Of a stretch of 64,000 nt of DNA, positions 1 to 64,000 are shown piece after piece. Each line of letters opens with the position of its first letter. The stretch's first letter is position 1. The notes under the pieces were generated by a model that saw nothing but the letters and a program-made list of their open reading frames with translations, made no database searches and was not told where the DNA came from. A program made the translations under genes and the position numbers. This DNA comes from Ruegeria sp. EL01 (GTDB lineage: Bacteria > Pseudomonadota > Alphaproteobacteria > Rhodobacterales > Rhodobacteraceae), in assembly GCF_900313035.1 (NCBI RefSeq), contig NZ_OMPS01000048.1, forward strand, positions 291,643 through 355,642, in the 5' to 3' direction.

Positions 1-2001
1 CACAAACATAGCGATCAGACGTTTAACCTCACGGGTTCCCCGCTGAGTGTTGACCGATCTCCGCGACCACGGAACCACCCGTGTCTCAAAGTTCAACCCG
101 ATCTGCGCGATGCCTTCGTAATCAGGATAACCGATCACATTGGAATTGGCGTCCACGGGCCTGCCATGGACGTCAATCGGGTAATCTCCGAGATCCCAGT
201 CCTCCATAAACACAGAGGCAGTGTGACCGATCAGATGGGTTGCAAAGGCCGTGACACCTTGGTCAAAGTTCACGCCGGTCTGCCCCTCTGGGAAACCAGC
301 TGATATCTTGACGGCCGCCACGCAATCCATTGGCAGCCCGAACTCGAAACGCTCACGAAATCTGGTGCTTACGCCATTTATCGTTCGATCTACCAGGGCA
401 TAGGATTTGCCAAAGCAATGATAGACCGCTTTGAATTTACCGTCTGTATCCCATGGGCGCCATGACAACGAACCGTCATCCCGATCTGTCTGACAAACTG
501 CGACCGTTCCATCTGAGTTGACGACATAGATGTAGTACTCAGGTTGTTCGGAACCTGTCGCCGTGGCACCGAGAAACACAGGACTGTTGACCAGATGGGA
601 GTGATACTTGGTTAGCGGCTGAACGCGCCATGACTTATACGTATCCCCCGACAATACGGCCGCAAAAACCTGCTGCCCGACTGCATCCACGAAAACACAT
701 CCATCATCCACCGTCGCGGGAGAAACCGAGGCACAACCAATATTGGAAAAAGAAATTGGACGGATGTTTCCGGGAGTTATCCCAGATCCGTCACGCGTCT
801 GATGGTAGTAGATACCCTTGGTGGTCAAGAACAACAGGTCTTCGGCAGACACGATGTATTTCAGTGTCCCGCCACGATCAGAACCAACTGTTTCGACGAA
901 ACCATCACTATCCTCTACGCCCATCTTGAAATCATTGATCGCATTGGAAACCGATACCGCAAACGCCTGAGGGGCGCCGGGAAACCCGCCAAGGATCGTC
1001 CTTCGAACGTGTCGTGACGCATGTCCCGCATAGCCATGAACGGGGGATTGCATCTGCATGTCCCAGAGCTGTGTGGTTGCAGGTAAAGGCGAGGCCACAA
1101 CAAGTGTGATGACAGAAGCCGCGTTTGGAGCAACCAGCTTTGTATTGTTAACCGCCTGAAAGCCGTCATACGCAGACGTCGCCATCACTTGAAGTGTCTG
1201 ACCATTGATGGCCGTGACAATTCCCTTCCCTCCAAGTGTTTCGTGCTCGACAACATCACCGACTTTGAAATTCAGTGTGGAGTTGACGACGATATTATAG
1301 CTTGGGGGGAGGATCGTTCTGACAAACGCATTCATCACGGTGCTACTGACACGGGTACCCAGTACGATTTCGCGGTCCTGATACCGAATTGACAAGCCCT
1401 GATGTGCGTCCGTCCAAATCCCCCATGATGCGGTGACAGTAATTGCACCAGACCGCGCGCTTGGTTGAATTGTGACGCCTTCGTAGTAAGGCCAATACGG
1501 TTGTTTTAGTTCGCCAGACAGCCCCGCTGCAAACGCCATTTGCCCAAAAGTCCAGGCGCCGTTCTGCAGGATCAAGGCTTGAATGGGGAACCTCTGAGAT
1601 CCGATCAAGATGGTCGAGGTATCCGGATCAGCAAGGACCCAGAACTCGATACTCTCGAAAGCGTACACACCAAATTTCCCCGGTGCGGCCACCCAATTCA
1701 GAACCCCGGTGTAAGCGAGGTTCCCGGCCTGATCATATAGCAGAAGGCCGGTTGGAATGATCTGCAGATCATAAACACGACCCTGCCCCAGATCGACCTC
1801 GACACCTTCCTTTGCTGCTGATGCGCTGACTTGGATCGTGCCGGGGCGGGAAACAATTTGTCCGGTTGTCGTGGTGATAGTGTTCTTCATTTCCTTGCAA
1901 GATCGTTCAACCAACGGGGTGTCATCCCGCTCCACCGCTTCCTCACGGATCGAACCGAAGCTGAAATCCCGCTGCCAGATCGTTTCCTTACGTCGCGCCA
2001 T
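1..2001 (-). CDS. T7 gp12-like tail tubular protein B (partial)
   Basis: The reading frame opens at an ATG overlapping the previous gene's stop (TAATG) and runs off the window's left edge, so the C-terminus is missing. About 667 residues are visible, beta-rich, with no signal peptide. Residues near 245-285 (GDVVEHETLGGKGIVTAING and onward) resemble the E1 FCCH-like domain often annotated in podovirus tail proteins. In T7-type phages this protein forms the tail nozzle below the adaptor ring. Position directly after a gp11-like adaptor gene, with portal and terminase further upstream, supports the role. The assignment rests on order and general sequence character, not on a catalytic motif. Confidence 0.6.
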   Translation of the reverse strand, partial: MARRKETIWQRDFSFGSIREEAVERDDTPLVERSCKEMKNTITTTTGQIVSRPGTIQVSASAAKEGVEVDLGQGRVYDLQIIPTGLLLYDQAGNLAYTGVLNWVAAPGKFGVYAFESIEFWVLADPDTSTILIGSQRFPIQALILQNGAWTFGQMAFAAGLSGELKQPYWPYYEGVTIQPSARSGAITVTASWGIWTDAHQGLSIRYQDREIVLGTRVSSTVMNAFVRTILPPSYNIVVNSTLNFKVGDVVEHETLGGKGIVTAINGQTLQVMATSAYDGFQAVNNTKLVAPNAASVITLVVASPLPATTQLWDMQMQSPVHGYAGHASRHVRRTILGGFPGAPQAFAVSVSNAINDFKMGVEDSDGFVETVGSDRGGTLKYIVSAEDLLFLTTKGIYYHQTRDGSGITPGNIRPISFSNIGCASVSPATVDDGCVFVDAVGQQVFAAVLSGDTYKSWRVQPLTKYHSHLVNSPVFLGATATGSEQPEYYIYVVNSDGTVAVCQTDRDDGSLSWRPWDTDGKFKAVYHCFGKSYALVDRTINGVSTRFRERFEFGLPMDCVAAVKISAGFPEGQTGVNFDQGVTAFATHLIGHTASVFMEDWDLGDYPIDVHGRPVDANSNVIGYPDYEGIAQIGLNFETRVVPWSRRSVNTQRGTREVKRLIAMFV

Positions 2002-2633
2002 TAGGACCGGCTCCGCATTACACGGGTCGATCGTGTTCGACGGGCGGTTGTGATACGGCCCCTACCCTTATTGAACACGCGGCTTTTCGACCGGTTCCGA
2101 GACCCTTTGACACCAGCCTTCATCAACAAAAAGTCAGCGTCCTGGTCCTTGGCCGAAGCCTCTCCAAATTCCTCTTCAACGTCTTTGATCACGGCCTCAC
2201 ATTTGCGCTGGATGCCTATGGCGAACTTGCCGGACCAGGTGTATTCAAGACCTTCCTTGATCCCTTCGACCTCGACGGTGCGAGAACTCGCGTTGATCAG
2301 AAGTGTACCGGCCTGTGCGTCAACTTCCCAAGGCTCGTGAATGTCGGAACATGCGATCTCATCAAGGAAAACTTCGGTGATGTGGAGGATGTCAGAACCA
2401 ATGACAAAGCTGTCAGAATACCCGAAATCGCCTTCGGATCGGCCGGTCAAGGTTCTGCGAACTTTCCCAAAGGGGTAGCTGCCGTTCCCCTCTTCAAAGG
2501 CGACACGAACGATTTCATCATAGTTGGCTTCAAGTGCGCGCCAAAGCCCGCTTCCTTCACCTTCGGTGACATCCGAATGCCCGGTGCGCAGCAGTGCCGC
2601 ATTAAAGATGGTGGTTTTGGTACGAACTGTCAT
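2001..2633 (-). CDS. T7 gp11-like tail tubular protein A (head-tail adaptor)
   Basis: This 210-residue protein begins MTVRTKTTIFNAALLRTG. That N-terminus resembles the gp11-type tail tubular A family, which opens with an 'INAALLxxG'-like helix and forms the ring joining portal to nozzle. The C-terminal 30 residues are very basic (RSKSRVFNKGRGR, then RTRSTR). The internal start at 2633 is chosen because an upstream in-frame ATG at 2717 would place a terminator hairpin inside the coding region. The stop overlaps the start of the downstream tail gene, so the two are probably translationally coupled. No strong Shine-Dalgarno sequence was seen. Confidence 0.6.
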   Translation of the reverse strand: MTVRTKTTIFNAALLRTGHSDVTEGEGSGLWRALEANYDEIVRVAFEEGNGSYPFGKVRRTLTGRSEGDFGYSDSFVIGSDILHITEVFLDEIACSDIHEPWEVDAQAGTLLINASSRTVEVEGIKEGLEYTWSGKFAIGIQRKCEAVIKDVEEEFGEASAKDQDADFLLMKAGVKGSRNRSKSRVFNKGRGRITTARRTRSTRVMRSRS

Positions 2634-2679
2634 GTCGGGAAGATCGCGCTTGAACCCGATTTCCCGCAATGCACAAACG

Positions 2680-2702
2680 AAAAATGGGCCCCGTAGGGCC
2701 CA
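2680..2702 (-). terminator. Rho-independent terminator after capsid operon
   Basis: On the minus strand TGGGCCC and GGGCCCA form a 7-bp GC-rich stem with a 4-base loop, followed by five T residues (plus-strand A run at 2680-2684). It lies between the end of the 2727 gene and the start of the tail adaptor gene. It probably sets the ratio between capsid-module and tail-module transcripts. Confidence 0.75.
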
Positions 2703-2726
2703 CTTCCTGACTAACAACCGAGGGGG

Positions 2727-3095
2727 TCACTCGTCTTCGTCATCCACAATCATTTCTGCAGCTTTTTCTCGCAGGTCGCGAACAAAGGCGACGGCCGCAG
2801 CGCGCGCCATCTTTTTGCGCGGGGGCTTCCCGTGGGACGTCATCTCGGCGACAAGCTCGGACGGGGTCATATCCTCGGGCTCTTTGGCACCCTTGATCTC
2901 GACCTCGACCTTTTTCTCATCGGACTTGATCCGGTAAAGGCCCTTGCTGTTTACCAAAGCTTCCTTGGCCGTGGCCCCTGGCACATCAACCGGACCACGT
3001 TTAAGCGCCGCCGCATATTCCTTTTGATGGAAATCGACGTCGGCAAAGGACTTCGGTTTTGCAACCGGAATAATCGTAAAAATCTTCATCTGCAT
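2727..3095 (-). CDS. Phage structural-module protein, unknown function
   Basis: This 122-residue protein is lysine- and glutamate-rich. It has a charged C-terminal half (PPRKKMARAAAVAFVRDLREKAAEM) and an acidic tail, and no recognisable catalytic motif or membrane segment. It starts immediately after the stop of the 3096 gene and ends just before a terminator, so it is the last gene of the capsid transcript. An alternative ATG lies two codons downstream. A minor head or head-completion protein is possible, but nothing in the sequence proves it. Confidence 0.55.
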   Translation of the reverse strand: MQMKIFTIIPVAKPKSFADVDFHQKEYAAALKRGPVDVPGATAKEALVNSKGLYRIKSDEKKVEVEIKGAKEPEDMTPSELVAEMTSHGKPPRKKMARAAAVAFVRDLREKAAEMIVDDEDE

Positions 3096-3518
3096 TTACC
3101 CCGTCGCGATAGTGGACCAGCAGCCCACTGTGATTGAAGGCGTGGTGCCTGCTGTGAACATCTTGATCCGGGATTTCTCGTATTTGATCCCGTTGACCTC
3201 GGTGGTCCAGTGGATGTCATATTCATCACCCACCTTGGTATCCGGTGCCGTCGACTGACGGACTTCGGCAGCGCCCAGGCTCAAGATCGCGGCGACTTCG
3301 CGGGTAGCGAAATCATCGTTAGAGACTTCGACCACCACGGTATAGGCCTCGTTGTTTGCGGTCTTCTTGACCGCTTCAACGTTGACCTTTGTCAGGTACA
3401 TCGTGCGTTGAGCCGCCCGTTCTGTGATGGTGGCCAGTACTGTTTCCGCAGTAATGGCAGCCGACCCAAGGGCACGATGTTCAAGCCGCTTGTCGAATGG
3501 ATAAAACTTGTTCGTCAT
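3096..3518 (-). CDS. Capsid-adjacent structural protein, unknown function
   Basis: This 140-residue protein is predicted to be mostly beta strand and rich in T, V and S. It begins MTNKFYPFDKRLEHRALGSA and lies 12 bp downstream of the major capsid gene. Genes in this slot often encode capsid decoration or cement proteins, or virion fibre components. That is inference from position only. No signal peptide, cysteine pair or enzyme motif is visible. Confidence 0.55.
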   Translation of the reverse strand: MTNKFYPFDKRLEHRALGSAAITAETVLATITERAAQRTMYLTKVNVEAVKKTANNEAYTVVVEVSNDDFATREVAAILSLGAAEVRQSTAPDTKVGDEYDIHWTTEVNGIKYEKSRIKMFTAGTTPSITVGCWSTIATG

Positions 3519-3530
3519 CGTCGTATCTCC

Positions 3531-4505
3531 TTATGCCACAATCGGCGCGTCGGTGATCGAGGACAGGCGGATCGCCGAATAGAAGTCCTCAATGGTGATC
3601 CCGCAGTCCCACTCGAAGAGATCGCGCTTGAAAACGCCCCGGTCAGTATCAACCGGCTCGAATTCAGGCTCCGAGGTTTGGATGCCGCATACCCCGTCTT
3701 CACGGAACGACACCACATAAAGCGAAGTGGTAACCGCTGCACCGCCACCATGGGCGACTTCGTTGTACGGCAAGAATTGCGAGTCCTTGGAGACCTCGTA
3801 GCCGGTCAGGAACGGCAGGTCACCGAACCGGAGAACACGACGCCCAAGCTGACTGTCGTAGTCATCGGTCACGCGATTGTTGGTCAGGTTAGGGTCACGG
3901 GCTGCGGCTTTGAATTTTGTCCGCATCCGGCGTGAAATCGCGATATGCGTGGGGCTCGCTACCAAATCCACTGCCTTGTCGACGTTACTCAGGGACAGAG
4001 CGCCACCACCAGATGCCACCGAGTTCGCGATCAGGCGAGAGTCATCGGTGGAGCCGTCGACATTACCAGCATCGTCGGCTTTCAGTCGAACCTTCATACC
4101 ACTGAACACGGTTGGATCTGCGCTGTTGCTTCCGTTGATGAAAGTATCCGTCCAGACACGGGAACCCTTCTTCATCTGCCCCAGCATGTACGTTGCCCGT
4201 TTACGCTCGCCATACCGCTTCAACTTGATGCGGTCGAACTCAATCAGACCCGAGATCGGATAGCAGGCGTCTTGGAATTCTTCCTGGCTACCATGCGAGA
4301 TCTCCGGTTCAGAGTTCAAGGCACGGAAACCAACGACGGGTTCCGAGGTTTCGCGGTCAAACACGTTCAAGCCTTTTTCCGCAGGTTTGAACGAGATGGT
4401 GGAAAGAACATCCGATTCCTTTGCGAATTGCTCGATCATCGCGGATGCAACGGGGTCAGAGTGGCCTTTGGCAAACTCGACCAGGTTAAGAAGTTCGTCG
4501 GCCAT
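3531..4505 (-). CDS. Major capsid protein
   Basis: This 324-residue protein sits directly after the scaffold gene and two genes after the portal, the usual place for the podovirus major capsid protein. Length and composition fit an HK97-fold coat protein: a charged N-terminal segment, a central region with SPTHIAISRRMRTKFKAAARD, and a domain with LGRRVLRFGDLPFLTGYEV. Late structural proteins of this type assemble around the scaffold and portal. No N-terminal delta domain or protease gene was recognised, so processing is probably absent. Confidence 0.75.
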   Translation of the reverse strand: MADELLNLVEFAKGHSDPVASAMIEQFAKESDVLSTISFKPAEKGLNVFDRETSEPVVGFRALNSEPEISHGSQEEFQDACYPISGLIEFDRIKLKRYGERKRATYMLGQMKKGSRVWTDTFINGSNSADPTVFSGMKVRLKADDAGNVDGSTDDSRLIANSVASGGGALSLSNVDKAVDLVASPTHIAISRRMRTKFKAAARDPNLTNNRVTDDYDSQLGRRVLRFGDLPFLTGYEVSKDSQFLPYNEVAHGGGAAVTTSLYVVSFREDGVCGIQTSEPEFEPVDTDRGVFKRDLFEWDCGITIEDFYSAIRLSSITDAPIVA

Positions 4506-4519
4506 AAAGCCCTCCTAAG

Positions 4520-5329
4520 TTACGCGCTTTTTGTGCGCCCTTTGAGACCCGAGACGAGACGATCTGTCGTGTTCATCTCGGACCAATCTTGTTTGGTGTT
4601 CGACGGGGTTATTGGTGGCCCCGCTTTTTTCAGAAGTGCCTCGATGCCGCGCAGACCATCTGCGCTGGTAACGCTGTCCATGATGGCGGTGACCTGTTTG
4701 GGTTCGAGGCGTGCGTCCAGCGTGCGCTTGACCGTTGAAAACCGGGAGCTGGCGTCGGGGCCGAGCTTTGCGGTTTCTTCGTCGGCGGTATTCATCGCAT
4801 CCATCACCGAACGCAGCTCACGGTTCGCAAGGATCGAAGCAATATCACCCATCAACGCGGGATCGGCGCCATGTTTCAGCATCGCCGCTTGCAGTGCGGG
4901 AAGATCGGGATCGTCGGCGTCGATCATTGACTTCACATCGAATTCAACGTCGTTGCCGTCTTCATCCTTGGTCTTCATCGTTTCCGGGTCGAAGCCCTCG
5001 GGAAACGCGTGGCCTTCGGGGATTTCGAACGCGTATCCACTGGCCTCTTTCGGCATCGCCTCGGTGCGTTCGTCCGCCTGTGCCTTAAACGACGCAAGTT
5101 CGTCATAGTTGGCCTTGAACCCGTCGGTATCCCATTTGCCATCCTCACCTTTGAAGGTGTCAGGCAGAATGCCGGAATAGTCGATTTCTGTGTCGCCACC
5201 ATCGCCACCATCTCCGCCATCACCAGCATCTGCTGCGGACAGCGAGCGGCGCAGGCCCGGATTTTGACGGGCGTATTCCGCCCATGCGGGATCATAGGGA
5301 TCAATCGGACGCTTTAACTTGTCATTCAC
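4520..5329 (-). CDS. Capsid scaffolding protein
   Basis: This 269-residue protein is very acidic and hydrophilic. Near residues 35-50 it has a low-complexity Gly-Asp run (DAGDGGDGGDGGD). Later come long charged helices, and the C-terminal region is mixed-charge and ends basic (SGLKGRTKSA). This composition and the position between portal and capsid genes fit scaffolding proteins that guide procapsid assembly and then leave. The start is GTG at 5329, overlapping by 4 bases the stop of the small gene upstream. T7 gp9-like function is inferred, not shown. Confidence 0.7.
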   Translation of the reverse strand: MNDKLKRPIDPYDPAWAEYARQNPGLRRSLSAADAGDGGDGGDGGDTEIDYSGILPDTFKGEDGKWDTDGFKANYDELASFKAQADERTEAMPKEASGYAFEIPEGHAFPEGFDPETMKTKDEDGNDVEFDVKSMIDADDPDLPALQAAMLKHGADPALMGDIASILANRELRSVMDAMNTADEETAKLGPDASSRFSTVKRTLDARLEPKQVTAIMDSVTSADGLRGIEALLKKAGPPITPSNTKQDWSEMNTTDRLVSGLKGRTKSA

Positions 5330-5499
5330 TTTCTTCTACCTTTCGATTTCAAATATGAAGCAAGGGAGATCCTGTTCTTTTGCTGGCCTGCGCGCCGAAC
5401 CCTCTCAAGGCGCAGCGTCTCAGCATTGGCGTTCCGAACAGACTTTGGTCCGTGTTTTACGCCTCGCGGCGTCGGTCTACTTGTCTCACCTTTGGGCAT
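5326..5499 (-). CDS. Small basic phage protein (57 aa)
   Basis: A short frame starts at ATG 5499 with an AGGAAAA ribosome-binding site 5-6 bases upstream and ends in a TGA overlapping the scaffold start codon. The product is strongly basic (about a quarter Lys or Arg), beginning MPKGETSRPTPRGVKHGP. Fit to the gap, the start signal and the translational coupling make it a believable gene although it is under 60 codons. Function is unknown; a virion or DNA-binding role is only a guess. Confidence 0.55.
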   Translation of the reverse strand: MPKGETSRPTPRGVKHGPKSVRNANAETLRLERVRRAGQQKNRISLASYLKSKGRRK

Positions 5500-5525
5500 C
5501 GTATTTTCCTGCAGAGAAAGGCTGG

Positions 5526-5825
5526 TCAGCCATGAGATACCAACCTTCTGATTTCGAGTACAAAATTCCGCACCGCGTTCATTTCCCGCAATGCACCGTC
5601 TGACGAACCATTCGGAACGCCAGCGTAAAGGACGGATTTTTCCAGCAATTTCAGAACCCTAAGTCCTTGTTCGGTCGTGAAAGTTTCGATGATGTCGGCA
5701 TGCAATTGCTCGGCACCATCAGGGTTTTCTTCGCGCATCCAGTTCAAATGCGTGGCGAGATACGACTGGACCGGAGCTTCGTCGCGCATATCCCTGAGAA
5801 ACTTGGTCTTCGCGTTATTGCTCAT
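5526..5825 (-). CDS. Phage protein next to portal, unknown function
   Basis: This 99-residue, mostly helical soluble protein begins MSNNAKTKFLRDMRDEAPVQ. It overlaps the end of the portal gene by about 11 bases. No known motif is seen. It lies between portal and scaffold genes in a strict head-gene order, so a head assembly role is likely but unproven. Confidence 0.5.
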   Translation of the reverse strand: MSNNAKTKFLRDMRDEAPVQSYLATHLNWMREENPDGAEQLHADIIETFTTEQGLRVLKLLEKSVLYAGVPNGSSDGALREMNAVRNFVLEIRRLVSHG

Positions 5826-7326
5826 TGGGGGCCTGCTGCGGCTGCATCGCTTGAATCATCTCGGTGATCTCTTCTTTCGACCGGAACTCGACGATCTCGT
5901 CTTTCAGCTTTTCCTTGATGTTCCGGTAGGTTTTGGGCCCGTCGACAAGGATGGCAGCTTGCTCCGGACCTAGACGTTCGTTCACCATTCCAACGATGCT
6001 GTCGGCGGTGGTGACGTCCTGTAGCGCCTGGGAACGTTCGAGAGGTGAGATTGGGCGCGCGATGACGGTTCGGTCATCCAGCAGTGGAAGTTTGACACCA
6101 TCGAGTGACCCACCGGCCTGACGTTCGAGATATTCTACCCGACGCAACAGACCGACACCAAATTCCCGCCATGTCTTCGCAGCTGGTCGCGCCATCCGGC
6201 GAACCTGCTTATTTTCTTGCCCCACATATTGGGAGGCGGACGGCGGTGTTTTGCCCCGCTGCTCGATTTCGCGATAGAAGCCCTCCCGGATCTTCTGTTC
6301 GATGCGTTCCTCTGAAAAGAACCCGTAGTCCAGATTTCCGAAGTCCAGCGGTCGCACATTTTCGGCGCTACCAGGCATAGAGGGATAACCAAGTCCAGGA
6401 TCGATCCCCTCCGACAGATCAAGGATACCGTCATGGGGATAAACAAAGGCGGGATCGAGTGTCCGATCCATACCCTCAAGGTTCATCCGGACCAGCTCAT
6501 CCAGGCCCCGAAGGGTCGGCAACATCCGGCGCCCTGGACCGCGACCCCATGCAGATTTCGCATAGGGATTGTACCGACCAACGATAAGAGGTTGTGACCC
6601 CTCTTCGCCGAGATCTTCATCCATTCCGATGGCCTTGCCATCGACGCGGATCTCCTGCCGCCATTTCGGGTTCTCGACGTCCTCATAATTCCGCCAGAAC
6701 CCCCAGATCACTTTGGCTTGACCACTCTTACCGTTCTTGATTTTCTCGCTAAGAGCCCGCGGGAAATCGGCATCCGGGAAAAGCTGTTTCAAATCCCTGA
6801 GATGATAGGACTGCCGACGGAACCTATCTTCGAGCCCGCGCGGGCCGACTGTCAGAAATAACTCGGGAAGAGGAACAGCCTCACAAACGATTGGTGAAAT
6901 CAGAGATGGCCGATCCATCCACATCGCGATGTTGCCGACAACCGCATCCTGAAACGCGGTAGGCCCCTCGTCATAGTAATTGGACGAACGCAAAGCCTTG
7001 GCCAGCTTTTTTTCGAGCATTCCAAGCTGCTCTTCCGCGGCATCCTTCTGATCTTCATCAACTGCGTTACCGGCCTCAAAAGCCGTCCACGGTGAATTCT
7101 CGGGCGTCATCGTCGAGAACAGTTCACCATAGAATTCTTCGGCTACCGTCGCGGCAGCCTCGGTGAAAATCTCTTCGGGATCATCGGAGTATTTGGTGCG
7201 GTCATCCCATTCCTGTTCCCGCCCGTTGAAACAGAACTTGTAGATCTCGCGGCCGTCTTCCTCGACTTGCTGACGCCGATGGGCGCGGGCCACAGAAAAC
7301 CGCTGCTTGAACTCGTCGTCCGCCAT
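5815..7326 (-). CDS. T7-type head-to-tail connector (portal) protein
   Basis: This 503-residue protein matches the T7-like portal family (Head-tail_con type) in size and layout. It has an N-terminal helical region (FKQRFSVARAHRRQQVEEDG), a wing domain with YNPYAKSAWGRGPGRRMLPTL, then LDELVRMNLEGMDRTLDPAF, and a C-terminal Gln/Pro-rich tail. Podovirus portals of this family form the dodecameric DNA channel and nucleate capsid assembly. It sits between the terminase region and the scaffold/capsid genes. It begins one base from the end of the small gene upstream, consistent with coupled translation. Confidence 0.8.
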   Translation of the reverse strand: MADDEFKQRFSVARAHRRQQVEEDGREIYKFCFNGREQEWDDRTKYSDDPEEIFTEAAATVAEEFYGELFSTMTPENSPWTAFEAGNAVDEDQKDAAEEQLGMLEKKLAKALRSSNYYDEGPTAFQDAVVGNIAMWMDRPSLISPIVCEAVPLPELFLTVGPRGLEDRFRRQSYHLRDLKQLFPDADFPRALSEKIKNGKSGQAKVIWGFWRNYEDVENPKWRQEIRVDGKAIGMDEDLGEEGSQPLIVGRYNPYAKSAWGRGPGRRMLPTLRGLDELVRMNLEGMDRTLDPAFVYPHDGILDLSEGIDPGLGYPSMPGSAENVRPLDFGNLDYGFFSEERIEQKIREGFYREIEQRGKTPPSASQYVGQENKQVRRMARPAAKTWREFGVGLLRRVEYLERQAGGSLDGVKLPLLDDRTVIARPISPLERSQALQDVTTADSIVGMVNERLGPEQAAILVDGPKTYRNIKEKLKDEIVEFRSKEEITEMIQAMQPQQAPNEQ

Positions 7327-7499
7327 TACAAACGGCGTCCGTTGGCGATGGAAACACGGGGCGAACGCAAGTTGCGAAATAGGTTGGTCTGGGTTTGCAG
7401 GCCCTCTTGGGTCGCCCTGATGTTTTCGGTGCGCGCGCGTTCACGCTGCGCTTTCTGCTCAGGGGTTTCCTCTACCTTCTGTGGTTTCGGCCGCTTCAT
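7326..7499 (-). CDS. Small charged phage protein upstream of portal
   Basis: From ATG 7499 this frame encodes 57 residues, highly charged, with a probable helix (EETPEQKAQRERARTENIR) and a basic C-terminus. The internal start is preferred over 7592 because the longer version would bury most of its extra N-terminus inside the overlapping upstream gene. The end touches the portal start. Function is unknown; small proteins in this position occur in T7-like head modules. Confidence 0.5.
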   Translation of the reverse strand: MKRPKPQKVEETPEQKAQRERARTENIRATQEGLQTQTNLFRNLRSPRVSIANGRRL

Positions 7500-7896
7500 T
7501 GAGGATCTCCGTTCCTTCGATGCGGAGAAGATCGCGGAACAGCCCGTCAGGTCGCAATGCACTGGAACGGAGGCGCAGCATGTGTTTGACAAAGTTTACA
7601 CAGGTCATCGGGCCGAGAAACGCAGTTGATGACGCTGGGTGCGCGGGACCAAACTTGACCACCGTGTAGTGGGTGAGAAGGAAATCAAGATAAGCCTGGA
7701 CTTCATCGTAATGATAGATCGAGGCGGCATTTACCCCGTGGCGCTGCAAATCAAGATGCAACCAGGTGTCGTTCGAATATCCGGCCAAGGAAACATGGCA
7801 GAACCGACGGGACCAAAACCGTTTTCCGGGATGAAAGACAACATGCCAGATCAGGCTTTGGTCGAACGGGTACGGGTACGGGTTATTGTCTTGCAC
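7459..7896 (-). CDS. Conserved phage protein with Cys-containing motif
   Basis: This 145-residue protein contains FHPGKRFWSRRFCHVSLAGY near the N-terminus and TCVNFVKHMLRLRS near residue 105. A Cys followed by Val-Asn-Phe-Val-Lys and a preceding conserved His resembles a thiol-hydrolase-like or papain-like fold, but the catalytic pair cannot be confirmed. It overlaps the terminase end by 14 bases and the next small gene by about 40. The family looks familiar from podoviruses of Rhodobacterales; its role is unknown to me. Confidence 0.55.
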   Translation of the reverse strand: MQDNNPYPYPFDQSLIWHVVFHPGKRFWSRRFCHVSLAGYSNDTWLHLDLQRHGVNAASIYHYDEVQAYLDFLLTHYTVVKFGPAHPASSTAFLGPMTCVNFVKHMLRLRSSALRPDGLFRDLLRIEGTEILNEAAETTEGRGNP

Positions 7897-9481
7897 GAGG
7901 GCCTCGTTTTAACGAATACCGTTTGCGCTCGATCCGCTTGGGCTTCGGTTTATCCCCGCTGGGGTTGAGAACAACGAACCCAAGGCCCGCACCCAGACAC
8001 GCATATTGAAGGGCGTCGTGATAATCGGCGAAGGTATTCTTATAGGGTTCGTCGTGATGGGCGTTCTTGCCCTTGATTTTCGCGTAGTGGTAGCCGCTGA
8101 CAAACCCGGATTTCAGCGTGATACACGAGGAATCAACGAGTAAGCCGGGCCCACCATCAACCATCGTATCCAGCGCCGACTGCACCGCGTTCAGCCGCAA
8201 TGAAATCGCGTTGTTGCCGGGGGCTGCCGCCACGCTCATGCCGTTTGAGTTAAAGATCTGGTAGGGTGTGCGGTCGGTGCCCTGCCCCTTGCTGTCACCC
8301 GAGGGATCACCCCAGAACTGAATGCCGGGGCTGTCTTTACCCATCCACTCGGGGAAGTGCTTGAACAGTCGTTTCTTGAAGAGCGGCGCGTAGGTGGTCG
8401 CCGCCTGATTGATCACCCCGTATTCGTGGAGAACATAGACGGCCCCCCGCAGAACCTGGATCACAACCATTGCCGGGTTCCGTGCGAAGTCGAGACCAAC
8501 GATCAGAGGAAGACCAGGGATCGGCTTGATCTTTTCCTTGGCGACATGGATCTCCGGTCTAAAGCTTTCGAACACGGGCTTGCCCGACCGATAGAAGCCG
8601 ACACGGTTCATCACATAGGTGTCGACATAGGATTTGGCTTTACCCTTGATCAGCTCCGAATAGGTCTCGGTCAGCCATTTCGTGTTTTCCGCGCAATCGG
8701 TTGGATCCAGGCCCATTTCCACCCGGTTCTCCGGGGTGTTTTCTTTGTACCCGACGACCTTACGTTCCTTGATCACCTCGATTAGACCCGGTGGTTGCAC
8801 AAAGAATTTCCAGTTATCAGGTCTCGCGTATTCGGCGCGCTGGTCATCGTCAAAATCTTCGGGCAGCGGGACATCGCCCCGCATGTAGGGGATCCAGTGC
8901 CCCTCTGGCGGCGCGTTCAAATCACAGATCACGCCCTTCCATGTGGGTCCACCGTCCAGCTTCGGAGGATAACGCCCTTGCATGGCGCGACCATGGGCGG
9001 CGTCAAAGATGGTTTTGTCCGTGAACTGGGCCTCATTGAACCAGACCCCCGTACATTCCAGCGAAAGAAGCTTGCGGACATCCTCTTCCTGATCCAGCGC
9101 CAAGAAGATGAATTCGGCGTCGACAATTGTGCCGTCTGGTTTATCCCAGCGGATATGATGGTTCGGCGGGTTTGTCATCTTGAGTTCGCCGAACACACCC
9201 TGGGCGACATCTTCGAACCAGTATTTGAAGGTCTTGATCGTCGTTTCTTTGAGATCGTTGTAGGTGTTTCTGACGATGATCCACCGGGTACGTCGGACCC
9301 CTGCTGCGTCCGGGGCTTGTTCCAGTGATATCTTCCACATCTTGTGGCAACATGCCGTCGAGGTTCCCGACCCCACCGGACCCTGGATCACGGACACCGG
9401 AGATCGGTCCCAGAAAAACGATTTGATCACCTTGCCGTCGGGAACGTACTTGAAGGATTTGGGTTTGACCGGCGCGTTCAT
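7883..9481 (-). CDS. Terminase large subunit
   Basis: This 532-residue protein has the two-domain plan of phage packaging motors. The N-terminal ATPase has a P-loop region (VIQGPVGSGTSTACCHK, residues 31-47) and an adenine-region helix. A Walker B-like segment follows (LSLECTGVWFNEAQ). The C-terminal RNase H-fold nuclease shows acidic residues in GLDFARNP, WGDPSGDS and DYHDALQY. The usual P-loop lysine is missing at the expected place. Large terminase translocates DNA into the procapsid and cuts genome ends. It overlaps the downstream gene and is coupled (ATGA) to the one upstream. Confidence 0.85.
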   Translation of the reverse strand: MNAPVKPKSFKYVPDGKVIKSFFWDRSPVSVIQGPVGSGTSTACCHKMWKISLEQAPDAAGVRRTRWIIVRNTYNDLKETTIKTFKYWFEDVAQGVFGELKMTNPPNHHIRWDKPDGTIVDAEFIFLALDQEEDVRKLLSLECTGVWFNEAQFTDKTIFDAAHGRAMQGRYPPKLDGGPTWKGVICDLNAPPEGHWIPYMRGDVPLPEDFDDDQRAEYARPDNWKFFVQPPGLIEVIKERKVVGYKENTPENRVEMGLDPTDCAENTKWLTETYSELIKGKAKSYVDTYVMNRVGFYRSGKPVFESFRPEIHVAKEKIKPIPGLPLIVGLDFARNPAMVVIQVLRGAVYVLHEYGVINQAATTYAPLFKKRLFKHFPEWMGKDSPGIQFWGDPSGDSKGQGTDRTPYQIFNSNGMSVAAAPGNNAISLRLNAVQSALDTMVDGGPGLLVDSSCITLKSGFVSGYHYAKIKGKNAHHDEPYKNTFADYHDALQYACLGAGLGFVVLNPSGDKPKPKRIERKRYSLKRGPRARQ

Positions 9482-9852
9482 TCGTCATCCCCGCGGTTCA
9501 AAACGTGGCAGACATCGCAGAACAGTGTCGCAAGCATGTAGGCTCTGACCTCTGTGTTTTTCAAACTGATCGGAACCCCGCACTCATGCATGACAAAATC
9601 AACGATATGGCTGCACTCGTGAACGATCAGGCCCAGATTTGCTGTCGACGGAATAAACAGGGCGTAACGTGCTACCCCGTTCTTATCGTAACACCTACCA
9701 GCGGTCCCAAAAGTCGCCCGATCCCAATCGGTCTTGATGCCCCAGCGTTTTCGGTAGAAGCGATCCATGCGATCGATATCGTCAAAAATCGGCACCTCGG
9801 CCCCGAACGGATGAACCCAAACTATTGCGTCCGGTTTAATCGATTTACCCAT
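9478..9852 (-). CDS. Zincin-like phage protein (HECSH motif)
   Basis: This 124-residue protein carries LIVHECSHIVDFVMHECG near residue 75, a HExxH zinc-metalloprotease signature with a further His/Glu downstream. No signal peptide is present, so it would act in the cytoplasm or in the virion. It overlaps the terminase start by 4 bases and the upstream gene stop by one base. Similar single-domain zincin-like proteins are common in tailed phages, usually of unknown target. Function is inferred from the motif alone. Confidence 0.55.
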   Translation of the reverse strand: MGKSIKPDAIVWVHPFGAEVPIFDDIDRMDRFYRKRWGIKTDWDRATFGTAGRCYDKNGVARYALFIPSTANLGLIVHECSHIVDFVMHECGVPISLKNTEVRAYMLATLFCDVCHVLNRGDDE

Positions 9853-10154
9853 TAGGTCGGATCTCCATCTGGCCCATCGCCTGGCATCACTTCAAAAAAA
9901 TTTGTTCCAACGGCAACGATGCAGCTGAGCCCGTTGGCATGGGTGACAAGCACCGTGAATGAGCCGGTTTCTTGGTTCGCCCATATCTCCATCACCGACT
10001 TCGCGCCCCGCGCCTTCTGCAAGCCACCAAACCGGAGTTCTTCGGAATAGCTATCCCGCAGCTTCCCGATCACATGTTCACGTTCGGCACAGTTCTGAGC
10101 CAACACCGGATTAGCCACCAAGATGAAACCAAGCGTGATGATAAGATATCTCAT
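9852..10154 (-). CDS. Small secreted protein, unknown function
   Basis: This 100-residue protein begins with a clear Sec signal peptide (MRYLIITLGFILVANPVLAQ, cleavage after VLAQ probable). The mature part has two cysteines (NCAEREHV and GLSCIVAV) that could form a disulfide. The gene sits in the late operon between an RHH regulator and a zincin-like protein. A periplasmic protein in a lysis-free stretch could be a lysogenic conversion or accessory lysis factor, which is speculation. Confidence 0.5.
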   Translation of the reverse strand: MRYLIITLGFILVANPVLAQNCAEREHVIGKLRDSYSEELRFGGLQKARGAKSVMEIWANQETGSFTVLVTHANGLSCIVAVGTNFFEVMPGDGPDGDPT

Positions 10155-10621
10155 CAGATCACCTCGATCCCGCCGCCGCTGAACTTCACCTTCCCAGCTG
10201 CCCCAAGTCGGGCAACAGCTTTGGACACCCGCATCTCAGGCCATCTGATCTCTTTCGCGATCTGCCTCTCCGTCCTGACCCCGCATTTCAGAAAATCCAG
10301 AAGGAAGGCGTCGTCATCGTAATTCCGCTTAGCATTCTCCGCCGCGCGCAACGCCACCCTCGCCTGATCCGCCTTTTGTTTTGAAGCACCCGCGGTCGAA
10401 TTTTTTTTCCCGAGAACAACACTCTCAAACACCGTCAGCTTTCGATCCGCCGCATCGGGCTTGTGTGACTTTCCCACAACCTCGGTTTTACCGACGCCAT
10501 CAGCACCAAGTTCCCGAAGCACCAATCCCCGTATCCATTCGCTCCGGTTATCAGCAACAGCATCAACACGACCCAAAGTTCCCTCAGGCAGTTTCAGCAA
10601 AAATTTTTCAGGATACTTCAA
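10154..10621 (-). CDS. Ribbon-helix-helix DNA-binding regulator
   Basis: A TTG start at 10621 is supported by a GGAGG ribosome-binding site five bases upstream. It gives a protein opening KYPEKFLLKLPEGTLGRVDA, a typical ribbon-helix-helix beta strand followed by NRSEWIRGLVLREL helices. The C-terminal part (DDDAFLLDFLKCG, then RTERQIAKEIRW) looks like a small winged helix. Total length is about 155 residues. Two GTATATAC palindromes lie just upstream and may be its operator. A role in late gene or terminase-module control is inferred. Confidence 0.6.
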   Translation of the reverse strand: MKYPEKFLLKLPEGTLGRVDAVADNRSEWIRGLVLRELGADGVGKTEVVGKSHKPDAADRKLTVFESVVLGKKNSTAGASKQKADQARVALRAAENAKRNYDDDAFLLDFLKCGVRTERQIAKEIRWPEMRVSKAVARLGAAGKVKFSGGGIEVI

Positions 10622-10629
10622 GGGGACCT

Positions 10630-10676
10630 CCGGTATATACTGGAACGCCGGAAATCCCTGATCGGGTATATACCGG
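10630..10676 (-). promoter_or_regulatory. Paired GTATATAC palindromes, candidate RHH operator
   Basis: CCGGTATATAC (10630-10640) and GTATATACCGG (10666-10676) are exact inverted copies. Each contains the self-complementary 8-mer GTATATAC, and the centres are 33 bp apart, about three helical turns. They lie immediately before the ribosome-binding site of the RHH gene. RHH dimers often bind such short symmetric boxes cooperatively, so autoregulation is the simplest reading. Confidence 0.55.
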
Positions 10677-10818
10677 TTTTGGAGTAGAGCGTGAGGAGTT
10701 GCATGGATGACCACACACACGCGGCGATTTTTGGGGGCGGGTCTGGGTCGAGGCCATGCATAAGGGGGTGGGGGTGTCGCCCTTGCTATGGTGCGCTGAC
10801 CCCCCTTGTTTGCACATG

Positions 10819-11349
10819 TTACTCGACATCATGAGTACCACCATCGCCTGAAACCCCTTGTTCTATTGGGCTTGCGCCATCATCGGCGGGGGATTGGGTA
10901 TCCTCTGGGGTCACATCGACAGGCTCATCATCGTCATAGTCGAACCCACCGAATGAATGCTGGTGGTGCATGCGGCCCTCGACCCTTTTCACGGCTGCGA
11001 TACCGTCAACTCCTGCAATCCACTTATTCAGGTCCGCTTTGACATGATCTGAGTTAGAGGACTGAGCGAGATTGACGTTTCGGACGTATGCTTGAGCTGC
11101 TGCGTTGTCTCTTATGGCCTTAACCACTTGATTATAAACGCGTCTGATGTGTGGCTTGTTAAAAGTGCGTGCGAAGTTGTCTGGTCTTATGCCTTCGCGC
11201 TTCGCGGCGAGGTGTAGAGACATGCCTTCGTATGCCATGGCTTCGAGAGCTTTGACGGATTGCGGATGTAGTCCGATATCGTGGAATGAGATGTCAGCGG
11301 GGGGAAGGGCTTCGCCCTCTTCCTGCTCTGCTGGTGTGTTATCGGTCAT
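10819..11349 (-). CDS. Probable terminase small subunit
   Basis: This 176-residue protein has an N-terminal helix-turn-helix-like segment (LHPQSVKALEAMAYEGMSLH followed by LAAKREGIRPDNFARTFNKP), resembling the DNA-recognition domain of TerS. The C-terminal region is acidic and low in complexity (DYDDDEPVDVTPEDTQ). It is the nearest DNA-binding protein upstream of the large terminase, separated by the RHH, secreted and zincin genes. TerS recognises the packaging site and loads the motor. The assignment is from domain character and position; a generic HTH regulator is the alternative. Confidence 0.5.
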   Translation of the reverse strand: MTDNTPAEQEEGEALPPADISFHDIGLHPQSVKALEAMAYEGMSLHLAAKREGIRPDNFARTFNKPHIRRVYNQVVKAIRDNAAAQAYVRNVNLAQSSNSDHVKADLNKWIAGVDGIAAVKRVEGRMHHQHSFGGFDYDDDEPVDVTPEDTQSPADDGASPIEQGVSGDGGTHDVE

Positions 11350-11821
11350 ACTTGTGCCTTGCTTGGTTCGGTTGATAGGGGTTTGATTTGCGGCCCTCTA
11401 TCGCCCTGATGCTGGCCTTGGGCAGCGCGCAGGGCTTGTGGTCTTCCTCCAGACCCAGGCATTCCATCCAGAGCATCATCATCGGGTAGCTTGGGAAACG
11501 GTGGAAGCTTTCCAGCTTATTGACGTATCCCTCTGCCACGCCCATGGCGGCGTTGAGGTCATCTTGGTTCATGCCGAGCCGCTTGCGCAGCGTCACAAGC
11601 CGGTCCACCAAGTTTTTGTAGCTCTTGAAGGCGTCGGCGCCGAATTGGCCGAAGTGCGGCCGGTCGCACGGCTCTGGTACTGGACCAAGGTTCTCAAGGG
11701 GAACGGTGATCGAATTGTCGCAGCTGGCCTTCATGCAACGCAGGCGCAGACAGATACCTTCTGTCCCGTCTACCTTCCATCCGGCCTTCTTCGCTTCTTT
11801 GATCCAATGGTCCGCCAACAT
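11339..11821 (-). CDS. XRE-family helix-turn-helix protein
   Basis: This 160-residue protein has an N-terminal segment with four cysteine or histidine residues (GICLRLRCMKASCDNS) and a central XRE-type HTH (RLVTLRKRLGMNQDDLNAAM then GVAEGYVNKLESFHRFPSYP). It overlaps the small-terminase start by 11 bases. Such proteins in late operons may control gene expression or act as moron regulators. The target is unknown. Confidence 0.6.
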   Translation of the reverse strand: MLADHWIKEAKKAGWKVDGTEGICLRLRCMKASCDNSITVPLENLGPVPEPCDRPHFGQFGADAFKSYKNLVDRLVTLRKRLGMNQDDLNAAMGVAEGYVNKLESFHRFPSYPMMMLWMECLGLEEDHKPCALPKASIRAIEGRKSNPYQPNQARHKYDR

Positions 11822-11879
11822 GGTCTTAAATTACGCGCGGATCGGGTGCTAATCATGTTCTAGGAATGTTCACGCATGC

Positions 11880-11899
11880 AAAAGGGGCCTTGCGGCCCC
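11880..11899 (-). terminator. Rho-independent terminator ending replication operon
   Basis: On the minus strand GGGGCC-GCAA-GGCCCC forms a 6-bp all-GC stem with a tetraloop, followed by TTTT. It sits directly at the stop of the 65-residue gene, the last of the run starting at 17234. It therefore separates replication genes from the late module. Confidence 0.8.
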
Positions 11900-12097
11900 C
11901 TACTGTCTGGCTTTGCGCCTTAGCATGTACTGCTTCAAGTTCTTGATCTGCTCGAACAGGGCGGGACCATGGCCGGGGGCGTCCCGCATCCCCATAACGG
12001 TGTCCCGTTCCTCATTGGCGACACAATCGATCTCTGCCTTTGTGGTACACGCACGCAGCCTGGCCTTGATACGGGTGGCTTCGCCGACAACGTTCAT
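11900..12097 (-). CDS. Small phage protein, unknown function
   Basis: This 65-residue, basic, helical protein begins MNVVGEATRIKARLRACTTK. It overlaps the DnaB stop by one base and ends at a terminator. No motif is recognised. Context suggests a replication accessory protein, but this is only positional. Confidence 0.5.
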   Translation of the reverse strand: MNVVGEATRIKARLRACTTKAEIDCVANEERDTVMGMRDAPGHGPALFEQIKNLKQYMLRRKARQ

Positions 12098-13500
12098 CAG
12101 AACCCCGCATCCATCTGACTATCCGGCACATCCCTGAACACGTTGGTGGCAAGATCACACTCTACGGTGATCGTCTTGCGTTCCCCCATGCGCGCCTTGG
12201 CGATGATGATCTCGGCCTTATCCCGCCAGGTCTCCAAATCGTGTCCCCAATCGCCTAGTTCATCCTCGTTCTTGGGTCTCTGACGGGTCAAATAGTATTC
12301 TGGGCGGAACACGAACATCACGTTGTCCGGTGCGTTCTCAAGATCACCTGATCCACGCAAATCAGCCAGCCTGGGCCGCGCGTTGTGGTAGTTGTCCTCT
12401 TTGCCGAGGGCCCGGTCGATCTGAGCCAACGCCAAGACGTGCACATCCAGTTGCTTGGCGACCTGCTTCAAGGCATTGGCGACCTCGGCAAGCCGTACAT
12501 GCTGGCTTTCACCCTTGGCGCGGACCAGCTGGATGTAGTCGACAACCAACAACTTGAAGCCCTTGAACTGCCCGTTTGGTTTCATCTTGCGTTGCAGCTT
12601 CTTCCCCTCGGACAGGATCGCAGAGATATCGCGGACACGTTCCGAAAAGATTTCGAGCGGCAGGCTTTCCAGTTGATTCGCGGCGTCGACCACCTTGCGG
12701 AACTGGTTCTCGCTCATCATCCGGTCATAGGCTTGATACGGGATCTGGGAAATCGAGCTATTCATGCGATTGGCAAGATCAGTTTCAGGCATTTCCAGCG
12801 ATACGAACCCAACCCCATAGCCCGCTCTTGCTGCCGCCATGGTGATCGACAAGGCCAGGGCCGTCTTCCCCATGGATGTCGCACCGCCGAGGATCGTATA
12901 TCTCTTGGGCACAAGCGACATCGCCTCATCCAGCGACTCGATGCCAGTGGGAACACCAACCATCTCACCGTTGTTGATATCGATCATCTGTTGCAGAGCT
13001 TGCGTCTGGGCTTTGAGAAACGACATAGTCCGTGGCTCATCCGAATGATCTTCCCGCTCATGCAGGAACAACTCCAGTTCCGCTGCTGCCGCGTCCGGTT
13101 CACCACCCCCAGCGACTTCATCCCCGATCTGCTTCAACCGGTTGGTCATCTCGCGTTTGTCGTACATATTGCGGATCATGTCCGCGTAATCACGGATCGC
13201 GAAGGAAGCTATCGCCGCCCCTGACATCTTGGCGAAATATGTGGATCCGCCCAGCTGCTTCACACCGTCATCATCGGCGAAATCGGATTTCATTTGGACC
13301 GGCGAAACCAGATGATCTTTCTCGATCCGTGCAGCCGCCAACTTGTAGATCCTGGCATGAACCGGGTCATAGAAATGGTTGGCGGTCAGCATCGATGAGA
13401 TTTGATCGTACAACCCGTTGTCGTTGAGCAGGGCCCCCAACAGCTGCTGTTCTGCTTCGACTGAATGCAAGGGGGAGGACGCGACTTGCTGATGCATCAT
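12097..13500 (-). CDS. dnaB: Replicative DNA helicase, DnaB family
   Basis: This 467-residue protein has the full DnaB plan. An N-terminal helical domain opens SVEAEQQLLGALLNDNGLYD. The RecA-like domain has Walker A (GGATSMGKTALALS, near residue 205), Walker B (LLVVDYIQL) and the Arg-finger region. It unwinds DNA ahead of the fork as a hexamer. It follows an initiator-like gene with iterons, so the phage probably builds its own origin complex and loads its own helicase. It overlaps the upstream gene by 4 bases. Confidence 0.92.
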   Translation of the reverse strand: MMHQQVASSPLHSVEAEQQLLGALLNDNGLYDQISSMLTANHFYDPVHARIYKLAAARIEKDHLVSPVQMKSDFADDDGVKQLGGSTYFAKMSGAAIASFAIRDYADMIRNMYDKREMTNRLKQIGDEVAGGGEPDAAAAELELFLHEREDHSDEPRTMSFLKAQTQALQQMIDINNGEMVGVPTGIESLDEAMSLVPKRYTILGGATSMGKTALALSITMAAARAGYGVGFVSLEMPETDLANRMNSSISQIPYQAYDRMMSENQFRKVVDAANQLESLPLEIFSERVRDISAILSEGKKLQRKMKPNGQFKGFKLLVVDYIQLVRAKGESQHVRLAEVANALKQVAKQLDVHVLALAQIDRALGKEDNYHNARPRLADLRGSGDLENAPDNVMFVFRPEYYLTRQRPKNEDELGDWGHDLETWRDKAEIIIAKARMGERKTITVECDLATNVFRDVPDSQMDAGF

Positions 13501-13853
13501 GCCGGCACCCCTTTTGCCTCAACAAACTCCGTCAAAGCGCCTTCCAGAATCTCCATGCCTCTCGGCTTTCGGATGCAGTACCGCGTTATTTTCGGTGCAG
13601 CGTAATTTTCACCTGTCTCAGGATTTTGGAAGATTTCTCCGATGTTCTCATCATACCATTCGGGAATGGAGGCATAGAGTTCGCTAACCCAAATTTCGTT
13701 GTAACAAATCTGGCCACGGGTCCCGCCTTCGCCATCATCTTGAGACAGTTTGAACTCTACCTTGATCACACGGCCGATTAGAGTTTTCGGGCACCCATTG
13801 CCGTCATGTTCGATCCAATCAGTCCACCCATCCGCGTTGAATTTCCAGTTCAT
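13497..13853 (-). CDS. Phage protein in replication module, unknown
   Basis: The start is set at ATG 13853 (MNWKFNADGWTDWIEHDGNG), overlapping the initiator gene stop by 4 bases, rather than ten codons upstream. The product of about 118 residues is aromatic-rich and acidic, with a region reading YCIRKPRGMEILEGALTEF. It is placed between the initiator and the helicase. No family is recognised. Confidence 0.55.
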   Translation of the reverse strand: MNWKFNADGWTDWIEHDGNGCPKTLIGRVIKVEFKLSQDDGEGGTRGQICYNEIWVSELYASIPEWYDENIGEIFQNPETGENYAAPKITRYCIRKPRGMEILEGALTEFVEAKGVPA

Positions 13854-14704
13854 GCCGGCACCTTTCCGAGTTTTTTCAACCAATACTGAGCCGTTGCGTT
13901 TGGTTTCCCATCGACCAACATCGAAGGCGGGCAGCGGCCATCCAGAAGGATGTTCTGCGCGTTCATGTTGAGATCATCGAAGTTGTAGATTTCAGCTGCG
14001 CCAAGAAACTCATCCCAGCGACCGTCATTCAGCCAACCCTGAGGATATTTTGGGCTCGGCCGAAACTCCCCTGGCTTCGGATTGACCAGCCATTCCGCGT
14101 ATTTTTTGGCAGCCGCGATTATCCGATCAGGTGTTTCTCGCTTGATCGCCTTGGCCCAAGCTTTGCGCGCAGCATCTTTTCCTGCTTTCTTCGGAAATGC
14201 CGACCAAAACTCATCGAATTGATCGGCTGATTGTTCGAGTTGAACTTCCGGCTCTTCATTTGCTGAGAAAAGATCGGACTCACACGTATTGGGTGGTTCT
14301 AGGGTGGTTCTAGGGTGGTTTGGGTGCACCTCCTGCACCCCATGGGGTGAATCTCCTGCACGTGTGAGGTGCACCTCCTGCACGGGTGCACCTCCTGCAC
14401 CCGTCTCTTCACGGGTACTTGGGAGGGCTAAAAGCACCCCGATATTGAGCTTGTATTCGAACGTGTATCCGTTCTTGCAGGGCTTCTTTCCGACCCGAAC
14501 CAATAGCCCGGAAGCCTCGAATTCGGTCATCGCGTTCTGCACTGATCGCTTCGACAACTCGGTATCAGCTGCGATGTGCACCTTACTGGTCCAAATCCCA
14601 CTGCCGTCATCACTGGCCCGGTCCGCGAGATAGACCAAGACCGCCTTCTTTGTAGCCGATCCAACCCGACGTTTCTGCGCAATTGTTACGCATTCGTTGC
14701 TCAT
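13850..14704 (-). CDS. O-like replication initiator protein
   Basis: This 284-residue protein has an N-terminal winged-helix domain of the RepA/O type (SATKKAVLVYLADRASDDGS, then TELSKRSVQNAMTEFEASGL). A variable linker follows at about residues 105-140, and a C-terminal helical domain (FDEFWSAFPKKAGKDAARKA) is typical of helicase-loading phage proteins. The linker is encoded by direct repeats that look like origin iterons, as in lambda O. It lies just upstream of dnaB. The likely job is origin binding and helicase recruitment. Confidence 0.75.
   Translation of the reverse strand: MSNECVTIAQKRRVGSATKKAVLVYLADRASDDGSGIWTSKVHIAADTELSKRSVQNAMTEFEASGLLVRVGKKPCKNGYTFEYKLNIGVLLALPSTREETGAGGAPVQEVHLTRAGDSPHGVQEVHPNHPRTTLEPPNTCESDLFSANEEPEVQLEQSADQFDEFWSAFPKKAGKDAARKAWAKAIKRETPDRIIAAAKKYAEWLVNPKPGEFRPSPKYPQGWLNDGRWDEFLGAAEIYNFDDLNMNAQNILLDGRCPPSMLVDGKPNATAQYWLKKLGKVPA
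14291..14400. repeat. Iteron array, candidate phage replication origin
   Basis: Inside the initiator gene are three 11-bp tandem repeats of GGGTGGTTCTA type (14291-14301, 14302-14312, 14313-14323, the last degenerate). These are followed by four 15-bp units of GTGCACCTCCTGCAC (14324-14338, 14347-14361 degenerate, 14369-14383, 14386-14400). Start-to-start spacing of the 15-mers is 23, 22 and 17 bp. Repeats within an initiator gene are the classic lambdoid origin arrangement. Confidence 0.7.
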
Positions 14705-14910
14705 CGCCTGTACCTCTCGTAAATCGCGGAAAGCTCACCGGCTTCCCTTAGAATTCTGATCTCTCGCCTGACGTGATCGACGTTGAAGCCCTTGATCACG
14801 GCGATATCCTCGACCCCGTAGCCCTGCCCCAGCATCTTCCTGACGGCGTGTTGCCACATGCTGTTTTGCTGCGCCCTACACATCACGGCACAAGCTCTTG
14901 CGTTGCTCAT
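14701..14910 (-). CDS. Small HTH-like phage protein
   Basis: This frame of up to 69 residues contains a helix-turn-helix-like stretch (GYGVEDIAVIKGFNVDHVRR followed by EIRILREAGEL). It overlaps the initiator start by 4 bases and the upstream gene end by 35. A start at the internal ATG at 14859 would avoid most of that overlap. It may help control replication genes. No family name is claimed. Confidence 0.5.
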   Translation of the reverse strand: MSNARACAVMCRAQQNSMWQHAVRKMLGQGYGVEDIAVIKGFNVDHVRREIRILREAGELSAIYERYRR

Positions 14911-15217
14911 CGGTCATGGCCTCCAAGCCGTTTTGTCCGAGAAAATACTGCCCGCGCGTCGTCCAGATCGCGGCCCCAGGCTCAAGGAACGTGATGATGT
15001 ATCCAGAGGGTGTGCAAACCAGCGCGTAGCGAGGTAAACCGTTGGAAAGCTTCATGAAGTAAAGGTCGACAAAGTCTTCCTTGCGGATACGTGCCACAAA
15101 CCGAACGATGCTTTCATCACCCGACAAAACACTGTGTTTGATCCCACGGATAAGGACGCCCGGACACACACCGGGGCATCTCTCCAAGGCCCGCTGCATC
15201 GCGTGAGAGGGAAACAT
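14876..15217 (-). CDS. Phage protein, unknown function
   Basis: From ATG 15217, which overlaps the resolvase stop as ATGA, this encodes 113 residues. The protein has a charged N-terminus (MFPSHAMQRALERCPGVCPG), a beta-rich core (RKEDFVDLYFMKLSNGLPRY) and a C-terminal acidic/basic tail. The in-frame extension to 15340 is rejected because it would lie wholly within the resolvase gene. It resembles small replication-module proteins of unknown function. Confidence 0.5.
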   Translation of the reverse strand: MFPSHAMQRALERCPGVCPGVLIRGIKHSVLSGDESIVRFVARIRKEDFVDLYFMKLSNGLPRYALVCTPSGYIITFLEPGAAIWTTRGQYFLGQNGLEAMTDEQRKSLCRDV

Positions 15218-15777
15218 CAGAACAGCCCCCCTGTTGGTTTCGCCTGAAACCCCCTGACTTGGGTCGCACACGCCCAATCCCAGGTCGCCGCCGCATCTGC
15301 GGCGTCCAGATCCGGCACATCCCAACCCAACAGACGACAACGCGCCTCGATCTCTTCTTTGATCGCCAGTTTGGCTTTGGCTGGTTTAAGGTGCGGGAAA
15401 TCTCGGGAGGTTTTCGCCTTCCCCATGAAGTGACGTCGAACGGTCGCTGGATAGACCGGGATCATATTCACACGTCGGTTTCCTGCACACCCCTGCACGC
15501 ATCCGAAGAGCTTGATTAAGAAGGAACTGGCGTTTTTGCCGCCAATAGCCGCTTCAACTACCAGAAGGTCGGGCTCATGAGACTGGATCAAACCTTGCGT
15601 CATTATCAACGCGTTGTTCAGCCGTTTGCTTTCGAGCTTGAATTTGTCAGCCTGAGACATACCCCCACGAACATAGGGGGTATCGCCAAGACTGATTGAC
15701 CAGCATTTCGGGTTCTCTCCCGCTCGTCCAACTGCAATGCCGGTATTTGTAGCCAGATCCAGAGCAACTATCTGCAT
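15217..15777 (-). CDS. RuvC-like Holliday junction resolvase
   Basis: This 186-residue RNase H-fold protein opens QIVALDLATNTGIAVG, which supplies the first catalytic Asp. It has a Glu in LLVVEAAIGGKNASS and closing acids in VPDLDAADAAATWDWA. These match the RuvC-type D-E-D(D) active site. In phages such resolvases trim branched DNA before packaging or act in recombination. ATG 15777 overlaps the HNH gene stop, and a GTG one codon earlier is possible. It acts in the cytoplasm. Confidence 0.8.
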   Translation of the reverse strand: MQIVALDLATNTGIAVGRAGENPKCWSISLGDTPYVRGGMSQADKFKLESKRLNNALIMTQGLIQSHEPDLLVVEAAIGGKNASSFLIKLFGCVQGCAGNRRVNMIPVYPATVRRHFMGKAKTSRDFPHLKPAKAKLAIKEEIEARCRLLGWDVPDLDAADAAATWDWACATQVRGFQAKPTGGLF

Positions 15778-16283
15778 CACTCGGACCTCGCGAATTGACC
15801 ATGAAGCTGATGAGCAGCCTGTACGTACGCCGCGTGAGCTTCTTCAGGGCTGTCAAACACTCCCAGGTGTTTGCGCTTTCCGCGAACGCAAATTGCGGCT
15901 CGCCAATTCCTCCTCTGGCGACTATAGGAAACCCCTTTAAGGCCAGAGAGGTTATCTGCGTGTGCTCCGGTGTTGCGGGCGTTCTGTGATTTGTCTGCGG
16001 TTCTGAGATTGGATCTACGATTATTCAGGCCGTCACCGTCTCGATGGTCTACTCCCTGAAACGGTTCGCCCATCAGCACACGATGCATAAGTTCCAGTCG
16101 ACAGATTTTCTCTTCCGGAACCCAAACACTCCGGCCGGCATACACTTTTGGCCCGCGAACAATGGCGCACCAGTTCTTACCCTGAACAAGATGAAGATCA
16201 GCCAAATCGACAACAGCCTCGTACCCCCTTGTGAGGGGTACGATCACCTTGTTACCGGAGACTATTACGGAACGGATCTTCAC
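15777..16283 (-). CDS. HNH endonuclease with AP2 DNA-binding domain
   Basis: This protein of about 168 residues has an HNH-type core (LELMHRVLMGEPFQGVDHRD, then GDGLNNRRSNLRTADKSQN) and a C-terminal AP2/ERF-like domain (LSGLKGVSYSRQRRNWRAAI and HLGVFDSPEEAHAAYVQAAH). This fusion is typical of free-standing homing endonucleases in phages. The start is taken as GTG 16283, which overlaps the upstream stop as GTGA; a GTG five codons earlier is also open. It sits cleanly between replication genes without disrupting an obvious neighbour. Confidence 0.8.
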   Translation of the reverse strand: MKIRSVIVSGNKVIVPLTRGYEAVVDLADLHLVQGKNWCAIVRGPKVYAGRSVWVPEEKICRLELMHRVLMGEPFQGVDHRDGDGLNNRRSNLRTADKSQNARNTGAHADNLSGLKGVSYSRQRRNWRAAICVRGKRKHLGVFDSPEEAHAAYVQAAHQLHGQFARSE

Positions 16284-16429
16284 GACGCCGCGTTCCACGG
16301 CTGACGCAGACCCGGAAGACGTGGTTTATGACCCTCATCCTCCGCCCGCTTCTTCATCAGACGGCCGATCTTGGCCTCTGAATCCGGTGACACCTTCCCG
16401 GCGTTGAAGGCTTTGACGATCACCTTCAT
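16280..16429 (-). CDS. Small basic phage protein (49 aa)
   Basis: From ATG 16429, which overlaps the upstream stop as ATGA, this encodes 49 residues beginning MKVIVKAFNAGKVSPDSEAK, with a basic middle. Overlaps at both ends and tight packing support translation. Function is unknown. Confidence 0.5.
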   Translation of the reverse strand: MKVIVKAFNAGKVSPDSEAKIGRLMKKRAEDEGHKPRLPGLRQPWNAAS

Positions 16430-16749
16430 GCTGGATCGTAGGTTGAGGTGAAGATATCCGGTTTGCAGGGATAAATTTCCCCTTTGATACCTTGGATTAT
16501 CCAATCACCGGTCTTCGCCTCGTGAACACCCTCAAGCGTCCCGATCAAAAGACTATCGCCGCAACTAACGACCTCGCCTTCACGCAACTCATCAATCGCA
16601 CGACGTTTGTCAGTGACCTCACGAACAACCGCAGGAAACCATGCCGGACAAGTGCCCTTGATAACGGTTCCATTGGGAAGCGGATTGCCGACCAATTTTC
16701 CGTCAAACATGGCCGCTTCAATTTCAACAGGCTTTTTGCGATATTTCAT
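16426..16749 (-). CDS. Conserved phage protein (MKYRKKPVEIEA family)
   Basis: This 107-residue protein starts MKYRKKPVEIEAAMFDGKLV and ends with GDWIIQGIKGEIYPCKPDIF. These two blocks mark a very common family of small phage proteins seen in replication regions of many siphoviruses and podoviruses. Its biochemical role is not established. It overlaps genes on both sides by 4 bases, so it is probably co-translated with them. Confidence 0.7.
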   Translation of the reverse strand: MKYRKKPVEIEAAMFDGKLVGNPLPNGTVIKGTCPAWFPAVVREVTDKRRAIDELREGEVVSCGDSLLIGTLEGVHEAKTGDWIIQGIKGEIYPCKPDIFTSTYDPA

Positions 16750-17234
16750 GCCGCGTCACCCCCGCCGAAATCGATGGGGTGAACGATGTCGCTGTCACCC
16801 ATGTTCTCGTCGACGGCCGCGTTGAAATCCTCGGTCTCTTCGTCCTGGACCATGGGTTCCGGGTTTTCGACTGGTTCGTCTTCGACCTCGGCCTCATCCT
16901 GCGGGCCTTCCAGATCCATTTCGCCAGTACCTTGACCGGCGACATGATTTTCCAGCATTGGCAGGATCAGTTTCAGCGAACGAACCTTGTCCATCGCCTT
17001 CTGCTGGCCGTTCTTCTTGTCCAGATCCTTGATGATGGTTTTGCCCCAGCCGACGGCGGTGTTGTTCAACCCCGTTTCGTCCAGAAACTCTTTGGTTTCA
17101 GCGGCGCTCTCGGACGCATCAGACGAACGTTCCCGCTCGCTGTGGATCATTCGCTCGATCTCGCTGATCAGCTGGTCATGTTCGACCTCGGGCCCGTCAT
17201 AGGCCTCTCTTACCTGCTTACCTTCCTCTGCCAT
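16746..17234 (-). CDS. First gene of leftward replication operon, unknown
   Basis: This 162-residue, very acidic protein begins MAEEGKQVREAYDGPEVEHD. It has a central helical region (NNTAVGWGKTIIKDLDKKNG followed by QQKAMDKVRSLKLILPMLEN) and a long Glu/Asp-rich tail. An AGGAGG-like site on the minus strand precedes the start. As the promoter-proximal gene it may be a regulator or host-takeover protein. Nothing in it identifies the function. Confidence 0.55.
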   Translation of the reverse strand: MAEEGKQVREAYDGPEVEHDQLISEIERMIHSERERSSDASESAAETKEFLDETGLNNTAVGWGKTIIKDLDKKNGQQKAMDKVRSLKLILPMLENHVAGQGTGEMDLEGPQDEAEVEDEPVENPEPMVQDEETEDFNAAVDENMGDSDIVHPIDFGGGDAA

Positions 17235-17260
17235 GATGGCCTCCTATGTGGATGGTTGGG

Positions 17261-17298
17261 ATGGGGCGCCTACAACGCAGACAAAGCCCGCGCCCCAT
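17261..17298. promoter_or_regulatory. Inverted repeat in intergenic control region
   Basis: ATGGGGCGC (17261-17269) and GCGCCCCAT (17290-17298) are perfect inverted copies around a 20-base loop. They lie in the 162-bp gap between the leftward replication operon and a rightward secreted-protein gene. The element could be an operator or a leader hairpin; no T run follows, so it is not an obvious terminator. Nothing else is recognised in the gap. Confidence 0.4.
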
Positions 17299-17396
17299 AG
17301 GCCCGGAAACCAGGTCGAAGACCCGTCGTCCGCGTAATCGGTTGAAATTCGGGCTGATCGCGTACACGTTGAACGTGTTTGATCAGGAGATTTGAG

Positions 17397-17960
17397 ATGT
17401 TGAGATTGGCTTTGGTGGCAGCTGTTTGCGTCGTTCCGGTGACTGCGAACGCACAAACACAAGTCGGTGCTGCTTCCGTTCTGAGAACGGACAACGACTA
17501 CATATCGATGAAAGCAGTGGAATTTGATTCTTGTGGCGCACTGCTGGATATGCCGTCTTTTTCGCTCTCCTGTCACTTCGAGTTCGGTCACGATGGCGTT
17601 CGCATGGTGCCGTTGAAGGAGGCTAGATTTCAGCTGTTCGATACGCAGTGTCTTGACGAGGCCATTAGCTCTTCGGACGATGTAGTCCGAGTTAAGTTCC
17701 GGTTTGACGGATATGTTGGAATGTCTGCTGATTTCATCTCGGCGGATCGGCTTTCCGAAAGCGATGCTCTTGGAGAAGCGAACCCCGAAAACAGCCTGTA
17801 CGTTGATGACATCCAAACAATTGAAACCATTAAGCAATGGCTTTCGGTTACTCACTATACTGAGATTTCGATTCAGGGCGATGGGCGCGATCCGATCACC
17901 TATGTGTTCAACACTTACGGATTTGACAGGGCGCTGGATGTCGCCAGACAATGCAAATGA
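17397..17960 (+). CDS. Secreted prophage protein, candidate moron
   Basis: ATG 17397, preceded by an AGGAG site, encodes 187 residues with a Sec signal peptide (MLRLALVAAVCVVPVTANAQ). The mature protein is acidic, with cysteines in FDSCGALLDM, LSCHFEFGHD, TQCLDE and near the C-terminus (ARQCK), likely disulfide-bonded in the periplasm. It is an isolated rightward gene among leftward ones, next to the immunity region. That is the usual placing of a lysogenic-conversion gene. Its function is not recognised. Confidence 0.6.
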   Translation: MLRLALVAAVCVVPVTANAQTQVGAASVLRTDNDYISMKAVEFDSCGALLDMPSFSLSCHFEFGHDGVRMVPLKEARFQLFDTQCLDEAISSSDDVVRVKFRFDGYVGMSADFISADRLSESDALGEANPENSLYVDDIQTIETIKQWLSVTHYTEISIQGDGRDPITYVFNTYGFDRALDVARQCK

Positions 17961-17990
17961 CCGAGAAACCTCTCCGCGATCACCCATAGA

Positions 17991-18260
17991 TCACCCTGAC
18001 GCCGCCAGAGATCCCTCTTCACATCCCGAGGCAGGTTGAGCCGCCAGAGCGTCGTCAAATCCTTCGACCAACCTTCTGAGGCGGTTGTGACTGAACTCTT
18101 TTCCATTCAGGAACCGCCCCAAAGCAGATGGGCAGTTGAACAACTCTTTGCTCAGTTGGGTTTTCTTCTTGCCTGTTGCTTCCAAAACTTCGGGAAGAGC
18201 TTCGTTTGCTGCCTTCCGAATCACATCCTCAGATGCTGGAACATCGAACTTTCGCCACAT
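17991..18260 (-). CDS. Short phage regulator of the immunity region
   Basis: This 89-residue protein has a helix-turn-helix-like centre (ATGKKKTQLSKELFNCPSAL followed by GRFLNGKEFSHNRLRRLVEG). It is divergent from the XRE gene at 18405. A GAGGA ribosome-binding site lies 7 bases before the ATG. Its promoter is overlaid by operators O1 and O2, so it is itself under phage repressor control. A Cro- or CI-like role is likely; which of the two divergent proteins keeps lysogeny cannot be decided from sequence. Confidence 0.6.
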   Translation of the reverse strand: MWRKFDVPASEDVIRKAANEALPEVLEATGKKKTQLSKELFNCPSALGRFLNGKEFSHNRLRRLVEGFDDALAAQPASGCEEGSLAASG

Positions 18261-18281
18261 AAACAGTCCTCACTTTGGACT

Positions 18282-18310
18282 GTGATAGTTTTTTAACTAT
18301 TACCAATCAA
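18282..18310 (-). promoter_or_regulatory. Promoter of leftward regulator, overlaid by operators
   Basis: On the minus strand TTGATT (18305-18310) and TATCAC (18282-18287) are spaced by 17 bp, a fair sigma-70 promoter. Operator O1 covers the -10 and spacer, and O2 abuts the -35. The expected transcript start near 18275 leaves a short leader with a GAGGA site before the ATG at 18260. Binding at O1 should shut this promoter off. Confidence 0.55.
18285..18300. promoter_or_regulatory. Phage operator O1
   Basis: ATAGTTTTTTAACTAT is a perfect 6+6 inverted repeat with a 4-base spacer (consensus ATAGTT-N4-AACTAT). It is one of five clear copies of the motif, with a sixth weaker match, all in or flanking the immunity region. 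It overlaps the leftward regulator promoter. Confidence 0.75.
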
Positions 18311-18325
18311 TAGTTTTCGAACTAC
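18310..18325. promoter_or_regulatory. Phage operator O2
   Basis: ATAGTTTTCGAACTAC matches the ATAGTT-N4-AACTAT consensus with one change in the last base. Its centre is 25 bp from that of O1. It touches the -35 of the leftward regulator promoter and could bind cooperatively with O1. Confidence 0.75.
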
Positions 18326-18336
18326 TGTTCAGTGCA

Positions 18337-18370
18337 AAATGAACCCCTAGGGCGTCTATTTATTTGATAT
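18337..18370. repeat. Duplicated ACCCCTAGGG element, copy 1
   Basis: The block AAATG-N-ACCCCTAGGG-N-GTC, a short spacer and TTTGATAT is repeated about 520 bp away at 18857-18888, upstream of the LuxR-type gene. The core is a near-palindrome. Copy 1 precedes the XRE regulator gene at 18405. The shared element suggests one protein controls both genes; a LuxR-type receptor site is one possibility. Confidence 0.5.
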
Positions 18371-18379
18371 TGCTCACAA

Positions 18380-18406
18380 ATAGTTTTTCGACTAATTTTC
18401 GACTAT
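18380..18406. promoter_or_regulatory. Phage operator O3 (imperfect, possibly double)
   Basis: ATAGTTTTTCGACTAA (18380-18395) keeps the left half-site and most of the right. An overlapping second match, ending GACTAT at 18406, reaches into the start codon of the XRE gene. Occupation would block transcription or initiation of that gene. Confidence 0.5.
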
Positions 18407-18737
18407 GACCACGCGAACAAAAAAAGTAGATCCCGAAACACTTCACCAGTGGGATGTGATCGAAACCAAGCGCCAACAACTAAACGCGGATAAGAAAGAA
18501 CTCTCGCTTCTCGCGGGACGCCAGGACTCGTATTACTACCAGTCGCACAAGTTTAAGCGACCGATTCCGTTAGAAGCTCTTGTTGCGTGGTCGGAAGCCT
18601 TGAACATCCCAAGCGGAATGTTGTTCCTCGACGGCGAGGAAGATCCGAAGGCTAAGATTATGAACTTGGTCGAGCAGGCCGACAAATCGAAGCTTCCTCA
18701 GGCGGTTCGGATACTAGAAGCTTTTCTAATATCGTAA
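18405..18737 (+). CDS. XRE-type phage regulator (CI/Cro-like)
   Basis: This 110-residue protein has an N-terminal HTH-like region (RQQLNADKKELSLLAGRQDS, then YYYQSHKFKRPIPLEALVAW) and a short C-terminal helix (DKSKLPQAVRILEAFLIS). It lacks the long peptidase or oligomerisation domain of LexA-like repressors. No Shine-Dalgarno sequence precedes the ATG, and operator O3 overlaps it, so the mRNA may be leaderless, as is the lambda cI message from its maintenance promoter. It lies between divergent operators and the luxR-luxI pair. Likely part of the lysis-lysogeny switch. Confidence 0.65.
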   Translation: MTTRTKKVDPETLHQWDVIETKRQQLNADKKELSLLAGRQDSYYYQSHKFKRPIPLEALVAWSEALNIPSGMLFLDGEEDPKAKIMNLVEQADKSKLPQAVRILEAFLIS

Positions 18738-18839
18738 GCGCCTCTACTACCCCATCATCCCCACGTTCATTCTGTATTTTTTCGACCACACTAAATAGCC
18801 GCGTCTTCGAATCCATCCCGCTGCCCTTGTAGTTTAATA

Positions 18840-18855
18840 TCTATTTCATAACTAT
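18840..18855. promoter_or_regulatory. Weak operator-like site O4 before luxR
   Basis: TCTATTTCATAACTAT keeps the right half-site (AACTAT) of the phage operator but a degenerate left half. It lies 42 bp before the LuxR-type start and next to the duplicated ACCCCTAGGG element. On its own it is a weak call; its placement is what makes it notable. Confidence 0.35.
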
Positions 18856-18856
18856 C

Positions 18857-18888
18857 AAATGCACCCCTAGGGGGTCCTAATTTGATAT
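18857..18888. repeat. Duplicated ACCCCTAGGG element, copy 2
   Basis: AAATG-N-ACCCCTAGGGGGTC followed closely by TTTGATAT repeats the element at 18337-18370. Here the core CCCCTAGGGG is a perfect 10-bp palindrome (18864-18873). It lies 10-40 bp upstream of the LuxR-type ATG, a position suited to autoregulation. Confidence 0.5.
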
Positions 18889-18897
18889 CAATGGAAA

Positions 18898-19488
18898 ATG
18901 AATATGACAAGTACATTACAACTTTTGGGAGATGAGCTGACCAAGATTGGCTTCGAACGATATGCAATTGGCACTGGATTTCATACAGGTGAATTGGATT
19001 TCACCTCCACATTTGATGATCAATGGCAAAAATTCTATTTTGTTAATAATTTTCAGAAACTTGACCCGTTACCATATTGCGCATTGGCTGGTGAAACACC
19101 GCTCAGGTGGAGCGATATCCACAAACGAATGAAGAAAAATCCGGTTATGAACGCGGCGCGAGACTTTGGCCTAAAGCAAGGGTTTGGGTTGTCCTGCGGT
19201 GGTTATGTAGTCAGCGCTTACCACGATGGTGAAGTTAGCGATTCAGATCTTAGTTTCGTACAATCATCAATGGCGCGGATCGTGCAAAGATCAGAAGTGG
19301 TTATCGAACCTCTCACGAAATCACAGCAGGGTCTTGTTGACTTGTTGGGTGTGGGGCTGCCAATGGCGCAGATTGCAGAGATCCTTGGTGTCACTCCTGA
19401 CGGACTAAAGACAGCGAAACGACGTTTGTTCAAAAAATACCAAGTCAACTCCGACGCTCAGTTACTTCGGGTACTACGCAATCAATAG
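18898..19488 (+). CDS. LuxR-family quorum-sensing receptor/regulator
   Basis: This 196-residue protein is shorter than typical LuxR proteins (about 235-250). The autoinducer-binding domain keeps the TraR-type signature: W43 and Y47, D56-P57 (QKLDPLPY) and W71. The C-terminal LuxR HTH (residues about 138-195) reads LTKSQQGLVDLLGVGLPMAQ, IAEILGVTPDGLKTAKRRLF, with the usual Glu replaced by Gln. It would bind an acyl-homoserine lactone and then DNA. It is followed after 88 bp by a LuxI-type gene. Base composition is visibly more AT-rich than neighbours. The start ATG has only a weak ribosome-binding site. Confidence 0.88.
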   Translation: MNMTSTLQLLGDELTKIGFERYAIGTGFHTGELDFTSTFDDQWQKFYFVNNFQKLDPLPYCALAGETPLRWSDIHKRMKKNPVMNAARDFGLKQGFGLSCGGYVVSAYHDGEVSDSDLSFVQSSMARIVQRSEVVIEPLTKSQQGLVDLLGVGLPMAQIAEILGVTPDGLKTAKRRLFKKYQVNSDAQLLRVLRNQ

Positions 19489-19545
19489 CCCAGTCAGGCA
19501 CAGCCGAGACCTGAGCATTCCGAACTGATAGCGCGACGTCTACAA

Positions 19546-19569
19546 CTCCTTAGGGACACCCTTAAGGAG
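19546..19569 (+). promoter_or_regulatory. Hairpin/dyad sequestering the luxI ribosome-binding site
   Basis: CTCCTTAGGG (19546-19555) pairs with CCCTTAAGGAG-side bases (19560-19569) around a 4-base loop, with one G-T pair. The AAGGAG ribosome-binding site of the synthase gene is the 3' arm, 7 bases before ATG 19577. Folded, it should block translation. As DNA it is also a 24-bp dyad that could bind a dimeric regulator. Confidence 0.65.
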
Positions 19570-19576
19570 CATTTGC

Positions 19577-20152
19577 ATGCAATCAATAGCTGTGGATTTT
19601 TCAAACATCCATCAGGCAGGAAATGCCTGGAATGAATACTGGCAACTCAGGAAGGATGAGTTTGTCGACAAAAAGGGATGGGAACTTCCCCATACCGATA
19701 CCCTTGAGTTCGATTGGTACGACAGACCAGGTGCACAATGGATTATCGTTATGGAAGACGGCCATTGCGTCGGCGGATCTCGCCTCCTGCGTACCGACGC
19801 ACCCAGCTATGGGCAAGAAAGCTACATGCTTAAGGACGCCCAGGATGGCCTAATTAGTGGAATACCCGTTGAAATGATCCCCGCGGACTTGCCCAGAGAT
19901 CATCGGATATACGAAGCCACCCGGTTCTTTGTTCGGCGCGACCTCAGCCCCAAAAAGGCAATGAAGGTTCAGAGGGAAATTGTCTGCAAGACGGCAACTA
20001 CTGCTCGATCATTGGGTGGTGAGCAGCTTGTGGCGCTCATGCCGTGCAAAATCTATCGGATATTCCGTCGCTTTGGCTTTGAAGTCGTTGAACACGACGT
20101 GATCGCCGATATTGACGGCATTCCTCACACTGTAGGCTGGCTGAAACTTTGA
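19577..20152 (+). CDS. LuxI-family acyl-homoserine-lactone synthase
   Basis: This 191-residue protein carries all eight residues conserved in LuxI enzymes: R25, F29, W35, D46, D49, R69, E113 and R116 (YWQLRKDEF, KKGW, FDWYDRPG, GGSRLL, YEATRFF). The longer loop between R69 and E113, with SYMLKDAQDGLISGIP, is like the LuxI subtype I recall from roseobacters. It should make an N-acyl-homoserine lactone from S-adenosylmethionine and an acyl carrier. It is the partner of the LuxR gene just upstream. Its stop overlaps operator O5, directly before the phage early promoter. Confidence 0.92.
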   Translation: MQSIAVDFSNIHQAGNAWNEYWQLRKDEFVDKKGWELPHTDTLEFDWYDRPGAQWIIVMEDGHCVGGSRLLRTDAPSYGQESYMLKDAQDGLISGIPVEMIPADLPRDHRIYEATRFFVRRDLSPKKAMKVQREIVCKTATTARSLGGEQLVALMPCKIYRIFRRFGFEVVEHDVIADIDGIPHTVGWLKL

Positions 20153-20167
20153 TAGTTTCTCAACTAT
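20152..20167. promoter_or_regulatory. Phage operator O5
   Basis: ATAGTTTCTCAACTAT is a perfect copy of ATAGTT-N4-AACTAT. It begins in the luxI stop codon and lies 32 bp (centre to centre) from O6, upstream of the rightward early operon. Confidence 0.78.
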
Positions 20168-20175
20168 TTTTTCTC

Positions 20176-20202
20176 TTGCCAAAATAGTTTTCAAACTATA
20201 AC
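20176..20202 (+). promoter_or_regulatory. Early operon promoter with operator O6
   Basis: ATAGTTTTCAAACTAT (20184-20199) is a perfect operator copy. It lies between a possible -35 (TTGCCA, 20176-20181) and -10 (TATAAC, 20197-20202) spaced by 15 bp, a little short. The first early gene starts about 80 bp downstream. Repressor binding at O5 and O6 should silence the early genes in the lysogen. Confidence 0.55.
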
Positions 20203-20279
20203 GATGTCTCCATAGCCCAACACCGGGCGCCCCGCCGAAGACGCGAAAGCAGATCGCGGGGCACACACAGGAGGCAACA

Positions 20280-20588
20280 ATGATCACAGCAAACGACATC
20301 ACCAGCCGATGCCCGGTCTCGGAGCGTCCTTTCTACGTGGTCTTTCGCCGTGGCAGCGATCACGAAACGGGCGCACCTTTCTGGTCCGGTGGATCGTTGG
20401 CTAACGACCAATCAGAAGCCCTGTTCAAGGCAAACGAGCCTCCGGTCTATCCTGACGCCGCCTATGATTGCTTCGTTCTTGCGACGACATTTGATGAGGC
20501 GGTAGCCCTCAATCGGTTAGGCCAGCGTTTCACAGACGCCGAGGTTGCGATCTACCGCAGCCCCTATCCAGCAATGGCGGCGGAGTGA
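20280..20588 (+). CDS. First early phage gene, unknown function
   Basis: This 102-residue soluble protein begins MITANDITSRCPVSERPFYV after a GGAGG ribosome-binding site. It contains YDCFVLATTFDEAVALNRLG and has no signal or membrane segment. Being first behind the repressed promoter, it could be an antirepressor, host-takeover or recombination factor. No family match is claimed. Confidence 0.5.
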   Translation: MITANDITSRCPVSERPFYVVFRRGSDHETGAPFWSGGSLANDQSEALFKANEPPVYPDAAYDCFVLATTFDEAVALNRLGQRFTDAEVAIYRSPYPAMAAE

Positions 20589-20593
20589 TCGAC

Positions 20594-20947
20594 ATGTTCC
20601 GCACAGTTTTTTCTTCCGACCCAAAGGCAACACCAGCCAGCGCCACTCACGGCAAATCACATCGGTCGGAATCCCCCGCGCATCCCGTAACCAGTGTTCG
20701 GTTTAACGAGTACGGGCGCGCGTCAGAGGGCGCTTCCTTTCCTCCCCACGCAGGGAAGCGCCCTCAAACCCTTAACCGAGCGTTCGAGCGACTGAATGCC
20801 CCGCAGATGCGCAGGGACAGCCTCTACGATGCGCTGCCCCCAGTCTGGCTGATGCTGATCGCAGCGGCCACTTGCCTGATCACGCTACTGGCGGCGGATA
20901 CGCTCTACTCTTCATTTTTCCTTTGGATGACAGGAGTTTCGCTATGA
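20594..20947 (+). CDS. Small membrane-anchored phage protein
   Basis: From ATG 20594 it encodes 117 residues with a polar, proline- and serine-rich N-terminal half. A single hydrophobic segment lies near the C-terminus (WLMLIAAATCLITLLAA). A 12-bp perfect hairpin lies within the coding sequence at 20726-20765. The stop overlaps the next start as ATGA. Function is unknown; a membrane-bound small early protein could act in superinfection exclusion. Confidence 0.45.
   Translation: MFRTVFSSDPKATPASATHGKSHRSESPAHPVTSVRFNEYGRASEGASFPPHAGKRPQTLNRAFERLNAPQMRRDSLYDALPPVWLMLIAAATCLITLLAADTLYSSFFLWMTGVSL
20726..20765 (+). other. Strong hairpin inside small early gene
   Basis: GAGGGCGCTTCC (20726-20737) and GGAAGCGCCCTC (20754-20765) are exact inverted copies around a 16-base pyrimidine-rich loop. 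No T run follows. It may be an mRNA structure, an operator, or a sign that the N-terminal part of the 20594 frame is not really coding. Confidence 0.45.
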
Positions 20948-21090
20948 TCGATTTCATTCCCAGCGTTGAAGACATGGACGATACACCGAGCAATGGCACG
21001 GATGTCGTTCGTGATAGCGCGACGTGGGCGATGGCGCTGATCGTCTGGCTGATCGTACTGCCTAAGCTTCTTTCCTTCGTACCCATCTGA
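20944..21090 (+). CDS. Small single-span membrane protein (48 aa)
   Basis: ATG 20944 overlaps the upstream stop. The 48-residue product has an acidic N-terminus (MIDFIPSVEDMDDTPSNGTD) and one hydrophobic helix (ATWAMALIVWLIVLPKLLSF). Topology fits a tail-anchored inner-membrane peptide. Function is unknown. Confidence 0.5.
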   Translation: MIDFIPSVEDMDDTPSNGTDVVRDSATWAMALIVWLIVLPKLLSFVPI

Positions 21091-21128
21091 ATGCCTCTCG
21101 CAGGGGTCCGTACTCCCTGCGTCCAACT

Positions 21129-21172
21129 GGCGGACGGCTTTCAACCTCGATTGAGGCTGTCCGCCCCTTTTC
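21129..21172 (+). terminator. Possible terminator or attenuator in early operon
   Basis: GGCGGACGGC (21129-21138) pairs with GCTGTCCGCC (21056 side bases at 21156-21165) with one G-T pair, followed by CCTTTTC. It sits in the 106-bp gap before the HTH/GIY-YIG gene. If the early operon continues past it, antitermination or a second promoter would be needed. Confidence 0.55.
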
Positions 21173-21196
21173 TACAGCGCAAACAAGAAGGCCATC

Positions 21197-21751
21197 ATGT
21201 CTCAACAGGAATTTCTAAGAGCACCTCAAGTTGCAGAAATACTAGGTATCGGCGTTAGCACTGTTTGGCGGCACGCAAAGCAAGGGAAATTGCCACGATC
21301 CACAAAGATTGGGGGCTCTCGCCGTTGGGCGAAGGCTGATTTACAAAGAGCATATCCAAACCTTTCCTTTCATGTTGCGAGCCAAGAACCAGCACCCACA
21401 GCAAAAATCGTGGTGACGAACCCAGTTGCAGCGGCAGTACTGGATCGTATGGACGCGAATTCAGTCGTGGAGTTTAACCCGGACAGACTGCCGCGAAGTG
21501 GGGTCTATTTCCTAATACTGAATGGTCACGTTGTTTATGTCGGGCAGTCTCGAAACATCGTTCAGCGGATAAACACGCATCGAGCCGATAAAGCCTTTGA
21601 TAAAGTTCAAGTTTTCCCCTGCGAACCCTACGAACTCAATGACTATGAAGGCTTTTTTATTAGGCTTCTGCGCCCGCCATTGAACGGTGATCCCAGCAAA
21701 ACACCAGCAAGCAAGTTGTGGGATCGTTTCTACCACATGGAGAATCTATGA
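21197..21751 (+). CDS. HTH (excisionase-like) and GIY-YIG nuclease fusion
   Basis: This 184-residue protein joins an N-terminal AlpA/excisionase-type HTH (LRAPQVAEILGIGVSTVWRH then AKQGKLPRSTKIGGSRRWAK, residues 6-50) to a C-terminal GIY-YIG-like nuclease domain (SGVYFLILNGHVVYVGQSRN then IVQRINTHRA, residues about 100-165, with a Glu in NDYEGFFIRLL). GIY-YIG domains cut DNA; the HTH would give site choice. It overlaps the downstream exonuclease by 4 bases. It could be a homing-type nuclease, an anti-competitor nuclease or a recombination helper. Confidence 0.75.
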   Translation: MSQQEFLRAPQVAEILGIGVSTVWRHAKQGKLPRSTKIGGSRRWAKADLQRAYPNLSFHVASQEPAPTAKIVVTNPVAAAVLDRMDANSVVEFNPDRLPRSGVYFLILNGHVVYVGQSRNIVQRINTHRADKAFDKVQVFPCEPYELNDYEGFFIRLLRPPLNGDPSKTPASKLWDRFYHMENL

Positions 21752-22734
21752 GCCTGACAATCACCGATATCCCAGACGGCCAAACCGTGCCTGGCCCCGG
21801 TGCGTACCGGATGAGCATGGATTGGTATCACAGCCAAGGTGTTTGCCCCGGCCCGTCGGTATCGTCGACGGGAATTCGCAAGGCGGCACTCGAAAGCCCG
21901 CACGCGTTCTGGAAGGCCTTTGACGGGAACCCGAACCGCTACCCCAAGAAAGACCATACCGACAGCCTGATCCTTGGAAAGGCCGCTCACTCATTGGTTC
22001 TGGGCGATGAGGTTTTTGACGAGAATTTCATCTACATCCCCAAGGATGCACCACGTCGCCCAACAGCCACGCAGATCAAAGCGTTTGAGAAGAATGGATT
22101 TTGGTCGGAGGCAGCGGAAGAAGGTGCTGAGTTTTGGGAGGCCTTTGACGCGAAAGCTGCAGGCCGTCTCTTGCTCAAAGAGGAACTGGTCGAGCGCATT
22201 TTCTTTATGGCGGAAAACCTGAACGCCAATCCGCTTGCCATTGAAATTTTGAAATCCGATTTGGTTGAGGTCTCGCTGGTCTGGCAGGACGAAATCACAG
22301 GGTTATGGCTGAAAAGCCGGGTCGATTGCATCCCGACAAATGGCTACGACTTCGGCGATTTGAAGACCTTCGCGCCCAAGGGTAAGAACCTGCGCCTGGC
22401 CGCACAACGATCGATCACAGACTTTGGCTATCCCTTGCAGATGGCAATGGGCCTTATGGGTGCCGAGCATGTGTTCCATACCACCGCAGAGAAATGCGGA
22501 TTGGTCATGTGTCAGACCTCGGAACCATACGATGTGATCCCCACAATCGTTGAGACCGACACGCTGTATTGGTCGCGTGTCCTGATCCGTGATGGTCTCA
22601 ACAAGATCAAGCACGGCCTCGATACCGGAGATTGGCCCGGCGCTGGGGCCGAGATCCTGACCTACGAATTCCCCCCATCAATGACCGAACGCCTGTCCGA
22701 AATGCAGGCCAACGGCGAAATGCCAAACCTTTGA
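21748..22734 (+). CDS. RecE/YqaJ-like exodeoxyribonuclease (PD-(D/E)XK)
   Basis: This 328-residue protein (start at ATG 21748, overlapping the previous stop) matches exonuclease VIII-like phage nucleases. It has SSTGIRKAALESPHAFWKAF near residue 40, TDSLILGKAAHSLVLGDEVF near 72, and the catalytic core with VSLVWQDEITGLWLKSRVDC then YDFGDLKTFAPKG (D, then DxK). The enzyme resects double-stranded DNA to give 3' tails for annealing-type recombination. The following genes may provide the partner annealing functions. Confidence 0.8.
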   Translation: MSLTITDIPDGQTVPGPGAYRMSMDWYHSQGVCPGPSVSSTGIRKAALESPHAFWKAFDGNPNRYPKKDHTDSLILGKAAHSLVLGDEVFDENFIYIPKDAPRRPTATQIKAFEKNGFWSEAAEEGAEFWEAFDAKAAGRLLLKEELVERIFFMAENLNANPLAIEILKSDLVEVSLVWQDEITGLWLKSRVDCIPTNGYDFGDLKTFAPKGKNLRLAAQRSITDFGYPLQMAMGLMGAEHVFHTTAEKCGLVMCQTSEPYDVIPTIVETDTLYWSRVLIRDGLNKIKHGLDTGDWPGAGAEILTYEFPPSMTERLSEMQANGEMPNL

Positions 22735-22751
22735 ACCGAGAGGAAACACCG

Positions 22752-23168
22752 ATGAACAATTCCACCATTCTATTTCTGGTCAATGACGATATCCGCGCAA
22801 TTGCTTGTGAATATGAGGAAAACGGGCCGATCACTGTTTTCAAGACGTTCGACCAGACCATCAAGGTTGACGATCTTGTCGCGGTTCAGACTGACACACG
22901 GCACGGGATGACTGTTGTGAAGGTCAAAAATGTCGACATCGACATTGATTTTGACAACTCCCCCAAGATCAAGTGGGCGGTCCAGCGCATTGATGCCGCT
23001 GCCTTCGACGGTGTTTTGGCCAAGGAAGGCGAAATCATCGCGGCCGTCCAAACCGCCGAGAAAAAGCGCAAACGGGCTGAGCTGCGGAAGTCTCTGCTGG
23101 CCGATCATGAAGATGAAATCAACACCCTCGCACTCGTCAATCACAAGGATGAGGGCGTCACCGAATAA
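22752..23168 (+). CDS. Phage protein after exonuclease, unknown
   Basis: ATG 22752 follows a GAGGAAA site. The 138-residue protein has a beta-rich N-terminus (STILFLVNDDIRAIACEYEE), an acidic middle (NVDIDIDFDNSPKIKW) and a charged helical C-terminus with AEKKRKRAELRKSLL. Position directly after a RecE-like nuclease suggests a recombination accessory role, but no annealase motif is recognised. Confidence 0.5.
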   Translation: MNNSTILFLVNDDIRAIACEYEENGPITVFKTFDQTIKVDDLVAVQTDTRHGMTVVKVKNVDIDIDFDNSPKIKWAVQRIDAAAFDGVLAKEGEIIAAVQTAEKKRKRAELRKSLLADHEDEINTLALVNHKDEGVTE

Positions 23169-23207
23169 CCGTGACCTAGTGCCTAAGCCCCATAGGAGCG
23201 GTTGAGC

Positions 23208-23317
23208 AAACATTGCATGCGCAATGTTTGGAACTTGAGAGAACTTCTCTCTGCGTTCGGGGATTAGGGGGCAATAGCGCGTGGGGCCGTTGGGCGAAGT
23301 GCGTGTCTCCTAATCCC
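23208..23317 (+). ncRNA. Structured intergenic region, candidate RNA element
   Basis: In the 173-bp gap before the zinc-ribbon gene there are three stems. AAACATTGC/GCAATGTTT with an ATGC loop (23208-23229) is perfect. A short GAGAG/CTCTC stem follows near 23237-23251. A long-range pair GGGATTAGG (23260-23268) with CCTAATCCC (23309-23317) encloses about 40 bases. No T run follows and no convincing gene is seen. It could be a small RNA, a leader structure or a protein site. Confidence 0.4.
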
Positions 23318-23341
23318 GAAACAAATCAAAGGATTACCCGG

Positions 23342-23509
23342 ATGGACTGTCGAAAGTGTGGAGCGAAACGAATTACCAGGCGGCGCGCTGGTGTCTTCGT
23401 CTGTCGCCACTGCGGAGTTCAGCCCGGCCCGATGGGTTTGGATCGTGGCGGCGTCCCGCTGATCGACCCTTCCGAAGAAGATGAAAACACAGAGGTGAAC
23501 AATGACTGA
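23342..23509 (+). CDS. Small zinc-ribbon protein (55 aa)
   Basis: ATG 23342 starts a 55-residue protein with two CxxC knuckles (MDCRKCGAKRITRRRAG then VFVCRHCGVQPG), a zinc ribbon, and an acidic C-terminus. It may bind nucleic acid or a protein partner. The end overlaps the next gene by 8 bases. A longer frame from 23213 is rejected because it would cross the hairpin region. Confidence 0.6.
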   Translation: MDCRKCGAKRITRRRAGVFVCRHCGVQPGPMGLDRGGVPLIDPSEEDENTEVNND

Positions 23510-23777
23510 CTTGGACTATTCCCCCTTGCCCGCCCACATGCAGGACGGGTTTCGCCTTTACATCGAAAAGGGCATTCCGATGGGCTCTTTTGGCAGGGCA
23601 TTTCTGTCGAATGACTTGATGGGTGCTTTTAACCGCGCCGACGAAACCAACCGCGCAAGCATGTTCGATCTTTGTGTTTGGCTGCACAATCGAGCTCCGA
23701 TTGGCTGCCATGGTTCGCCTGAGCGAGTCGACGAATGGATTCAGGCTGGTGGCCTGGAAGGTATCAACAATGACTGA
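23502..23777 (+). CDS. Small phage protein, unknown function
   Basis: This 91-residue protein has MQDGFRLYIEKGIPMGSFGR followed by AFLSNDLMGAFNRADETNRA. This layout resembles a common family of small early proteins in tailed phages. It overlaps both neighbours by 8 bases. No activity is assigned. Confidence 0.55.
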   Translation: MTDLDYSPLPAHMQDGFRLYIEKGIPMGSFGRAFLSNDLMGAFNRADETNRASMFDLCVWLHNRAPIGCHGSPERVDEWIQAGGLEGINND

Positions 23778-24612
23778 TCTTTCCAAAACCATTGCGCCAA
23801 AGAGTGATCAGCTGAACGCAGATGATCTGATCGCAGGGCCTAAGACGGTCACTGTCACCCGTGTACAGGGTCAAGAAGGCTCAGATCAACCGGTCTCAGT
23901 TTACTTTGAGGGTGACAACAACAAGCCTTATAAGCCCTGCCTCTCTATGCGCCGTGTTCTAGTACAGGTTTGGGGGGCAGATGGTACTGCATACCCCGGT
24001 AGATCTATGACGCTGTACAATGACCCGGAGGTCAAATTCGGCGGCATCAAAGTCGGCGGTATTCGCATCAGCCACATGAGCCACATTGATCGCGCTCAGT
24101 CTCTGATGCTGACGACGACACGAGCCAGGCGCAACGAGTACGTAGTTAAGCCACTCGCTGGCAGCAAGAACGAAGAGATTCTATTGCGGGCTCGCGAGGC
24201 AGCCGATGAAGGCAAAGACGCGTTCACCCAGTTTTGGAACAGCGATGAGGGTAAACGGCACCGTGATTTCTTGCGGAACCACTTGGCCGACCTGAAAGAG
24301 CGATCAGAACAGGCCGATGCTGCGTCTCAGAACCTTGCCCAACGCTTGCAGCAACAGAACGAGGCGGGGGAACCGTCTGAGCAGGAACCCGGTGATCCAA
24401 TCGATAGCGAAATCCTTCCCGCAGAGGAAGACAGCCAGGATGAACCAGACGCGGACCCATCTGCGTTTGAGTTCGCCGAGGGTGTCACCGCTGCCAACAA
24501 CGACAAGACGGCGGCTGACTGCCCCTATGGCGATGATCAGATCGAACAGAAGGCGCATTGGATGGCCGGGTTCAAACAGCAATGGGCCCTGAACTCGGAG
24601 GCCGAGGGATGA
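23770..24612 (+). CDS. Recombination-module phage protein, unknown
   Basis: ATG 23770 starts a 280-residue protein. The N-terminal 150 residues are well ordered (KPCLSMRRVLVQVWGADGTA, YPGRSMTLYNDPEVKFGGIK, VGGIRISHMSHIDRAQSLML), an OB-like region. The C-terminal third is very acidic and low in complexity, ending ALNSEAEG. A beta-rich DNA-binding domain plus acidic tail near an exonuclease would fit a single-stranded DNA binding or annealing protein. This is inference; no specific family is claimed. Confidence 0.5.
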   Translation: MTDLSKTIAPKSDQLNADDLIAGPKTVTVTRVQGQEGSDQPVSVYFEGDNNKPYKPCLSMRRVLVQVWGADGTAYPGRSMTLYNDPEVKFGGIKVGGIRISHMSHIDRAQSLMLTTTRARRNEYVVKPLAGSKNEEILLRAREAADEGKDAFTQFWNSDEGKRHRDFLRNHLADLKERSEQADAASQNLAQRLQQQNEAGEPSEQEPGDPIDSEILPAEEDSQDEPDADPSAFEFAEGVTAANNDKTAADCPYGDDQIEQKAHWMAGFKQQWALNSEAEG

Positions 24613-24962
24613 GCATGAGCAGTTTTCTAAAACCAAAAGAGGCCCGTGAGACGTTTGCTTGCCCGTTGGCACGCACATTCGACAAGAAGGCGGGCCCGAA
24701 CTGTGACGCCGACAAATGCATCATGTGGCGCTGGCTGCCCCTTCCGGCAAGTGATCCCCGTTTCCTGGGTGCGATCAAGCGGGAAGAGGCGATGTTGGCT
24801 CAGGAAAAGGCCAAGGAAACCGGCGACAAAGCAAAGCCGCAACACCTGTACCACAAGAAGGCCGTCGCCAACGTGATGAACGATCCTGAGGCGTATGGGG
24901 TGCCCGCGAAGCCTGAGCTGGGTTGGTGTGGCCTGGGCGGTAAGCCGGAGGTCGGCTCATGA
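24609..24962 (+). CDS. Cysteine-rich phage protein, probable zinc binder
   Basis: ATG 24609 overlaps the upstream stop as ATGA. The 117-residue product has cysteines arranged ETFACPLARTF, GPNCDADKCIMWRWLPLP and LGWCGLGG, consistent with one zinc or iron-sulfur site. The family appears in other phages of this group, always of unknown function. It overlaps the next gene by 4 bases. Confidence 0.55.
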   Translation: MSMSSFLKPKEARETFACPLARTFDKKAGPNCDADKCIMWRWLPLPASDPRFLGAIKREEAMLAQEKAKETGDKAKPQHLYHKKAVANVMNDPEAYGVPAKPELGWCGLGGKPEVGS

Positions 24963-25333
24963 ACCAGTTCAACCCGAACTTGCTGATCAAGGTCAGGTCA
25001 GATGACTTGATGCAGGAATGTGAAAAAATGCCTTGTGAGTTGCGCATAGCGGGCTTCATAGGCCTGAAGTGTGAGTCGCCCGAAACTGTTGTCGGGTGCC
25101 ACATTGAGGGATCTATAGGCAAGGGCACTTCGACCAAAGTCAGTGACGTTTTCGTTGCTGCGGGATGCCGTCTTTGTCACGACCTTTTGGCCTGCGTTGA
25201 CCCTCGCGGACACATAATCCGAGACAGTTATCCATCAGCGTTTTGGCACCAGGTCATGCGCGCCAATCAGGCGACGATCTCTCGATGGATAAGCGCAGGC
25301 CTGATCGTGATCCCCGACAGCGAATTGATTTGA
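24959..25333 (+). CDS. DUF1364-like HNH/zinc nuclease-type protein
   Basis: This 124-residue protein has the Cys/His pattern CELRIAGFIGLKCESPETVV then GCHIEGSIGKGTSTKVSDVF and VAAGCRLCHDLLACVDP, close to DUF1364, a putative nuclease family of lambdoid phages. The His-Cys cluster and CxxC-H pair suggest a treble-clef metal site. A likely role is in recombination or DNA processing. An exact family call would need a profile search. Confidence 0.6.
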   Translation: MNQFNPNLLIKVRSDDLMQECEKMPCELRIAGFIGLKCESPETVVGCHIEGSIGKGTSTKVSDVFVAAGCRLCHDLLACVDPRGHIIRDSYPSAFWHQVMRANQATISRWISAGLIVIPDSELI

Positions 25334-25355
25334 TTTCACAACGGAGAACCATCTG

Positions 25356-25784
25356 ATGAAAAACGTCATTGCAACCATTCTCATTCTTACCGCAAGCGCT
25401 GCCGCCGCTGATCCATTCTCCGGTTCGGCCGCTGTTCCAGACGCACCGGCAATCGTTCCCGATGTTGTCAAAGAGAAACATCCGAGCTTGCCGTTTCCGC
25501 TCTCTGTCCAGCGGGAACAGGATCTCGAACAGCAGCGCGCACAATTTGCCGACGGGATCAAAGACAACACCATCCGCGCTGATCTCGCCTTGGCTCTGTC
25601 CACCCTCCAAATGGATTTCACCCAGCCGAACTATCTGGCCGGGGGTTTGGCCTTCCGAGACGGGTCCACCGTCGGGGCTATCGGTTGGAACCACCGCATC
25701 AACAACCGCGCGAGCATGGGCCTGATGATTGGGTCCAACGGCAGCGATGTTGTTGTCGGGATTAATGGCGGCTTCGGCTTCTGA
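25356..25784 (+). CDS. Small YadA-anchor-like outer-membrane protein
   Basis: This 142-residue protein has a signal peptide (MKNVIATILILTASAAAADP), a Pro/Glu/Gln-rich helical middle, and a C-terminal 60-70 residues of alternating beta strands (LAGGLAFRDGSTVGAIGWNH, NRASMGLMIGSNGSDVVVGI, ending GGFGF). That end is like the four-strand membrane anchor of trimeric autotransporters, with a terminal aromatic residue. It could sit in the host outer membrane as a small trimer. A lysogenic-conversion or receptor-masking role is inferred. Confidence 0.55.
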   Translation: MKNVIATILILTASAAAADPFSGSAAVPDAPAIVPDVVKEKHPSLPFPLSVQREQDLEQQRAQFADGIKDNTIRADLALALSTLQMDFTQPNYLAGGLAFRDGSTVGAIGWNHRINNRASMGLMIGSNGSDVVVGINGGFGF

Positions 25785-25867
25785 GGAACGAGAATTGAAC
25801 GCCCTGCATGGTGCCGGGCGCCGCTTCCCGTTGGTGAGTGACGGGGAGCGGAAACAGGAGATACGAA

Positions 25868-26137
25868 ATGCCTAAGAACACAGTCAAAGAACACTTCGAA
25901 GAGTGCAAATCGGTTTCGGATGTCATCGATAATGCCAACGCTCTGTTGACCAAGTGCCAGGCCGAACTGATGGTTGCGCGCGACCTGCTGGACGGCTTGA
26001 AGGAGTACCAACACCCCAAGCTTACAATGTCGGTTCCATACAGACTGCGTGCAAAGAACGACGAAAACCTCCCCCCAAAGGCTCTGATTGATCGCGAAAT
26101 CGACCGGATTAATGCGCTTCTGGGCGACAGGGCATGA
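25868..26137 (+). CDS. Small helical phage protein, unknown
   Basis: ATG 25868 follows an AGGAGA site. The 89-residue protein is helical and contains KSVSDVIDNANALLTKCQAE then LMVARDLLDGLKEYQHPKLT, a possible coiled coil. The stop overlaps a short broken frame that follows. No family is known to me. Confidence 0.5.
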   Translation: MPKNTVKEHFEECKSVSDVIDNANALLTKCQAELMVARDLLDGLKEYQHPKLTMSVPYRLRAKNDENLPPKALIDREIDRINALLGDRA

Positions 26138-26205
26138 CCCAGCAAACCAAGATCGAATGGGCTGAACACAACGGCTTCCCCGCTGCGCTGATGGGTGACG
26201 CATGA
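26134..26205 (+). pseudogene. Remnant of a DUF5131 (phage Gp37/Gp68) gene
   Basis: The 23-codon frame opens TQQTKIEWAEHN. DUF5131 proteins start with T-K-I-E-W followed by TDATWNPVTGC; here the match stops after the first dozen residues and the frame closes at TGA 26203-26205. It overlaps the stop before it and the Dam start after it. The best explanation is a deletion that fused the start of a DUF5131 gene to the methylase region. Confidence 0.5.
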
Positions 26206-27056
26206 ACCAGCCGACACGCCCGGTCCTAAGATACCATGGCGGCAAATGGCGCTTGGCCCCATGGATCATCTCGCACTTCCCGGAACACCGCTGTTACGTT
26301 GAGCCATTCGGGGGCGGGGCATCAGTGCTGTTGCGAAAAGACCGCTCCTATTCAGAGGTCTACAACGATCTTAGCGCCGATGTGGTCAATCTATTTCGGG
26401 TGCTGCGATCTGACGATGCTCAACGCCTGGTCGAAGCCGTGAAGTTGACGCCGTTTTCTCGCGATGAGTTCGCAGAGACTTATCAGGAAACTGATGATCC
26501 GATCGAGATGGCCCGTCGCCTGGTTGCTAGATCTGCAATGGGCTTCGGTTCTGGTTTGGCAGTCAATCGGCAATCAACGGGGTTCCGTGCCGATAGCAAA
26601 AAATCAGGAACAACACCAGCAATCGATTGGGCTGGCTTCCCGACAGCGCTCGTTCAGGTGGTCGACCGCATGCGGGGCGTGATCATCGAGAACAAACCGG
26701 CTGTTGATGTAATACAAAAACACGATGGGGCTGACACCCTGTTCTATGTTGACCCGCCTTATGTGCACGACACCAGGTCGAGCCAGCGCAGTTCCGAGAC
26801 CCTGCACCATCGCTATGCCCACGAAATGACTGACGACGCTCATTTAGAGCTGCTGTCAATTCTCCAATCAGCAACCGGCCGTGTTCTCATTTCCGGTTAC
26901 GCTCACCCAATCTATGAGGGCGCATTATCCGATTGGCATCGCGTCGAATGTGAAGCACTGGCTGACGGTGCCCGAAAGCGCACTGAGGTTCTGTGGCTAA
27001 ACTTTGACCCAGATCACCGGCCAATTGGCGGCTTGTTCGAAGGCGTCTCATCATGA
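26202..27056 (+). CDS. DNA adenine methyltransferase, Dam/D12 class
   Basis: This 284-residue protein has the class D12 motifs: motif I-like LRYHGGKWRLAPWIISHFPE and EPFGGGASVLL, and the catalytic DPPY (LFYVDPPYVHDTR, near residue 183). It transfers a methyl group from S-adenosylmethionine to N6 of adenine, probably in a short palindrome. In a phage this usually protects the genome from host restriction or tunes gene expression. It is followed by a small basic gene and a cytosine methylase, so the phage carries two modification activities. Confidence 0.9.
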   Translation: MNQPTRPVLRYHGGKWRLAPWIISHFPEHRCYVEPFGGGASVLLRKDRSYSEVYNDLSADVVNLFRVLRSDDAQRLVEAVKLTPFSRDEFAETYQETDDPIEMARRLVARSAMGFGSGLAVNRQSTGFRADSKKSGTTPAIDWAGFPTALVQVVDRMRGVIIENKPAVDVIQKHDGADTLFYVDPPYVHDTRSSQRSSETLHHRYAHEMTDDAHLELLSILQSATGRVLISGYAHPIYEGALSDWHRVECEALADGARKRTEVLWLNFDPDHRPIGGLFEGVSS

Positions 27057-27277
27057 CCCGCCTGTCCTGCTGCATCCCCTTCTGCGCCCGCACTACAGCT
27101 GAGCCGTATGACGAATGGATCTGCGGCAAGCACTGGTCGACCACATCAAAGCGTCTGCGCCGGATCTGGTTCAAGCGGAAACGCCGCTGGAACAAAGGCG
27201 ACCGATCACAGGGACGCCACCTCACCCGCATCTGGGACAAGCTCAAGAACCAAGCCATGGAAGGGGCGATGTACTGA
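27053..27277 (+). CDS. Small basic Cys-rich phage protein
   Basis: This 74-residue protein has an N-terminal CCIPFCARTTAEPYDEWICG with possible zinc ligands and a very basic body (SKRLRRIWFKRKRRWNKGDR). It overlaps the Dam stop by 4 bases and the cytosine methylase start by one base. It could bind nucleic acid. Function is unknown. Confidence 0.55.
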   Translation: MTRLSCCIPFCARTTAEPYDEWICGKHWSTTSKRLRRIWFKRKRRWNKGDRSQGRHLTRIWDKLKNQAMEGAMY

Positions 27278-28818
27278 TGATCGGCATGACCGTCTGCAGC
27301 GGCATAGGGGCACCAGAACGCGCAGCCCCATGGATCGACTGGCGCTACCAGTCCGAGATCGAGCCGTTCCCATGTGCAGTTCTCAAAGAGCACTTCCCCG
27401 ACGCTGTCAACCTCGGGGACATGACTAAATTCAAGGGATGGCCGGATGCAAACATCGATGTTCTCTGCGGAGGAACCCCCTGTCAGTCGTTCTCGATCGC
27501 TGGCCTTCGAAAAGGCCTTGCTGACCCAAGGGGGAACCTCGCCCTCACATATCTTGCCATTGCTGAACGATATCGCCCCCGGTGGCTGGTCTGGGAAAAC
27601 GTCCCCGGCGTTCTATCCGCGCTTTCCCACGAGGCTCCCGATCAAAGTCCACCGGACATCGACCTGGACAGTGACGACGGACCCAGAGACGGGGAAGAGA
27701 TCGTGGTCACTGACGAATACACAAGTGTCGAAAGCCATGCGCTTTGGTGTTTCATGGCCGGGGCGGCAGAACTCAACTATCATGGCGGGTTCATCCATCT
27801 TGACGCTCAATACATCCAAACACCGGGTTTCGCACGCGCTGTCCCTCAGCGACGCGACCGTCTGTTCTTTGTCGGATATCTTGGAGATTGGCGCCGTGCC
27901 GCAGCGGTTCTATTTGACCGCGAAAGCCTGTGCGGGCATCCTCCGCCGCGCCGAGAAGCGGGGAAAAACGTTGCCCCCACAGTTAGCGCACGCCCTTCAG
28001 CAGGTGGTGGACTCGGAACAGACTTTGACTGTGGCGGTGGACTAGTACCTGAGACGGCCCGATCACTACGGGCGCAACCACAGCTCAGCCACAGAGAAGA
28101 TCAGGACACACTGATCACATCTCACGACGCCGCGCCCTGTCTAACCGCAAGAGAACGTAAGGGCGCGCTGCCCGAGGCCGACTTTTCCGCAGTTGTCGCC
28201 CACACCTTGAAAGCTGAAGGTTTCGATGCCAGTGAGGATGGGACGGGCCGCGGGACGCCGATTGTGCCGGTTGCCTTCGATTGCAAGGGCACGGAAGTAC
28301 AGGTCTCAGAGGACGGGTCACACCCACCTTTGCGATCAATGGGACACCACAACAGCCACCAAAGCGCCGGCGGTCATGCTGCAGTGGCTTTCGACACAAC
28401 TCAGGTGACCAGCCCCGGCAATTTCAGCAACCCCAAGCCGGGTGATCCGTGTCACCCGCCGGCGGCGGGAGCGCATCCGCCGGCGGTTGCTTTTGACATG
28501 CGTGGCCGTGAGGGAGGAGCGATGCCTGAAGGCCCGCACGACACCGCCAGTGTCCGCGCTGCCTCAGGAGGGTCAAGTCGTAGTTATGTCGCCGTTCCCT
28601 GGGCTGTCCGTCGCCTGACCCCCACAGAATGTGAGCGCCTAATGGGCTTTCCCGACGATTGGACGGCTATCCCTTGGCGCAACAGACCTGCCGAAAAATG
28701 CCCTGATGGCCCCCGTTACAAGGCCCTCGGGAACTCATGGGCCGTCAATAGCGGTCAGTACATCTTCGAGCGGATCAGAATGGTTGAAGAGTTGTTTGCC
28801 AGTCAGGATTCAGGATGA
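27277..28818 (+). CDS. C5-cytosine DNA methyltransferase
   Basis: ATG 27277 opens a 513-residue enzyme with the C5-MTase motifs in order: SGIGAPERA, the catalytic PCQ (GGTPCQSFSIAG, near residue 65), ENVPG, QRRDRLFFVG and the closing YKALGNSWAVN. It flips and methylates cytosine at C5. A long, low-complexity region before the last motifs (28,100-28,560) has repeated AFD blocks (PVAFDCKG, AVAFDTTQ, AVAFDMRG). The pair with Dam suggests anti-restriction. The start overlaps the upstream stop. Confidence 0.88.
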   Translation: MIGMTVCSGIGAPERAAPWIDWRYQSEIEPFPCAVLKEHFPDAVNLGDMTKFKGWPDANIDVLCGGTPCQSFSIAGLRKGLADPRGNLALTYLAIAERYRPRWLVWENVPGVLSALSHEAPDQSPPDIDLDSDDGPRDGEEIVVTDEYTSVESHALWCFMAGAAELNYHGGFIHLDAQYIQTPGFARAVPQRRDRLFFVGYLGDWRRAAAVLFDRESLCGHPPPRREAGKNVAPTVSARPSAGGGLGTDFDCGGGLVPETARSLRAQPQLSHREDQDTLITSHDAAPCLTARERKGALPEADFSAVVAHTLKAEGFDASEDGTGRGTPIVPVAFDCKGTEVQVSEDGSHPPLRSMGHHNSHQSAGGHAAVAFDTTQVTSPGNFSNPKPGDPCHPPAAGAHPPAVAFDMRGREGGAMPEGPHDTASVRAASGGSSRSYVAVPWAVRRLTPTECERLMGFPDDWTAIPWRNRPAEKCPDGPRYKALGNSWAVNSGQYIFERIRMVEELFASQDSG

Positions 28819-29024
28819 CCGACCTAACCCACCCGCAAGAAACAACCCGCACCAAGACGTTGCTTCAGGGAACCTCAGCGGCCGGTCGCAATAGGGCAAT
28901 TGCAACGATCGAGGCGTTCGAGCGGAAACTTGCGGCAATCGAAACCGATGCAGACCGCAATCCTCACGCCACCTACGACGAGGACGCCCAGGTCACTCAG
29001 ATGTCAGGCGGGCTGATCCCATGA
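28815..29024 (+). CDS. Small phage protein, unknown function
   Basis: This 69-residue charged protein includes RNRAIATIEAFERKLAAIET. It overlaps the methylase stop by 4 bases and the next start by 4. No family is recognised. Confidence 0.5.
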   Translation: MTDLTHPQETTRTKTLLQGTSAAGRNRAIATIEAFERKLAAIETDADRNPHATYDEDAQVTQMSGGLIP

Positions 29025-29158
29025 ACCGCCACCATTCCCGCCACTGGCTGCCTAAAGGAAGCCGTCGACAGCACCGCAGAACCATGTGGATGTTCAAAGC
29101 GCTGCAGATCGTTGCAGTCGCAGTTACCGCCGTAATCGTATGGGAGATTTTTAGATGA
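29021..29158 (+). CDS. Tiny membrane protein (45 aa)
   Basis: ATG 29021 overlaps the stop before it, and its own TGA overlaps the next ATG (29155), so it fills the gap exactly. The product has a very basic His/Arg-rich N-terminus (MNRHHSRHWLPKGSRRQHRR) and one hydrophobic helix (LQIVAVAVTAVIVWEIF). It would be a single-span inner-membrane peptide. Function is unknown. Confidence 0.55.
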   Translation: MNRHHSRHWLPKGSRRQHRRTMWMFKALQIVAVAVTAVIVWEIFR

Positions 29159-30105
29159 TTACCACCCTGACAAACCAACAAGTTTCAGATCTATCAAAAT
29201 GGCGAGACATGTGGCTTGATATTGGCCTCTCCACTTCGCCTATAGATGAAGAGAGGGCAAAAGCCGCCGTCTGCAGGATGTATGAATGCGCAGATCTAAC
29301 ACCTCCATCTGTATTCATCTTTCTAGACAACCCGCAACAGGGCGCAATCGCCGCTGCGATGTTGAAAGATACGAAATTTGGGGATCAGGTCAGGGCTCAG
29401 GTCGGGGATCAGGTCTGGGATCAGGTCTGGGCTCAGGTCTGGGCTCAGGTCGGGGCTCAGGTCAGGGCTCAGGTCGGGGATCAGGTCTGGGACGCAGTAT
29501 TCGGCTCACACGACGCCTCATGGCTGTCATTTCATCACTATTTCAATTCTCATTTTGATCTGTCCGAAAAGGCCGTGGGGCTATTTGAGGTTGCTCAGGA
29601 GTGCGGTTGGGTTTGGCCCTTTGAAGGATGTGCCGTCATCACCAATCGACCCGAAGTTATTCAACTTAACGACGAAAAGCTGTTGCACTGTGAAGACGGT
29701 CCGGCAATTCGGTATCGTGACGGATTTTCCGTTCATGCATGGCGTGGGGTTCGAGTGCCTGGAAACTGGATTGAGGACCACGCCTCAATTGATGCATCTG
29801 AGATCCTGTCTTGCGAGAACGTCGAACAGCGGGCTGCGGGTGTGGCGATCCTTGGCATGGAGCGCATGCTTGATAGCCTTGATCACCGCATACTGGACAG
29901 TGACCCCGATCCGATGCACGGCGATTTGTTTGAAGTCCGCATTCCAGACCTGCCAGAACCCGGTCGTTTCCTGAAAGCCGAGTGCCCTCGTAACGGAACC
30001 ATTTTCGAGGGCGTCCCAAACGAAATCGGCACCGTGCTTGAAGCGCAGGCTTGGCGCGTCGGAATACCCGCATCTGAGTTCATCTACCCCACTGTCAGAA
30101 CCTAA
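29155..30105 (+). CDS. DUF6745-like protein with tetrapeptide repeats
   Basis: This 316-residue protein has a helical N-terminus, then nine tetrapeptide repeats of (D/A)QV(R/G/W) type at residues 77-112 ([16 protein letters not shown] and onward). A C-terminal domain reads [20 protein letters not shown] then [20 protein letters not shown], the core of DUF6745. I know no activity for this domain. The repeats are coded by a 12-bp tandem array. The gene sits among small early genes and may be cargo rather than core phage function. Confidence 0.65.
29383..29490 (+). repeat. 12-bp tandem repeat array (9 units)
   Basis: Nine in-frame units of the form GMTCAGGTCNGG, varying at a few positions, code for (D/A)QV(R/G/W). 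Because the unit is a multiple of three, slippage would change copy number without breaking the frame. It is not a CRISPR array: there are no spacers. Confidence 0.8.
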
Positions 30106-30116
30106 GGAGAAACATC

Positions 30117-30464
30117 ATGACAGCCTTTGCACAGGGCGAGATTTACGCTCGCTACATTGACCAGCTTCCAGAAGGACTGGTGCCCTTTACCGAAAAGGAC
30201 GAGACCGGCGCGTGGATCATTAGCCACAGCGAAAGCGGCCACCATCACGTGATTGACGCACCGGGGGTCACAGTGATGGAGCGGACCACTGACGTGCCCG
30301 AGGGGATGCGTATCCTTTACGCCATTGTCGATGAGCCAACGAGCCTAAAGCAGAACGCGGCAAACGCGCACGAAGCACACGACATGACTCCAGGCATCTA
30401 TGAGATGCGTATCAGCCGGGAATTCGACCCATTCCTTCAGCAGGCCCGCCGTGTGGCCGACTGA
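30117..30464 (+). CDS. Conserved phage protein (SESGHHHVID motif)
   Basis: This 115-residue protein contains TGAWIISHSESGHHHVIDAP, a histidine-rich motif met in small proteins of several tailed phages, followed by a beta-rich part and a C-terminal FDPFLQQARRVAD. It could bind metal. Function is unestablished. A GGAGA site precedes the ATG. The 111-bp gap after it holds only a weak 37-codon GTG frame. Confidence 0.55.
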   Translation: MTAFAQGEIYARYIDQLPEGLVPFTEKDETGAWIISHSESGHHHVIDAPGVTVMERTTDVPEGMRILYAIVDEPTSLKQNAANAHEAHDMTPGIYEMRISREFDPFLQQARRVAD

Positions 30465-30575
30465 TTTCTCTTTCTGGGCCTCGGCAACGGGGTCCAGCGA
30501 CGGAACGCAGGACGGTCTGGGTGGCATGTACGTTATTGGCCCTCGTGGCCGTAGTGATTGTTAGGAGTGTTTGAG

Positions 30576-30794
30576 ATGAGACGAGAGCCAGAAAATCCGG
30601 CAGCATTCCCGGTGGACGTGGCGCATTACGGGCGTTTGATTGATCGAGGCATGACCTTGCGCGATTACTTAGCAGCACAGGTTCTAACGGGACTTTGCGC
30701 AAACAACGCATGGGACCAAAACGGTTGGACTGATCGGGCGCGTGCTGCATACGAAGCCGCTGACGCCATGCTCAAAGCACGGGGTGAGTCATGA
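30576..30794 (+). CDS. Small phage protein, unknown function
   Basis: ATG 30576, behind a weak purine-rich site, codes for 72 residues with MTLRDYLAAQVLTGLCANNA, a stretch seen in many small hypothetical phage proteins. It overlaps the next start by 4 bases. Confidence 0.5.
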   Translation: MRREPENPAAFPVDVAHYGRLIDRGMTLRDYLAAQVLTGLCANNAWDQNGWTDRARAAYEAADAMLKARGES

Positions 30795-31450
30795 CCGATA
30801 TCAGTAGAGACGCCGTTGAGCGGGTAATTGCGCAACTCAATGGTCATAGAGTTTCCAGCATAGAGAAAGGATTTCACGCCTCTTCGCTTTACGCGCAATC
30901 ATCCATTGATATGCTCGATGCCCTCCTATCCCGTGTCGAAGAGTTGGAGGCTCGCCCCGCTCCACATGCCAGCCGGGAAGCGAATTCCCAGCCATGGTGC
31001 AAAGATTGCGACGAAAACGTAATGCTCTGCGACCTTGGCCGATGCTTGGCATGCGGTTCAGCCGATTTGATCCACGTGACCACCCCCGCACCCAGCGCAC
31101 AGCCCGATCCCTACCCGGAGACGGAGAAACTTCGCGGCATGATTGGTGACCTTCTTCGCCTTGTGGTCCAGCCGCATCTGCATAGCAGACGGAGGGATGA
31201 GATAGTTAAACGCACCACTGCGGAACTTGGGTTGCCAGACGATATGGCCCAGCCTGAGCCCGACCCGGTGAAGGCGGCAGCGCGGGTGTTGTTAAACGAT
31301 GATATTGCTCTAAGGAAAATGGCCGCAGCGATGCACGATGGCCCGTTAATGGCTGATGACCACTGGTTTAGTGCATCCACCCCAGCAGGCGCTTGGTGCC
31401 TTGATATGGCTCGCGCCGCCCTGCGTTCCCTGTCGGAAGGAGGGGGGTGA
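30791..31450 (+). CDS. Phage protein with zinc-knuckle pair, unknown
   Basis: This 219-residue protein has a helical start, a CKDC ... CLACG pair around residues 72-92 suggesting a zinc site, then proline-rich linkers and a helical C-terminus (ARVLLNDDIALRKMAAAMHD). Such mosaic proteins are typical accessory genes. No function is assigned. It overlaps its neighbours by a few bases on both sides. Confidence 0.5.
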   Translation: MTDISRDAVERVIAQLNGHRVSSIEKGFHASSLYAQSSIDMLDALLSRVEELEARPAPHASREANSQPWCKDCDENVMLCDLGRCLACGSADLIHVTTPAPSAQPDPYPETEKLRGMIGDLLRLVVQPHLHSRRRDEIVKRTTAELGLPDDMAQPEPDPVKAAARVLLNDDIALRKMAAAMHDGPLMADDHWFSASTPAGAWCLDMARAALRSLSEGGG

Positions 31451-31752
31451 TGCGGATGCACGCTGAAACTTTAGATCGATATCGGGACGCAATCATGCAG
31501 GTTGTCCACGGAAACAACCAAGCACTTCTTTTAGAAGACCGCATGAGCGACGAGCAAAAGGCTGGGACATCCCTTTTGATGGCTGCAGCATCGGTTTCAT
31601 TCGCGGCTGCACTTGTGGCAAAAACCAAACCCCGATTGCGAAATGCACCTATGGACGCTCAGATTGAGGATTTGCTGAATCTATTGCGCGACACGCTCAT
31701 CCAAATTAAGCCCAATCTCAAAGCGGTACAGCCAGAGGACACCCCATCATGA
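31450..31752 (+). CDS. Helical phage protein, unknown function
   Basis: ATG 31450 overlaps the upstream stop; a GTG one codon earlier is possible. The 100-residue product is helical (DRYRDAIMQVVHGNNQALLL, then SVSFAAALVAKTKPRL). It has no clear membrane span and no known motif. The stop overlaps the next start. Confidence 0.5.
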   Translation: MRMHAETLDRYRDAIMQVVHGNNQALLLEDRMSDEQKAGTSLLMAAASVSFAAALVAKTKPRLRNAPMDAQIEDLLNLLRDTLIQIKPNLKAVQPEDTPS

Positions 31753-32231
31753 CCACGCACGACACAAAAGCGCCCGAGCGGACACCTAAGGGTATTGAGT
31801 ACTGGAAAGAATACGCCCTGAACCGTGAGGCTGAACGTGATGAGTGGAAGAAGGCATTCGGTCACATCTTATCTAGTGTTCCGCTGCCTGATGTCTTGCG
31901 AGCGTCTGCAACCGTTCAGGATACTATTGACTATTTGAGATCCGCCCTCGCCGAACGTGACGCACTGCAAGCCCGTCTGGATGCAGCTCGGAGGGTCAAG
32001 CCGCTGGTGTGGCGTAAAACAAATGAGCGATGTGTGTCAGCGGACGCGCCCGGATTTGCTGGTTATACGGTCTTCACAAGAGACGACGGATTGTTTTCTC
32101 TTAGAATGTCGTGGTCTCTGATGGCAACTGACGGGGTATTTGACACACAAGAAGAGGCCAAAGCAGCCGCTCAAGCCGACTACGAACGCCGCATCCTGTC
32201 CGCGCTGGCCGACCAACCGGAGGGGGAGTAG
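31749..32231 (+). CDS. Phage protein, unknown function
   Basis: This 160-residue protein has a charged N-terminal helix (YWKEYALNREAERDEWKKAF), a short coiled-coil-like stretch (RSALAERDALQARLDAARRV), and a beta-rich domain with FAGYTVFTRDDGLFSLRMSW. The C-terminal domain pattern recurs in phage accessory proteins. No activity is proposed. Confidence 0.5.
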   Translation: MTTHDTKAPERTPKGIEYWKEYALNREAERDEWKKAFGHILSSVPLPDVLRASATVQDTIDYLRSALAERDALQARLDAARRVKPLVWRKTNERCVSADAPGFAGYTVFTRDDGLFSLRMSWSLMATDGVFDTQEEAKAAAQADYERRILSALADQPEGE

Positions 32232-32411
32232 ATGTGCTTAAACAGGAAGTCTTTTAGTCGCGGCGCAGATGACGTCTTTCTCCTTCGGCCACTACGCAGA
32301 GCCTTCGAGGTGTTTTTGTACCGATGCTACCGTTGCGACGGTCAGCTAAGCACCTTTCGATCAAAGATATTTGATAGCCGCACTTGCGACAAGGAGCCAC
32401 CCCATGACTAA
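32232..32411 (+). CDS. Small basic Cys-containing protein (59 aa)
   Basis: ATG 32232 follows directly on the previous stop, with a GGGGAG site. The 59-residue product is basic and has a CYRCDG knuckle and a second TCDK, so a zinc site is possible. It overlaps the next start by 8 bases. Tight packing supports it as a gene. Confidence 0.45.
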   Translation: MCLNRKSFSRGADDVFLLRPLRRAFEVFLYRCYRCDGQLSTFRSKIFDSRTCDKEPPHD

Positions 32412-32715
32412 TACATTGGTAGAGCGGGACGGCAACCCGGATGCCTGGAAAGGCGAACACCTGATCAAGTCGCTGCCTAAGCGACTAGAGCCAGCGCGCG
32501 CGAAGATGCGCCCCCCACCTTCCCGCGGCCCACGTCGCCACCCACCAGAAGCAGTAACAGAGCGCCGAAAGAAGGTCACCAAACTGATTAAGAACGGGAT
32601 GACCGCCAGCGAGATAGGCAGAGTGGTGAAGGTTCCATCATCCACAGTCTACAAGGACGCTAAGGTTCTTGGTCTCAAGTGTCGGAGTGCGAAAAAGGAA
32701 GGTGATTGGTCATGA
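32404..32715 (+). CDS. HTH DNA-binding phage protein
   Basis: ATG 32404 starts a 103-residue, very basic protein whose C-terminal part is a resolvase-like HTH (RRKKVTKLIKNGMTASEIGR then VVKVPSSTVYKDAKVLGLKC). The N-terminal half is proline/arginine-rich. It may be a late or excision regulator. It overlaps the next start by 4 bases. Confidence 0.6.
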   Translation: MTNTLVERDGNPDAWKGEHLIKSLPKRLEPARAKMRPPPSRGPRRHPPEAVTERRKKVTKLIKNGMTASEIGRVVKVPSSTVYKDAKVLGLKCRSAKKEGDWS

Positions 32716-32897
32716 CCTATGAACACTATCTGCTGATATGGCTCTACATTTTTGGTGCAGCAGGATTTGGAACTGCAACGATCAGAACGACAACGAATAT
32801 ATCCGTTTTCGACTTCCTGATGATCGTAGCCTGGCCGATCACAATGCCGCTCTACATGATGCTTCGTCTTGTTTTCAATGAAATATTCGGCCGGTGA
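32712..32897 (+). CDS. Small membrane protein, two spans
   Basis: ATG 32712 codes for 61 residues with hydrophobic segments YLLIWLYIFGAAGFGTATI and VFDFLMIVAWPITMPLYMML, so it is likely an inner-membrane peptide. A holin-like role cannot be excluded, but no endolysin is next to it and it lies in the integration module. Confidence 0.5.
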   Translation: MTYEHYLLIWLYIFGAAGFGTATIRTTTNISVFDFLMIVAWPITMPLYMMLRLVFNEIFGR

Positions 32898-32914
32898 GAA
32901 AAGGCACCTGAACC

Positions 32915-33154
32915 ATGTCCCCGCTCTACGTCAAAGAAGAAACCATAGCGAAGATGCTAGGCCACAACGTCACGTGGCTTCGCTCTAACGCTGTGGCTTT
33001 GGAACGGCAGTATGGGTTACCGCCGATTGATCCGGCTGTCGGGATGCGGCACGTTGAAGCTGTTGAGGAATGGGCGCGCGAAAGAAACATCAGAAAATCT
33101 GAGCGTCCAGAGCGGTTGTCGGAAACCAACCAAGAGGACCTAAATGCTTTTTGA
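32915..33154 (+). CDS. Excisionase-like DNA-binding protein
   Basis: This 79-residue protein has a winged-helix/HTH start (SPLYVKEETIAKMLGHNVTW) and a charged tail. Its end overlaps the integrase start. Size and place are typical for the recombination directionality factor that turns integrase toward excision. No high-identity match is claimed. Confidence 0.6.
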   Translation: MSPLYVKEETIAKMLGHNVTWLRSNAVALERQYGLPPIDPAVGMRHVEAVEEWARERNIRKSERPERLSETNQEDLNAF

Positions 33155-34376
33155 TAAATCTCTGTGGGATGATTCAGATCCCACCTATGCGCCGTGCATC
33201 AAGCACCGCAAAGACCGAGGATCATACTTCTGGCGCCCTCCGAAAAAATACCTGGACGCCGGTTATGCGATCAAGACCTACAAGCTGGAAGGCACAGCGG
33301 GCGACGGCCGGGATATGGAACGCGCCCGCCACTGCCGTCTTCTCACCCGTGAAATGCTGGATTGGTTTGAAGGGGAAACAAACGGTCGCAAGCCTGGAAC
33401 ATGGGGCTGGCTAATCGGACGGTACGTCAGCGACGAATACAGTTCGATCCAAGAGGTCCAGCCATCCACCCGCAAGAAGTACAAGGAATGGATGAAGCGG
33501 ATCGAGAACGCGATAGGTGAAGTTCTCATCGATCAAACCGACTTCGAGCGCATGATGGGCTGGCGCAAGAACATGCAGGGCAACGGTCGCTCTGTCGACT
33601 ACATCAGCCGCTGGTTCACGCACTTCATGATTGTTGTATCGCACGGGATCAAAGCGGGTGACCCAGATACGCAGAGCCATTGCGTCAGGATCAAGACGAT
33701 CCGGGGCGAGATGCGCATCCAATCACCGGCAGCCCGTAGCCAGGCTATAACATGGGATCAGGTTGAGACCGTTGTCGCCGAGGCTGACAAGCGCGGCTGG
33801 CCCCAACTTGCCCTGTCCGTTCTGCTTCGCTTCGAGTTCATGCTTCGGGGTGTTGACGTGTATGGGGAATGGGAACCGGCCGAGGGTGGTAGAGGTGGCG
33901 TCCTGTTCGAACACAAAGGCACCGTCAAGCGCTGGGTCAAAGGCCTGACATGGGAGATGATAGCATCGGATGTATCCAGCTTTGAGAAGGTGATCAGCAA
34001 AACCGCGAAGTCCTTGCCAGAGCCCTACACCTTCGATCTGAATGATGTCCCTGATATCCGTCGGCGCTTGCTGTCGATCCCAGAGGCCGAGCGCGTTGGT
34101 CCGGTGATCAAGATGGATGACGGGCTGCCCCCACGTAGCGAGAAACTGACCAAACAGTTCAAGGCAATCGTTCGGGATCATCCCGATCTATCTGACGAGC
34201 TGCGTTTGTCGGACAACCGTTCAGGCGGGATCACCGAAAGCAAGGATCTGGTGGAACCGATGACGCTGCGGGATGCCGCTCAGCACAAGATGGTTTCAAC
34301 CACCGACCGCTATGTCAGGGCAAGATCAGCGGCCGCAAACAAAGTTGTCAGCTTGCGCCAAAAGAACCGTCAATAG
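33144..34376 (+). CDS. int: Tyrosine-type phage integrase
   Basis: This 410-residue protein has a basic N-terminal arm-binding domain, a core-binding domain with EWMKRIENAIGEVLIDQTDF, and a catalytic domain. The catalytic Arg is in LLRFEFMLRGVDVYGEW, the second box is SDNRSGGITES, and the end is AQHKMVSTTDRYVRARS, giving the His/Lys region and the nucleophile Tyr. This R...R-H-Y layout matches the integrase type common in Rhodobacterales prophages. It ends 55 bp before a tRNA-like 3' half, so that site is probably its attachment site. Confidence 0.88.
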   Translation: MLFDKSLWDDSDPTYAPCIKHRKDRGSYFWRPPKKYLDAGYAIKTYKLEGTAGDGRDMERARHCRLLTREMLDWFEGETNGRKPGTWGWLIGRYVSDEYSSIQEVQPSTRKKYKEWMKRIENAIGEVLIDQTDFERMMGWRKNMQGNGRSVDYISRWFTHFMIVVSHGIKAGDPDTQSHCVRIKTIRGEMRIQSPAARSQAITWDQVETVVAEADKRGWPQLALSVLLRFEFMLRGVDVYGEWEPAEGGRGGVLFEHKGTVKRWVKGLTWEMIASDVSSFEKVISKTAKSLPEPYTFDLNDVPDIRRRLLSIPEAERVGPVIKMDDGLPPRSEKLTKQFKAIVRDHPDLSDELRLSDNRSGGITESKDLVEPMTLRDAAQHKMVSTTDRYVRARSAAANKVVSLRQKNRQ

Positions 34377-34431
34377 CGCAATGATGAATACCACGAGCTT
34401 GAAACAAAACTATATTTGGGAAACTGTAACT

Positions 34432-34477
34432 CCCTCGCGGAGACGCACGCCTGGTTCGATTCCAGGGTCGCCCACCA
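34432..34477 (+). other. tRNA 3'-half, probable prophage attachment site (att)
   Basis: A full T arm (CCTGG-TTCGATT-CCAGG, 34450-34466), acceptor 3' strand GTCGCCC, discriminator A and CCA (to 34477) are present, but upstream bases do not give a D arm or 5' acceptor. It lies just past the integrase. Phages that integrate in tRNA genes leave such a 3' fragment at one end. The intact tRNA should be at the other prophage end, outside the window. Its identity is unresolved; an acceptor of this kind suits tRNA-Val among others. Confidence 0.65.
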
Positions 34478-34511
34478 TCTTCCAAAGATGAGTGACGATA
34501 GCAACCAGCCT

Positions 34512-35633
34512 TTAATTTGGCAGGCAGGGCCATTCATGGACAACCTGTTTGTCCCGGACCGCAAGCAGTGTGCCGAACTGGTTCAACACAGCCTCGCTTT
34601 GGCGGGGTCGAAGCAGGGCGATGTCGCCGGGTTGAGCGGATGTCGACATTGGACCGGTCCAGACCTCTTGATTGGTTGAGCGTCCGAAGACCGAAGAATA
34701 GGCGAACCCGTCGGGATAGACCGGATCGGCCATGTAATATCCACCAAAGATCGCGATATCGGTTTTCCGACGCGGCAGAAAATCAAGCCCTGGCAAGGCG
34801 TTGCCAGGCATGACCTTGAGAATCGGCGTTGCCAGATAAGCCGCAGGTCCGAAATTCTGTGTCGAGGCATGGTCGAAATCTGACGGCTTTACCAGAACTG
34901 AGCCAAAGGCGATCTCATTGGCGGACCCTGCCGCCTTGTAAGACTGAAAAGTCAGGCTGCCACCTGTATTCAGGCAAAGCTGAGAATTGGTCTCTGGAAG
35001 GGCGTCAGTAGCGCGACGATAGGCTTCAGCGCAGGATCGGCTGGCGCGGGATTTGAGAATTCCGGGCAACTTGGGCAAATGGGCCTCATACCCCATCAAT
35101 CCGCTGAGCCGGGCATGGGGGTGGGCGGTGACAGCCCGCGCGGCCTCGGCGACTTGGAGGGTTTTCATCCCGCCTCGGTGCAGGCCAATATCCACTTCGA
35201 ACGAAATCCGCAGCAGGGATTTGCTGTCCTCTGCAAGGACCAAATACTCCTGCAGGCGCTCCGGAGTGTCGATCAGCCACTGCACCCGGTCGGCAGCATC
35301 GGTGCATGCCGCCAGAATACGCGCGGCGGAACTGACCGGAAGCGGTTTGCCAATCAGATGGTCGGTTCCGGGTTCTGCCTTGAGCAACGCTGTCAGCATC
35401 GGCTCGGAAAACGTCATCAAACCAGACGTGGGGATCAGACGCCTGATATGGTCCAGCAGCGGCAGGCAAGGCAGCGATTTGGCCACCAGACGCCAATTGA
35501 GGTCGGGATCCGCCGCCGCCAATGCTGTGGCGCAATTGGCCTCGAGACGATCCAGATCGACAACTGTCACCGGCTGGTCAACGCCGTGGCGGCGCAGCGT
35601 GTCAGACAGTTGGGCTAGATACGGATCGCTCAT
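34512..35633 (-). CDS. Alanine-racemase-fold PLP enzyme (D-amino acid aldolase/deaminase-like)
   Basis: This 373-residue protein belongs to the fold-type III PLP family. It has TVVDLDRLEANC at the start, a PLP-Lys candidate in WRLVAKSLPCLPLL, HRGGMKTLQ and the C-terminal GYYMADPVYPDGF region. Close relatives are called amino-acid deaminase/aldolase or D-threonine aldolase-like; the substrate is unknown. It overlaps by 4 bases the FAD oxidase upstream, a pairing I recall from other bacteria, so the two may act on one substrate. Confidence 0.7.
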   Translation of the reverse strand: MSDPYLAQLSDTLRRHGVDQPVTVVDLDRLEANCATALAAADPDLNWRLVAKSLPCLPLLDHIRRLIPTSGLMTFSEPMLTALLKAEPGTDHLIGKPLPVSSAARILAACTDAADRVQWLIDTPERLQEYLVLAEDSKSLLRISFEVDIGLHRGGMKTLQVAEAARAVTAHPHARLSGLMGYEAHLPKLPGILKSRASRSCAEAYRRATDALPETNSQLCLNTGGSLTFQSYKAAGSANEIAFGSVLVKPSDFDHASTQNFGPAAYLATPILKVMPGNALPGLDFLPRRKTDIAIFGGYYMADPVYPDGFAYSSVFGRSTNQEVWTGPMSTSAQPGDIALLRPRQSEAVLNQFGTLLAVRDKQVVHEWPCLPN

Positions 35634-36877
35634 GGTTGAAACAGCCGGGACAACGCGGGGGTTAGAAACTTCCCGGTTGGGTCCAATTGCTCTCGCACCG
35701 CACAGAACCGGTCGAAATCCGGGTAAAGCCTGGACAAGTCAGAGTATGTCAAACTGTGCATCTTTCCCCAATGTGGTCGCCCCCCAGCTTCGACAAATAG
35801 CGGTTCGAGCGCGTCGAAATACCGGCTGTGATCTTCATGCGCATCGGTGTGAATTGCCACTGAAATGCGCCGCCCACCCTGAAACGGTGACAAACAGGCC
35901 GTATCGCCAGCGGTTTGGCGAACTTCGACGGGGAAATAGATATCCTTGTGGTCCCTCTCGAGTCGGCGAAACACTTCGACCAGCACATCGCTCGCCACGT
36001 CAGGGGGCAGGTGATATTCCATCTCTTTGAAACGCACGTGCCGGTCACTGCACAGGACACGCCAGCTTTCACCGACATAATCTTCTTCGGACTGGGCAAG
36101 TATCAACAATTTCAAAAACATCGCACGAAGGCGCGGACTGAGGCGCCCGGCATTTCGGGCCAGTTTCAGCACTTTGATCGCAATCATGTCCAAATCGCGC
36201 GGTGCCTTGGTTTCTGGTGCGTCACTCAGCGCATGACGGATTTCGACAGTCGCGCCGGTGAAGGGAATGTAGAAAAACTCAAAGTTGCGGTTTTCGTCCC
36301 AGTTTTGGTGCATCATGTCCAGACTGTCTTGCAGCCCGGCCAGTCGCACCTGACGGCGCAGGTTGTATTTGGGCACAACTTTGATGCACGCCTCGGTCAA
36401 CACCCCAAGCAACCCGAGAGTGACTTGGGCCATGTCCAGCGGGATATCTGCCGTGGTCAGGACGTCCCCCCCGGCTCCGACCAGCTTTGCAGCGGTAAGT
36501 TCAGCGGCGATGCTTGGCAGCTCCTGTCCGGTTCCATGGGTTGCGGTGGAGGCAGCACCCGCCAATGACTGGGCGTTGATGTCGCCCAGATTACGAAATG
36601 CAAAACCATGTTGCGCCAGCGCTAGCGAGAGATCTCGAAGACGCGCATTGGCGTTCACCCAAACCTGCCCGTCCTCGACAGACCCGACTGTGGGCATTTG
36701 CAGTTCCGACAGATCAAGAATGCGGTCTGCGCCCGCCACGATGGGCGTGAAGGAATGCCCTGCCCCGACAACCCGCAGATTTTGCGACTCAGAGACAGTG
36801 CTTTGCAACGCCGTCAGTGTCGCAGGCCGCGTCAGTTTTATGCTGGCAGTTTGATTGCCTGCCCAATTGGTCCACAT
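35630..36877 (-). CDS. FAD-linked aldonolactone oxidase family enzyme
   Basis: The start is set at ATG 36877 (MWTNWAGNQTASIKLTRPAT). The 415-residue protein has the VAO-type FAD domain (VVGAGHSFTPIVAGADRILD then HGTGQELPSI) and the ALO C-terminal domain ending HWGKMHSLTYSDLSRLYPDF. The HWGK motif is typical of D-arabinono-1,4-lactone oxidase and relatives, which oxidise sugars or polyols with oxygen. It overlaps the PLP enzyme gene by 4 bases. The real substrate cannot be read from the sequence. Confidence 0.8.
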   Translation of the reverse strand: MWTNWAGNQTASIKLTRPATLTALQSTVSESQNLRVVGAGHSFTPIVAGADRILDLSELQMPTVGSVEDGQVWVNANARLRDLSLALAQHGFAFRNLGDINAQSLAGAASTATHGTGQELPSIAAELTAAKLVGAGGDVLTTADIPLDMAQVTLGLLGVLTEACIKVVPKYNLRRQVRLAGLQDSLDMMHQNWDENRNFEFFYIPFTGATVEIRHALSDAPETKAPRDLDMIAIKVLKLARNAGRLSPRLRAMFLKLLILAQSEEDYVGESWRVLCSDRHVRFKEMEYHLPPDVASDVLVEVFRRLERDHKDIYFPVEVRQTAGDTACLSPFQGGRRISVAIHTDAHEDHSRYFDALEPLFVEAGGRPHWGKMHSLTYSDLSRLYPDFDRFCAVREQLDPTGKFLTPALSRLFQP

Positions 36878-36965
36878 AAAGCTTGTCCTCCCATCGCCGA
36901 GGATTGCAGCCCAAGCGGCGCGGAACAAGTCAGCATATCAGGACGTTACGTGACGTGATGGTCCC

Positions 36966-37487
36966 TTAAGCGGCCGCCTCTCGCAGAGCGGTGACGCGGT
37001 TTAGCCAATTTGCGATGGCTTGCACATCCGGGACAAGCTGTTCAGCCTCACCGCCAGTGAATTCGTGAAACTTTTCAGTATTCAATCCGTTCACGCCAAC
37101 CAGAACCGGGACGTCTTGCGCCAAGGCCTCGGCGATCACAGGACGAAACCCGCGCCCGTCTGCTTCGTGCTTGCCGAATTTATTGATGATCAGCAGCTGC
37201 GGGGCATCTTTCAACGAAGCGGTCACATATCCTACGGCTTGTTCCAGCGCAGCCGGATCCAGACGGCACCCTCGGGACTGGGTTCCCAAAGATTGCGAGA
37301 TTCGAATGGTTTCGCCGTCCGGCAGAACGCGGACATCCATGTCGCATTTGCTGTCGTCAGCACATTCCGTGTTGGTTTGAACCACCCCTGCCAAATGCGC
37401 GCCGTTGGCCAGCAAATGTTCGGCCACGGCACTTAGCAGTCGATCCGTCGCGCCGCGATCCGTAGTTGTGACATAGGCAAGATACAT
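36966..37487 (-). CDS. DUF2478 family protein
   Basis: This 173-residue protein fits DUF2478: MYLAYVTTTDRGATDRLLSA at the start, DMDVRVLPDGETIRISQSLG, and a P-loop-fold core LLIINKFGKHEADGRGFRPV. The family is related to THEP1-like NTPases and often lies near molybdenum-cofactor or ModABC genes; no such neighbour is seen here. Function is not established. Confidence 0.7.
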   Translation of the reverse strand: MYLAYVTTTDRGATDRLLSAVAEHLLANGAHLAGVVQTNTECADDSKCDMDVRVLPDGETIRISQSLGTQSRGCRLDPAALEQAVGYVTASLKDAPQLLIINKFGKHEADGRGFRPVIAEALAQDVPVLVGVNGLNTEKFHEFTGGEAEQLVPDVQAIANWLNRVTALREAAA

Positions 37488-37591
37488 TCAGAAACCCCAG
37501 TTCCTTCAAGACTGCTGATCCAGATAGCACGCCGACCGGCACCCCGCCACTTTTCTTTGCAATGTGCGTATGAAAACGGCTTGCGGAAAGG

Positions 37592-38302
37592 ATGCAGCAT
37601 ATTAGGCTTATCACCATGGTTCTGCGCGGTTTTGTTTTTGCCCTTTTGTGTCTTGCGTCTTGCGGTCGTCCCCTGACGGATCTGGAGCGCGATTTTGCCA
37701 GCACTGTTCAAGGCGAAACGCTTGATTTGGACCGTGTGCGCCTGGTCAACGGTGCGCCAGTTACGCAGATCACCTATTTTCGCGAAGCGCGCCCGCGCCT
37801 GGCCTGCCGTGAACGCATTTTGCCGCCAATAAACGAAGGCACCGTCACCGGCAAGCCCGCAGCCATTGCCCTGTTCAACAAGGTTTACTTTGCACGAGAT
37901 TGGTTTCTTGAAGACTACATGTCAGACTATCCTGACGAGGTGAATCTGATCGCAGCGATGTTGTTGGCCCATGAATTGACCCATGTCTGGCAATGGCAGA
38001 ACCGCAAAACAACTGGATATCACCCGCTCCGCGCAGCGGCCGAACATGGCGGGCGGAAAGACCCCTATCTTTTCGATCTCAATACCTCGCCGAATTTCCT
38101 ATCTTACGGGTACGAACAGCAAGGCGCCATCGTGGAAGAATACGTGTGCTGCCGCGCGCTCGATCCTCAAGCGGAGCGCACCCGAAGATTGCACGGAATG
38201 CTGGGAGAGCATTTTGACCTTTCCCCCTTGCCCCGAAAGGGGCGCGAGCGCGACGTGGTTATCCCCTGGAGCGAGGCCAAGGTTCAGGGAATCTGCCGCT
38301 GA
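37592..38302 (+). CDS. Lipoprotein with zincin-like HELTH motif
   Basis: This 236-residue protein starts with a lipoprotein signal (LRGFVFALLCLASCGRP; the lipobox LASC marks Cys modification). A second ATG at 37616 could be the start. Residues near 130 carry LLAHELTHVWQWQ, a HExxH-type zinc motif, with a possible distal Glu in IVEEYVC. It may be an envelope metallopeptidase or a related non-enzymatic fold. It is convergent with the cytochrome gene. Confidence 0.65.
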   Translation: MQHIRLITMVLRGFVFALLCLASCGRPLTDLERDFASTVQGETLDLDRVRLVNGAPVTQITYFREARPRLACRERILPPINEGTVTGKPAAIALFNKVYFARDWFLEDYMSDYPDEVNLIAAMLLAHELTHVWQWQNRKTTGYHPLRAAAEHGGRKDPYLFDLNTSPNFLSYGYEQQGAIVEEYVCCRALDPQAERTRRLHGMLGEHFDLSPLPRKGRERDVVIPWSEAKVQGICR

Positions 38303-38713
38303 ACGCTCAACCCTTCTGAAGAGTCTCAGATACGCGACTAGGTCGACAATCGGCTGACTGGTCAGGATCGGTTGGCCTTCATGCGTTTTGATGGCCGTAT
38401 CCCGCCCCTCGAAATAAGGACCGTAGACCGGCATTGGGCTGCCGTGGCTAACCAGAGGGTCGCGCCCATCGATCCGGGCGGCAACGCGCGCTGTTGGAAA
38501 AATGCCATCCTCGCCGGCCAGTGCTTTCAGATTTGTTGGCTGAACCAACAGCACTCCGGCCATCGGTCCCTGCCCCGTCGCGCCGATCCCATGACAGGTC
38601 GCGCAATAGTGCATATACAGCTCTTCGCCTGTTTCAACATCCTGCGCCCAGACCCCCTGAGACGCCATCGCAACAAGCCCGAATACTACAGCCCCAATTC
38701 TCATATTGATCAT
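38099..38713 (-). CDS. c-type cytochrome with aberrant C-terminal extension
   Basis: ATG 38713 follows a GAGG site and a signal peptide (GAVVFGLVAMASQGVWAQ). A haem site YCATCHG and a distal Met (GSPMPVYG) define a class I monohaem cytochrome c in the periplasm. The domain ends at LVAYLRLF, but the frame then runs about 70 codons through the antisense of the lipoprotein gene. In the neighbouring frame the same DNA reads FQKG and stops at 38307-38309, just after the lipoprotein stop. A one-base deletion is likely. Confidence 0.7.
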   Translation of the reverse strand: MINMRIGAVVFGLVAMASQGVWAQDVETGEELYMHYCATCHGIGATGQGPMAGVLLVQPTNLKALAGEDGIFPTARVAARIDGRDPLVSHGSPMPVYGPYFEGRDTAIKTHEGQPILTSQPIVDLVAYLRLFRRVERSAADSLNLGLAPGDNHVALAPLSGQGGKVKMLSQHSVQSSGALRLRIERAAAHVFFHDGALLFVPVR

Positions 38714-38810
38714 CGCATCCTCGTGCCAAGTTTGGCATTTGCAGGCTTGTCCAGAGGCCGTCTTGGCGCAATGATCCAAATCAACAAAACCGATGCAAAG
38801 GGTCCGGGTC

Positions 38811-39248
38811 ATGACACAATACGCCACCATCATGCTGGCCGCCGGAATTGGCGTTCCGATCCTTGCTGCGCTCAACGCGGCGCTGGGAAAACTGATTGGA
38901 TCGCCAACAACCGCCGCAGTCATCTTGTTTGCCATCGCGTTTTTGGCATCCGCTTTGGTGATGGCGCTGTTTCCCGGGTTTGACGCCCTTTCAAAGGTTA
39001 CTCAAGCGCCCAAACATCTGTTGCTGGGCGGCGTGCTGATCGCATTCTATGTCCTGTCGATCACCCATGTTGCCCCGCATTTCGGCGTTGGAAACGCAGT
39101 GTTCTTTGTTCTTGTGGGACAACTGATCAGCACCGCCGCAATTGACCATTTCGGCCTGTTTGGCGCTCAGGTCACACCACTGTCATGGATGCGTGCGGGT
39201 GGTATCACTGTCATGGTGGTGGGCGTGGCCATTACTCAACTGGCCTGA
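38811..39248 (+). CDS. DMT-superfamily membrane protein (DUF606/YdcZ type)
   Basis: ATG 38811, after AAAGGG, starts a 145-residue protein of four or five hydrophobic helices ([77 protein letters not shown]). This is the YdcZ-like half-transporter family. Such proteins usually work as homodimers; the cargo is unknown. It overlaps the end of lolD by 17 bases on the opposite strand. Confidence 0.7.
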
Positions 39249-39918
39249 GCACCCCACCGTCCAGACGGACCATTCGGTCCATGCGTGCAGCAAGCTCCAG
39301 ATTGTGCGTGGCGATCAGGGCCGACAGGCCTTCGTCGCGCACAAGCGACATCAGCGTATCAAATACTTGATCAGCCGTATCCGGGTCCAGATTGCCAGTG
39401 GGCTCATCCGCAAGCATGACACTTGGTTTGTTGGCCAAAGCCCGACAGAAGGCCACGCGTTGTTGTTCGCCGCCAGACAAAGCCGCCGGGCGGTGATCTG
39501 CACGGGCCGCGACACCCACACGCTCTAATAAGTTCATTGCCCTGTCCTGCGCGGCTTTCTCGGACTGCCCGTTGGCAAGTTGCGGCAGGGTGATGTTTTC
39601 CAGTGCAGTGAATTCGGGCAACAGATGATGGAACTGGTACACAAATCCAACGTCCTGTCGCCTCAAAGATGTTCGGGTCCGGTCCCCTTTACCCGACACG
39701 TCCTGCCCGCCGATTTCGACGGTTCCATCGTCTGGCTTGTCCAGAAGACCCGCGATATGAAGCAGCGTTGACTTGCCCGCGCCCGAGGGCGCTACCATTG
39801 CCACAGCCTCGCCCGCGCGCAATTCCAGATCGACCCCGCGCAACACCTGAACCTCGCCGGGGGTGCCCTTGAGGTAGGTTTTGGTCAGGCCGCTCAACCG
39901 CATCGTCAAATCATTCAT
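39232..39918 (-). CDS. lolD: Lipoprotein-releasing ABC transporter ATPase
   Basis: This 228-residue ABC ATPase has Walker A ([12 protein letters not shown]), the signature [15 protein letters not shown] and Walker B (VMLADEPTG). The product pairs with the permease encoded directly upstream (8-base overlap) in the LolCDE complex, which frees lipoproteins from the inner membrane for transport to the outer membrane. ATG 39918 ([10 protein letters not shown]) is preferred over 39933. Confidence 0.9.
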
Positions 39919-41206
39919 AGCGCAGTGCCTCAACCGGGTTCAGCCGCGCCGCGCGGCGGGCGGGGAAATAGGTGACGATGAAGGACAAGCCAAGCGATAG
40001 CCCCACGGCCTTGAGCACATCGTTCAAGTGCAGCTCGGCCGGTAACGCATAAATGCCCCGAATGGACGGATCCCAAACCCCGCCGCCCATGACTGCATTC
40101 ACGAAGGAAAAGATCGGGTCGATATAGATCGCAAAAAGACATCCCAGAACGACACCCATCGCGGTTCCTATGATGCCCGTAAAGGCACCGCAGATGAAAA
40201 AGACACGCAGGATCGAGCCTTCACTTAGACCGATGGTGCGCAGGATGCCGATGTCGCGACCTTTGTTCTTAACCAACATAATCAGACCCGAAACAATGTT
40301 CATTGCGGCTATCAGAACAAGGATCGACAAGATGATGAACATCACGTTGTCTTCGACCTCAAGCGCACGCAGAAACCCACCCGAGGCATCCTGCCATGTC
40401 CATATCTGACTGCGCTCGCCCGCTGCTTCCAGGATCGGGATCAGGATCGGTCCCAGATCTTCGGGTTTGTCGACCATCACCTCGATTTCATCAGCGACCC
40501 CGTCGCGATTGAAAAAACCCTGTGCTTGTGAAAACGGCATGTAGACGCGGGTGCGGTCAATGTCATAGCGCCCGGCAGAAAACACATAAACCACGCGGTA
40601 GGCATTGACCCGGGGCGAGGTGCCAAATGCGGTCTTCACGCCATTGGGCGAGGTCAGTTTGACCGTATCCCCGACAGTCGCGCCGATACTACGGGCCACG
40701 CCCGAACCGATGGCGATGACATCCTCACCGGTTTGAAACAGGGACAATTCACCGGCGGATTGTTCGCTTTGCGCGACGCCCGGAAGATCCTGCAGATCAT
40801 CAGGGTGGATGCCAAAAACCTCGACCCCGCTGCTGCGGTCACGGCTGGTGATCAGAACCTGGCCTTTGACCAACGGTGCAGCGCGCACCACGCCCGGTAC
40901 CTGAGCAATGCTTGCGGCCCTGTCCTCGTAATCAACCATGGTGCGATCCACTCGCCCCTGCGAATCGATCTCACCAGAAGAAAAAATGGTGACATGTGCA
41001 TTGGCCCCAAGGATCGTCCCGACAAACTCCGCCCGAAATCCGGACCGAACAGCCAAGGTCGCAATCAGTGCAAATACCGCCAGTGTTATCCCGATAAGCG
41101 AAATCCAGGTCATCACACTGACGCCGCCTTCGGCCTTGCGGGCACGCAGATAGCGCCAGGCGATTTTCCATTCAAAAGGCGCAAAGGGCGGGGGTGTTTT
41201 GGCCAT
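39911..41206 (-). CDS. lolC: Lipoprotein-releasing system permease
   Basis: The start is set at ATG 41206 ([20 protein letters not shown]). The 431-residue LolC/LolE-type permease has a first span ([20 protein letters not shown]), a large periplasmic domain, then three spans near the C-terminus, with [18 protein letters not shown] as the typical end. One permease is found instead of separate LolC and LolE, as in most alphaproteobacteria. It sits in one operon with lolD. Confidence 0.88.
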
Positions 41207-41288
41207 GCCTGCTCCGGTTTTTGTGTCGCGGCGACACTTTCGGCATTTCGCCAGATGGTCAAGCCGGTTGTGGGCCGACACCTGCCCG

Positions 41289-41729
41289 TCAGCCCGTTAA
41301 GGCCGAAGTTTGCTGTAGCGCAACCGTGGCCGTGGCCCGATCGCAGATTCCACAGGTTTCCAGCTCTGAGGAGACTTGCCCACGTAAAGCCAGTTGCGCA
41401 TCTGGCGCGGTGTTCTCCTTGAGCGTCGCCTCGTCAAGATCGTTCGGAATCACATGAAACGAGGCAACCTGGTCCGGTCGAACAAACCGCGCGAAGGACA
41501 TCGCCTGGAGCCGGAGCAAGGGGAAGTCTCTTGAGTAGACGATTGTGGCAAAACTCAACAAACCCTGATCCTTCCTAGCCTTCCCCCCATTTATCACCAA
41601 ACACCACGCCGTCGAATTTACTGCTGAAAGACGCTGGAACGAATCATTTCCGGCCGTTTGCGACACCATGTTCGAAAAAAGTAGTTTGCCACACCAATGA
41701 TTTATACCTGTGGTTGTGACGCTCATCAC
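41289..41729 (-). pseudogene. Fragment resembling DUF6492 glycosyltransferase-like gene
   Basis: Within this frame the block LLSFATIVYSRDFPLLRLQA then MSFARFVRPDQVASFHVIPN resembles the N-terminus of DUF6492 proteins, but after about 50 residues the match stops and the frame ends early. The region before it is not convincing coding sequence. A decayed gene is the best guess; a genuine small protein is possible. Confidence 0.35.
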
Positions 41730-41895
41730 AGACAGGGGTTCATTGTTTCATTTATGAAGTCAATGCGGGCGTTACGTGAGTCACTGAACTCAAAATGCCA
41801 CATTTCGCAGGCAATTTTATTTCGCTTTTTGCTTATTTTGAGAAACTTTGTCACCCTGATTTGGGGGAACACATTTTAAAGAGCGGGGGTCGCTC

Positions 41896-42255
41896 ATGTA
41901 TATTCAAACGAACACGGAAGGGTCGGGCCCGATTTTGGCCCGCAAGGTATCAACAGATCTGGATTGCGAAACCGCAGCACTACTGCGAGCAGCGATCCGT
42001 CCAATTTTCTCCAGCGCCGCAAGCTGGGGCAACCTGTCAGACATCCTGAAAGACAAAGGCTACCACCTGGCATTTCGACAGGGTCGGTTGTGCATCACGG
42101 ATCTTGCAACGGGTTCGCGGGTTTGCGGGCTGCGGTTTCTTGGGTTCGAGCTAAAGGATCTGATCAGCCGACTGGGCCGTCCAATCGTTGTCGCGCGCGG
42201 CAATCAGGCGGATGGTGATGTACTGGCCGCACGGCCAACATCTGCCCAGACCTGA
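41896..42255 (+). CDS. Conserved small protein, unknown function
   Basis: This 119-residue cytoplasmic protein has a helical N-terminus (DCETAALLRAAIRPIFSSAA) and GYHLAFRQGRLCITDLATGS then RVCGLRFLGFELKDLISRLG. The 165-bp upstream region is AT-rich and probably holds its promoter. It is not linked to either neighbour by overlap. No family function is known. Confidence 0.55.
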   Translation: MYIQTNTEGSGPILARKVSTDLDCETAALLRAAIRPIFSSAASWGNLSDILKDKGYHLAFRQGRLCITDLATGSRVCGLRFLGFELKDLISRLGRPIVVARGNQADGDVLAARPTSAQT

Positions 42256-42354
42256 ACACCCAATCACAAACCGGCTAGACAGCGTCAGCTGCGTATGCCC
42301 TGCCGTCCACAGGACGGCAGGTGCCTATTCACCTTGATGCCCAAGGACCTCGAG

Positions 42355-43695
42355 TCAGGCGATGTTCTGATAAATCTCGGCGATCTTGGTAACGGCTGCC
42401 TCGGGGCTGAGCTCTTCGCTTTCGCCTGTGCGGCGGTTGGTCAGTTCGACAACGCCATTCTTCAGGCCACGTGGCCCGACGGTGATGCGCCATGGCAAAC
42501 CGATCAGGTCCATCGTGGCGAACTTGCCGCCTGCCCTCTCTTTGCGATCATCATAGAGAGGGTCCAGCCCCAGCGCGGTCATCGCCTTGTAGAGACTGTC
42601 ACACGCCGCGTCAGCCTCATCATCACCCTGCTTCAGGTTGACGATGCCGCAATGGAACGGTGTCACCCCTTCAGGCCAGATGATGCCCTTGTCGTCATGG
42701 CTCGCTTCGATAATCGCACCCACGAGACGGCTGACACCAATACCGTGGCTGCCCATATGAACCGGCACAGGCTTGCCATCAGGGCCCTGAACGGTCGCGC
42801 CCATTGCTTCGGAGTACTTGGTGCCGAAATAGAAAATCTGGCCGACCTCGATTCCGCGCGCCACGCGGCGACGATCTTCAGGGACCTGATTGAACAGCGC
42901 CTCATCATGGGTTTCGTCCGTGCGGGCGTATTTCGAGGTGAACTCTTCCAGGATCGACCGGCATTGCGCGTGATCGTCATAGTCTATCTGGCGGTCGCCG
43001 AAGGTCAGATCGGTCACGGCGCTATCATAGAAGACCTCGGATTCACCCGTATCTGCCAGCACCAGGAATTCATGGGTGTTATCACCGCCGATGGGGCCGG
43101 AATCGGCGCGCATCGGGATCGCCTGCAGACCCATGCGTTCATAGGTGCGCAGGTAGGTCACCAGATGGCGGTTATAGGCGTGCAGCGCGTCCTCTTTGTT
43201 GAGGTCGAAATTATAGCCGTCCTTCATATAGAACTCGCGGCCGCGCATCACGCCAAAACGCGGGCGGATTTCGTCACGGAACTTCCACTGGATCTGATAG
43301 AGCGTCAGAGGCAGGTCTTTGTAGCTGCTGACGTGGCCTCGGAAGATGTCGGTCACCAGTTCTTCCGCCGTGGGTGTGAACAGCATGTCCCGGTCATGCC
43401 GGTCCTTCATCCGCAGCATCTCCTGACCGTAATCATCATAGCGCCCGGATTCCCGCCACAGATCCGCCGATTGGATGACGGGCATCTGGATCGCGATATG
43501 GCCAGCGCGCGCCTGTTCTTCGTGCACAATGTTTTCCAGCTTGCGCAGTACTTTGAAGCCCAGTGGCAGCCAGGAATAAATACCGGCCGAAGCCTGCTTG
43601 ATCATGCCCGCGCGCAGCATCAGCCGATGGCTGACGATCTGGGCCTCGGAGGGGTTTTCCTTGAGAACGGGCAGAAAGTAACGGCTGAGGCGCAT
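42355..43695 (-). CDS. proS: Prolyl-tRNA synthetase (short form)
   Basis: ATG 43695 ([20 protein letters not shown]) gives 446 residues, the short alphaproteobacterial ProRS that lacks the internal editing domain of the roughly 570-residue form. Class II features are visible: [30 protein letters not shown], the motif 2 region [20 protein letters not shown], and motif 3-like [15 protein letters not shown]. It charges tRNA-Pro. The strongly scoring frame on the opposite strand is only a shadow. Confidence 0.93.
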
Positions 43696-43861
43696 TGTTT
43701 GACCTTTGAAGGAAAATTCGACTTCAAAGGTGATTATGCCAAAGCCCCGCCGGGGGCAATCATGCATTAATGAATTTGCGACCTCGGGTCGGTCGGTTTT
43801 TGATTGACCCGCCGATCAGGAATTTCAAATGTGACGGAACCGCAAACTTCAAGAGGCGTCG

Positions 43862-45226
43862 ATGCAGACCATTCAGGAACCCGCCCGTCAGATCCCTGTT
43901 GTCCACAAAACAGATATTTTAGTCGTAGGGTCTGGCCCCGCAGGTCTGGCCGCCGCGCTGGCTGCGGCACGCACCGGGGCCGAGGTCTCGCTGGTCGACC
44001 GCTTCGGTTGCATGGGTGGCAACATCACAGCTGTGGGCGTCGAAGGGTTTGCCTGGTATCGTCATGAGCAAACGGTCGAGGCTGGTGGCATCGGCATGGA
44101 GTTCGAAACCCGCGCCAAGGACATGGGCGCAGCCGTGCCAGAGAGCCAATCGCTCAGCTACGAGTTGGACAGTGAAGGGTTCAAACTGGTTGCCGACAAG
44201 CTGGTCGAGGAAGCGGGTGTTCACCCCATGCTGCATCGCCAGTTCGTTGCCCCCATCATGGAGGGCGACAGGATTGCTGGCATCATCACCGAATCCAAGG
44301 CCGGGCGCGAGGCGATCCTAGCCCGTCTCGTCATCGACGCCACCGGGGATGCGGATGTCGCCCATCGCGCCGGAGCACCTACGCGCAAGACAGCGCGGGA
44401 AGATATGATGGCGGCGTCGGTCATGTTCCATCTGGCGGGCGTCGACAAACATGCCTTTATGGACGGGGTCAAATCTGATCCGCAGACCTACAAGGATTGG
44501 GGCGGCGGCGGTGAGTGGAACATCGAAACCAGCGGCAAAGAGGACGACATGTTCTCGCCTTTCGTGCACAAACCGTTTCAGCAGGCAATTGATCAGGGCC
44601 TTATCCCGCCGCATCTGAACACCATCGCGGGCACATGGGGTGCGATGCACGACACCGGCGAGTTGACCTATATGAACCTCATCCATTTGGCCGAGATCGA
44701 TGGCACCGGCCCCGACAGCCTGACCCGAGGCGAGATAGAAGGCCGGCGGCAATCCATGTTGGCGATCAAAGCGCTGCGCCGCTTCATGCCGGGTTGCGAA
44801 AATGCACGGCTGCGAAACTTTGGAATGACCATCGGCATCCGGGATACCCGCAAGATCGATGCGGTCTACAACATGACCGAAGATGACGCGCGTCATCAGG
44901 GGCGGTTCGAAGACTCAATCGGAATCTACCCCGAATTCATTGATGGATATGGCATCCTGATCCTGCCAACCACAGGTCGGTACATGCAGATCCCCTATCG
45001 TTCGATGCTGCCAAAAGGTGTGAAAGGTCTGTTGGTCGCAGGCCGTTCGCACGGATCGGACAAGGTGGCACATGCCGCGACCCGGAATATGGCCTGTTGC
45101 GCCGTTATGGGTCAGGGCGCGGGGATTGCAGCGGCGCTTGCGCTTCGAAGCAATCAGGATTTGCATGACATGAACCTCGCGCCAGTCCATGCAGAGCTGG
45201 ATCGTCAGGGCGTGAGGGTTCACTGA
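43862..45226 (+). CDS. FAD-dependent oxidoreductase
   Basis: This 454-residue protein has an N-terminal Rossmann FAD site (DILVVGSGPAGLAAALAAAR then TGAEVSLVDRFGCMGGNITA), a second FAD motif (GLLVAGRSHGSDKVAH) and the GxGxA-like C-terminal end. It belongs to the FAD-dependent oxidoreductase type PF12831. The gene overlaps by one base an isopenicillin N synthase-like dioxygenase, so both probably work in one small-molecule oxidation pathway whose substrate is unknown. Confidence 0.8.
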   Translation: MQTIQEPARQIPVVHKTDILVVGSGPAGLAAALAAARTGAEVSLVDRFGCMGGNITAVGVEGFAWYRHEQTVEAGGIGMEFETRAKDMGAAVPESQSLSYELDSEGFKLVADKLVEEAGVHPMLHRQFVAPIMEGDRIAGIITESKAGREAILARLVIDATGDADVAHRAGAPTRKTAREDMMAASVMFHLAGVDKHAFMDGVKSDPQTYKDWGGGGEWNIETSGKEDDMFSPFVHKPFQQAIDQGLIPPHLNTIAGTWGAMHDTGELTYMNLIHLAEIDGTGPDSLTRGEIEGRRQSMLAIKALRRFMPGCENARLRNFGMTIGIRDTRKIDAVYNMTEDDARHQGRFEDSIGIYPEFIDGYGILILPTTGRYMQIPYRSMLPKGVKGLLVAGRSHGSDKVAHAATRNMACCAVMGQGAGIAAALALRSNQDLHDMNLAPVHAELDRQGVRVH

Positions 45227-46200
45227 TGGACAAAATTCCAACGATAGACATATCGCCGCTGTGGGACAAAACCAACGCGGGTTATGACGAGATCGTTCGA
45301 CAGATTCTAGACGCCTGCACCGGGATCGGTTTCTTGTCGATTACGGGAACAGGCGTGGCGCAAGAAAAAGTCGATCAGGTGCGGCAGGTGACACGCACGA
45401 TTTTCGATGTCGATGAGGCACAAAAGTGGGATCAGGCCATTACCCGTGACAACTACCGCGGCTATATCCCGATGGGTTTATTCTCACCCAATGATGGCTC
45501 GGGTCAGACGGACAGATATGAAGGTTACAAGCTGCATTACGACGTAGCTGAGGATGCCGAGATTCGTCAGGACTGCACCCTTTACGGGCCCAATATCTGG
45601 CCCGAGAACCTGCCCGACGCGCGGGGCGTTATTCTGGACTATTGGGCTCAGCTCGATCAGGTCGCAGATCGCCTGTTGGCGGCGTTGGAGGTGGGTTTGG
45701 ATCTGCCCCCCAACATACTGCGCCATGCGTTTCGGGACCCGATGACCAACATGACCCTGCTGCACTACCCGCCGCAGGCCCCGGACGACGGCGGCTATGG
45801 GATTCATCCGCATAAGGACACCGATGCCTTGACGATCATCGCCCCCGACCCCGTTGGCGGCCTTGAGGTCCAAACCCGCGATGGCGGCTGGATCACGCCT
45901 GACTGCCCTCCGGGTGGTTTCGTGGTCAATATCGGGGACATGCTCGAACTCTGGTCCGGTGGTCGTTTGAAATCCACGCCACATCGTGTCGTGAACAAAT
46001 CAGGCAGAGAGCGTTACTCGTTCCCTTACTTCGCGGTCCCACGGCACGACGTCATTGTTGCGCCACTTCTGCCCACCTTGCCCGGGTTTGACCGACCATC
46101 TGTGCATTGCGGCCATTGGTCAGCCGAAATCTGGCGCACCAACTGGCCGGATCAGACCGCGGCCGACGATACCCCGGAACTGGGAACGTTGCACGATTAA
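45226..46200 (+). CDS. 2-oxoglutarate/Fe(II)-dependent dioxygenase (IPNS-like)
   Basis: This 324-residue protein has the double-stranded beta-helix iron site HPHKDTD (His-x-Asp) and the distal His in STPHRVVNKSG, followed by RYSFPYF where Arg-x-Ser binds 2-oxoglutarate. The N-terminal part (IPTIDISPLWDKTNAGYDEI) fits the isopenicillin N synthase-like family. Its partner upstream is the FAD oxidoreductase. Specific substrate unknown. Confidence 0.88.
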   Translation: MDKIPTIDISPLWDKTNAGYDEIVRQILDACTGIGFLSITGTGVAQEKVDQVRQVTRTIFDVDEAQKWDQAITRDNYRGYIPMGLFSPNDGSGQTDRYEGYKLHYDVAEDAEIRQDCTLYGPNIWPENLPDARGVILDYWAQLDQVADRLLAALEVGLDLPPNILRHAFRDPMTNMTLLHYPPQAPDDGGYGIHPHKDTDALTIIAPDPVGGLEVQTRDGGWITPDCPPGGFVVNIGDMLELWSGGRLKSTPHRVVNKSGRERYSFPYFAVPRHDVIVAPLLPTLPGFDRPSVHCGHWSAEIWRTNWPDQTAADDTPELGTLHD

Positions 46201-46289
46201 CGACCCGAAACGGCAGATCTATGAAGCGCTTGCATCGAAGGCCCTCATACGCCAAGAACGCAAGGAAAGGTCGCAACAAGGGGACCCAC

Positions 46290-47363
46290 ATGGCTTTGCC
46301 GGTAAAGGATCAGCTAAGATACTGGGGCGTCGTTGCCGTGGTTATCGTGCTGCTGCTCTGGGCGCTTGGGGACGTCCTTTTGCCCTTCGTTATTGGCGGC
46401 GCGATCGCCTATTTTCTGGATCCGGTTGCAGACCGGCTGGAAAGACTGGGCCTGTCGCGCATGGCCGCGACCGCAATCATCACAGTCGTCGGGGTTTTGG
46501 GGTTTGTCCTGATGATCCTGATGGTGGTTCCCGCCCTGATCACGCAGTTGTTGGATCTGATCGATGTGTTGCCCAACCTGTTCAAGGAACTGCGCGGGTT
46601 CATCGAAAAACAGTTCCCGGCCCTTCTGGATCAGGACTCGAACACGCATCAGATGCTGATCTCGTTCGGCGAAATGCTGAAATCTAAAACCGGGGATGTG
46701 CTGCAGACCGTCCTCAGCTCTCTGGGATCCGCGCTGAACATCGTTGTTCTCTTGGTCATCGTGCCCGTTGTCGCCGTTTACTTACTGCTGGACTGGGATC
46801 GGATGATCGCCCGGATCGCCGAGCTGTTGCCACGCGACCACGCGCCGACCATCAAACGTTTGGCGGGCGAGATCGATGCTGTTCTTGCGTCTTTTGTACG
46901 CGGGATGGGGACGGTTTGTCTGATCCTTGGCACATACTACGCAGTCGCCCTGATGCTGGTGGGTCTGCAATTCGGCCTGATCGTTGGGTTCATTGCCGGT
47001 CTGGTCACCTTTATTCCCTATCTCGGGGCGCTGATTGGCGGAAGTTTGGCAATTGGTTTGGCACTGTTTCAGTTTTGGGGAGATTGGACCCATATCGGAT
47101 TGGTCGCTGGAATATTTGCACTGGGCCAGGTGACCGAAGGCAATTTCCTGACGCCCAAACTGGTCGGCAGTTCGGTCGGGTTGCACCCTGTTTGGCTGCT
47201 ACTTGCGCTGTCGGTGTTTGGCGCATTGTTTGGCTTTGTCGGAATGCTGATCGCGGTTCCGGTTGCTGCCGCGTTGGGCGTGCTGGCGCGGTTCGCAACG
47301 TCCCTGTATCTGGACAGCCGCCTGTACACGGGTTTGCATGGCCAGGATCAGGAAGACGAATAA
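46290..47363 (+). CDS. AI-2E family transporter (PerM-like)
   Basis: ATG 46290, shortly after a purine-rich stretch, starts a 357-residue membrane protein with about eight spans. Diagnostic stretches are DVLLPFVIGGAIAYFLDPVA, FIAGLVTFIPYLGALIGGSL and EGNFLTPKLVGSSVGLHPVW. In the PerM family the 'AI-2 exporter' name reflects one member; most export other things. It stands one base before hdaA and they are probably one transcript. Confidence 0.85.
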   Translation: MALPVKDQLRYWGVVAVVIVLLLWALGDVLLPFVIGGAIAYFLDPVADRLERLGLSRMAATAIITVVGVLGFVLMILMVVPALITQLLDLIDVLPNLFKELRGFIEKQFPALLDQDSNTHQMLISFGEMLKSKTGDVLQTVLSSLGSALNIVVLLVIVPVVAVYLLLDWDRMIARIAELLPRDHAPTIKRLAGEIDAVLASFVRGMGTVCLILGTYYAVALMLVGLQFGLIVGFIAGLVTFIPYLGALIGGSLAIGLALFQFWGDWTHIGLVAGIFALGQVTEGNFLTPKLVGSSVGLHPVWLLLALSVFGALFGFVGMLIAVPVAAALGVLARFATSLYLDSRLYTGLHGQDQEDE

Positions 47364-48053
47364 ATGGCTCGGCAATTGAGCTTTGATCTACCGGCAAAGA
47401 CTGCGCTGGGCCGAGAGGATTTCTTTGTCTCACCAGCCAATGCGTTGGCAGTGGCAATGATATCGGCCACGTCCTGGCCGGGAAACAAGCTGGTTCTGAG
47501 CGGCCCGGCGGGCGCTGGCAAGACGCATCTGGCACATGTCTGGGCGGCCGAAACAGGCGGGCGTATCGTTCAAGCTCCGGCACTTCGGTATGACGACGTA
47601 CCGGAGCTGGCGCAGGCGTCAATCGCGGTTGAAGATGTCCCTAATATTGCAGGCGACATGGAGCAGCAAAAAGCACTGTTTCACCTGCACAATCTGGTTC
47701 TGGCCGAAGGGCGCGCCTTGTTGATGACCGGGCGTTTGGCGCCAAATCTGTGGCAATTGCCTCTGGCAGATTTGCAAAGCCGGGTCGAAGGTGCCCATCA
47801 TGTCGCACTGGACCCGCCCGATGACGCCTTGTTGGGGGCGGTGCTGGCGAAACTGTTCCTGGACAGACAGTTGAACCCCGCCCCAGACGTGATCTCTTAT
47901 TTGGTCAAACACATGGATCGGCGCTTTGAAACTGCCGCTGATATGGTGGCGCAGTTGGATCAGCTGGCGCTGTCCGAGAAACGCGACATCACCCGCGCGC
48001 TGGCGGTTCGGGTTCTGAATTCAAATATTAATTCGGTTGATCCCGATGATTGA
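47364..48053 (+). CDS. hdaA: DnaA regulatory protein HdaA
   Basis: This 229-residue AAA+ protein starts ARQLSFDLPAKTALGREDFF, with P-loop GPAGAGKTHLAHVWA near residue 50 and a DnaA-like lid (LVKHMDRRFETAADMVAQLD). It lacks a DNA-binding domain IV, as in Hda/HdaA, which promotes ATP hydrolysis by DnaA on the replication clamp to prevent re-initiation. The N-terminal QLSFDL is the clamp-binding motif. It is linked to an AI-2E permease and a Ppx/GppA gene, a common alphaproteobacterial order. Confidence 0.87.
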   Translation: MARQLSFDLPAKTALGREDFFVSPANALAVAMISATSWPGNKLVLSGPAGAGKTHLAHVWAAETGGRIVQAPALRYDDVPELAQASIAVEDVPNIAGDMEQQKALFHLHNLVLAEGRALLMTGRLAPNLWQLPLADLQSRVEGAHHVALDPPDDALLGAVLAKLFLDRQLNPAPDVISYLVKHMDRRFETAADMVAQLDQLALSEKRDITRALAVRVLNSNINSVDPDD

Positions 48054-49647
48054 CCCGCAGGCGTCGATTTCGCATCCTGCGCCCGCAACACTTGGAAAAG
48101 ACATGGATCAGACTGTCGATACCGACATCCCGGATTGGGGACCTTTCGGAAAACCTTTGTTCGATGACCCGGGAACCCGAGCCTTGTCGAGGGTTGGGGT
48201 TGTCGATGTGGGGTCGAACTCGGTCCGTATGGTGATCTTTGACGGCGCGGCGCGATCGCCCGCCTATTTCTACAATGAAAAAGTGATGTGCGAACTGGGC
48301 GCGGGCCTGTCGGAAACCGGCTGTCTCAACCCGCGCGGACGAGAACGCGCACTGGCTGCATTGCGGCGGTTTCAGCAGCTTGCACAGGATCTGGATCTGC
48401 CGGGTTTGCATGTCGTAGCCACTGCCGCCGTACGCGAAGCCAAAGATGGCCCAGATTTCTGCGAACAGGTTCAGGGCGAAACCGGGCTGCATGTTGGTGT
48501 CATCGATGGTCAGGAAGAGGCGCGCCTGTCAGCACAAGGCGTGCTTTTGGGCTGGCCCGGCGCATATGGCCTGATTTGCGATATTGGCGGTTCTTCGATG
48601 GAACTGGCTGAAATCGGCGATGGTCAGGTTGGTCGGCGGGTAACTTCTGCCCTTGGTCCGCTGAAGTTGCGCGATATCAAGGGCGGACGACGCGCGCGCA
48701 AGGCGCATATCAAAAGCACGATGGAAGAGCTGCGCGACCAGATGGGTCCACAGCGAGATAGGCTGTTTCTCGTTGGCGGCAGTTGGCGGGCCTTTGCCCG
48801 ACTGGACATGTTGCGGCGAGGATACCCGCTGAACGTTCTTCATGAATACCGCATGACCACCAAACAAGTGCGTGAAACGATCAAATTCATCGAAAAGAAT
48901 GACCGTGACAAGCTGCGCAGCCAGGCCGGTGTTTCCAGCTCGCGCATGGCGCTGATCCCCTATGCGATGGATGTGCTGGCCCGGCTGATAAGGACGTTCA
49001 AACCCAAAGATATCGCAATCTCAAGCTACGGAATTCGCGAAGGACTGTTGTACGAGCAGATGTCGCAAGAACAGCGCGATCGTGATCCCTTGATCGAAGC
49101 CAGCCGGTTTTCCGAATCCAAAGACGCCCGCCTGCCCGGATTTGGCCGTCATCTGTATGATTTCGTAACACCCCTGTTCAAATCCGCCCCGCCGACACGC
49201 ATTCGGTTGATCAAGGCGGCCTGCCTACTGCATGACGTCAGCTGGCGTGCGCATCCGGACTATCGCGCCGAGGTCTGTTTCGACAATGTCACCCGCGCAA
49301 ATCTGGGCGGTCTGAAACATTCGGAACGGGTTTTCATTGGTCTCGCCCTGCAACACAGGTATCGCAACAAGCGCGAAGGCAACCGGTTTGCCCCGCTGTA
49401 CGAGCTTTTGGACGAGAAGGACCAGAAACAGGCCGAGATATTGGGCAAAGCGATGCGTTTTGGGGCAATGCTTTGGATGCATAGCGACGCCAATATGGGC
49501 CGCTTGCGGTTCTACCCGAAGAAGCGAGAGCTTGAGCTGTTTCTGCCCAAAGCCGCCGAACCGCTGTTCAATGAGGTTGCCGAGGCACGGCTGAACTCTC
49601 TGGCGAACGCGCTGAAATCCGATGCGCGTGTCATCGTAAAGGGCTGA
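48046..49647 (+). CDS. Ppx/GppA exopolyphosphatase family protein
   Basis: The 533-residue protein from ATG 48046 overlaps the hdaA stop by 8 bases; TTG 48037 and ATG 48103 are alternatives. The acetate/sugar-kinase-like fold is marked by VGVVDVGSNSVRMVIFDG and YGLICDIGGSSMELAEIGDG, followed by a C-terminal HD-like domain (KAACLLHDVSWRAHPDYRAE). It should hydrolyse polyphosphate or pppGpp, part of the stringent response. Confidence 0.85.
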   Translation: MIDPQASISHPAPATLGKDMDQTVDTDIPDWGPFGKPLFDDPGTRALSRVGVVDVGSNSVRMVIFDGAARSPAYFYNEKVMCELGAGLSETGCLNPRGRERALAALRRFQQLAQDLDLPGLHVVATAAVREAKDGPDFCEQVQGETGLHVGVIDGQEEARLSAQGVLLGWPGAYGLICDIGGSSMELAEIGDGQVGRRVTSALGPLKLRDIKGGRRARKAHIKSTMEELRDQMGPQRDRLFLVGGSWRAFARLDMLRRGYPLNVLHEYRMTTKQVRETIKFIEKNDRDKLRSQAGVSSSRMALIPYAMDVLARLIRTFKPKDIAISSYGIREGLLYEQMSQEQRDRDPLIEASRFSESKDARLPGFGRHLYDFVTPLFKSAPPTRIRLIKAACLLHDVSWRAHPDYRAEVCFDNVTRANLGGLKHSERVFIGLALQHRYRNKREGNRFAPLYELLDEKDQKQAEILGKAMRFGAMLWMHSDANMGRLRFYPKKRELELFLPKAAEPLFNEVAEARLNSLANALKSDARVIVKG

Positions 49648-49659
49648 CCCGGACGACAA

Positions 49660-50031
49660 TCAGATGTCGGTTGCACCTTCGGATTCTTCTTCCGGTTCAA
49701 CATCTTCCGGTGGGTCCAGCGTCGGTTTCTTTCGGATGATGATATCGCCATTCGGCAATACCTCAGGCGTTTCATAAACGCTCCAGTCCTGGATCTCACC
49801 AGCCAACTCGGCCAAAGCCGGGCCCATTTCTTCAAAGAATGACTGCATTGCGGGGCCGAAGTCGTCAGCCAGCCCCAGTAACTCATCCAGCGCCGGTTCC
49901 ATTTCCTTGCGCAGACCTTCAAAAAACAGCTCGGCCCCCTGTTCCATCAGGGATTTGCCATTATCCTCTTGCGCAACAGCCGGCGCACCCAAGGCACCAA
50001 CTATCGAACTAATCATCAGAATCCGTTTCAT
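49660..50031 (-). CDS. Conserved secreted acidic protein
   Basis: This 123-residue protein has a signal peptide (MISSIVGALGAPAVAQEDNG; cleavage at AVAQ) and a very acidic, helical mature part (GAELFFEGLRKEMEPALDEL) ending in a Glu/Asp-rich tail. It is a small periplasmic protein often seen in Rhodobacteraceae, with no known role. It stands alone between Ppx and the nuclease gene. Confidence 0.6.
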   Translation of the reverse strand: MKRILMISSIVGALGAPAVAQEDNGKSLMEQGAELFFEGLRKEMEPALDELLGLADDFGPAMQSFFEEMGPALAELAGEIQDWSVYETPEVLPNGDIIIRKKPTLDPPEDVEPEEESEGATDI

Positions 50032-50068
50032 GAGTTAAATATAGGCGACCCAATGCATGCTTGAAAGG

Positions 50069-51070
50069 TCACAGCTCGATATCCAGCGTGACGGGGAAAT
50101 GATCCGAGGCGGTCAGCAAGGAATCGCGCAGGTCGGGCGAGGTCCAGCAGGCCGTATCGCGAAACGGGTGCCAGATGCGCCAAGCGGGTCGGCGGGCCCG
50201 CAGATCTTCGCTGATCATGATGTAGTCCAGCAAGGCTTCGAGGAATGTGCCCTCGTTTGGGCGGGCAAACCGGGCCGTGGACAGGACAGAACCGGGCCGT
50301 GGTCCATGGGCAGTGGCCGCATGCGGATCATACAAACCGGCCTGCAACAGTATTTCCACCGAGGAGCGCCCGAACAAATGCTCAAACTCATCCAGGCCGG
50401 GCCCGTCATTCAGATCGCCCAGTAATATCACCGGCTCGTCCGCGCCGATGTGCGTTTCGACCCGCCGGGACAGCCAGATCGCCTGCGCCAACTGCTTGCG
50501 GCGGTTGGCAATCGAGATGCGGATCGCTTCATCTCGCGAGTCCGCCCCGTGCGGCGCTTTGGATTTCAGATGTGCACCGATCAGCCGAAACTCGGCACCT
50601 GCATGCGTCCGCACCGCCAGTTCCATTGGTGGCTTTGAGAACTGAATCACGTCCTCGGTCGCGTCAATGTCCAAATCGATCCGAAAATCGCCATCAAATC
50701 GCGGCGCGCGCGTCGACGCCACATCCCCTTTTGGATCATGGCGTGCGGTCAATACATCGCGATCATAGAGCAACGCCAATTCCTGATGGGTGTCATTGGC
50801 AAACCCCATAAGCGCATTGGACGTCCTCAGGCCAAACGCCTCGGCAAATTGCTGCAGAGCGCGAACTGTATTCTGGGTCTTGCCGGTGTTCGGCGCTTCG
50901 ACGATCAGGATGGCATCGGCATCAATTGCCGTCAGGACTTTGGCGATGGCCTCAACCTGTTGCGCCTTGGTAACGTCGTGGCGGCCCGACCAGCTGTCAT
51001 CGACAATCAGATTGTCTTTTCGGTCAAACAGGTTGGCAAACCACTCGATATTATAGGTCGCCAGTCGCAT
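50069..51070 (-). CDS. Endonuclease/exonuclease/phosphatase family protein
   Basis: This 333-residue protein starts MRLATYNIEWFANLFDRKDN and shows the EEP motifs ILIVEAPNT, LIGAHLKSKAPHG, VILLGDLNDGPG and TASDHFPVTL, which contain the metal and catalytic residues (Glu, His, Asp, Asn, His). It hydrolyses phosphodiester or phosphate bonds; the natural substrate is not evident. It lies 5 bp after the start of the J-domain gene's stop, likely co-transcribed. Confidence 0.8.
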   Translation of the reverse strand: MRLATYNIEWFANLFDRKDNLIVDDSWSGRHDVTKAQQVEAIAKVLTAIDADAILIVEAPNTGKTQNTVRALQQFAEAFGLRTSNALMGFANDTHQELALLYDRDVLTARHDPKGDVASTRAPRFDGDFRIDLDIDATEDVIQFSKPPMELAVRTHAGAEFRLIGAHLKSKAPHGADSRDEAIRISIANRRKQLAQAIWLSRRVETHIGADEPVILLGDLNDGPGLDEFEHLFGRSSVEILLQAGLYDPHAATAHGPRPGSVLSTARFARPNEGTFLEALLDYIMISEDLRARRPAWRIWHPFRDTACWTSPDLRDSLLTASDHFPVTLDIEL

Positions 51071-51074
51071 GTGA

Positions 51075-51755
51075 TCAGGCCCGCACGCCTTTGATTTCGT
51101 CCCAGGCGCGGTTGATATCGATCATCTTCTTTTCGGCCAGGCGAATGGCTTCTTCTGGAACACCCCGCGCCATCATCGCGTCGGGATGCGTTTCGCGAAC
51201 CAACTGGCGCCAGATTTTGCGAATATCAGACACCGGCATGTCGCGCGGCACGCCAAGGACCGTGTAAGGATCATTCGGCGCGTCAGGCACGAATCGAGCC
51301 CGCAGAGCCATGAACTGGGCGTCGGTCTGACCAAAGATGTGGCTGACGTCTTCCAAGAACTCATTCTCGTTGGGGTGGTAGAACCCATCGGCCATGGCGA
51401 TGTGAAACAGGCCCTCCATCAAGTCACACAAAGCGGTGCTGTCCTCAGAGAACATCCGTGCAATTCTTTGAGCGTAATCCTGATACCCGGCGACATCCGT
51501 GCGCGCCATATTGAAGACGCGCGCTGCGCCCTCTTCGTCCTCCCGCGCGATCTGGAAGACGTCGCGAAAAGCGGTCACCTCGTCCCGAGTCACTTGCCCG
51601 TCTGCCTTGGCCATCTTGGCGCCCAAAGCGATTACGGCAATCGTGAAGGCCACGGACCGTTCGGGCGGCGTACGCAGCTTCTCAAAAACAGCGGTCAGAC
51701 TTTCGCCCTGAGCAAGCGCGCTGAGCGCATCGGATATTCTGAGCCAGATCGACAT
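51075..51755 (-). CDS. DjlA-like J-domain co-chaperone with TerB domain
   Basis: This 226-residue protein has an N-terminal TerB-like helical domain (AVIALGAKMAKADGQVTRDE) and a C-terminal J domain (PYTVLGVPRDMPVSDIRKIW then RQLVRETHPDAMMARG, with HPD). Membrane anchoring is not visible, unlike enterobacterial DjlA. It stimulates DnaK ATPase. The upstream neighbour is a GNAT gene with 45 bp between, and the downstream one is the EEP nuclease. Confidence 0.82.
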   Translation of the reverse strand: MSIWLRISDALSALAQGESLTAVFEKLRTPPERSVAFTIAVIALGAKMAKADGQVTRDEVTAFRDVFQIAREDEEGAARVFNMARTDVAGYQDYAQRIARMFSEDSTALCDLMEGLFHIAMADGFYHPNENEFLEDVSHIFGQTDAQFMALRARFVPDAPNDPYTVLGVPRDMPVSDIRKIWRQLVRETHPDAMMARGVPEEAIRLAEKKMIDINRAWDEIKGVRA

Positions 51756-51800
51756 GGTCGTACCCTAGCGCCACAAAACCGGACTGTCAGGTGCGACAGA

Positions 51801-52289
51801 TCACTCAGGTAAAAGAATTTTCTGCATCAACACAAGATCCAGCCGGTGTCCCCATTTAAACCCCACTTCGGGCATATGACCAACTTCGGCAAAACCCAAT
51901 GCGGCGTGAAAGGCCACAGCCGCAGGGTTCGCTGCAGATATCGCGGCAATCAACACATGCACGCCTTCTGTCTGTGCTGCCTTCTGCAATTTTGCCATCA
52001 ACAGACGACCCAGCCCGCTGCCGCGCCCGCCGGGCGCAAGCTGTATCGAGTGTTCGCGGCATTGCGTGTATCCCGGACCGGAACGGAACGGGCCATAGGT
52101 GGCAAAGCCAACCACTTCACCCTCATGCTCGGCCACAAGGAAACCGGGGCCGCGGGCCTTGATATCGGCGACGATACTTTCAGCACAGCGTTCATTCGTT
52201 GTGAACGTCACCAGCGTGTCGCGAATAATCGCGTTGGTGATCGTGGCTATAGCGGCAGCATCCTTTACCCGTGCCCGACGGATGTTCAT
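51801..52289 (-). CDS. GNAT-family N-acetyltransferase (Pat-like)
   Basis: This 162-residue protein has the acetyl-CoA loop [20 protein letters not shown] and starts MNIRRARVKDAAAIATITNA, with TFTTNERCAESIVADIKARG. It is near the phosphinothricin acetyltransferase group, which acetylates small amines or amino-acid analogues. It overlaps the VOC gene by 4 bases. Confidence 0.75.
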   Translation of the reverse strand: MNIRRARVKDAAAIATITNAIIRDTLVTFTTNERCAESIVADIKARGPGFLVAEHEGEVVGFATYGPFRSGPGYTQCREHSIQLAPGGRGSGLGRLLMAKLQKAAQTEGVHVLIAAISAANPAAVAFHAALGFAEVGHMPEVGFKWGHRLDLVLMQKILLPE

Positions 52290-52888
52290 TCCAACACACG
52301 CATCCCATGTGGTGTCTCGATTTCGGCATGCAAGGCGGCTGGGCCGGGTTCGAAAACCACATCTGTTAACTCACCCAAATGTTGAGCCAACGTCAGCGCA
52401 TCGGGATGACTGACCACCAACCGGTTCAATCGGCAGCCGCTTTCGTTCAACATTTGGGCTGGATGCAGATCGCCTTGCCATTGGATAAGCGCGGGAAACA
52501 GATTGTTATACGGCAAACGGCCATCGGGTGGCACGGCCATCCGCCAGCGTAATGCCCCGCGGGTCAAATCAATCGGCTGACCAACACCCTCTGGAAACGC
52601 GGACAAGGCGGCCTCAATGTCTGGTACGCGGCAAATCCAGTTGGTCAGGCGGGGCGGACCTGCAAACCGGTCCAGATCGAACCATCTTGTGCGTTGCGGG
52701 TGGCGCGCATTTGGATCAATGGCGATCGCCTCGAGGTAAAGCCCGTCCTTCAGACCCAAAAGCTGGTTATGCGTTCCAAACTTCTCGTGCTTGCCGCCTG
52801 CTTGCAGTTTGACCCCAAGGGCATCCTCGACATGGGCTGTCGCCTCTTCCAGAGTGGCCCCGGCCACCGCGATATGATCCAGTTTCAT
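52286..52888 (-). CDS. VOC/glyoxalase-like domain protein
   Basis: ATG 52888 (MKLDHIAVAGATLEEATAHV) starts a 200-residue protein with a glyoxalase-like VOC fold of the PF13468 type (GTHNQLLGLKDGLYLEAIAI). Members bind metals or small molecules. Activity is unknown. It is coupled to the GNAT gene. Confidence 0.7.
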   Translation of the reverse strand: MKLDHIAVAGATLEEATAHVEDALGVKLQAGGKHEKFGTHNQLLGLKDGLYLEAIAIDPNARHPQRTRWFDLDRFAGPPRLTNWICRVPDIEAALSAFPEGVGQPIDLTRGALRWRMAVPPDGRLPYNNLFPALIQWQGDLHPAQMLNESGCRLNRLVVSHPDALTLAQHLGELTDVVFEPGPAALHAEIETPHGMRVLE

Positions 52889-52924
52889 AGCACCTCCCAA
52901 ACACGTTCAGCCTACCTTTGAACC

Positions 52925-52959
52925 AAATGGGCGCAAGCCAAAGCTGCGCCCATTTTTTT
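52925..52959 (+). terminator. Strong terminator hairpin between VOC and scpA
   Basis: AAATGGGCGCA (52925-52935) and TGCGCCCATTT (52945-52955) form an 11-bp stem with a 9-base loop, followed by a T run to 52959 on the plus strand. On the minus strand the trailing T run is shorter, but the stem may also help end scpA transcripts coming from the right. Confidence 0.6.
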
Positions 52960-53026
52960 CACTATTGAATGCGAGGTTCGAAGTTCGCAGAACCCTCTCA
53001 CAGCGAGGGCGTCCCCTGTCCCTTCC

Positions 53027-55153
53027 TTAGTCGCATGCCTCAGCAATCAGGCGCAGTATGTCCTGCGCAGCCTCTGGGATATTGGTGCCTGGGCCAAAGA
53101 TTGCCTTGACTCCATGGTCATAGAGAAACTGGTAATCCTGCTGTGGGATAACGCCGCCACAGATCACGATAATATCGCCTGCTCCGGCTTTCTTGAGCTC
53201 TTCCACCAGCTGTGGCGCCAAGGTTTTGTGCCCCGCCGCCTGTGAAGAAATGCCAACAACATGCACATCATTGTCGACAGCATCTTGTGCTGCTTCGGCT
53301 GGCGTTTGGAACAGCGGCCCCACATCGACGTCAAAACCGATATCGGCAAAGGCCGTGGCGATCACTTTCGCGCCACGATCATGCCCGTCCTGCCCCATCT
53401 TGACGACCAGAAGGCGGGGACGACGACCTTCCGTTTCCGCAAATTCCTCGATGGATTTCTGGATCGCGGCAAAACCTTCGTCGCCTTCATACGCAGCCCC
53501 GTAGACCCCGGCCAGTGTCTTGACCTCGGCGCGGTGGCGGCCGAATTCCTTTTCCATTGCCATGCTGATCTCTCCTACGGATGCGCGGGCGCGGGCGGCT
53601 TCAACCGCTGCGGCCAGAAGGTTACCGCCCTCGCGGGCAGTGGTGGTCAGGGCGTCCAATGCTGACTGGCACGCGACTTCGTCCCGCGTCGCGCGGATGC
53701 GTTCCAGCCGTGCAATCTGCGCTTGGCGCACGGCGACGTTGTCGACATCCAGAATGTCGATCGGGTCTTCCTGTTTCTTGCGGTACTTGTTGACGCCAAC
53801 AACCACCTCTTCCCCGCGATCGATCATCGCTTGACGGCGCGCGGCGCTTTCCTCAATCCGCAGTTTGGGCATGCCACTGGCGACGGCTTTGGTCATGCCG
53901 CCCATCTCCTCGACCTCTTGCATCAGCGCCCATGCCTTCTCGACCAACTCATTGGTCAAGCTTTCGATGTAGTAAGAGCCCGCCAATGGATCGACCACAT
54001 CCGTCACCCCTGTTTCTTCCTGCAGCACCAGTTGCGTGTTGCGCGCGATGCGGGCCGAGAAATCGGTGGGCAGGGCAATCGCTTCGTCCAGAGCGTTTGT
54101 ATGCAGTGACTGCGTGCCACCCAAAACCGCGCTCATCGCCTCATAAGCGGTGCGGATGACGTTGTTATAAGGGTCTTGTTCCTGCAGAGACACGCCCGAG
54201 GTCTGGCAATGAGTCCGCAGCATTTTGGACCGCTCGGACTTCGCGCCGAATTCGGTCATCACCCGGTGCCACAACGTCCGAGCTGCGCGCAGCTTGGCAA
54301 TCTCCATGAAAAAATTCATGCCAATGGCAAAGAAAAACGACAGCCGACCCGCGAATTTGTCGACATCCATCCCGGCCTCAGTCGCGGCGCGGACGTATTC
54401 GCGCCCGTCGGCCAGCGTATAGGCCAGCTCCTGCACCAGGTTCGCCCCGGCCTCCTGCATGTGATAGCCAGAGATTGAGATCGAATTGAACTTGGGCATA
54501 TCGTTCGAGGTGTATTCGATAATGTCCGAGATGATCCTCATCGAGGGTTCAGGCGGGTAGATATATGTGTTGCGCACCATGAACTCTTTCAGAATGTCAT
54601 TCTGAATGGTGCCCGCCAGCAGCGACTTGTCATGCCCCTGCTCCTCACCTGCAACGATGAAGCTGGCCAGAATCGGGACCACCGCACCGTTCATCGTCAT
54701 CGAGACCGAGACCTTGTCCAGCGGGATGCCGTCGAACAGGATTTTCATATCCTCAACCGAGTCGATGGCCACGCCTGCTTTACCGACATCACCAACAACG
54801 CGCGGGTGATCGCTGTCATAGCCCCGGTGGGTGGCCAGATCGAAGGCTACAGAGACCCCCTGCTGACCGGCCGCAAGGTTGCGGCGGTAGAACGCGTTTG
54901 ATTCCTCGGCCGTTGAAAATCCGGCATATTGCCGGATGGTCCACGGACGGCCCGCATACATCGTCGCCTTCACGCCACGCGTGAACGGCCCGAACCCGGG
55001 CATGGACCCCATATGTGGCAGATCAGCGGTGTCTTCCTGCGTGTAGAGCGGCTTGACCTCGATACCTTCCAGAGTTTCCTTGGTCAGGTCGTCCAACGGT
55101 CGTCCGCGCAGTTCTTTCTCGGCCAGCGCGCGCCAGTCGTTTGTGTCAGTCAT
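53027..55153 (-). CDS. scpA: Methylmalonyl-CoA mutase
   Basis: This 708-residue single-chain mutase has the N-terminal TIM barrel ([40 protein letters not shown]) and the C-terminal cobalamin domain with DxHxxG ([20 protein letters not shown]). It turns methylmalonyl-CoA into succinyl-CoA, the last step of propionyl-CoA assimilation. Other genes of the route, pccA and pccB, lie upstream on the same strand. In roseobacters it also serves the ethylmalonyl-CoA pathway. Confidence 0.93.
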
Positions 55154-55320
55154 TGAGTTATCCTCTCGTCATTTCGGATCGCGCAGGACTAAACCTGTGC
55201 GTAAATGTGTTAGGGGCCGCCGGTTCGGATGCGGCCAAGCGCGACATTTTGAATGTTCGGTGCATTTCGCCGGTCGCATTCGGGCGCACAGGGGCTATAT
55301 TCAACAGAACAGGAGGCCCT

Positions 55321-55767
55321 ATGACTCGAACGCTTGTCCTTGTTTTTTCGGCACTATTCCCTTTGGTCGCACTGGCCGCTGACGGCGCCGCGCCAGTTGA
55401 TGATGCGTTTGTCCGCCCGGTTGGCGACAGCGAGTTGGACGATTTTCTTTGGACCCATCGTCCGATCATCGTTTTTGCTGACACCCCGGCAGACCCAAGG
55501 TTCCAACAGCAAATCGACATGCTGACAGAGGGCGAAGATGTGATGCGGGACCGTGATGTCGTGGTTCTGACCGATACCGACCCGTCGGCCCGTTCCGCAA
55601 TCCGGTCCAAGCTGCGCCCGCGTGGGTTCCAGATGGTTTTCGTCGACAAGGATGGTGTCGTGAAACTGCGCAAGCCCGCACCGTGGAGCGTGCGGGAAAT
55701 CGGGCGTTCCATCGATAAAACGCCCCTGCGCGAACGGGAAATCCGTGACCGGCGTGGCGGGAATTGA
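55321..55767 (+). CDS. DUF4174 secreted protein
   Basis: ATG 55321 starts a 148-residue protein with a signal peptide (TRTLVLVFSALFPLVALAAD) and the DUF4174 core (LDDFLWTHRPIIVFADTPAD, MVFVDKDGVVKLRKPAPWSV, ending IGRSIDKTPLREREI). DUF4174 is a thioredoxin-like fold without the active-site CxxC. It probably sits in the periplasm. It runs opposite to the pcc/scp genes. Confidence 0.7.
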   Translation: MTRTLVLVFSALFPLVALAADGAAPVDDAFVRPVGDSELDDFLWTHRPIIVFADTPADPRFQQQIDMLTEGEDVMRDRDVVVLTDTDPSARSAIRSKLRPRGFQMVFVDKDGVVKLRKPAPWSVREIGRSIDKTPLREREIRDRRGGN

Positions 55768-55779
55768 GCCGCGCCGCGC

Positions 55780-55808
55780 TTGTAAAACCTGTTGGATTCA
55801 CCTATATT
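55780..55808 (+). promoter_or_regulatory. Promoter for a 24-residue ORF
   Basis: TTGTAA (55780-55785) and TATATT (55803-55808) are spaced by 17 bp, a good sigma-70 match. It would give a leader of about 45 bases before the small reading frame at 55861, with a GGAAAGGA site. Confidence 0.55.
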
Positions 55809-55860
55809 TAGAACACGCAGGGCATTGTGTCCTGCGAGCAAACAAGGAAAGGACAACTGG

Positions 55861-55935
55861 ATGGAAAAAGATCCCAACATTCCGTTTACTCCGATCCCTG
55901 TGACAGGTCGGACCGGACCCCGGCCGGGTTACTGA
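55861..55935 (+). CDS. Candidate 24-residue small protein
   Basis: ATG 55861, 4-12 bases after GGAAAGGA, starts a frame of 24 codons ending TGA 55935. The peptide opens MEKDPNIPFTPIPV and has alternating Pro/Gly/Thr/Arg, ending in Tyr. It has its own promoter-like sequence and overlaps, in antisense, the 3' end of the next gene. It is a candidate, not a certain gene. Confidence 0.4.
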   Translation: MEKDPNIPFTPIPVTGRTGPRPGY

Positions 55936-56680
55936 GTTTTTTGGCCAGCCTTTCGGCTGCTGGCTGACCTTTATCCGCATATTCCTTGATCAGACGAAGC
56001 GCGAATTGCCCCATGGCAAATGCGCTTTTTCGCGTTTCAAAATAGTCGCGATACATCAGGATGCGCCGTTCCTGTGCCATGTCAGGACTGCGAAATACAT
56101 CGCCGCGCATATCTTCGGCCTGCGCCGCTATTGATTTGATCAGACTGTAGTAGGCAACCACCGCATCAATGGTGATGCGCGGCAGAACCTCGATTTCATC
56201 AACAAGAGAATCATAGACAAAATCGTGATGCTCACGCGGGATCAGGGGAATGAAATCCAGGTCCGCGGTCATCCGTGCGACCATCGCCTCGGCCTCGTCT
56301 TCAGCCTTACCGCGATCCCACAGAACCTGTAGCGTGTTCCCGATCTCGGCATAGAGCGCTTTGTGATAGTCCCGCAGCTTTTCCGCCTTATCCCGGGATT
56401 TCCCCAGTTCGCCGAAAATCGCAGTTGTTAACCAACCTGTGGTGATCACAAAGCCTGCAATGATCGCTGCCCAGATGCGTTCATCAAAATCAGTTCGCAC
56501 GGCCATAATCGCCAGCCCGCTGCCGAAGATAACCAGCAGTGGAAGGGCAATATTCAGGATGAATTGCACAAATACGCGGCGTGCCACATGGGCATCCTCG
56601 GACACCCAAAAGGCAATCACGAGGACGGTGCAGGCGGCTACTGCCAGCAAAAGCCAGTTATTTGTGAGAAACTCGGTCAT
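55886..56680 (-). CDS. Membrane protein of pcc cluster, unknown
   Basis: This 264-residue protein has three hydrophobic segments near the N-terminus (WLLLAVAACTVLVIAFWV, FILNIALPLLVIFGSGLAIM, IWAAIIAGFVITTGWLTTAI) followed by a charged helical cytosolic part (KSRDKAEKLRDYHKALYAEI). It is 7 bp downstream of pccA on the same strand and may be co-expressed. No family function is known. Confidence 0.6.
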   Translation of the reverse strand: MTEFLTNNWLLLAVAACTVLVIAFWVSEDAHVARRVFVQFILNIALPLLVIFGSGLAIMAVRTDFDERIWAAIIAGFVITTGWLTTAIFGELGKSRDKAEKLRDYHKALYAEIGNTLQVLWDRGKAEDEAEAMVARMTADLDFIPLIPREHHDFVYDSLVDEIEVLPRITIDAVVAYYSLIKSIAAQAEDMRGDVFRSPDMAQERRILMYRDYFETRKSAFAMGQFALRLIKEYADKGQPAAERLAKKLSNPAGVRSDLSQGSE

Positions 56681-56687
56681 CAGCCGA

Positions 56688-58733
56688 TTATTCGAACTCC
56701 ATAATCACATCATCAACAGCCAGACTGTCACCCGAACCTGCGTTGATCTTGGTCACAACGCCTTTCTTTTCGGCACGCAGGATGTTTTCCATCTTCATCG
56801 CCTCGACCGTGCACAGCGCCTGACCTTCCTGAATTTCCTCGCCAACCTCGACGTTGATCTTCACGATCAGGCCGGGCATCGGGCAAAGCAGCATTTTTGA
56901 CGTATCGGGCGGTAGTTTATCGGGCATCATGCGGGCCAGTTCCGCCTGACGTGGGGTGCGCACATGCACCTTAAGATCAGCGCCGCGATTGCGAATGCGA
57001 AATCCACCGGACACTTTGCCAACCTTCAGAATCAATGGGCTGTCGTCGACGTCCAGAACCGCCAACTGGTTCCCCGGCGTCCAGTCTGATGCCACTCGCA
57101 GCACGCCACCATCCGAGAATGCCACAGTCGAACCGTTTTGATCAGCCTCGATGGTGACCTCGAATTCCCGATCTTGCAACGTGACGACCCAATCAGTGCC
57201 AACCTTGCGCTCGTGGTTGTCCATTCGGCCCGAGACGCGGGCACGTCGAATTTCTGCAACGCGATGCATCGCTGCACAGGAGGCTGCGATACGGCGCAGG
57301 TCAGCTTCGGGCAGTTCAACACCCTCGAATCCATCAGGGTATTCTTCGGCGATGAAAGCAGTTGTCATGTCGCCACTGATGAAAATGGGGTGATCCATGA
57401 CTGCCGAAAGGAACGGCAAGTTGTGCCCAATGCCTTCAACTTCGAAACTGTCCAGCGCCACGCGCATGGCCTCGATCGCCTGATCCCGGGTCGGCGCCCA
57501 GGTACACAGTTTGGCGATCATCGGGTCGTAGTACATGCTGATCTCGCCGCCTTCATAGACGCCGGTGTCATTGCGCACGGCGGCCGCGCCTTCCGGTGCT
57601 TCCCCCTGCCACTTACCATTGATCAACATCGGACCAGCGGCAGTTTCCTGCGGCGGGCGATAACGGGTCAGACGACCGATTGATGGCAGGAAACCACGAT
57701 ACGGATCTTCGGCATACAGCCGGTTTTCGATGGCCCAGCCCGTCAGGGTGACATCATCCTGTGTGATCGACAAAGGCTCACCAGCAGCGACGCGGATCAT
57801 CTGTTCAACCAGATCGACCCCGGTGATCAGCTCGGTTACGGGGTGTTCCACCTGCAGGCGGGTGTTCATTTCGAGGAAATAGAAATTCTTGTCGCCATCG
57901 ACGATGAATTCGACCGTGCCCGCGCTGGCATAGCCCACCGCCTTGGCCAGGGCGACCGATTGCTCGCCCATGGCGCGACGGGTCGCTTCATCCAGGAAGG
58001 GGGATGGTGCTTCTTCCACCACTTTCTGATTCCGGCGCTGGATCGAACATTCGCGCTCGCCCAAATAGACACCGTTGCCATGACTGTCGCAGAGAACCTG
58101 AATTTCGATGTGGCGCGGCTGCGTCACGAATTTCTCGATGAAAATCCGGTCGTCGCCAAAAGAGTTCGCGGCCTCATTCTTCGACGACTGGAACCCTTCG
58201 CGCGCCTCTTCGTCGTTCCAGGCAATCCGCATGCCCTTACCGCCACCTCCGGCACTGGCTTTGATCATCACCGGATAACCGACTTCATTGGAGATCTTCA
58301 CGGCGTCATCCGCATCTTCGATCAGCCCCATATACCCGGGCACGGTCGAGACGTCGGCTTCCTGCGCGATTTTTTTTGACGTGATCTTGTCGCCCATCGC
58401 CTCGATTGCGCCTTTCGGGGGGCCCACAAAGGCAACACCTTCGGCCTCAAGCGCTTCGGCGAATTTGGCGTTTTCCGACAGGAAACCGTAGCCCGGGTGG
58501 ACCGCCTGCGCACCGCTTTGACGGATCGCATCCATGACCTTGTCGATCACAATGTAGGATTGGTTGGCCGGGGCCGGACCTATATGCACAGCCTCATCCG
58601 CCATCTCAACATGCAGAGCCTGACGGTCCGCATCCGAATAGATGGCGATCGTGCCGATGCCCATCTTACGCGCGGTCTTGATAACGCGGCAGGCGATCTC
58701 GCCCCGGTTGGCGATCAGGATCTTGTTGAACAT
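56688..58733 (-). CDS. pccA: Propionyl-CoA carboxylase, biotin-carrying alpha subunit
   Basis: This 681-residue enzyme has biotin carboxylase features (MFNKILIANRGEIACRVIKT; ATP-grasp SAGGGGKGMRIAWNDEEAR; YFLEMNTRLQVEHPVTEL) and a C-terminal biotinyl site (CTVEAMKMENILR). It carboxylates biotin with bicarbonate and ATP, then passes the CO2 to PccB. It lies in a cluster with pccB and scpA on the minus strand. Confidence 0.93.
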   Translation of the reverse strand: MFNKILIANRGEIACRVIKTARKMGIGTIAIYSDADRQALHVEMADEAVHIGPAPANQSYIVIDKVMDAIRQSGAQAVHPGYGFLSENAKFAEALEAEGVAFVGPPKGAIEAMGDKITSKKIAQEADVSTVPGYMGLIEDADDAVKISNEVGYPVMIKASAGGGGKGMRIAWNDEEAREGFQSSKNEAANSFGDDRIFIEKFVTQPRHIEIQVLCDSHGNGVYLGERECSIQRRNQKVVEEAPSPFLDEATRRAMGEQSVALAKAVGYASAGTVEFIVDGDKNFYFLEMNTRLQVEHPVTELITGVDLVEQMIRVAAGEPLSITQDDVTLTGWAIENRLYAEDPYRGFLPSIGRLTRYRPPQETAAGPMLINGKWQGEAPEGAAAVRNDTGVYEGGEISMYYDPMIAKLCTWAPTRDQAIEAMRVALDSFEVEGIGHNLPFLSAVMDHPIFISGDMTTAFIAEEYPDGFEGVELPEADLRRIAASCAAMHRVAEIRRARVSGRMDNHERKVGTDWVVTLQDREFEVTIEADQNGSTVAFSDGGVLRVASDWTPGNQLAVLDVDDSPLILKVGKVSGGFRIRNRGADLKVHVRTPRQAELARMMPDKLPPDTSKMLLCPMPGLIVKINVEVGEEIQEGQALCTVEAMKMENILRAEKKGVVTKINAGSGDSLAVDDVIMEFE

Positions 58734-58766
58734 GTTACGTCCTTTGTCTTGAAGGTCTGAAAACGC

Positions 58767-58804
58767 AAAAACGCCGCCACAGGGCTTTGACCCCGTAGCG
58801 GCGT
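58767..58804 (-). terminator. Terminator between small lipoprotein gene and pccA
   Basis: GCGGCGT and ACGCCGC make a 7-bp stem (58771-58777 with 58798-58804) around a GC-rich loop, with a T run on the minus strand (A's at 58767-58771). It ends transcripts from the lipoprotein gene and isolates pccA from upstream. Confidence 0.7.
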
Positions 58805-58850
58805 GTTGCGCGTTATGTGTTGGGGCGCTGCAGGCCCCAAAGAATGTGTT

Positions 58851-59054
58851 TTAGTTACAGTAGTTCTGTGTCTTGCAATACAGCACGTTGCCGGCTGCAC
58901 CGACCGCAGCGCCGAATAGCGGGTCGGCGCTAAGGACTGCGGCCCCAACTGCGCCAGCGCCGCCGCCCAGCAACGCCTGTTCGCCAGTGGTGTCGCCGCA
59001 GGCCGCAAGGCCCGCACAGGTCGCCAATGCAAAGAAAATCTGTGGGATTCGCAT
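58851..59054 (-). CDS. Small lipoprotein (67 aa)
   Basis: ATG 59054 starts a 67-residue protein with a lipoprotein signal (MRIPQIFFALATCAGLAACG; LAAC lipobox). The mature part is glycine/alanine-rich (EQALLGGGAGAVGAAVLSAD), like entericidin or SPASM-like small Gly-rich lipoproteins, with cysteines in LYCKTQNYC. The long in-frame extension to 59429 crosses a terminator hairpin and is rejected. Function unknown. Confidence 0.65.
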   Translation of the reverse strand: MRIPQIFFALATCAGLAACGDTTGEQALLGGGAGAVGAAVLSADPLFGAAVGAAGNVLYCKTQNYCN

Positions 59055-59185
59055 GTTGTCTGCCCTTCTGATGTTTTTAACTGCTTTGGGTGCAGTTGCC
59101 GGGACAAGGGCCTCACAGGCAATAAACGATGCTGTTGATTGAAGTTTTGCGCAGATTTTTGCCGCTTTTTGCCCAAACCATGAGC

Positions 59186-59233
59186 AAAGAAAAACGCGGG
59201 CAGGATGATGTGGAAACCACAAGCCTGCCCGCG
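59186..59233 (-). terminator. Long hairpin terminator
   Basis: CGCGGGCAGG (59195-59204) and CCTGCCCGCG (59224-59233) form a 10-bp stem; the loop itself holds a TGTGG-AAA-CCACA stem. On the minus strand the T run TTTTTCTTT follows. It fits termination of leftward transcripts from the 59584 gene or an unseen RNA. Confidence 0.7.
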
Positions 59234-59583
59234 GAAGGAAGGGGTACGGAATAGTAGGTGCATGTGCGGCGCAGGCAAAATAGAGCCACACGGCTGCATC
59301 AGAATGCACGGCACAATCAGGGCCGCAAGCAAAGTATTGTTTCCTGTCAGGATTCCGGCTGGTTTCTGCCCATTCGGCGAAACACCGCGCAAATTCGTGC
59401 CGAGCGGAGGCACACGATAATCTGAACACGGGACATCAAGATACCTTTCTGTGCCGCAGCAAAACCTGTAGCTTGACTGGTCCCAGCGTGCCTGCAGTTG
59501 CAACGCCATACCCCGATCCCGCCCCTCAAGGGGCGGAATTTCGTCCTTATGGGCCGGAAGATCTGGCGTCGGGGCGCACATAC
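59234..59583. other. 350-bp stretch without a convincing gene
   Basis: Between the terminator and the 59584 gene no frame with good coding character was found. There is only a 29-codon minus frame (near 59347-59436) and GC-rich sequence. It may hold the leader of the lipoprotein, a small RNA ending at the terminator, or nothing. Confidence 0.4.
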
Positions 59584-59985
59584 TCAGGACACCTCGCCAA
59601 AGAGGTCGGGAAAAGACGCTCGGGCGACATTCAGATCGATCATCAGCAACGCATCATAGCTTGCCGGATCAAACGGATCTTCTGCCGGGATAACCTCGCG
59701 TTCGAACAGCCAACTGATCCGACCCGCGTCCAGATTTCCGCGTTCAAAGGGCTGATCCCCGAAATGCGCCCATAGCGCTTCCATGAAAGCAGCATCCGCA
59801 CGCCGATCCGCCGGTTTACGGTCGCGGAATCTCTCACGCTTGGTCAGCGGAGTGACACCTTTTGGGTTGGCCCGGCGAATGGTGAACTGAAAGTCCGTAC
59901 CCGTCAGGCGGCCAGGAAATCCGCGATGTTTCAGCATTTCGGCCCCTCGATCGCGTTGGTCTTCATCAGGTTGGAAATTTTGCAT
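59584..59985 (-). CDS. Conserved hypothetical protein (133 aa)
   Basis: This 133-residue charged protein includes KPADRRADAAFMEALWAHFG and ends DLFGEVS. No domain, signal or membrane segment is recognised. It lies in the pcc region, a cluster where roseobacters often carry small hypothetical genes. It may be co-expressed with pccB further up. Confidence 0.55.
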   Translation of the reverse strand: MQNFQPDEDQRDRGAEMLKHRGFPGRLTGTDFQFTIRRANPKGVTPLTKRERFRDRKPADRRADAAFMEALWAHFGDQPFERGNLDAGRISWLFEREVIPAEDPFDPASYDALLMIDLNVARASFPDLFGEVS

Positions 59986-60073
59986 CCGTAAAAGGATGGA
60001 ATCATGTTGCGCACCTCCAAAGCCGCACGGTTGGTCTGAGACGTTCTGAGATCATGAAAACAATGGTTCATGG

Positions 60074-60559
60074 TCAGAGTCCCTCCCAGATACACTGGGA
60101 CTGCTCCAGCCGGTAGGCTTCGAAAAACTGCGTTGCATCCGGGGCGGCATCCCCGAATTCAATTGGGCGGTCAGATAGCGAAACAACGACCCGGGCAGGG
60201 TCCAACTGGTGCTGGGCCACATAGGCGATAGCTAATGTCTGACACAGGTGTTCCATGTCTTTTGTAGCCACATCATAGCCGATCCGCCCCACAGAGGATC
60301 CGATCTTTGGCGCAATAAAACGGAACCGCACCCACAACTCGCCGGGGTTATTGTCCAGAAGAACATCGCTCAGGTGAACTGGCTGACCCGAGGGCACCGG
60401 CAACAATGCCTCTGTCTCGGCAAAAACCGGGGTGCCAAAAATGAAAATTATCAGACCAATGGCGCGATCCCGGGCCCGCCAGCGGCAGGCTCCTCCTTCC
60501 GGGATCGCGCGCGCAGTGCTGTTGGCCTGCGCGGTTCTATGTCTGATGAGCTGGATCAT
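60074..60559 (-). CDS. DUF6497-like secreted protein
   Basis: This frame of 161 residues has a hydrophobic, signal-like part near residues 33-47 (AIGLIIFIFGTPVFAETE); the true start may be nearer to it. The mature region (LPVPSGQPVHLSDVLLDNNP then RFIAPKIGSSVGRIGYDVAT) is as in DUF6497, a periplasmic family of Rhodobacterales. Function unknown. Confidence 0.6.
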   Translation of the reverse strand: MIQLIRHRTAQANSTARAIPEGGACRWRARDRAIGLIIFIFGTPVFAETEALLPVPSGQPVHLSDVLLDNNPGELWVRFRFIAPKIGSSVGRIGYDVATKDMEHLCQTLAIAYVAQHQLDPARVVVSLSDRPIEFGDAAPDATQFFEAYRLEQSQCIWEGL

Positions 60560-60636
60560 TCAACTATTTGGCGGTTTTTGTCAAACACGCCTGATTTCAG
60601 GCACCTTCCATGCATTTCGCCACACCTTTCCGAGGG

Positions 60637-62169
60637 TTAAAGCGGAATATTGTCGTGCTTTTTCCACGGGTTTTTCAACTGTTTGCCTCGCAAACTCGCA
60701 AACGCCTTGGAAACGCGGCGGCGGGTCGAATGCGGCATGATCACCTCATCAATAAAGCCACGCTCGGCCGCGACAAACGGGTTGGCAAACCTGTCTTCGT
60801 AGTCCTGCGTATGCTGGGCGATCTTGTCCGCGTCACTAAGGTCTGCGCGGTGAATGATCTCGGTTGCGCCTTTGGCGCCCATCACCGCGATCTCGGCCGT
60901 GGGCCACGCGTAGTTGAAATCGCCGCGCAGATGTTTGGACGCCATAACGTCATAGGCCCCACCGTATGCTTTGCGAGTGATCACAGTCACCTTTGGTACC
61001 GTTGCTTCACCATAGGCAAACAGCAACTTGGCGCCATGTTTGATGACCCCGCCGTACTCCTGACTTGTGCCGGGCAGGAACCCGGGAACATCGACTAAGG
61101 TCAGGATCGGAATCTCGAAGCAATCACAGAAACGAACGAACCGTGCCGCCTTGCGTGAACTGTCGATGTCCAGACACCCGGCCAGAACCATCGGCTGGTT
61201 GGCAACAACACCCACGGTTTGACCCTCCAGACGGATGAAACCGGTGATGATATTCTTGGCAAAATCTTCCTGAATTTCGTAGAAATCACCCTCATCCGCC
61301 ACTTTGGTGATCAGTTCCTTCATGTCGTACGGCGTGTTGGCGTTGTCAGGGATCAACGTGTCCAGAGAGCTTTCGATCCGACCCGGTTCGTCAAAGAACG
61401 GGCGAACGGGCGGCTTCTCGCGATTGTTAAGCGGCAGGAAATCGACAAGGCGTCGTACTTCTGCCAACGCCTCGACATCGTTTTCAAACGCGCCATCCGC
61501 GACTGAAGATTTCTTGGTGTGGGTCGACGCGCCCCCCAGTTCCTCGGCCGTGACAACTTCGTTCGTGACGGTTTTCACGACCTCCGGGCCAGTCACAAAC
61601 ATGTAGGACGTATCTTTGACCATGAAGATAAAGTCTGTCATCGCCGGGCTGTAGACAGCACCACCGGCACAGGGGCCCATGATCACGCTGATCTGCGGCA
61701 CCACGCCCGAGGCCATGATATTACGCTGGAACACTTCGGCGTAGCCCGCCAAAGACGCCACCCCTTCCTGGATTCGCGCCCCGCCCGAGTCGTTAATGCC
61801 GATCACTGGTGCGCCATTTTGCACCGCCATATCCATGATCTTGCAAATCTTCTGCGCGTGGGTTTCCGACAGCGATCCGCCGAAAACAGTGAAATCCTGG
61901 CTGAACACATAAACCATCCGACCGTTGATCGTGCCCCAACCTGTGACGACCCCGTCACCCGCAGGTTTTTGTTTTTCCATTCCGAAATCGGTGCAACGGT
62001 GGCTAACGAACATGTCGAGCTCTTCAAAGCTGCCTTCGTCCAGCAGCAATTCGACACGCTCACGCGCTGTCAATTTTCCGCGCGCATGCTGCGCATCAAT
62101 CCGCCGTTGTCCGCCACCCAGCCGGGCTTCGTTGCGGCGGTCTTCAAGCTCGGAAAGGATGTCTTTCAT
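60637..62169 (-). CDS. pccB: Propionyl-CoA carboxylase beta subunit
   Basis: ATG 62169 ([20 protein letters not shown]) gives 510 residues, the typical length. Carboxyltransferase features include [20 protein letters not shown] and the C-terminal half with [20 protein letters not shown]. It transfers CO2 from biotin to propionyl-CoA. A PccR-type TTTGCAAA element lies 70-80 bp upstream, fitting substrate-induced control. Confidence 0.93.
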
Positions 62170-62236
62170 GGCGATAATCCCCTGTAAAATCTGAGCGGAC
62201 CCTATATGTTTCGACGCCTCTGCCAAAGAGGTTTTC

Positions 62237-62290
62237 GGCAAATTTGCAAAGTTTTGGCAACCATAAATTGCCAAAGTGTAAATTTGCTAA
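62237..62290. promoter_or_regulatory. PccR-type operator(s) between pccB and MFS gene
   Basis: TTTGCAAA (62243-62250) is followed after 3 bases by TTGGCAA (62254-62260), and a weaker TTGCCAAA/TTTGCTAA pair follows at 62268-62290. PccR-type regulators are known to bind paired TTTGCAAA boxes. The location is between divergent genes, so one protein may control both. Confidence 0.6.
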
Positions 62291-62352
62291 GTTTCGAATT
62301 GAAGCGGGCAGACGTCTGGCAATCCGGATTTCCGTGACTATACATGTGAACC

Positions 62353-63558
62353 ATGCAGTTCAGTTCGTCTGCGGTTCGCCGCACGCCGCCTTCAATTACA
62401 ACGCTTGTCTTACTCTCGGGGCTGTCAGCCCTGAGTATGAATCTGTTTCTGCCAAGCCTGCCCAACATGGCTCTGCATTTCGAAACCGATTACAAGGTCA
62501 TGCAGCTGTCCATTGCCTTGTACCTGTTGGTTAATGCTGTTCTGCAAATCCTGATCGGTCCGATCGCCGACAAAGCCGGGCGCAGACCAGTGTTGCTGTG
62601 GGGGCTGAGCTTGTTTCTGCTGGCAACCCTTGGCTGCATCTATGCGCCAAGCGCCGAGGTCTTTCTGGCGTTCCGAATGTGCCAGGCGGTGGTAGTGGTC
62701 GGAATGGTCCTGAGCCGTGCGGCCGTTCGCGACCTTTATGATCAAGACCAAGCCGCATCCATGATCGGTTATGTCACAATGGGAATGGCCGTGGTTCCGA
62801 TGATCGGCCCTGCCATTGGAGGATTGCTTGAAGAAAGCTTTGGTTGGAGGGCCAACTTCTGGCTGCCCTTTGCGGTTGGCGCCCTGACCCTGGCCCTGAC
62901 CTACACGGATTTCGGCGAAACCTCGGCCAAAAGCGGCAAGACGCTGCTACAGCAATTCCGGGAATATCCCGAGCTGCTGACGTCTCCGCGGTTCTGGGGT
63001 TATTCATTGTCATCGGCGTTTTCATCAGGTGCGTTTTTTGCCTATCTCGGCGGGGCACCCTTCATTGGCACCGAACTGTTCGGGATGAGCGCTGCCGAAG
63101 TCGGCATTTATTTTGGCGCGCCGGCGGTCGGCTATTTTATCGGCAATTTCATAAGCGGGCGATACTCTGTACGCTTTGGCGTGAATCGCATGGTTCTCTG
63201 GGGATGCTGGCTCAACGCCTTAGGCGTGGCACTTTCCGCCGTTTTATTTCTGGCCGGATTGGGAACCGCGCTTAGCTTCTTTGGCTTTATGACATTCGTC
63301 GGCGTTGGCAACGGGATGACCATCCCAAATGCAACCTCAGGCGCGTTGTCAGTGCGCCCACATCTGGCAGCAACAGCCTCAGGCCTCAGTGGCGCAATCA
63401 TGCTGGGTGGCGGCGCAGGTCTAAGCGCACTTGCCGGTGCCGTTTTGACAAAAGAAACCGGAGCGATGCCACTATTGTGGCTCATGCTTACGACGGCCGT
63501 TCTGGCCATTGCAGCCATCAGTGTTGTTATCTGGCGCGAACGGCAATTGGGGCTCTAA
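62353..63558 (+). CDS. MFS transporter, Bcr/CflA family
   Basis: This 401-residue protein has twelve predicted spans and the Bcr/CflA marks: SMNLFLPSLPNMALHFETDY, the loop GPIADKAGRRPVLLWGLSLF (motif A) and AFRMCQAVVVVGMVLSRAAV. The family exports drugs or metabolites by proton antiport. It lies between pccB and pccR with TTTGCAAA-type sites on both sides, so it may export a propionate-pathway metabolite; that is inference. Confidence 0.82.
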   Translation: MQFSSSAVRRTPPSITTLVLLSGLSALSMNLFLPSLPNMALHFETDYKVMQLSIALYLLVNAVLQILIGPIADKAGRRPVLLWGLSLFLLATLGCIYAPSAEVFLAFRMCQAVVVVGMVLSRAAVRDLYDQDQAASMIGYVTMGMAVVPMIGPAIGGLLEESFGWRANFWLPFAVGALTLALTYTDFGETSAKSGKTLLQQFREYPELLTSPRFWGYSLSSAFSSGAFFAYLGGAPFIGTELFGMSAAEVGIYFGAPAVGYFIGNFISGRYSVRFGVNRMVLWGCWLNALGVALSAVLFLAGLGTALSFFGFMTFVGVGNGMTIPNATSGALSVRPHLAATASGLSGAIMLGGGAGLSALAGAVLTKETGAMPLLWLMLTTAVLAIAAISVVIWRERQLGL

Positions 63559-63577
63559 CGCAGCTTGCCCTCAGGGG

Positions 63578-63598
63578 TTTGCAAAGTTAGCTTGCAAT
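63578..63598. promoter_or_regulatory. PccR-type operator before pccR
   Basis: TTTGCAAA (63578-63585), four bases, then GCTTGCAA (63590-63597) is a good match to a paired TTTGCAAA site. It lies 26 bp before the start of the regulator gene and so probably serves autoregulation. Confidence 0.6.
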
Positions 63599-63623
63599 TT
63601 AAGGAAAGTTGCAAAGGCACCTC

Positions 63624-64000
63624 ATGGGCACCCAGAAACTCTATGCTGGCGCGAAACTACGCGAAATGCGCACACGCCTGACCCTCACACAACGTGAGTT
63701 TGCGTCAAAACTTGGCGTCTCACTGCCCTACCTGAACCAGATGGAAAACAACAACCGACCGATATCAACCACGGTTGTTCTGGCACTGGCGCAGGAATTC
63801 GGGATGGACGTCACCGAACTCAGCACAGGTGACAGCGAGCGTCTGGTCTCGGATATGCGCGAAGCGCTGGCGGACCCGGTTTTTGCGGATGCCCTTCCCC
63901 CATTGGCGGATCTGCGTTTGACCGCCTCAAATGCTCCGGCACTTGCGCGGGCCTTTATCGAATTGCACAGAACATATCGCCAGACCCATGAACGCCTTGC
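63624..64000 (+). CDS. pccR: PccR-type short-chain acyl-CoA regulator (partial)
   Basis: ATG 63624 opens a frame that runs off the window with 125 codons visible. The N-terminal XRE HTH (LREMRTRLTLTQREFASKLG then VSLPYLNQMENNNRPISTTV) is followed by a helical linker, as in PccR/MccR/ScfR-type regulators with a C-terminal DUF2083 domain. PccR activates propionyl-CoA carboxylase genes in Rhodobacter relatives. Neighbouring pccB and nearby TTTGCAAA sites support the call. Confidence 0.82.
   Translation, partial: MGTQKLYAGAKLREMRTRLTLTQREFASKLGVSLPYLNQMENNNRPISTTVVLALAQEFGMDVTELSTGDSERLVSDMREALADPVFADALPPLADLRLTASNAPALARAFIELHRTYRQTHERL

Follow-up and report, generated by a model that had tools for sequence, protein, structure and literature searches.

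The immunity region of the prophage in the window (the whole 64,000-nucleotide stretch of DNA that was analysed) probably works as a prophage-encoded quorum-sensing lysogeny switch, a reading for which we infer both the production of an acyl-homoserine lactone (AHL) and the pairing of the proteins with their DNA elements. The region consists of a four-gene module with hth on the reverse strand, followed by xre, luxR, and luxI on the forward strand (Table 1). The original prediction had placed a luxR-luxI block inside the immunity region, and this block is indeed flanked by one gene that runs leftward from 18260 and another that runs rightward from 20280. The unit as it was then described did not count xre, which is probably its first gene. 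The distance of 88 bp from the luxR stop to the luxI start was confirmed.

Table 1. Coordinates of prophage genes, immunity module genes, and predicted cis-elements in the window
Feature	Position	Strand	Description
Major head protein	3531-4505	-	phrog_212, 7.4e-33
Head-tail adaptor / portal	5815-7326	-	phrog_332, 3.7e-37
Terminase large subunit	7883-9481	-	phrog_2, 7.8e-18
hth	17991-18260	-	ORF, 89 aa; corresponds in position to the counter-oriented hth of the preprint (PMC13345283)
Two operator-like palindromes	18285-18325 (18285, 18310)	.	ATAGTT-N4-AACTAT, 0 and 1 mismatches; hth-xre gap
Dyad GAACCCCTAGGGCGTC	18341-18356	.	Upstream of xre; candidate LuxR-AHL site, binding putative
Predicted xre promoter	18370-18398	+	TTGCTC-17-TAATTT, by eye; operator-like site 18380 between the hexamers
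xre	18405-18737	+	ORF, 110 aa; heads the rightward unit; presumed regulator of lysogeny
Predicted luxR promoter	18827-18876	+	TTGTAG-17-AACTAT, by eye; operator-like site 18829
Second dyad GCACCCCTAGGGGGTC	18861-18876	+	Covers the predicted luxR start
luxR	18898-19488	+	LuxR-type receptor; Autoind_bind 51.3 bits; start may be 18904
Hairpin	19546-19569	+	Pairs the luxI Shine-Dalgarno AAGGAG; -15.7 kcal/mol, z -2.77
luxI	19577-20152	+	LuxI-type AHL synthase, 191 aa; Autoind_synth 45.5 bits
Two operator-like palindromes	20152-20199 (20152, 20184)	.	0 mismatches each; before the rightward early gene
Rightward early gene	start 20280	+	ORF
Probable integrase	33144-34376	+	Beside attR
attR	34423-34479	.	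57-bp direct repeat, copy of the tRNA-Tyr 3' part

The prophage, whose host is a marine bacterium, is 45.4 kb long and is delimited by a 57-bp direct repeat, the attL and attR copies of which are identical over all 57 bp. attL lies inside or overlaps tRNA-Tyr (position 8996 of L007, equivalent to window position -11004). In a genome of the same genus (G346), both prophage flanks are joined and the 57 bp are present once, as expected of an empty site. Because of the repeat and this empty site, the initial reservation that luxRI might lie outside the excised phage genome is excluded; both genes belong to the mobile element and sit mid-way in it. The probable integrase shares 23.6-27.7% with three phage hypothetical proteins, and its C-terminal HKMVSTTDRYVR resembles a tyrosine recombinase; searches of this protein returned no PHROGs match at 1e-4, none in PDB sequences, and no meaningful Pfam match. 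Judged by its podovirus-type terminase (41.0% to EXVC031P, 34.0% to BcepC6B), the carrier is a podovirus-like prophage. The prophage (contig C28) holds no Peptidase_S24 match, the only one of the genome being located on contig C49, and therefore no LexA-like self-cleaving repressor was found there.

Autoind_synth (PF00765) is the sole Pfam family that LuxI matches above the cut-off (24 bits), with 53.5 and 33.9 bits for the relatives scanned, while FeeM and GNAT families match weakly below their cut-offs. Residues R25, F29, W35, D46, D49, R69, E113, and R116, listed in the original prediction as LuxI family residues, are all present and are invariant in the seven aligned phage LuxIs. Besides Pfam, PDB profile matches were obtained for LuxI and LuxR. 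For LuxR, the Autoind_bind match compares with a cut-off of 23 bits. Its GerE match (20.8 bits) stays below the cut-off of 23.5, whereas both scanned relatives exceed it (26.3 and 39.0). The true luxR start may be the later one given in Table 1, because six homologues begin at the third residue of the window protein. W43, Y47, D56, and W71 are invariant in all seven phage LuxRs, with the spacing of the corresponding TraR residues, and the position of TraR E178 is occupied by Q143 in all seven. The structure model of LuxR resembles RhlR, QscR, SdiA, and TraR, with TM scores of only 0.40-0.55 over the full chain.

The two remaining module genes are assigned less directly. Neither hth nor xre has a match in Pfam, PHROG, or NCBIfam, and the name hth is given because of the gene's position; homologues of hth are present in six related modules (59% identity to L040, 36% to G319). 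xre was found in all seven modules. Its AF2 model (pLDDT 62.7) gave weak Foldseek matches (best E 0.41), the top rows of which are XRE-type DNA-binding proteins.

The same module is found at the same place in six further phage records, with identical gene order and orientation and with LuxIs that are 54-68% identical to that of the window. Because the same four genes recur, the association of luxRI with this region is not due to chance. Scans of viral contigs with the single LuxI or LuxR protein recovered the window's own phage only, and a LuxI scan of genome contigs found nothing despite the relatives located there. Besides the locus of the window itself, a search with a three-row LuxI alignment retrieved five viral loci (the L040 contig among them) and one genome locus (G319). 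Two of the viral contigs with the module are presumably metagenomic, judging from the numbering convention of their IMG numbers. G319 had been expected to lack luxRI from its approximately 2 kb shorter spacing, which proved wrong, as the whole module is present. The block is common to phages with unlike flanks, and luxRI moves together with hth and xre. Compared with L054, dN/dS amounts to 0.043-0.047 for luxI, 0.036-0.045 for luxR, and 0.016-0.018 for xre; by this measure the module genes are under strong purifying selection.

The seven phage LuxIs form one clade (support 100/99, with a long-branch warning). The best-scoring non-phage LuxI, from a host, is only 38% identical, and the highest identity among the matches listed is 39%. 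In the same bacterial family, LuxR-LuxI pairs of the host type also have luxR before luxI and a short LuxR, as in the phage module, but they lack an xre profile match alongside. Shortness of LuxR was thus rejected as a phage-specific trait: a LuxR match exists at 21 of 40 host loci and 13 of these 21 proteins measure 202-209 aa, compared with 194-199 aa in the phages. phrog_31881 was likewise rejected as a phage-specific LuxI marker, as it matches 183 of the 394 genomes of the family at E 1e-25, a threshold that the window LuxI itself misses. The host genome encodes four LuxIs above the Pfam cut-off, three of them in addition to that of the prophage. A LuxI-like stretch (29%) also occurs in Pseudomonas phage Y5, the record of which is marked UNVERIFIED and carries no annotation.

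Predicted cis-elements surround the module genes. Six operator-like palindromes occur in 18261-20300 against 0.08 expected, a figure that, like those for the dyads, is flattering because the patterns were read from the same region before counting. Within the 64-kb window, CCCCTAGGG is found only in the dyad before xre and before luxR (18864). A dyad precedes both genes in all seven records; the counterpart before xre lies at a distance of 64 bp in six of them and of 93 bp in G319. The spacing of the predicted xre promoter is the same in L040-type records; neither this promoter nor that of luxR appears in the output of the consensus promoter scan. That hosts in general use the dyad as a lux box is unsupported, as it was seen at one of 40 host LuxR/LuxI loci. 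This locus, L033, has AACCCTAGGGTT before luxR, and its group is drawn next to the phage LuxIs. A term search for a lux box in the main text of the preprint (PMC13345283) found none. At the luxI Shine-Dalgarno, hairpin shuffle z-scores range from -2.8 to -1.0. The mean unpaired probability of the Shine-Dalgarno is 0.15-0.24 for the seven phage luxI genes, 0.26-0.70 for 14 other window genes, and 0.05-0.54 for 18 host luxI genes; since the host values overlap, the hairpin is not supported as a phage-specific feature.

In the proposed switch, the xre promoter would be active in a lysogen, resulting in expression of xre, luxR, and luxI, the latter two perhaps also from an internal promoter. The LuxI product would be an AHL that accumulates with the number of lysogens, and LuxR with bound lactone would activate xre from the dyad upstream of its promoter. 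XRE would then occupy the ATAGTT-N4-AACTAT operators flanking the block and repress the leftward (hth) and the rightward (20280) early promoters, which would maintain lysogeny wherever lysogens abound. The early genes would be freed if activation by LuxR were lost or if Hth rose. The sign of regulation is adopted by analogy from experiments on two prophages of identical gene order in the preprint (PMC13345283). A more elaborate version is tentative and rather doubtful: instead of a purely positive loop, the two dyads may form a balance in which LuxR-AHL activates xre from the first and represses luxR-luxI from the second. Such repression would keep the signal per lysogen steady, and the AHL outside the cells would thus count lysogens. 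The RNA hairpin over the luxI Shine-Dalgarno would be a further brake, and the LuxI types, which go with different operator sequences (ATAGTT-type in the window and L040-type phages, TGGTTT-type in G319), would divide a single podovirus-like lineage into groups distinct in signalling and immunity.

The lambda genes rexAB are expressed with the repressor, and luxRI is similarly situated, with the right operators on one side and the gene presumed to encode the repressor on the other. It could accordingly be lysogenic-conversion cargo that is expressed together with the repressor but changes traits of the host or keeps other phages out and plays no part in the phage's own switch, with the three further host LuxIs as possible targets of the signal. 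This is unlikely, however, as a dyad precedes xre as well as luxR in all records, the block travels with hth and xre, and the same gene order controls the lysogeny promoter in the preprint (PMC13345283). The opposite sign of control, in which LuxR with AHL promotes induction at high density, has a precedent in vibriophage VP882, whose receptor is described in the introduction of the preprint as using the host signal in this way, and the sign is not readable from sequence. Such a lysis trigger is nevertheless quite improbable: in both tested prophages, which share this gene order, the signal serves lysogeny (PMC13345283), and luxRI lies on the xre strand, opposite to the early leftward genes.

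A further alternative is that LuxI has ceased to make AHLs and forms another N-acyl product or is decaying. The weak FeeM and GNAT matches and the low identity to the best-scoring non-phage LuxI would fit this explanation; it is very improbable in view of the single family above the cut-off, the eight invariant residues, and the low dN/dS of luxI.

The proposed lysogeny switch resembles arbitrium of Bacillus phages in its working, in which a phage-made peptide with its own receptor reports lysogen density and favours lysogeny, but it belongs to a different family and holds LuxR and LuxI instead. Closer counterparts are the quorum-sensing modules of Phage A and Phage B in Phaeobacter inhibens T5 (Bunsick et al., bioRxiv 3 July 2026, PMC13345283). 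According to this preprint, the module promotes lysogeny in both tested prophages, control of the lysogeny promoter was shown, and luxI occurs in 53 of 93 Roseobacter prophages. Like the window, Phages A and B have a counter-oriented hth and a rightward xre-luxR-luxI inside the prophage, no CI/LexA-type repressor is described as found, and the module is shared between unlike flanks. Their carriers are Mu-like and myovirus-like, in contrast to the podovirus-type terminase of the window, and the modules are likened here by gene order. Because XRE is reported to act differently in the two tested modules, its role in the window prophage is not to be assumed. A LuxI-LuxR pair was also reported in 2019 for an uncharacterised Myoviridae record (PMC6456758); luxI is reported to be located immediately upstream of the receptor gene there, whereas it follows luxR in the window. 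With these two reports, the earlier impression that few or no phages carry both genes is outdated. The suggestion that the signal of a lysogen would report how frequent the prophage is agrees, by analogy, with the results for the two other prophages (PMC13345283).

The window prophage thus joins a very recently described kind, perhaps with a new type of LuxI; new here are the prophage ends, the seven comparable modules, and the map of predicted cis-elements. Prophages with a complete AHL circuit in the immunity region thereby gain a tRNA-Tyr-integrated carrier that has a podovirus-type terminase, as well as the two presumably metagenomic viral contigs, and the repeated dyads and operators provide a specific, testable wiring. 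As the host genome encodes four LuxIs, signal cross-talk between prophage and host is testable in a single strain.

The prophage that carries the module is bounded by a 57-bp exact repeat, one copy of which forms the 3' part of a tRNA-Tyr gene (positions 8996-9052 of locus L007, corresponding to window position -11004), while the other lies at 34423-34479. The starts of the two copies are 45,427 bp apart. In G346, another genome of the same genus, both flanks (90.2% identity on the left, 86.0% on the right) are contiguous beside a tRNA-Tyr and overlap by exactly 57 bp, and this junction is a clean empty site. The position of luxR and luxI between the att repeats, together with the uninterrupted site in G346, confirms that the pair lies inside the phage. 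A probable integrase adjoins attR (see table), and none of the libraries searched gave it a name.

Six of ten prophage proteins have PHROGs matches (head-tail adaptor, terminase, major head protein, internal virion protein, a transglycosylase-type protein, and endolysin), and four, including the probable integrase, have none. Further family matches in the prophage are DnaB, a replication initiator, and a RuvC-like resolvase. The nearest relatives of the terminase among 19 records are those of Pelagibacter phage EXVC031P (41.0%), Microcystis phage Mwe-JY08 (38.0%), and Burkholderia phage BcepC6B (34.0%), which we take to be mostly podoviruses. The carrier appears, from its terminase, to be a podovirus-type prophage. 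The leftward early genes include a homing-endonuclease-like gene with HNH_3 and AP2 domains (15777-16298), and at 21197-21751 a single 184-aa protein joins an AlpA/HTH_17-type DNA-binding part to a GIY-YIG nuclease part. Two genes of the rightward early region (26202-28818) presumably resemble, judging by their motifs, Dam-type adenine and Dcm-type cytosine methyltransferases.

Features of the module and the attR end of the prophage (window positions)
Feature	Position	Strand	Remarks
hth	17991-18260	-	named by position
xre	18405-18737	+	named by position
luxR	18898-19488	+	Autoind_bind, 51.3 bits
luxI	19577-20152	+	191 aa; Pfam Autoind_synth, 45.5 bits
probable integrase	33144-34376		adjoins attR; position and C-terminal motif

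The leftward hth gene is followed by xre, luxR, and luxI and then by rightward genes from 20280. No family library names hth or xre, and the structure model of xre is poor. As originally predicted, luxR and luxI form a pair of real genes: both matches exceed the Pfam cut-offs (Autoind_synth 24, Autoind_bind 23 bits), and the eight LuxI residues listed in that prediction are invariant in an alignment of all seven phage LuxIs. A three-row LuxI profile matched seven PDB sequences at E ≤ 0.01, including LasI and EsaI, and all seven are named as AHL, autoinducer, or homoserine-lactone synthases. The GerE match of the window's LuxR (20.8 bits) falls below the cut-off of 23.5 bits, whereas those of two scanned relatives (26.3 and 39.0 bits) exceed it. 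The AF2 model of LuxR (mean pLDDT 82.9, pTM 0.62) has RhlR, QscR, SdiA, and TraR as its top structural matches (best E 9.6e-10, probability 1.00), with TM-scores over the chain of just 0.40-0.55. W43, Y47, D56, and W71 of LuxR are invariant in all seven phage modules, and we take their spacing to be that of the TraR pocket residues.

The same four genes occupy the same place in six further distinct records, namely G319, a genome of the same genus (locus L052), and five IMG/VR contigs (L040 (= L057), L054, L055, L056, and L058). Identities to the window's proteins are 54% (G319) and 64-68% (contigs) for LuxI, 39% and 61-62% for LuxR, and 30% and 53% for xre; IMGVR_UViG_2843420179_000003, whose LuxI is identical, was counted together with the window. 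With the window's, this makes seven comparable modules, the LuxIs of which fall into three groups. LuxI matches at 1e-15 occur in 144 of 295 family genomes, own genome included; the best-scoring non-self match is 38% identical, and the highest identity among the matches listed is 39%. At 1e-20, 22 of 54 genomes of the genus have matches, and among those listed none exceeds 38% except the own genome and G319. The xre profile was found in 2/54 genomes of the genus, the own genome and G319 only, and in 20/394 genomes of the family sample (E ≤ 0.001), where the best match after the own genome (9.6e-9) has an internal stop. Against 50,697 phage records, LuxR gave two matches, at E 0.09 only, and LuxI a single one in a record marked unverified; this is a 29%-identical LuxI-like stretch in the unannotated record of Pseudomonas phage Y5 (L088). 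In a tree of 47 LuxIs (seven from phages, 40 from host loci picked among the top matches), the phage proteins form a single clade (support 100/99). The LuxI of host locus L033 is placed beside this clade, the neighbours of which are unsure because the tree program flags long branches there.

Comparisons of L040-type modules (L040, L056, L058) with those of L054 and L055 gave dN/dS values of 0.043-0.047 for luxI (dS 0.89-0.98), 0.036-0.045 for luxR (dS 0.76-0.93), and, with L054, 0.016-0.018 for xre (dS 0.22-0.26); synonymous divergence is largely at saturation in pairs that include the window or G319. L057 and L056 share 98.3% identity across 3462-6397, from the 5' part of hth to beyond luxI, and BLASTN pieces longer than 150 bp are absent from 2948-3461 and 6398-9196. 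The YqaJ-type nucleases beyond are 69% (L057) and 30% (L056) identical to the window's. Records with unlike flanks share the module as one block.

Palindromes of the type ATAGTT-N4-AACTAT (up to two mismatches) lie at 18285, 18310, 18380, 18829, 20152, and 20184, compared with a mean of 0.08 in shuffles of 18261-20300, a rarity that is overstated because the pattern was first read from the same region. The sole extra copy in the 64 kb (34412-34427, two mismatches) abuts attR, perhaps by chance. By eye, similar operator sites stand at matching places in the L040-type records, with a TGGTTT-type version in G319. CCCCTAGGG occurs on either strand only at 18344 and 18864/18865 in the 64 kb, within two candidate LuxR-AHL dyads (18341-18356 and 18861-18876); the looser GNACCCNNANGGGNNC with one mismatch has one additional occurrence elsewhere. 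Counterparts lie 64 bp before xre in six of seven records (93 bp in G319) and 37-42 bp before luxR in all seven. Promoters predicted by eye are TTGCTC-17-TAATTT for xre, with a start near the ATG that would put the first dyad near -56, and TTGTAG-17-AACTAT for luxR, which would put the second dyad over the start; a consensus promoter scan listed neither. LuxR would bind both dyads, and the predicted cis map suggests feedback on luxRI through the second. Among 40 host loci, AACCCTAGGGTT occurs only in L033, as a perfect palindrome (locus positions 2784-2795) that resembles the phage dyad and stands before the host luxR. A strong hairpin at 19546-19569 pairs the luxI Shine-Dalgarno sequence. Hairpins with different stem sequences fold over the same site in the other phage modules. 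Because the site is just as closed in several luxI genes of hosts, the trait may be one of luxI more widely.

Bunsick et al. (bioRxiv, 3 July 2026; PMC13345283) describe two prophages of P. inhibens T5 that share the hth/xre-luxR-luxI order with the window. The AHLs of both circuits were identified, activation of the lysogeny promoter requires luxI and luxR, and each prophage is induced when its own circuit is blocked; xre acts as an activator in one of the two but represses mildly in the second (PMC13345283). The same source reports luxI in 53 of 93 Roseobacter prophages, with ten LuxI types and exchanged modules; its first prophage screen drew on complete RefSeq genomes (PMC13345283). The host assembly here is a 49-contig draft. 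A LuxI-LuxR pair in a single Myoviridae record is mentioned in PMC6456758 (2019) and PMC7790227 (2021). Given this earlier pair and the shared gene order, the kind is already known and the present prophage is a further member. The original prediction that few or no phages carry both genes is therefore contradicted by these accounts; its observation stands and its interpretation, a prophage tying lysogeny to cell density through its own signal, is supported in part.

A density-linked lysogeny switch is the best-supported reading of the module. No LexA-like self-cleaving repressor was found in the prophage, since the sole Peptidase_S24 match in the host genome lies outside it; this fits a signal-driven switch without proving one. 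Added here are the exact prophage ends, the podovirus-type carrier assigned by sequence, the seven comparable modules, and the predicted cis map. The host genome encodes three more LuxIs above the Pfam cut-off (L002, L003, and L004, on contigs C5, C8, and C30), and a strain with four LuxIs offers a setting in which signal cross-talk between prophage and host could be examined.
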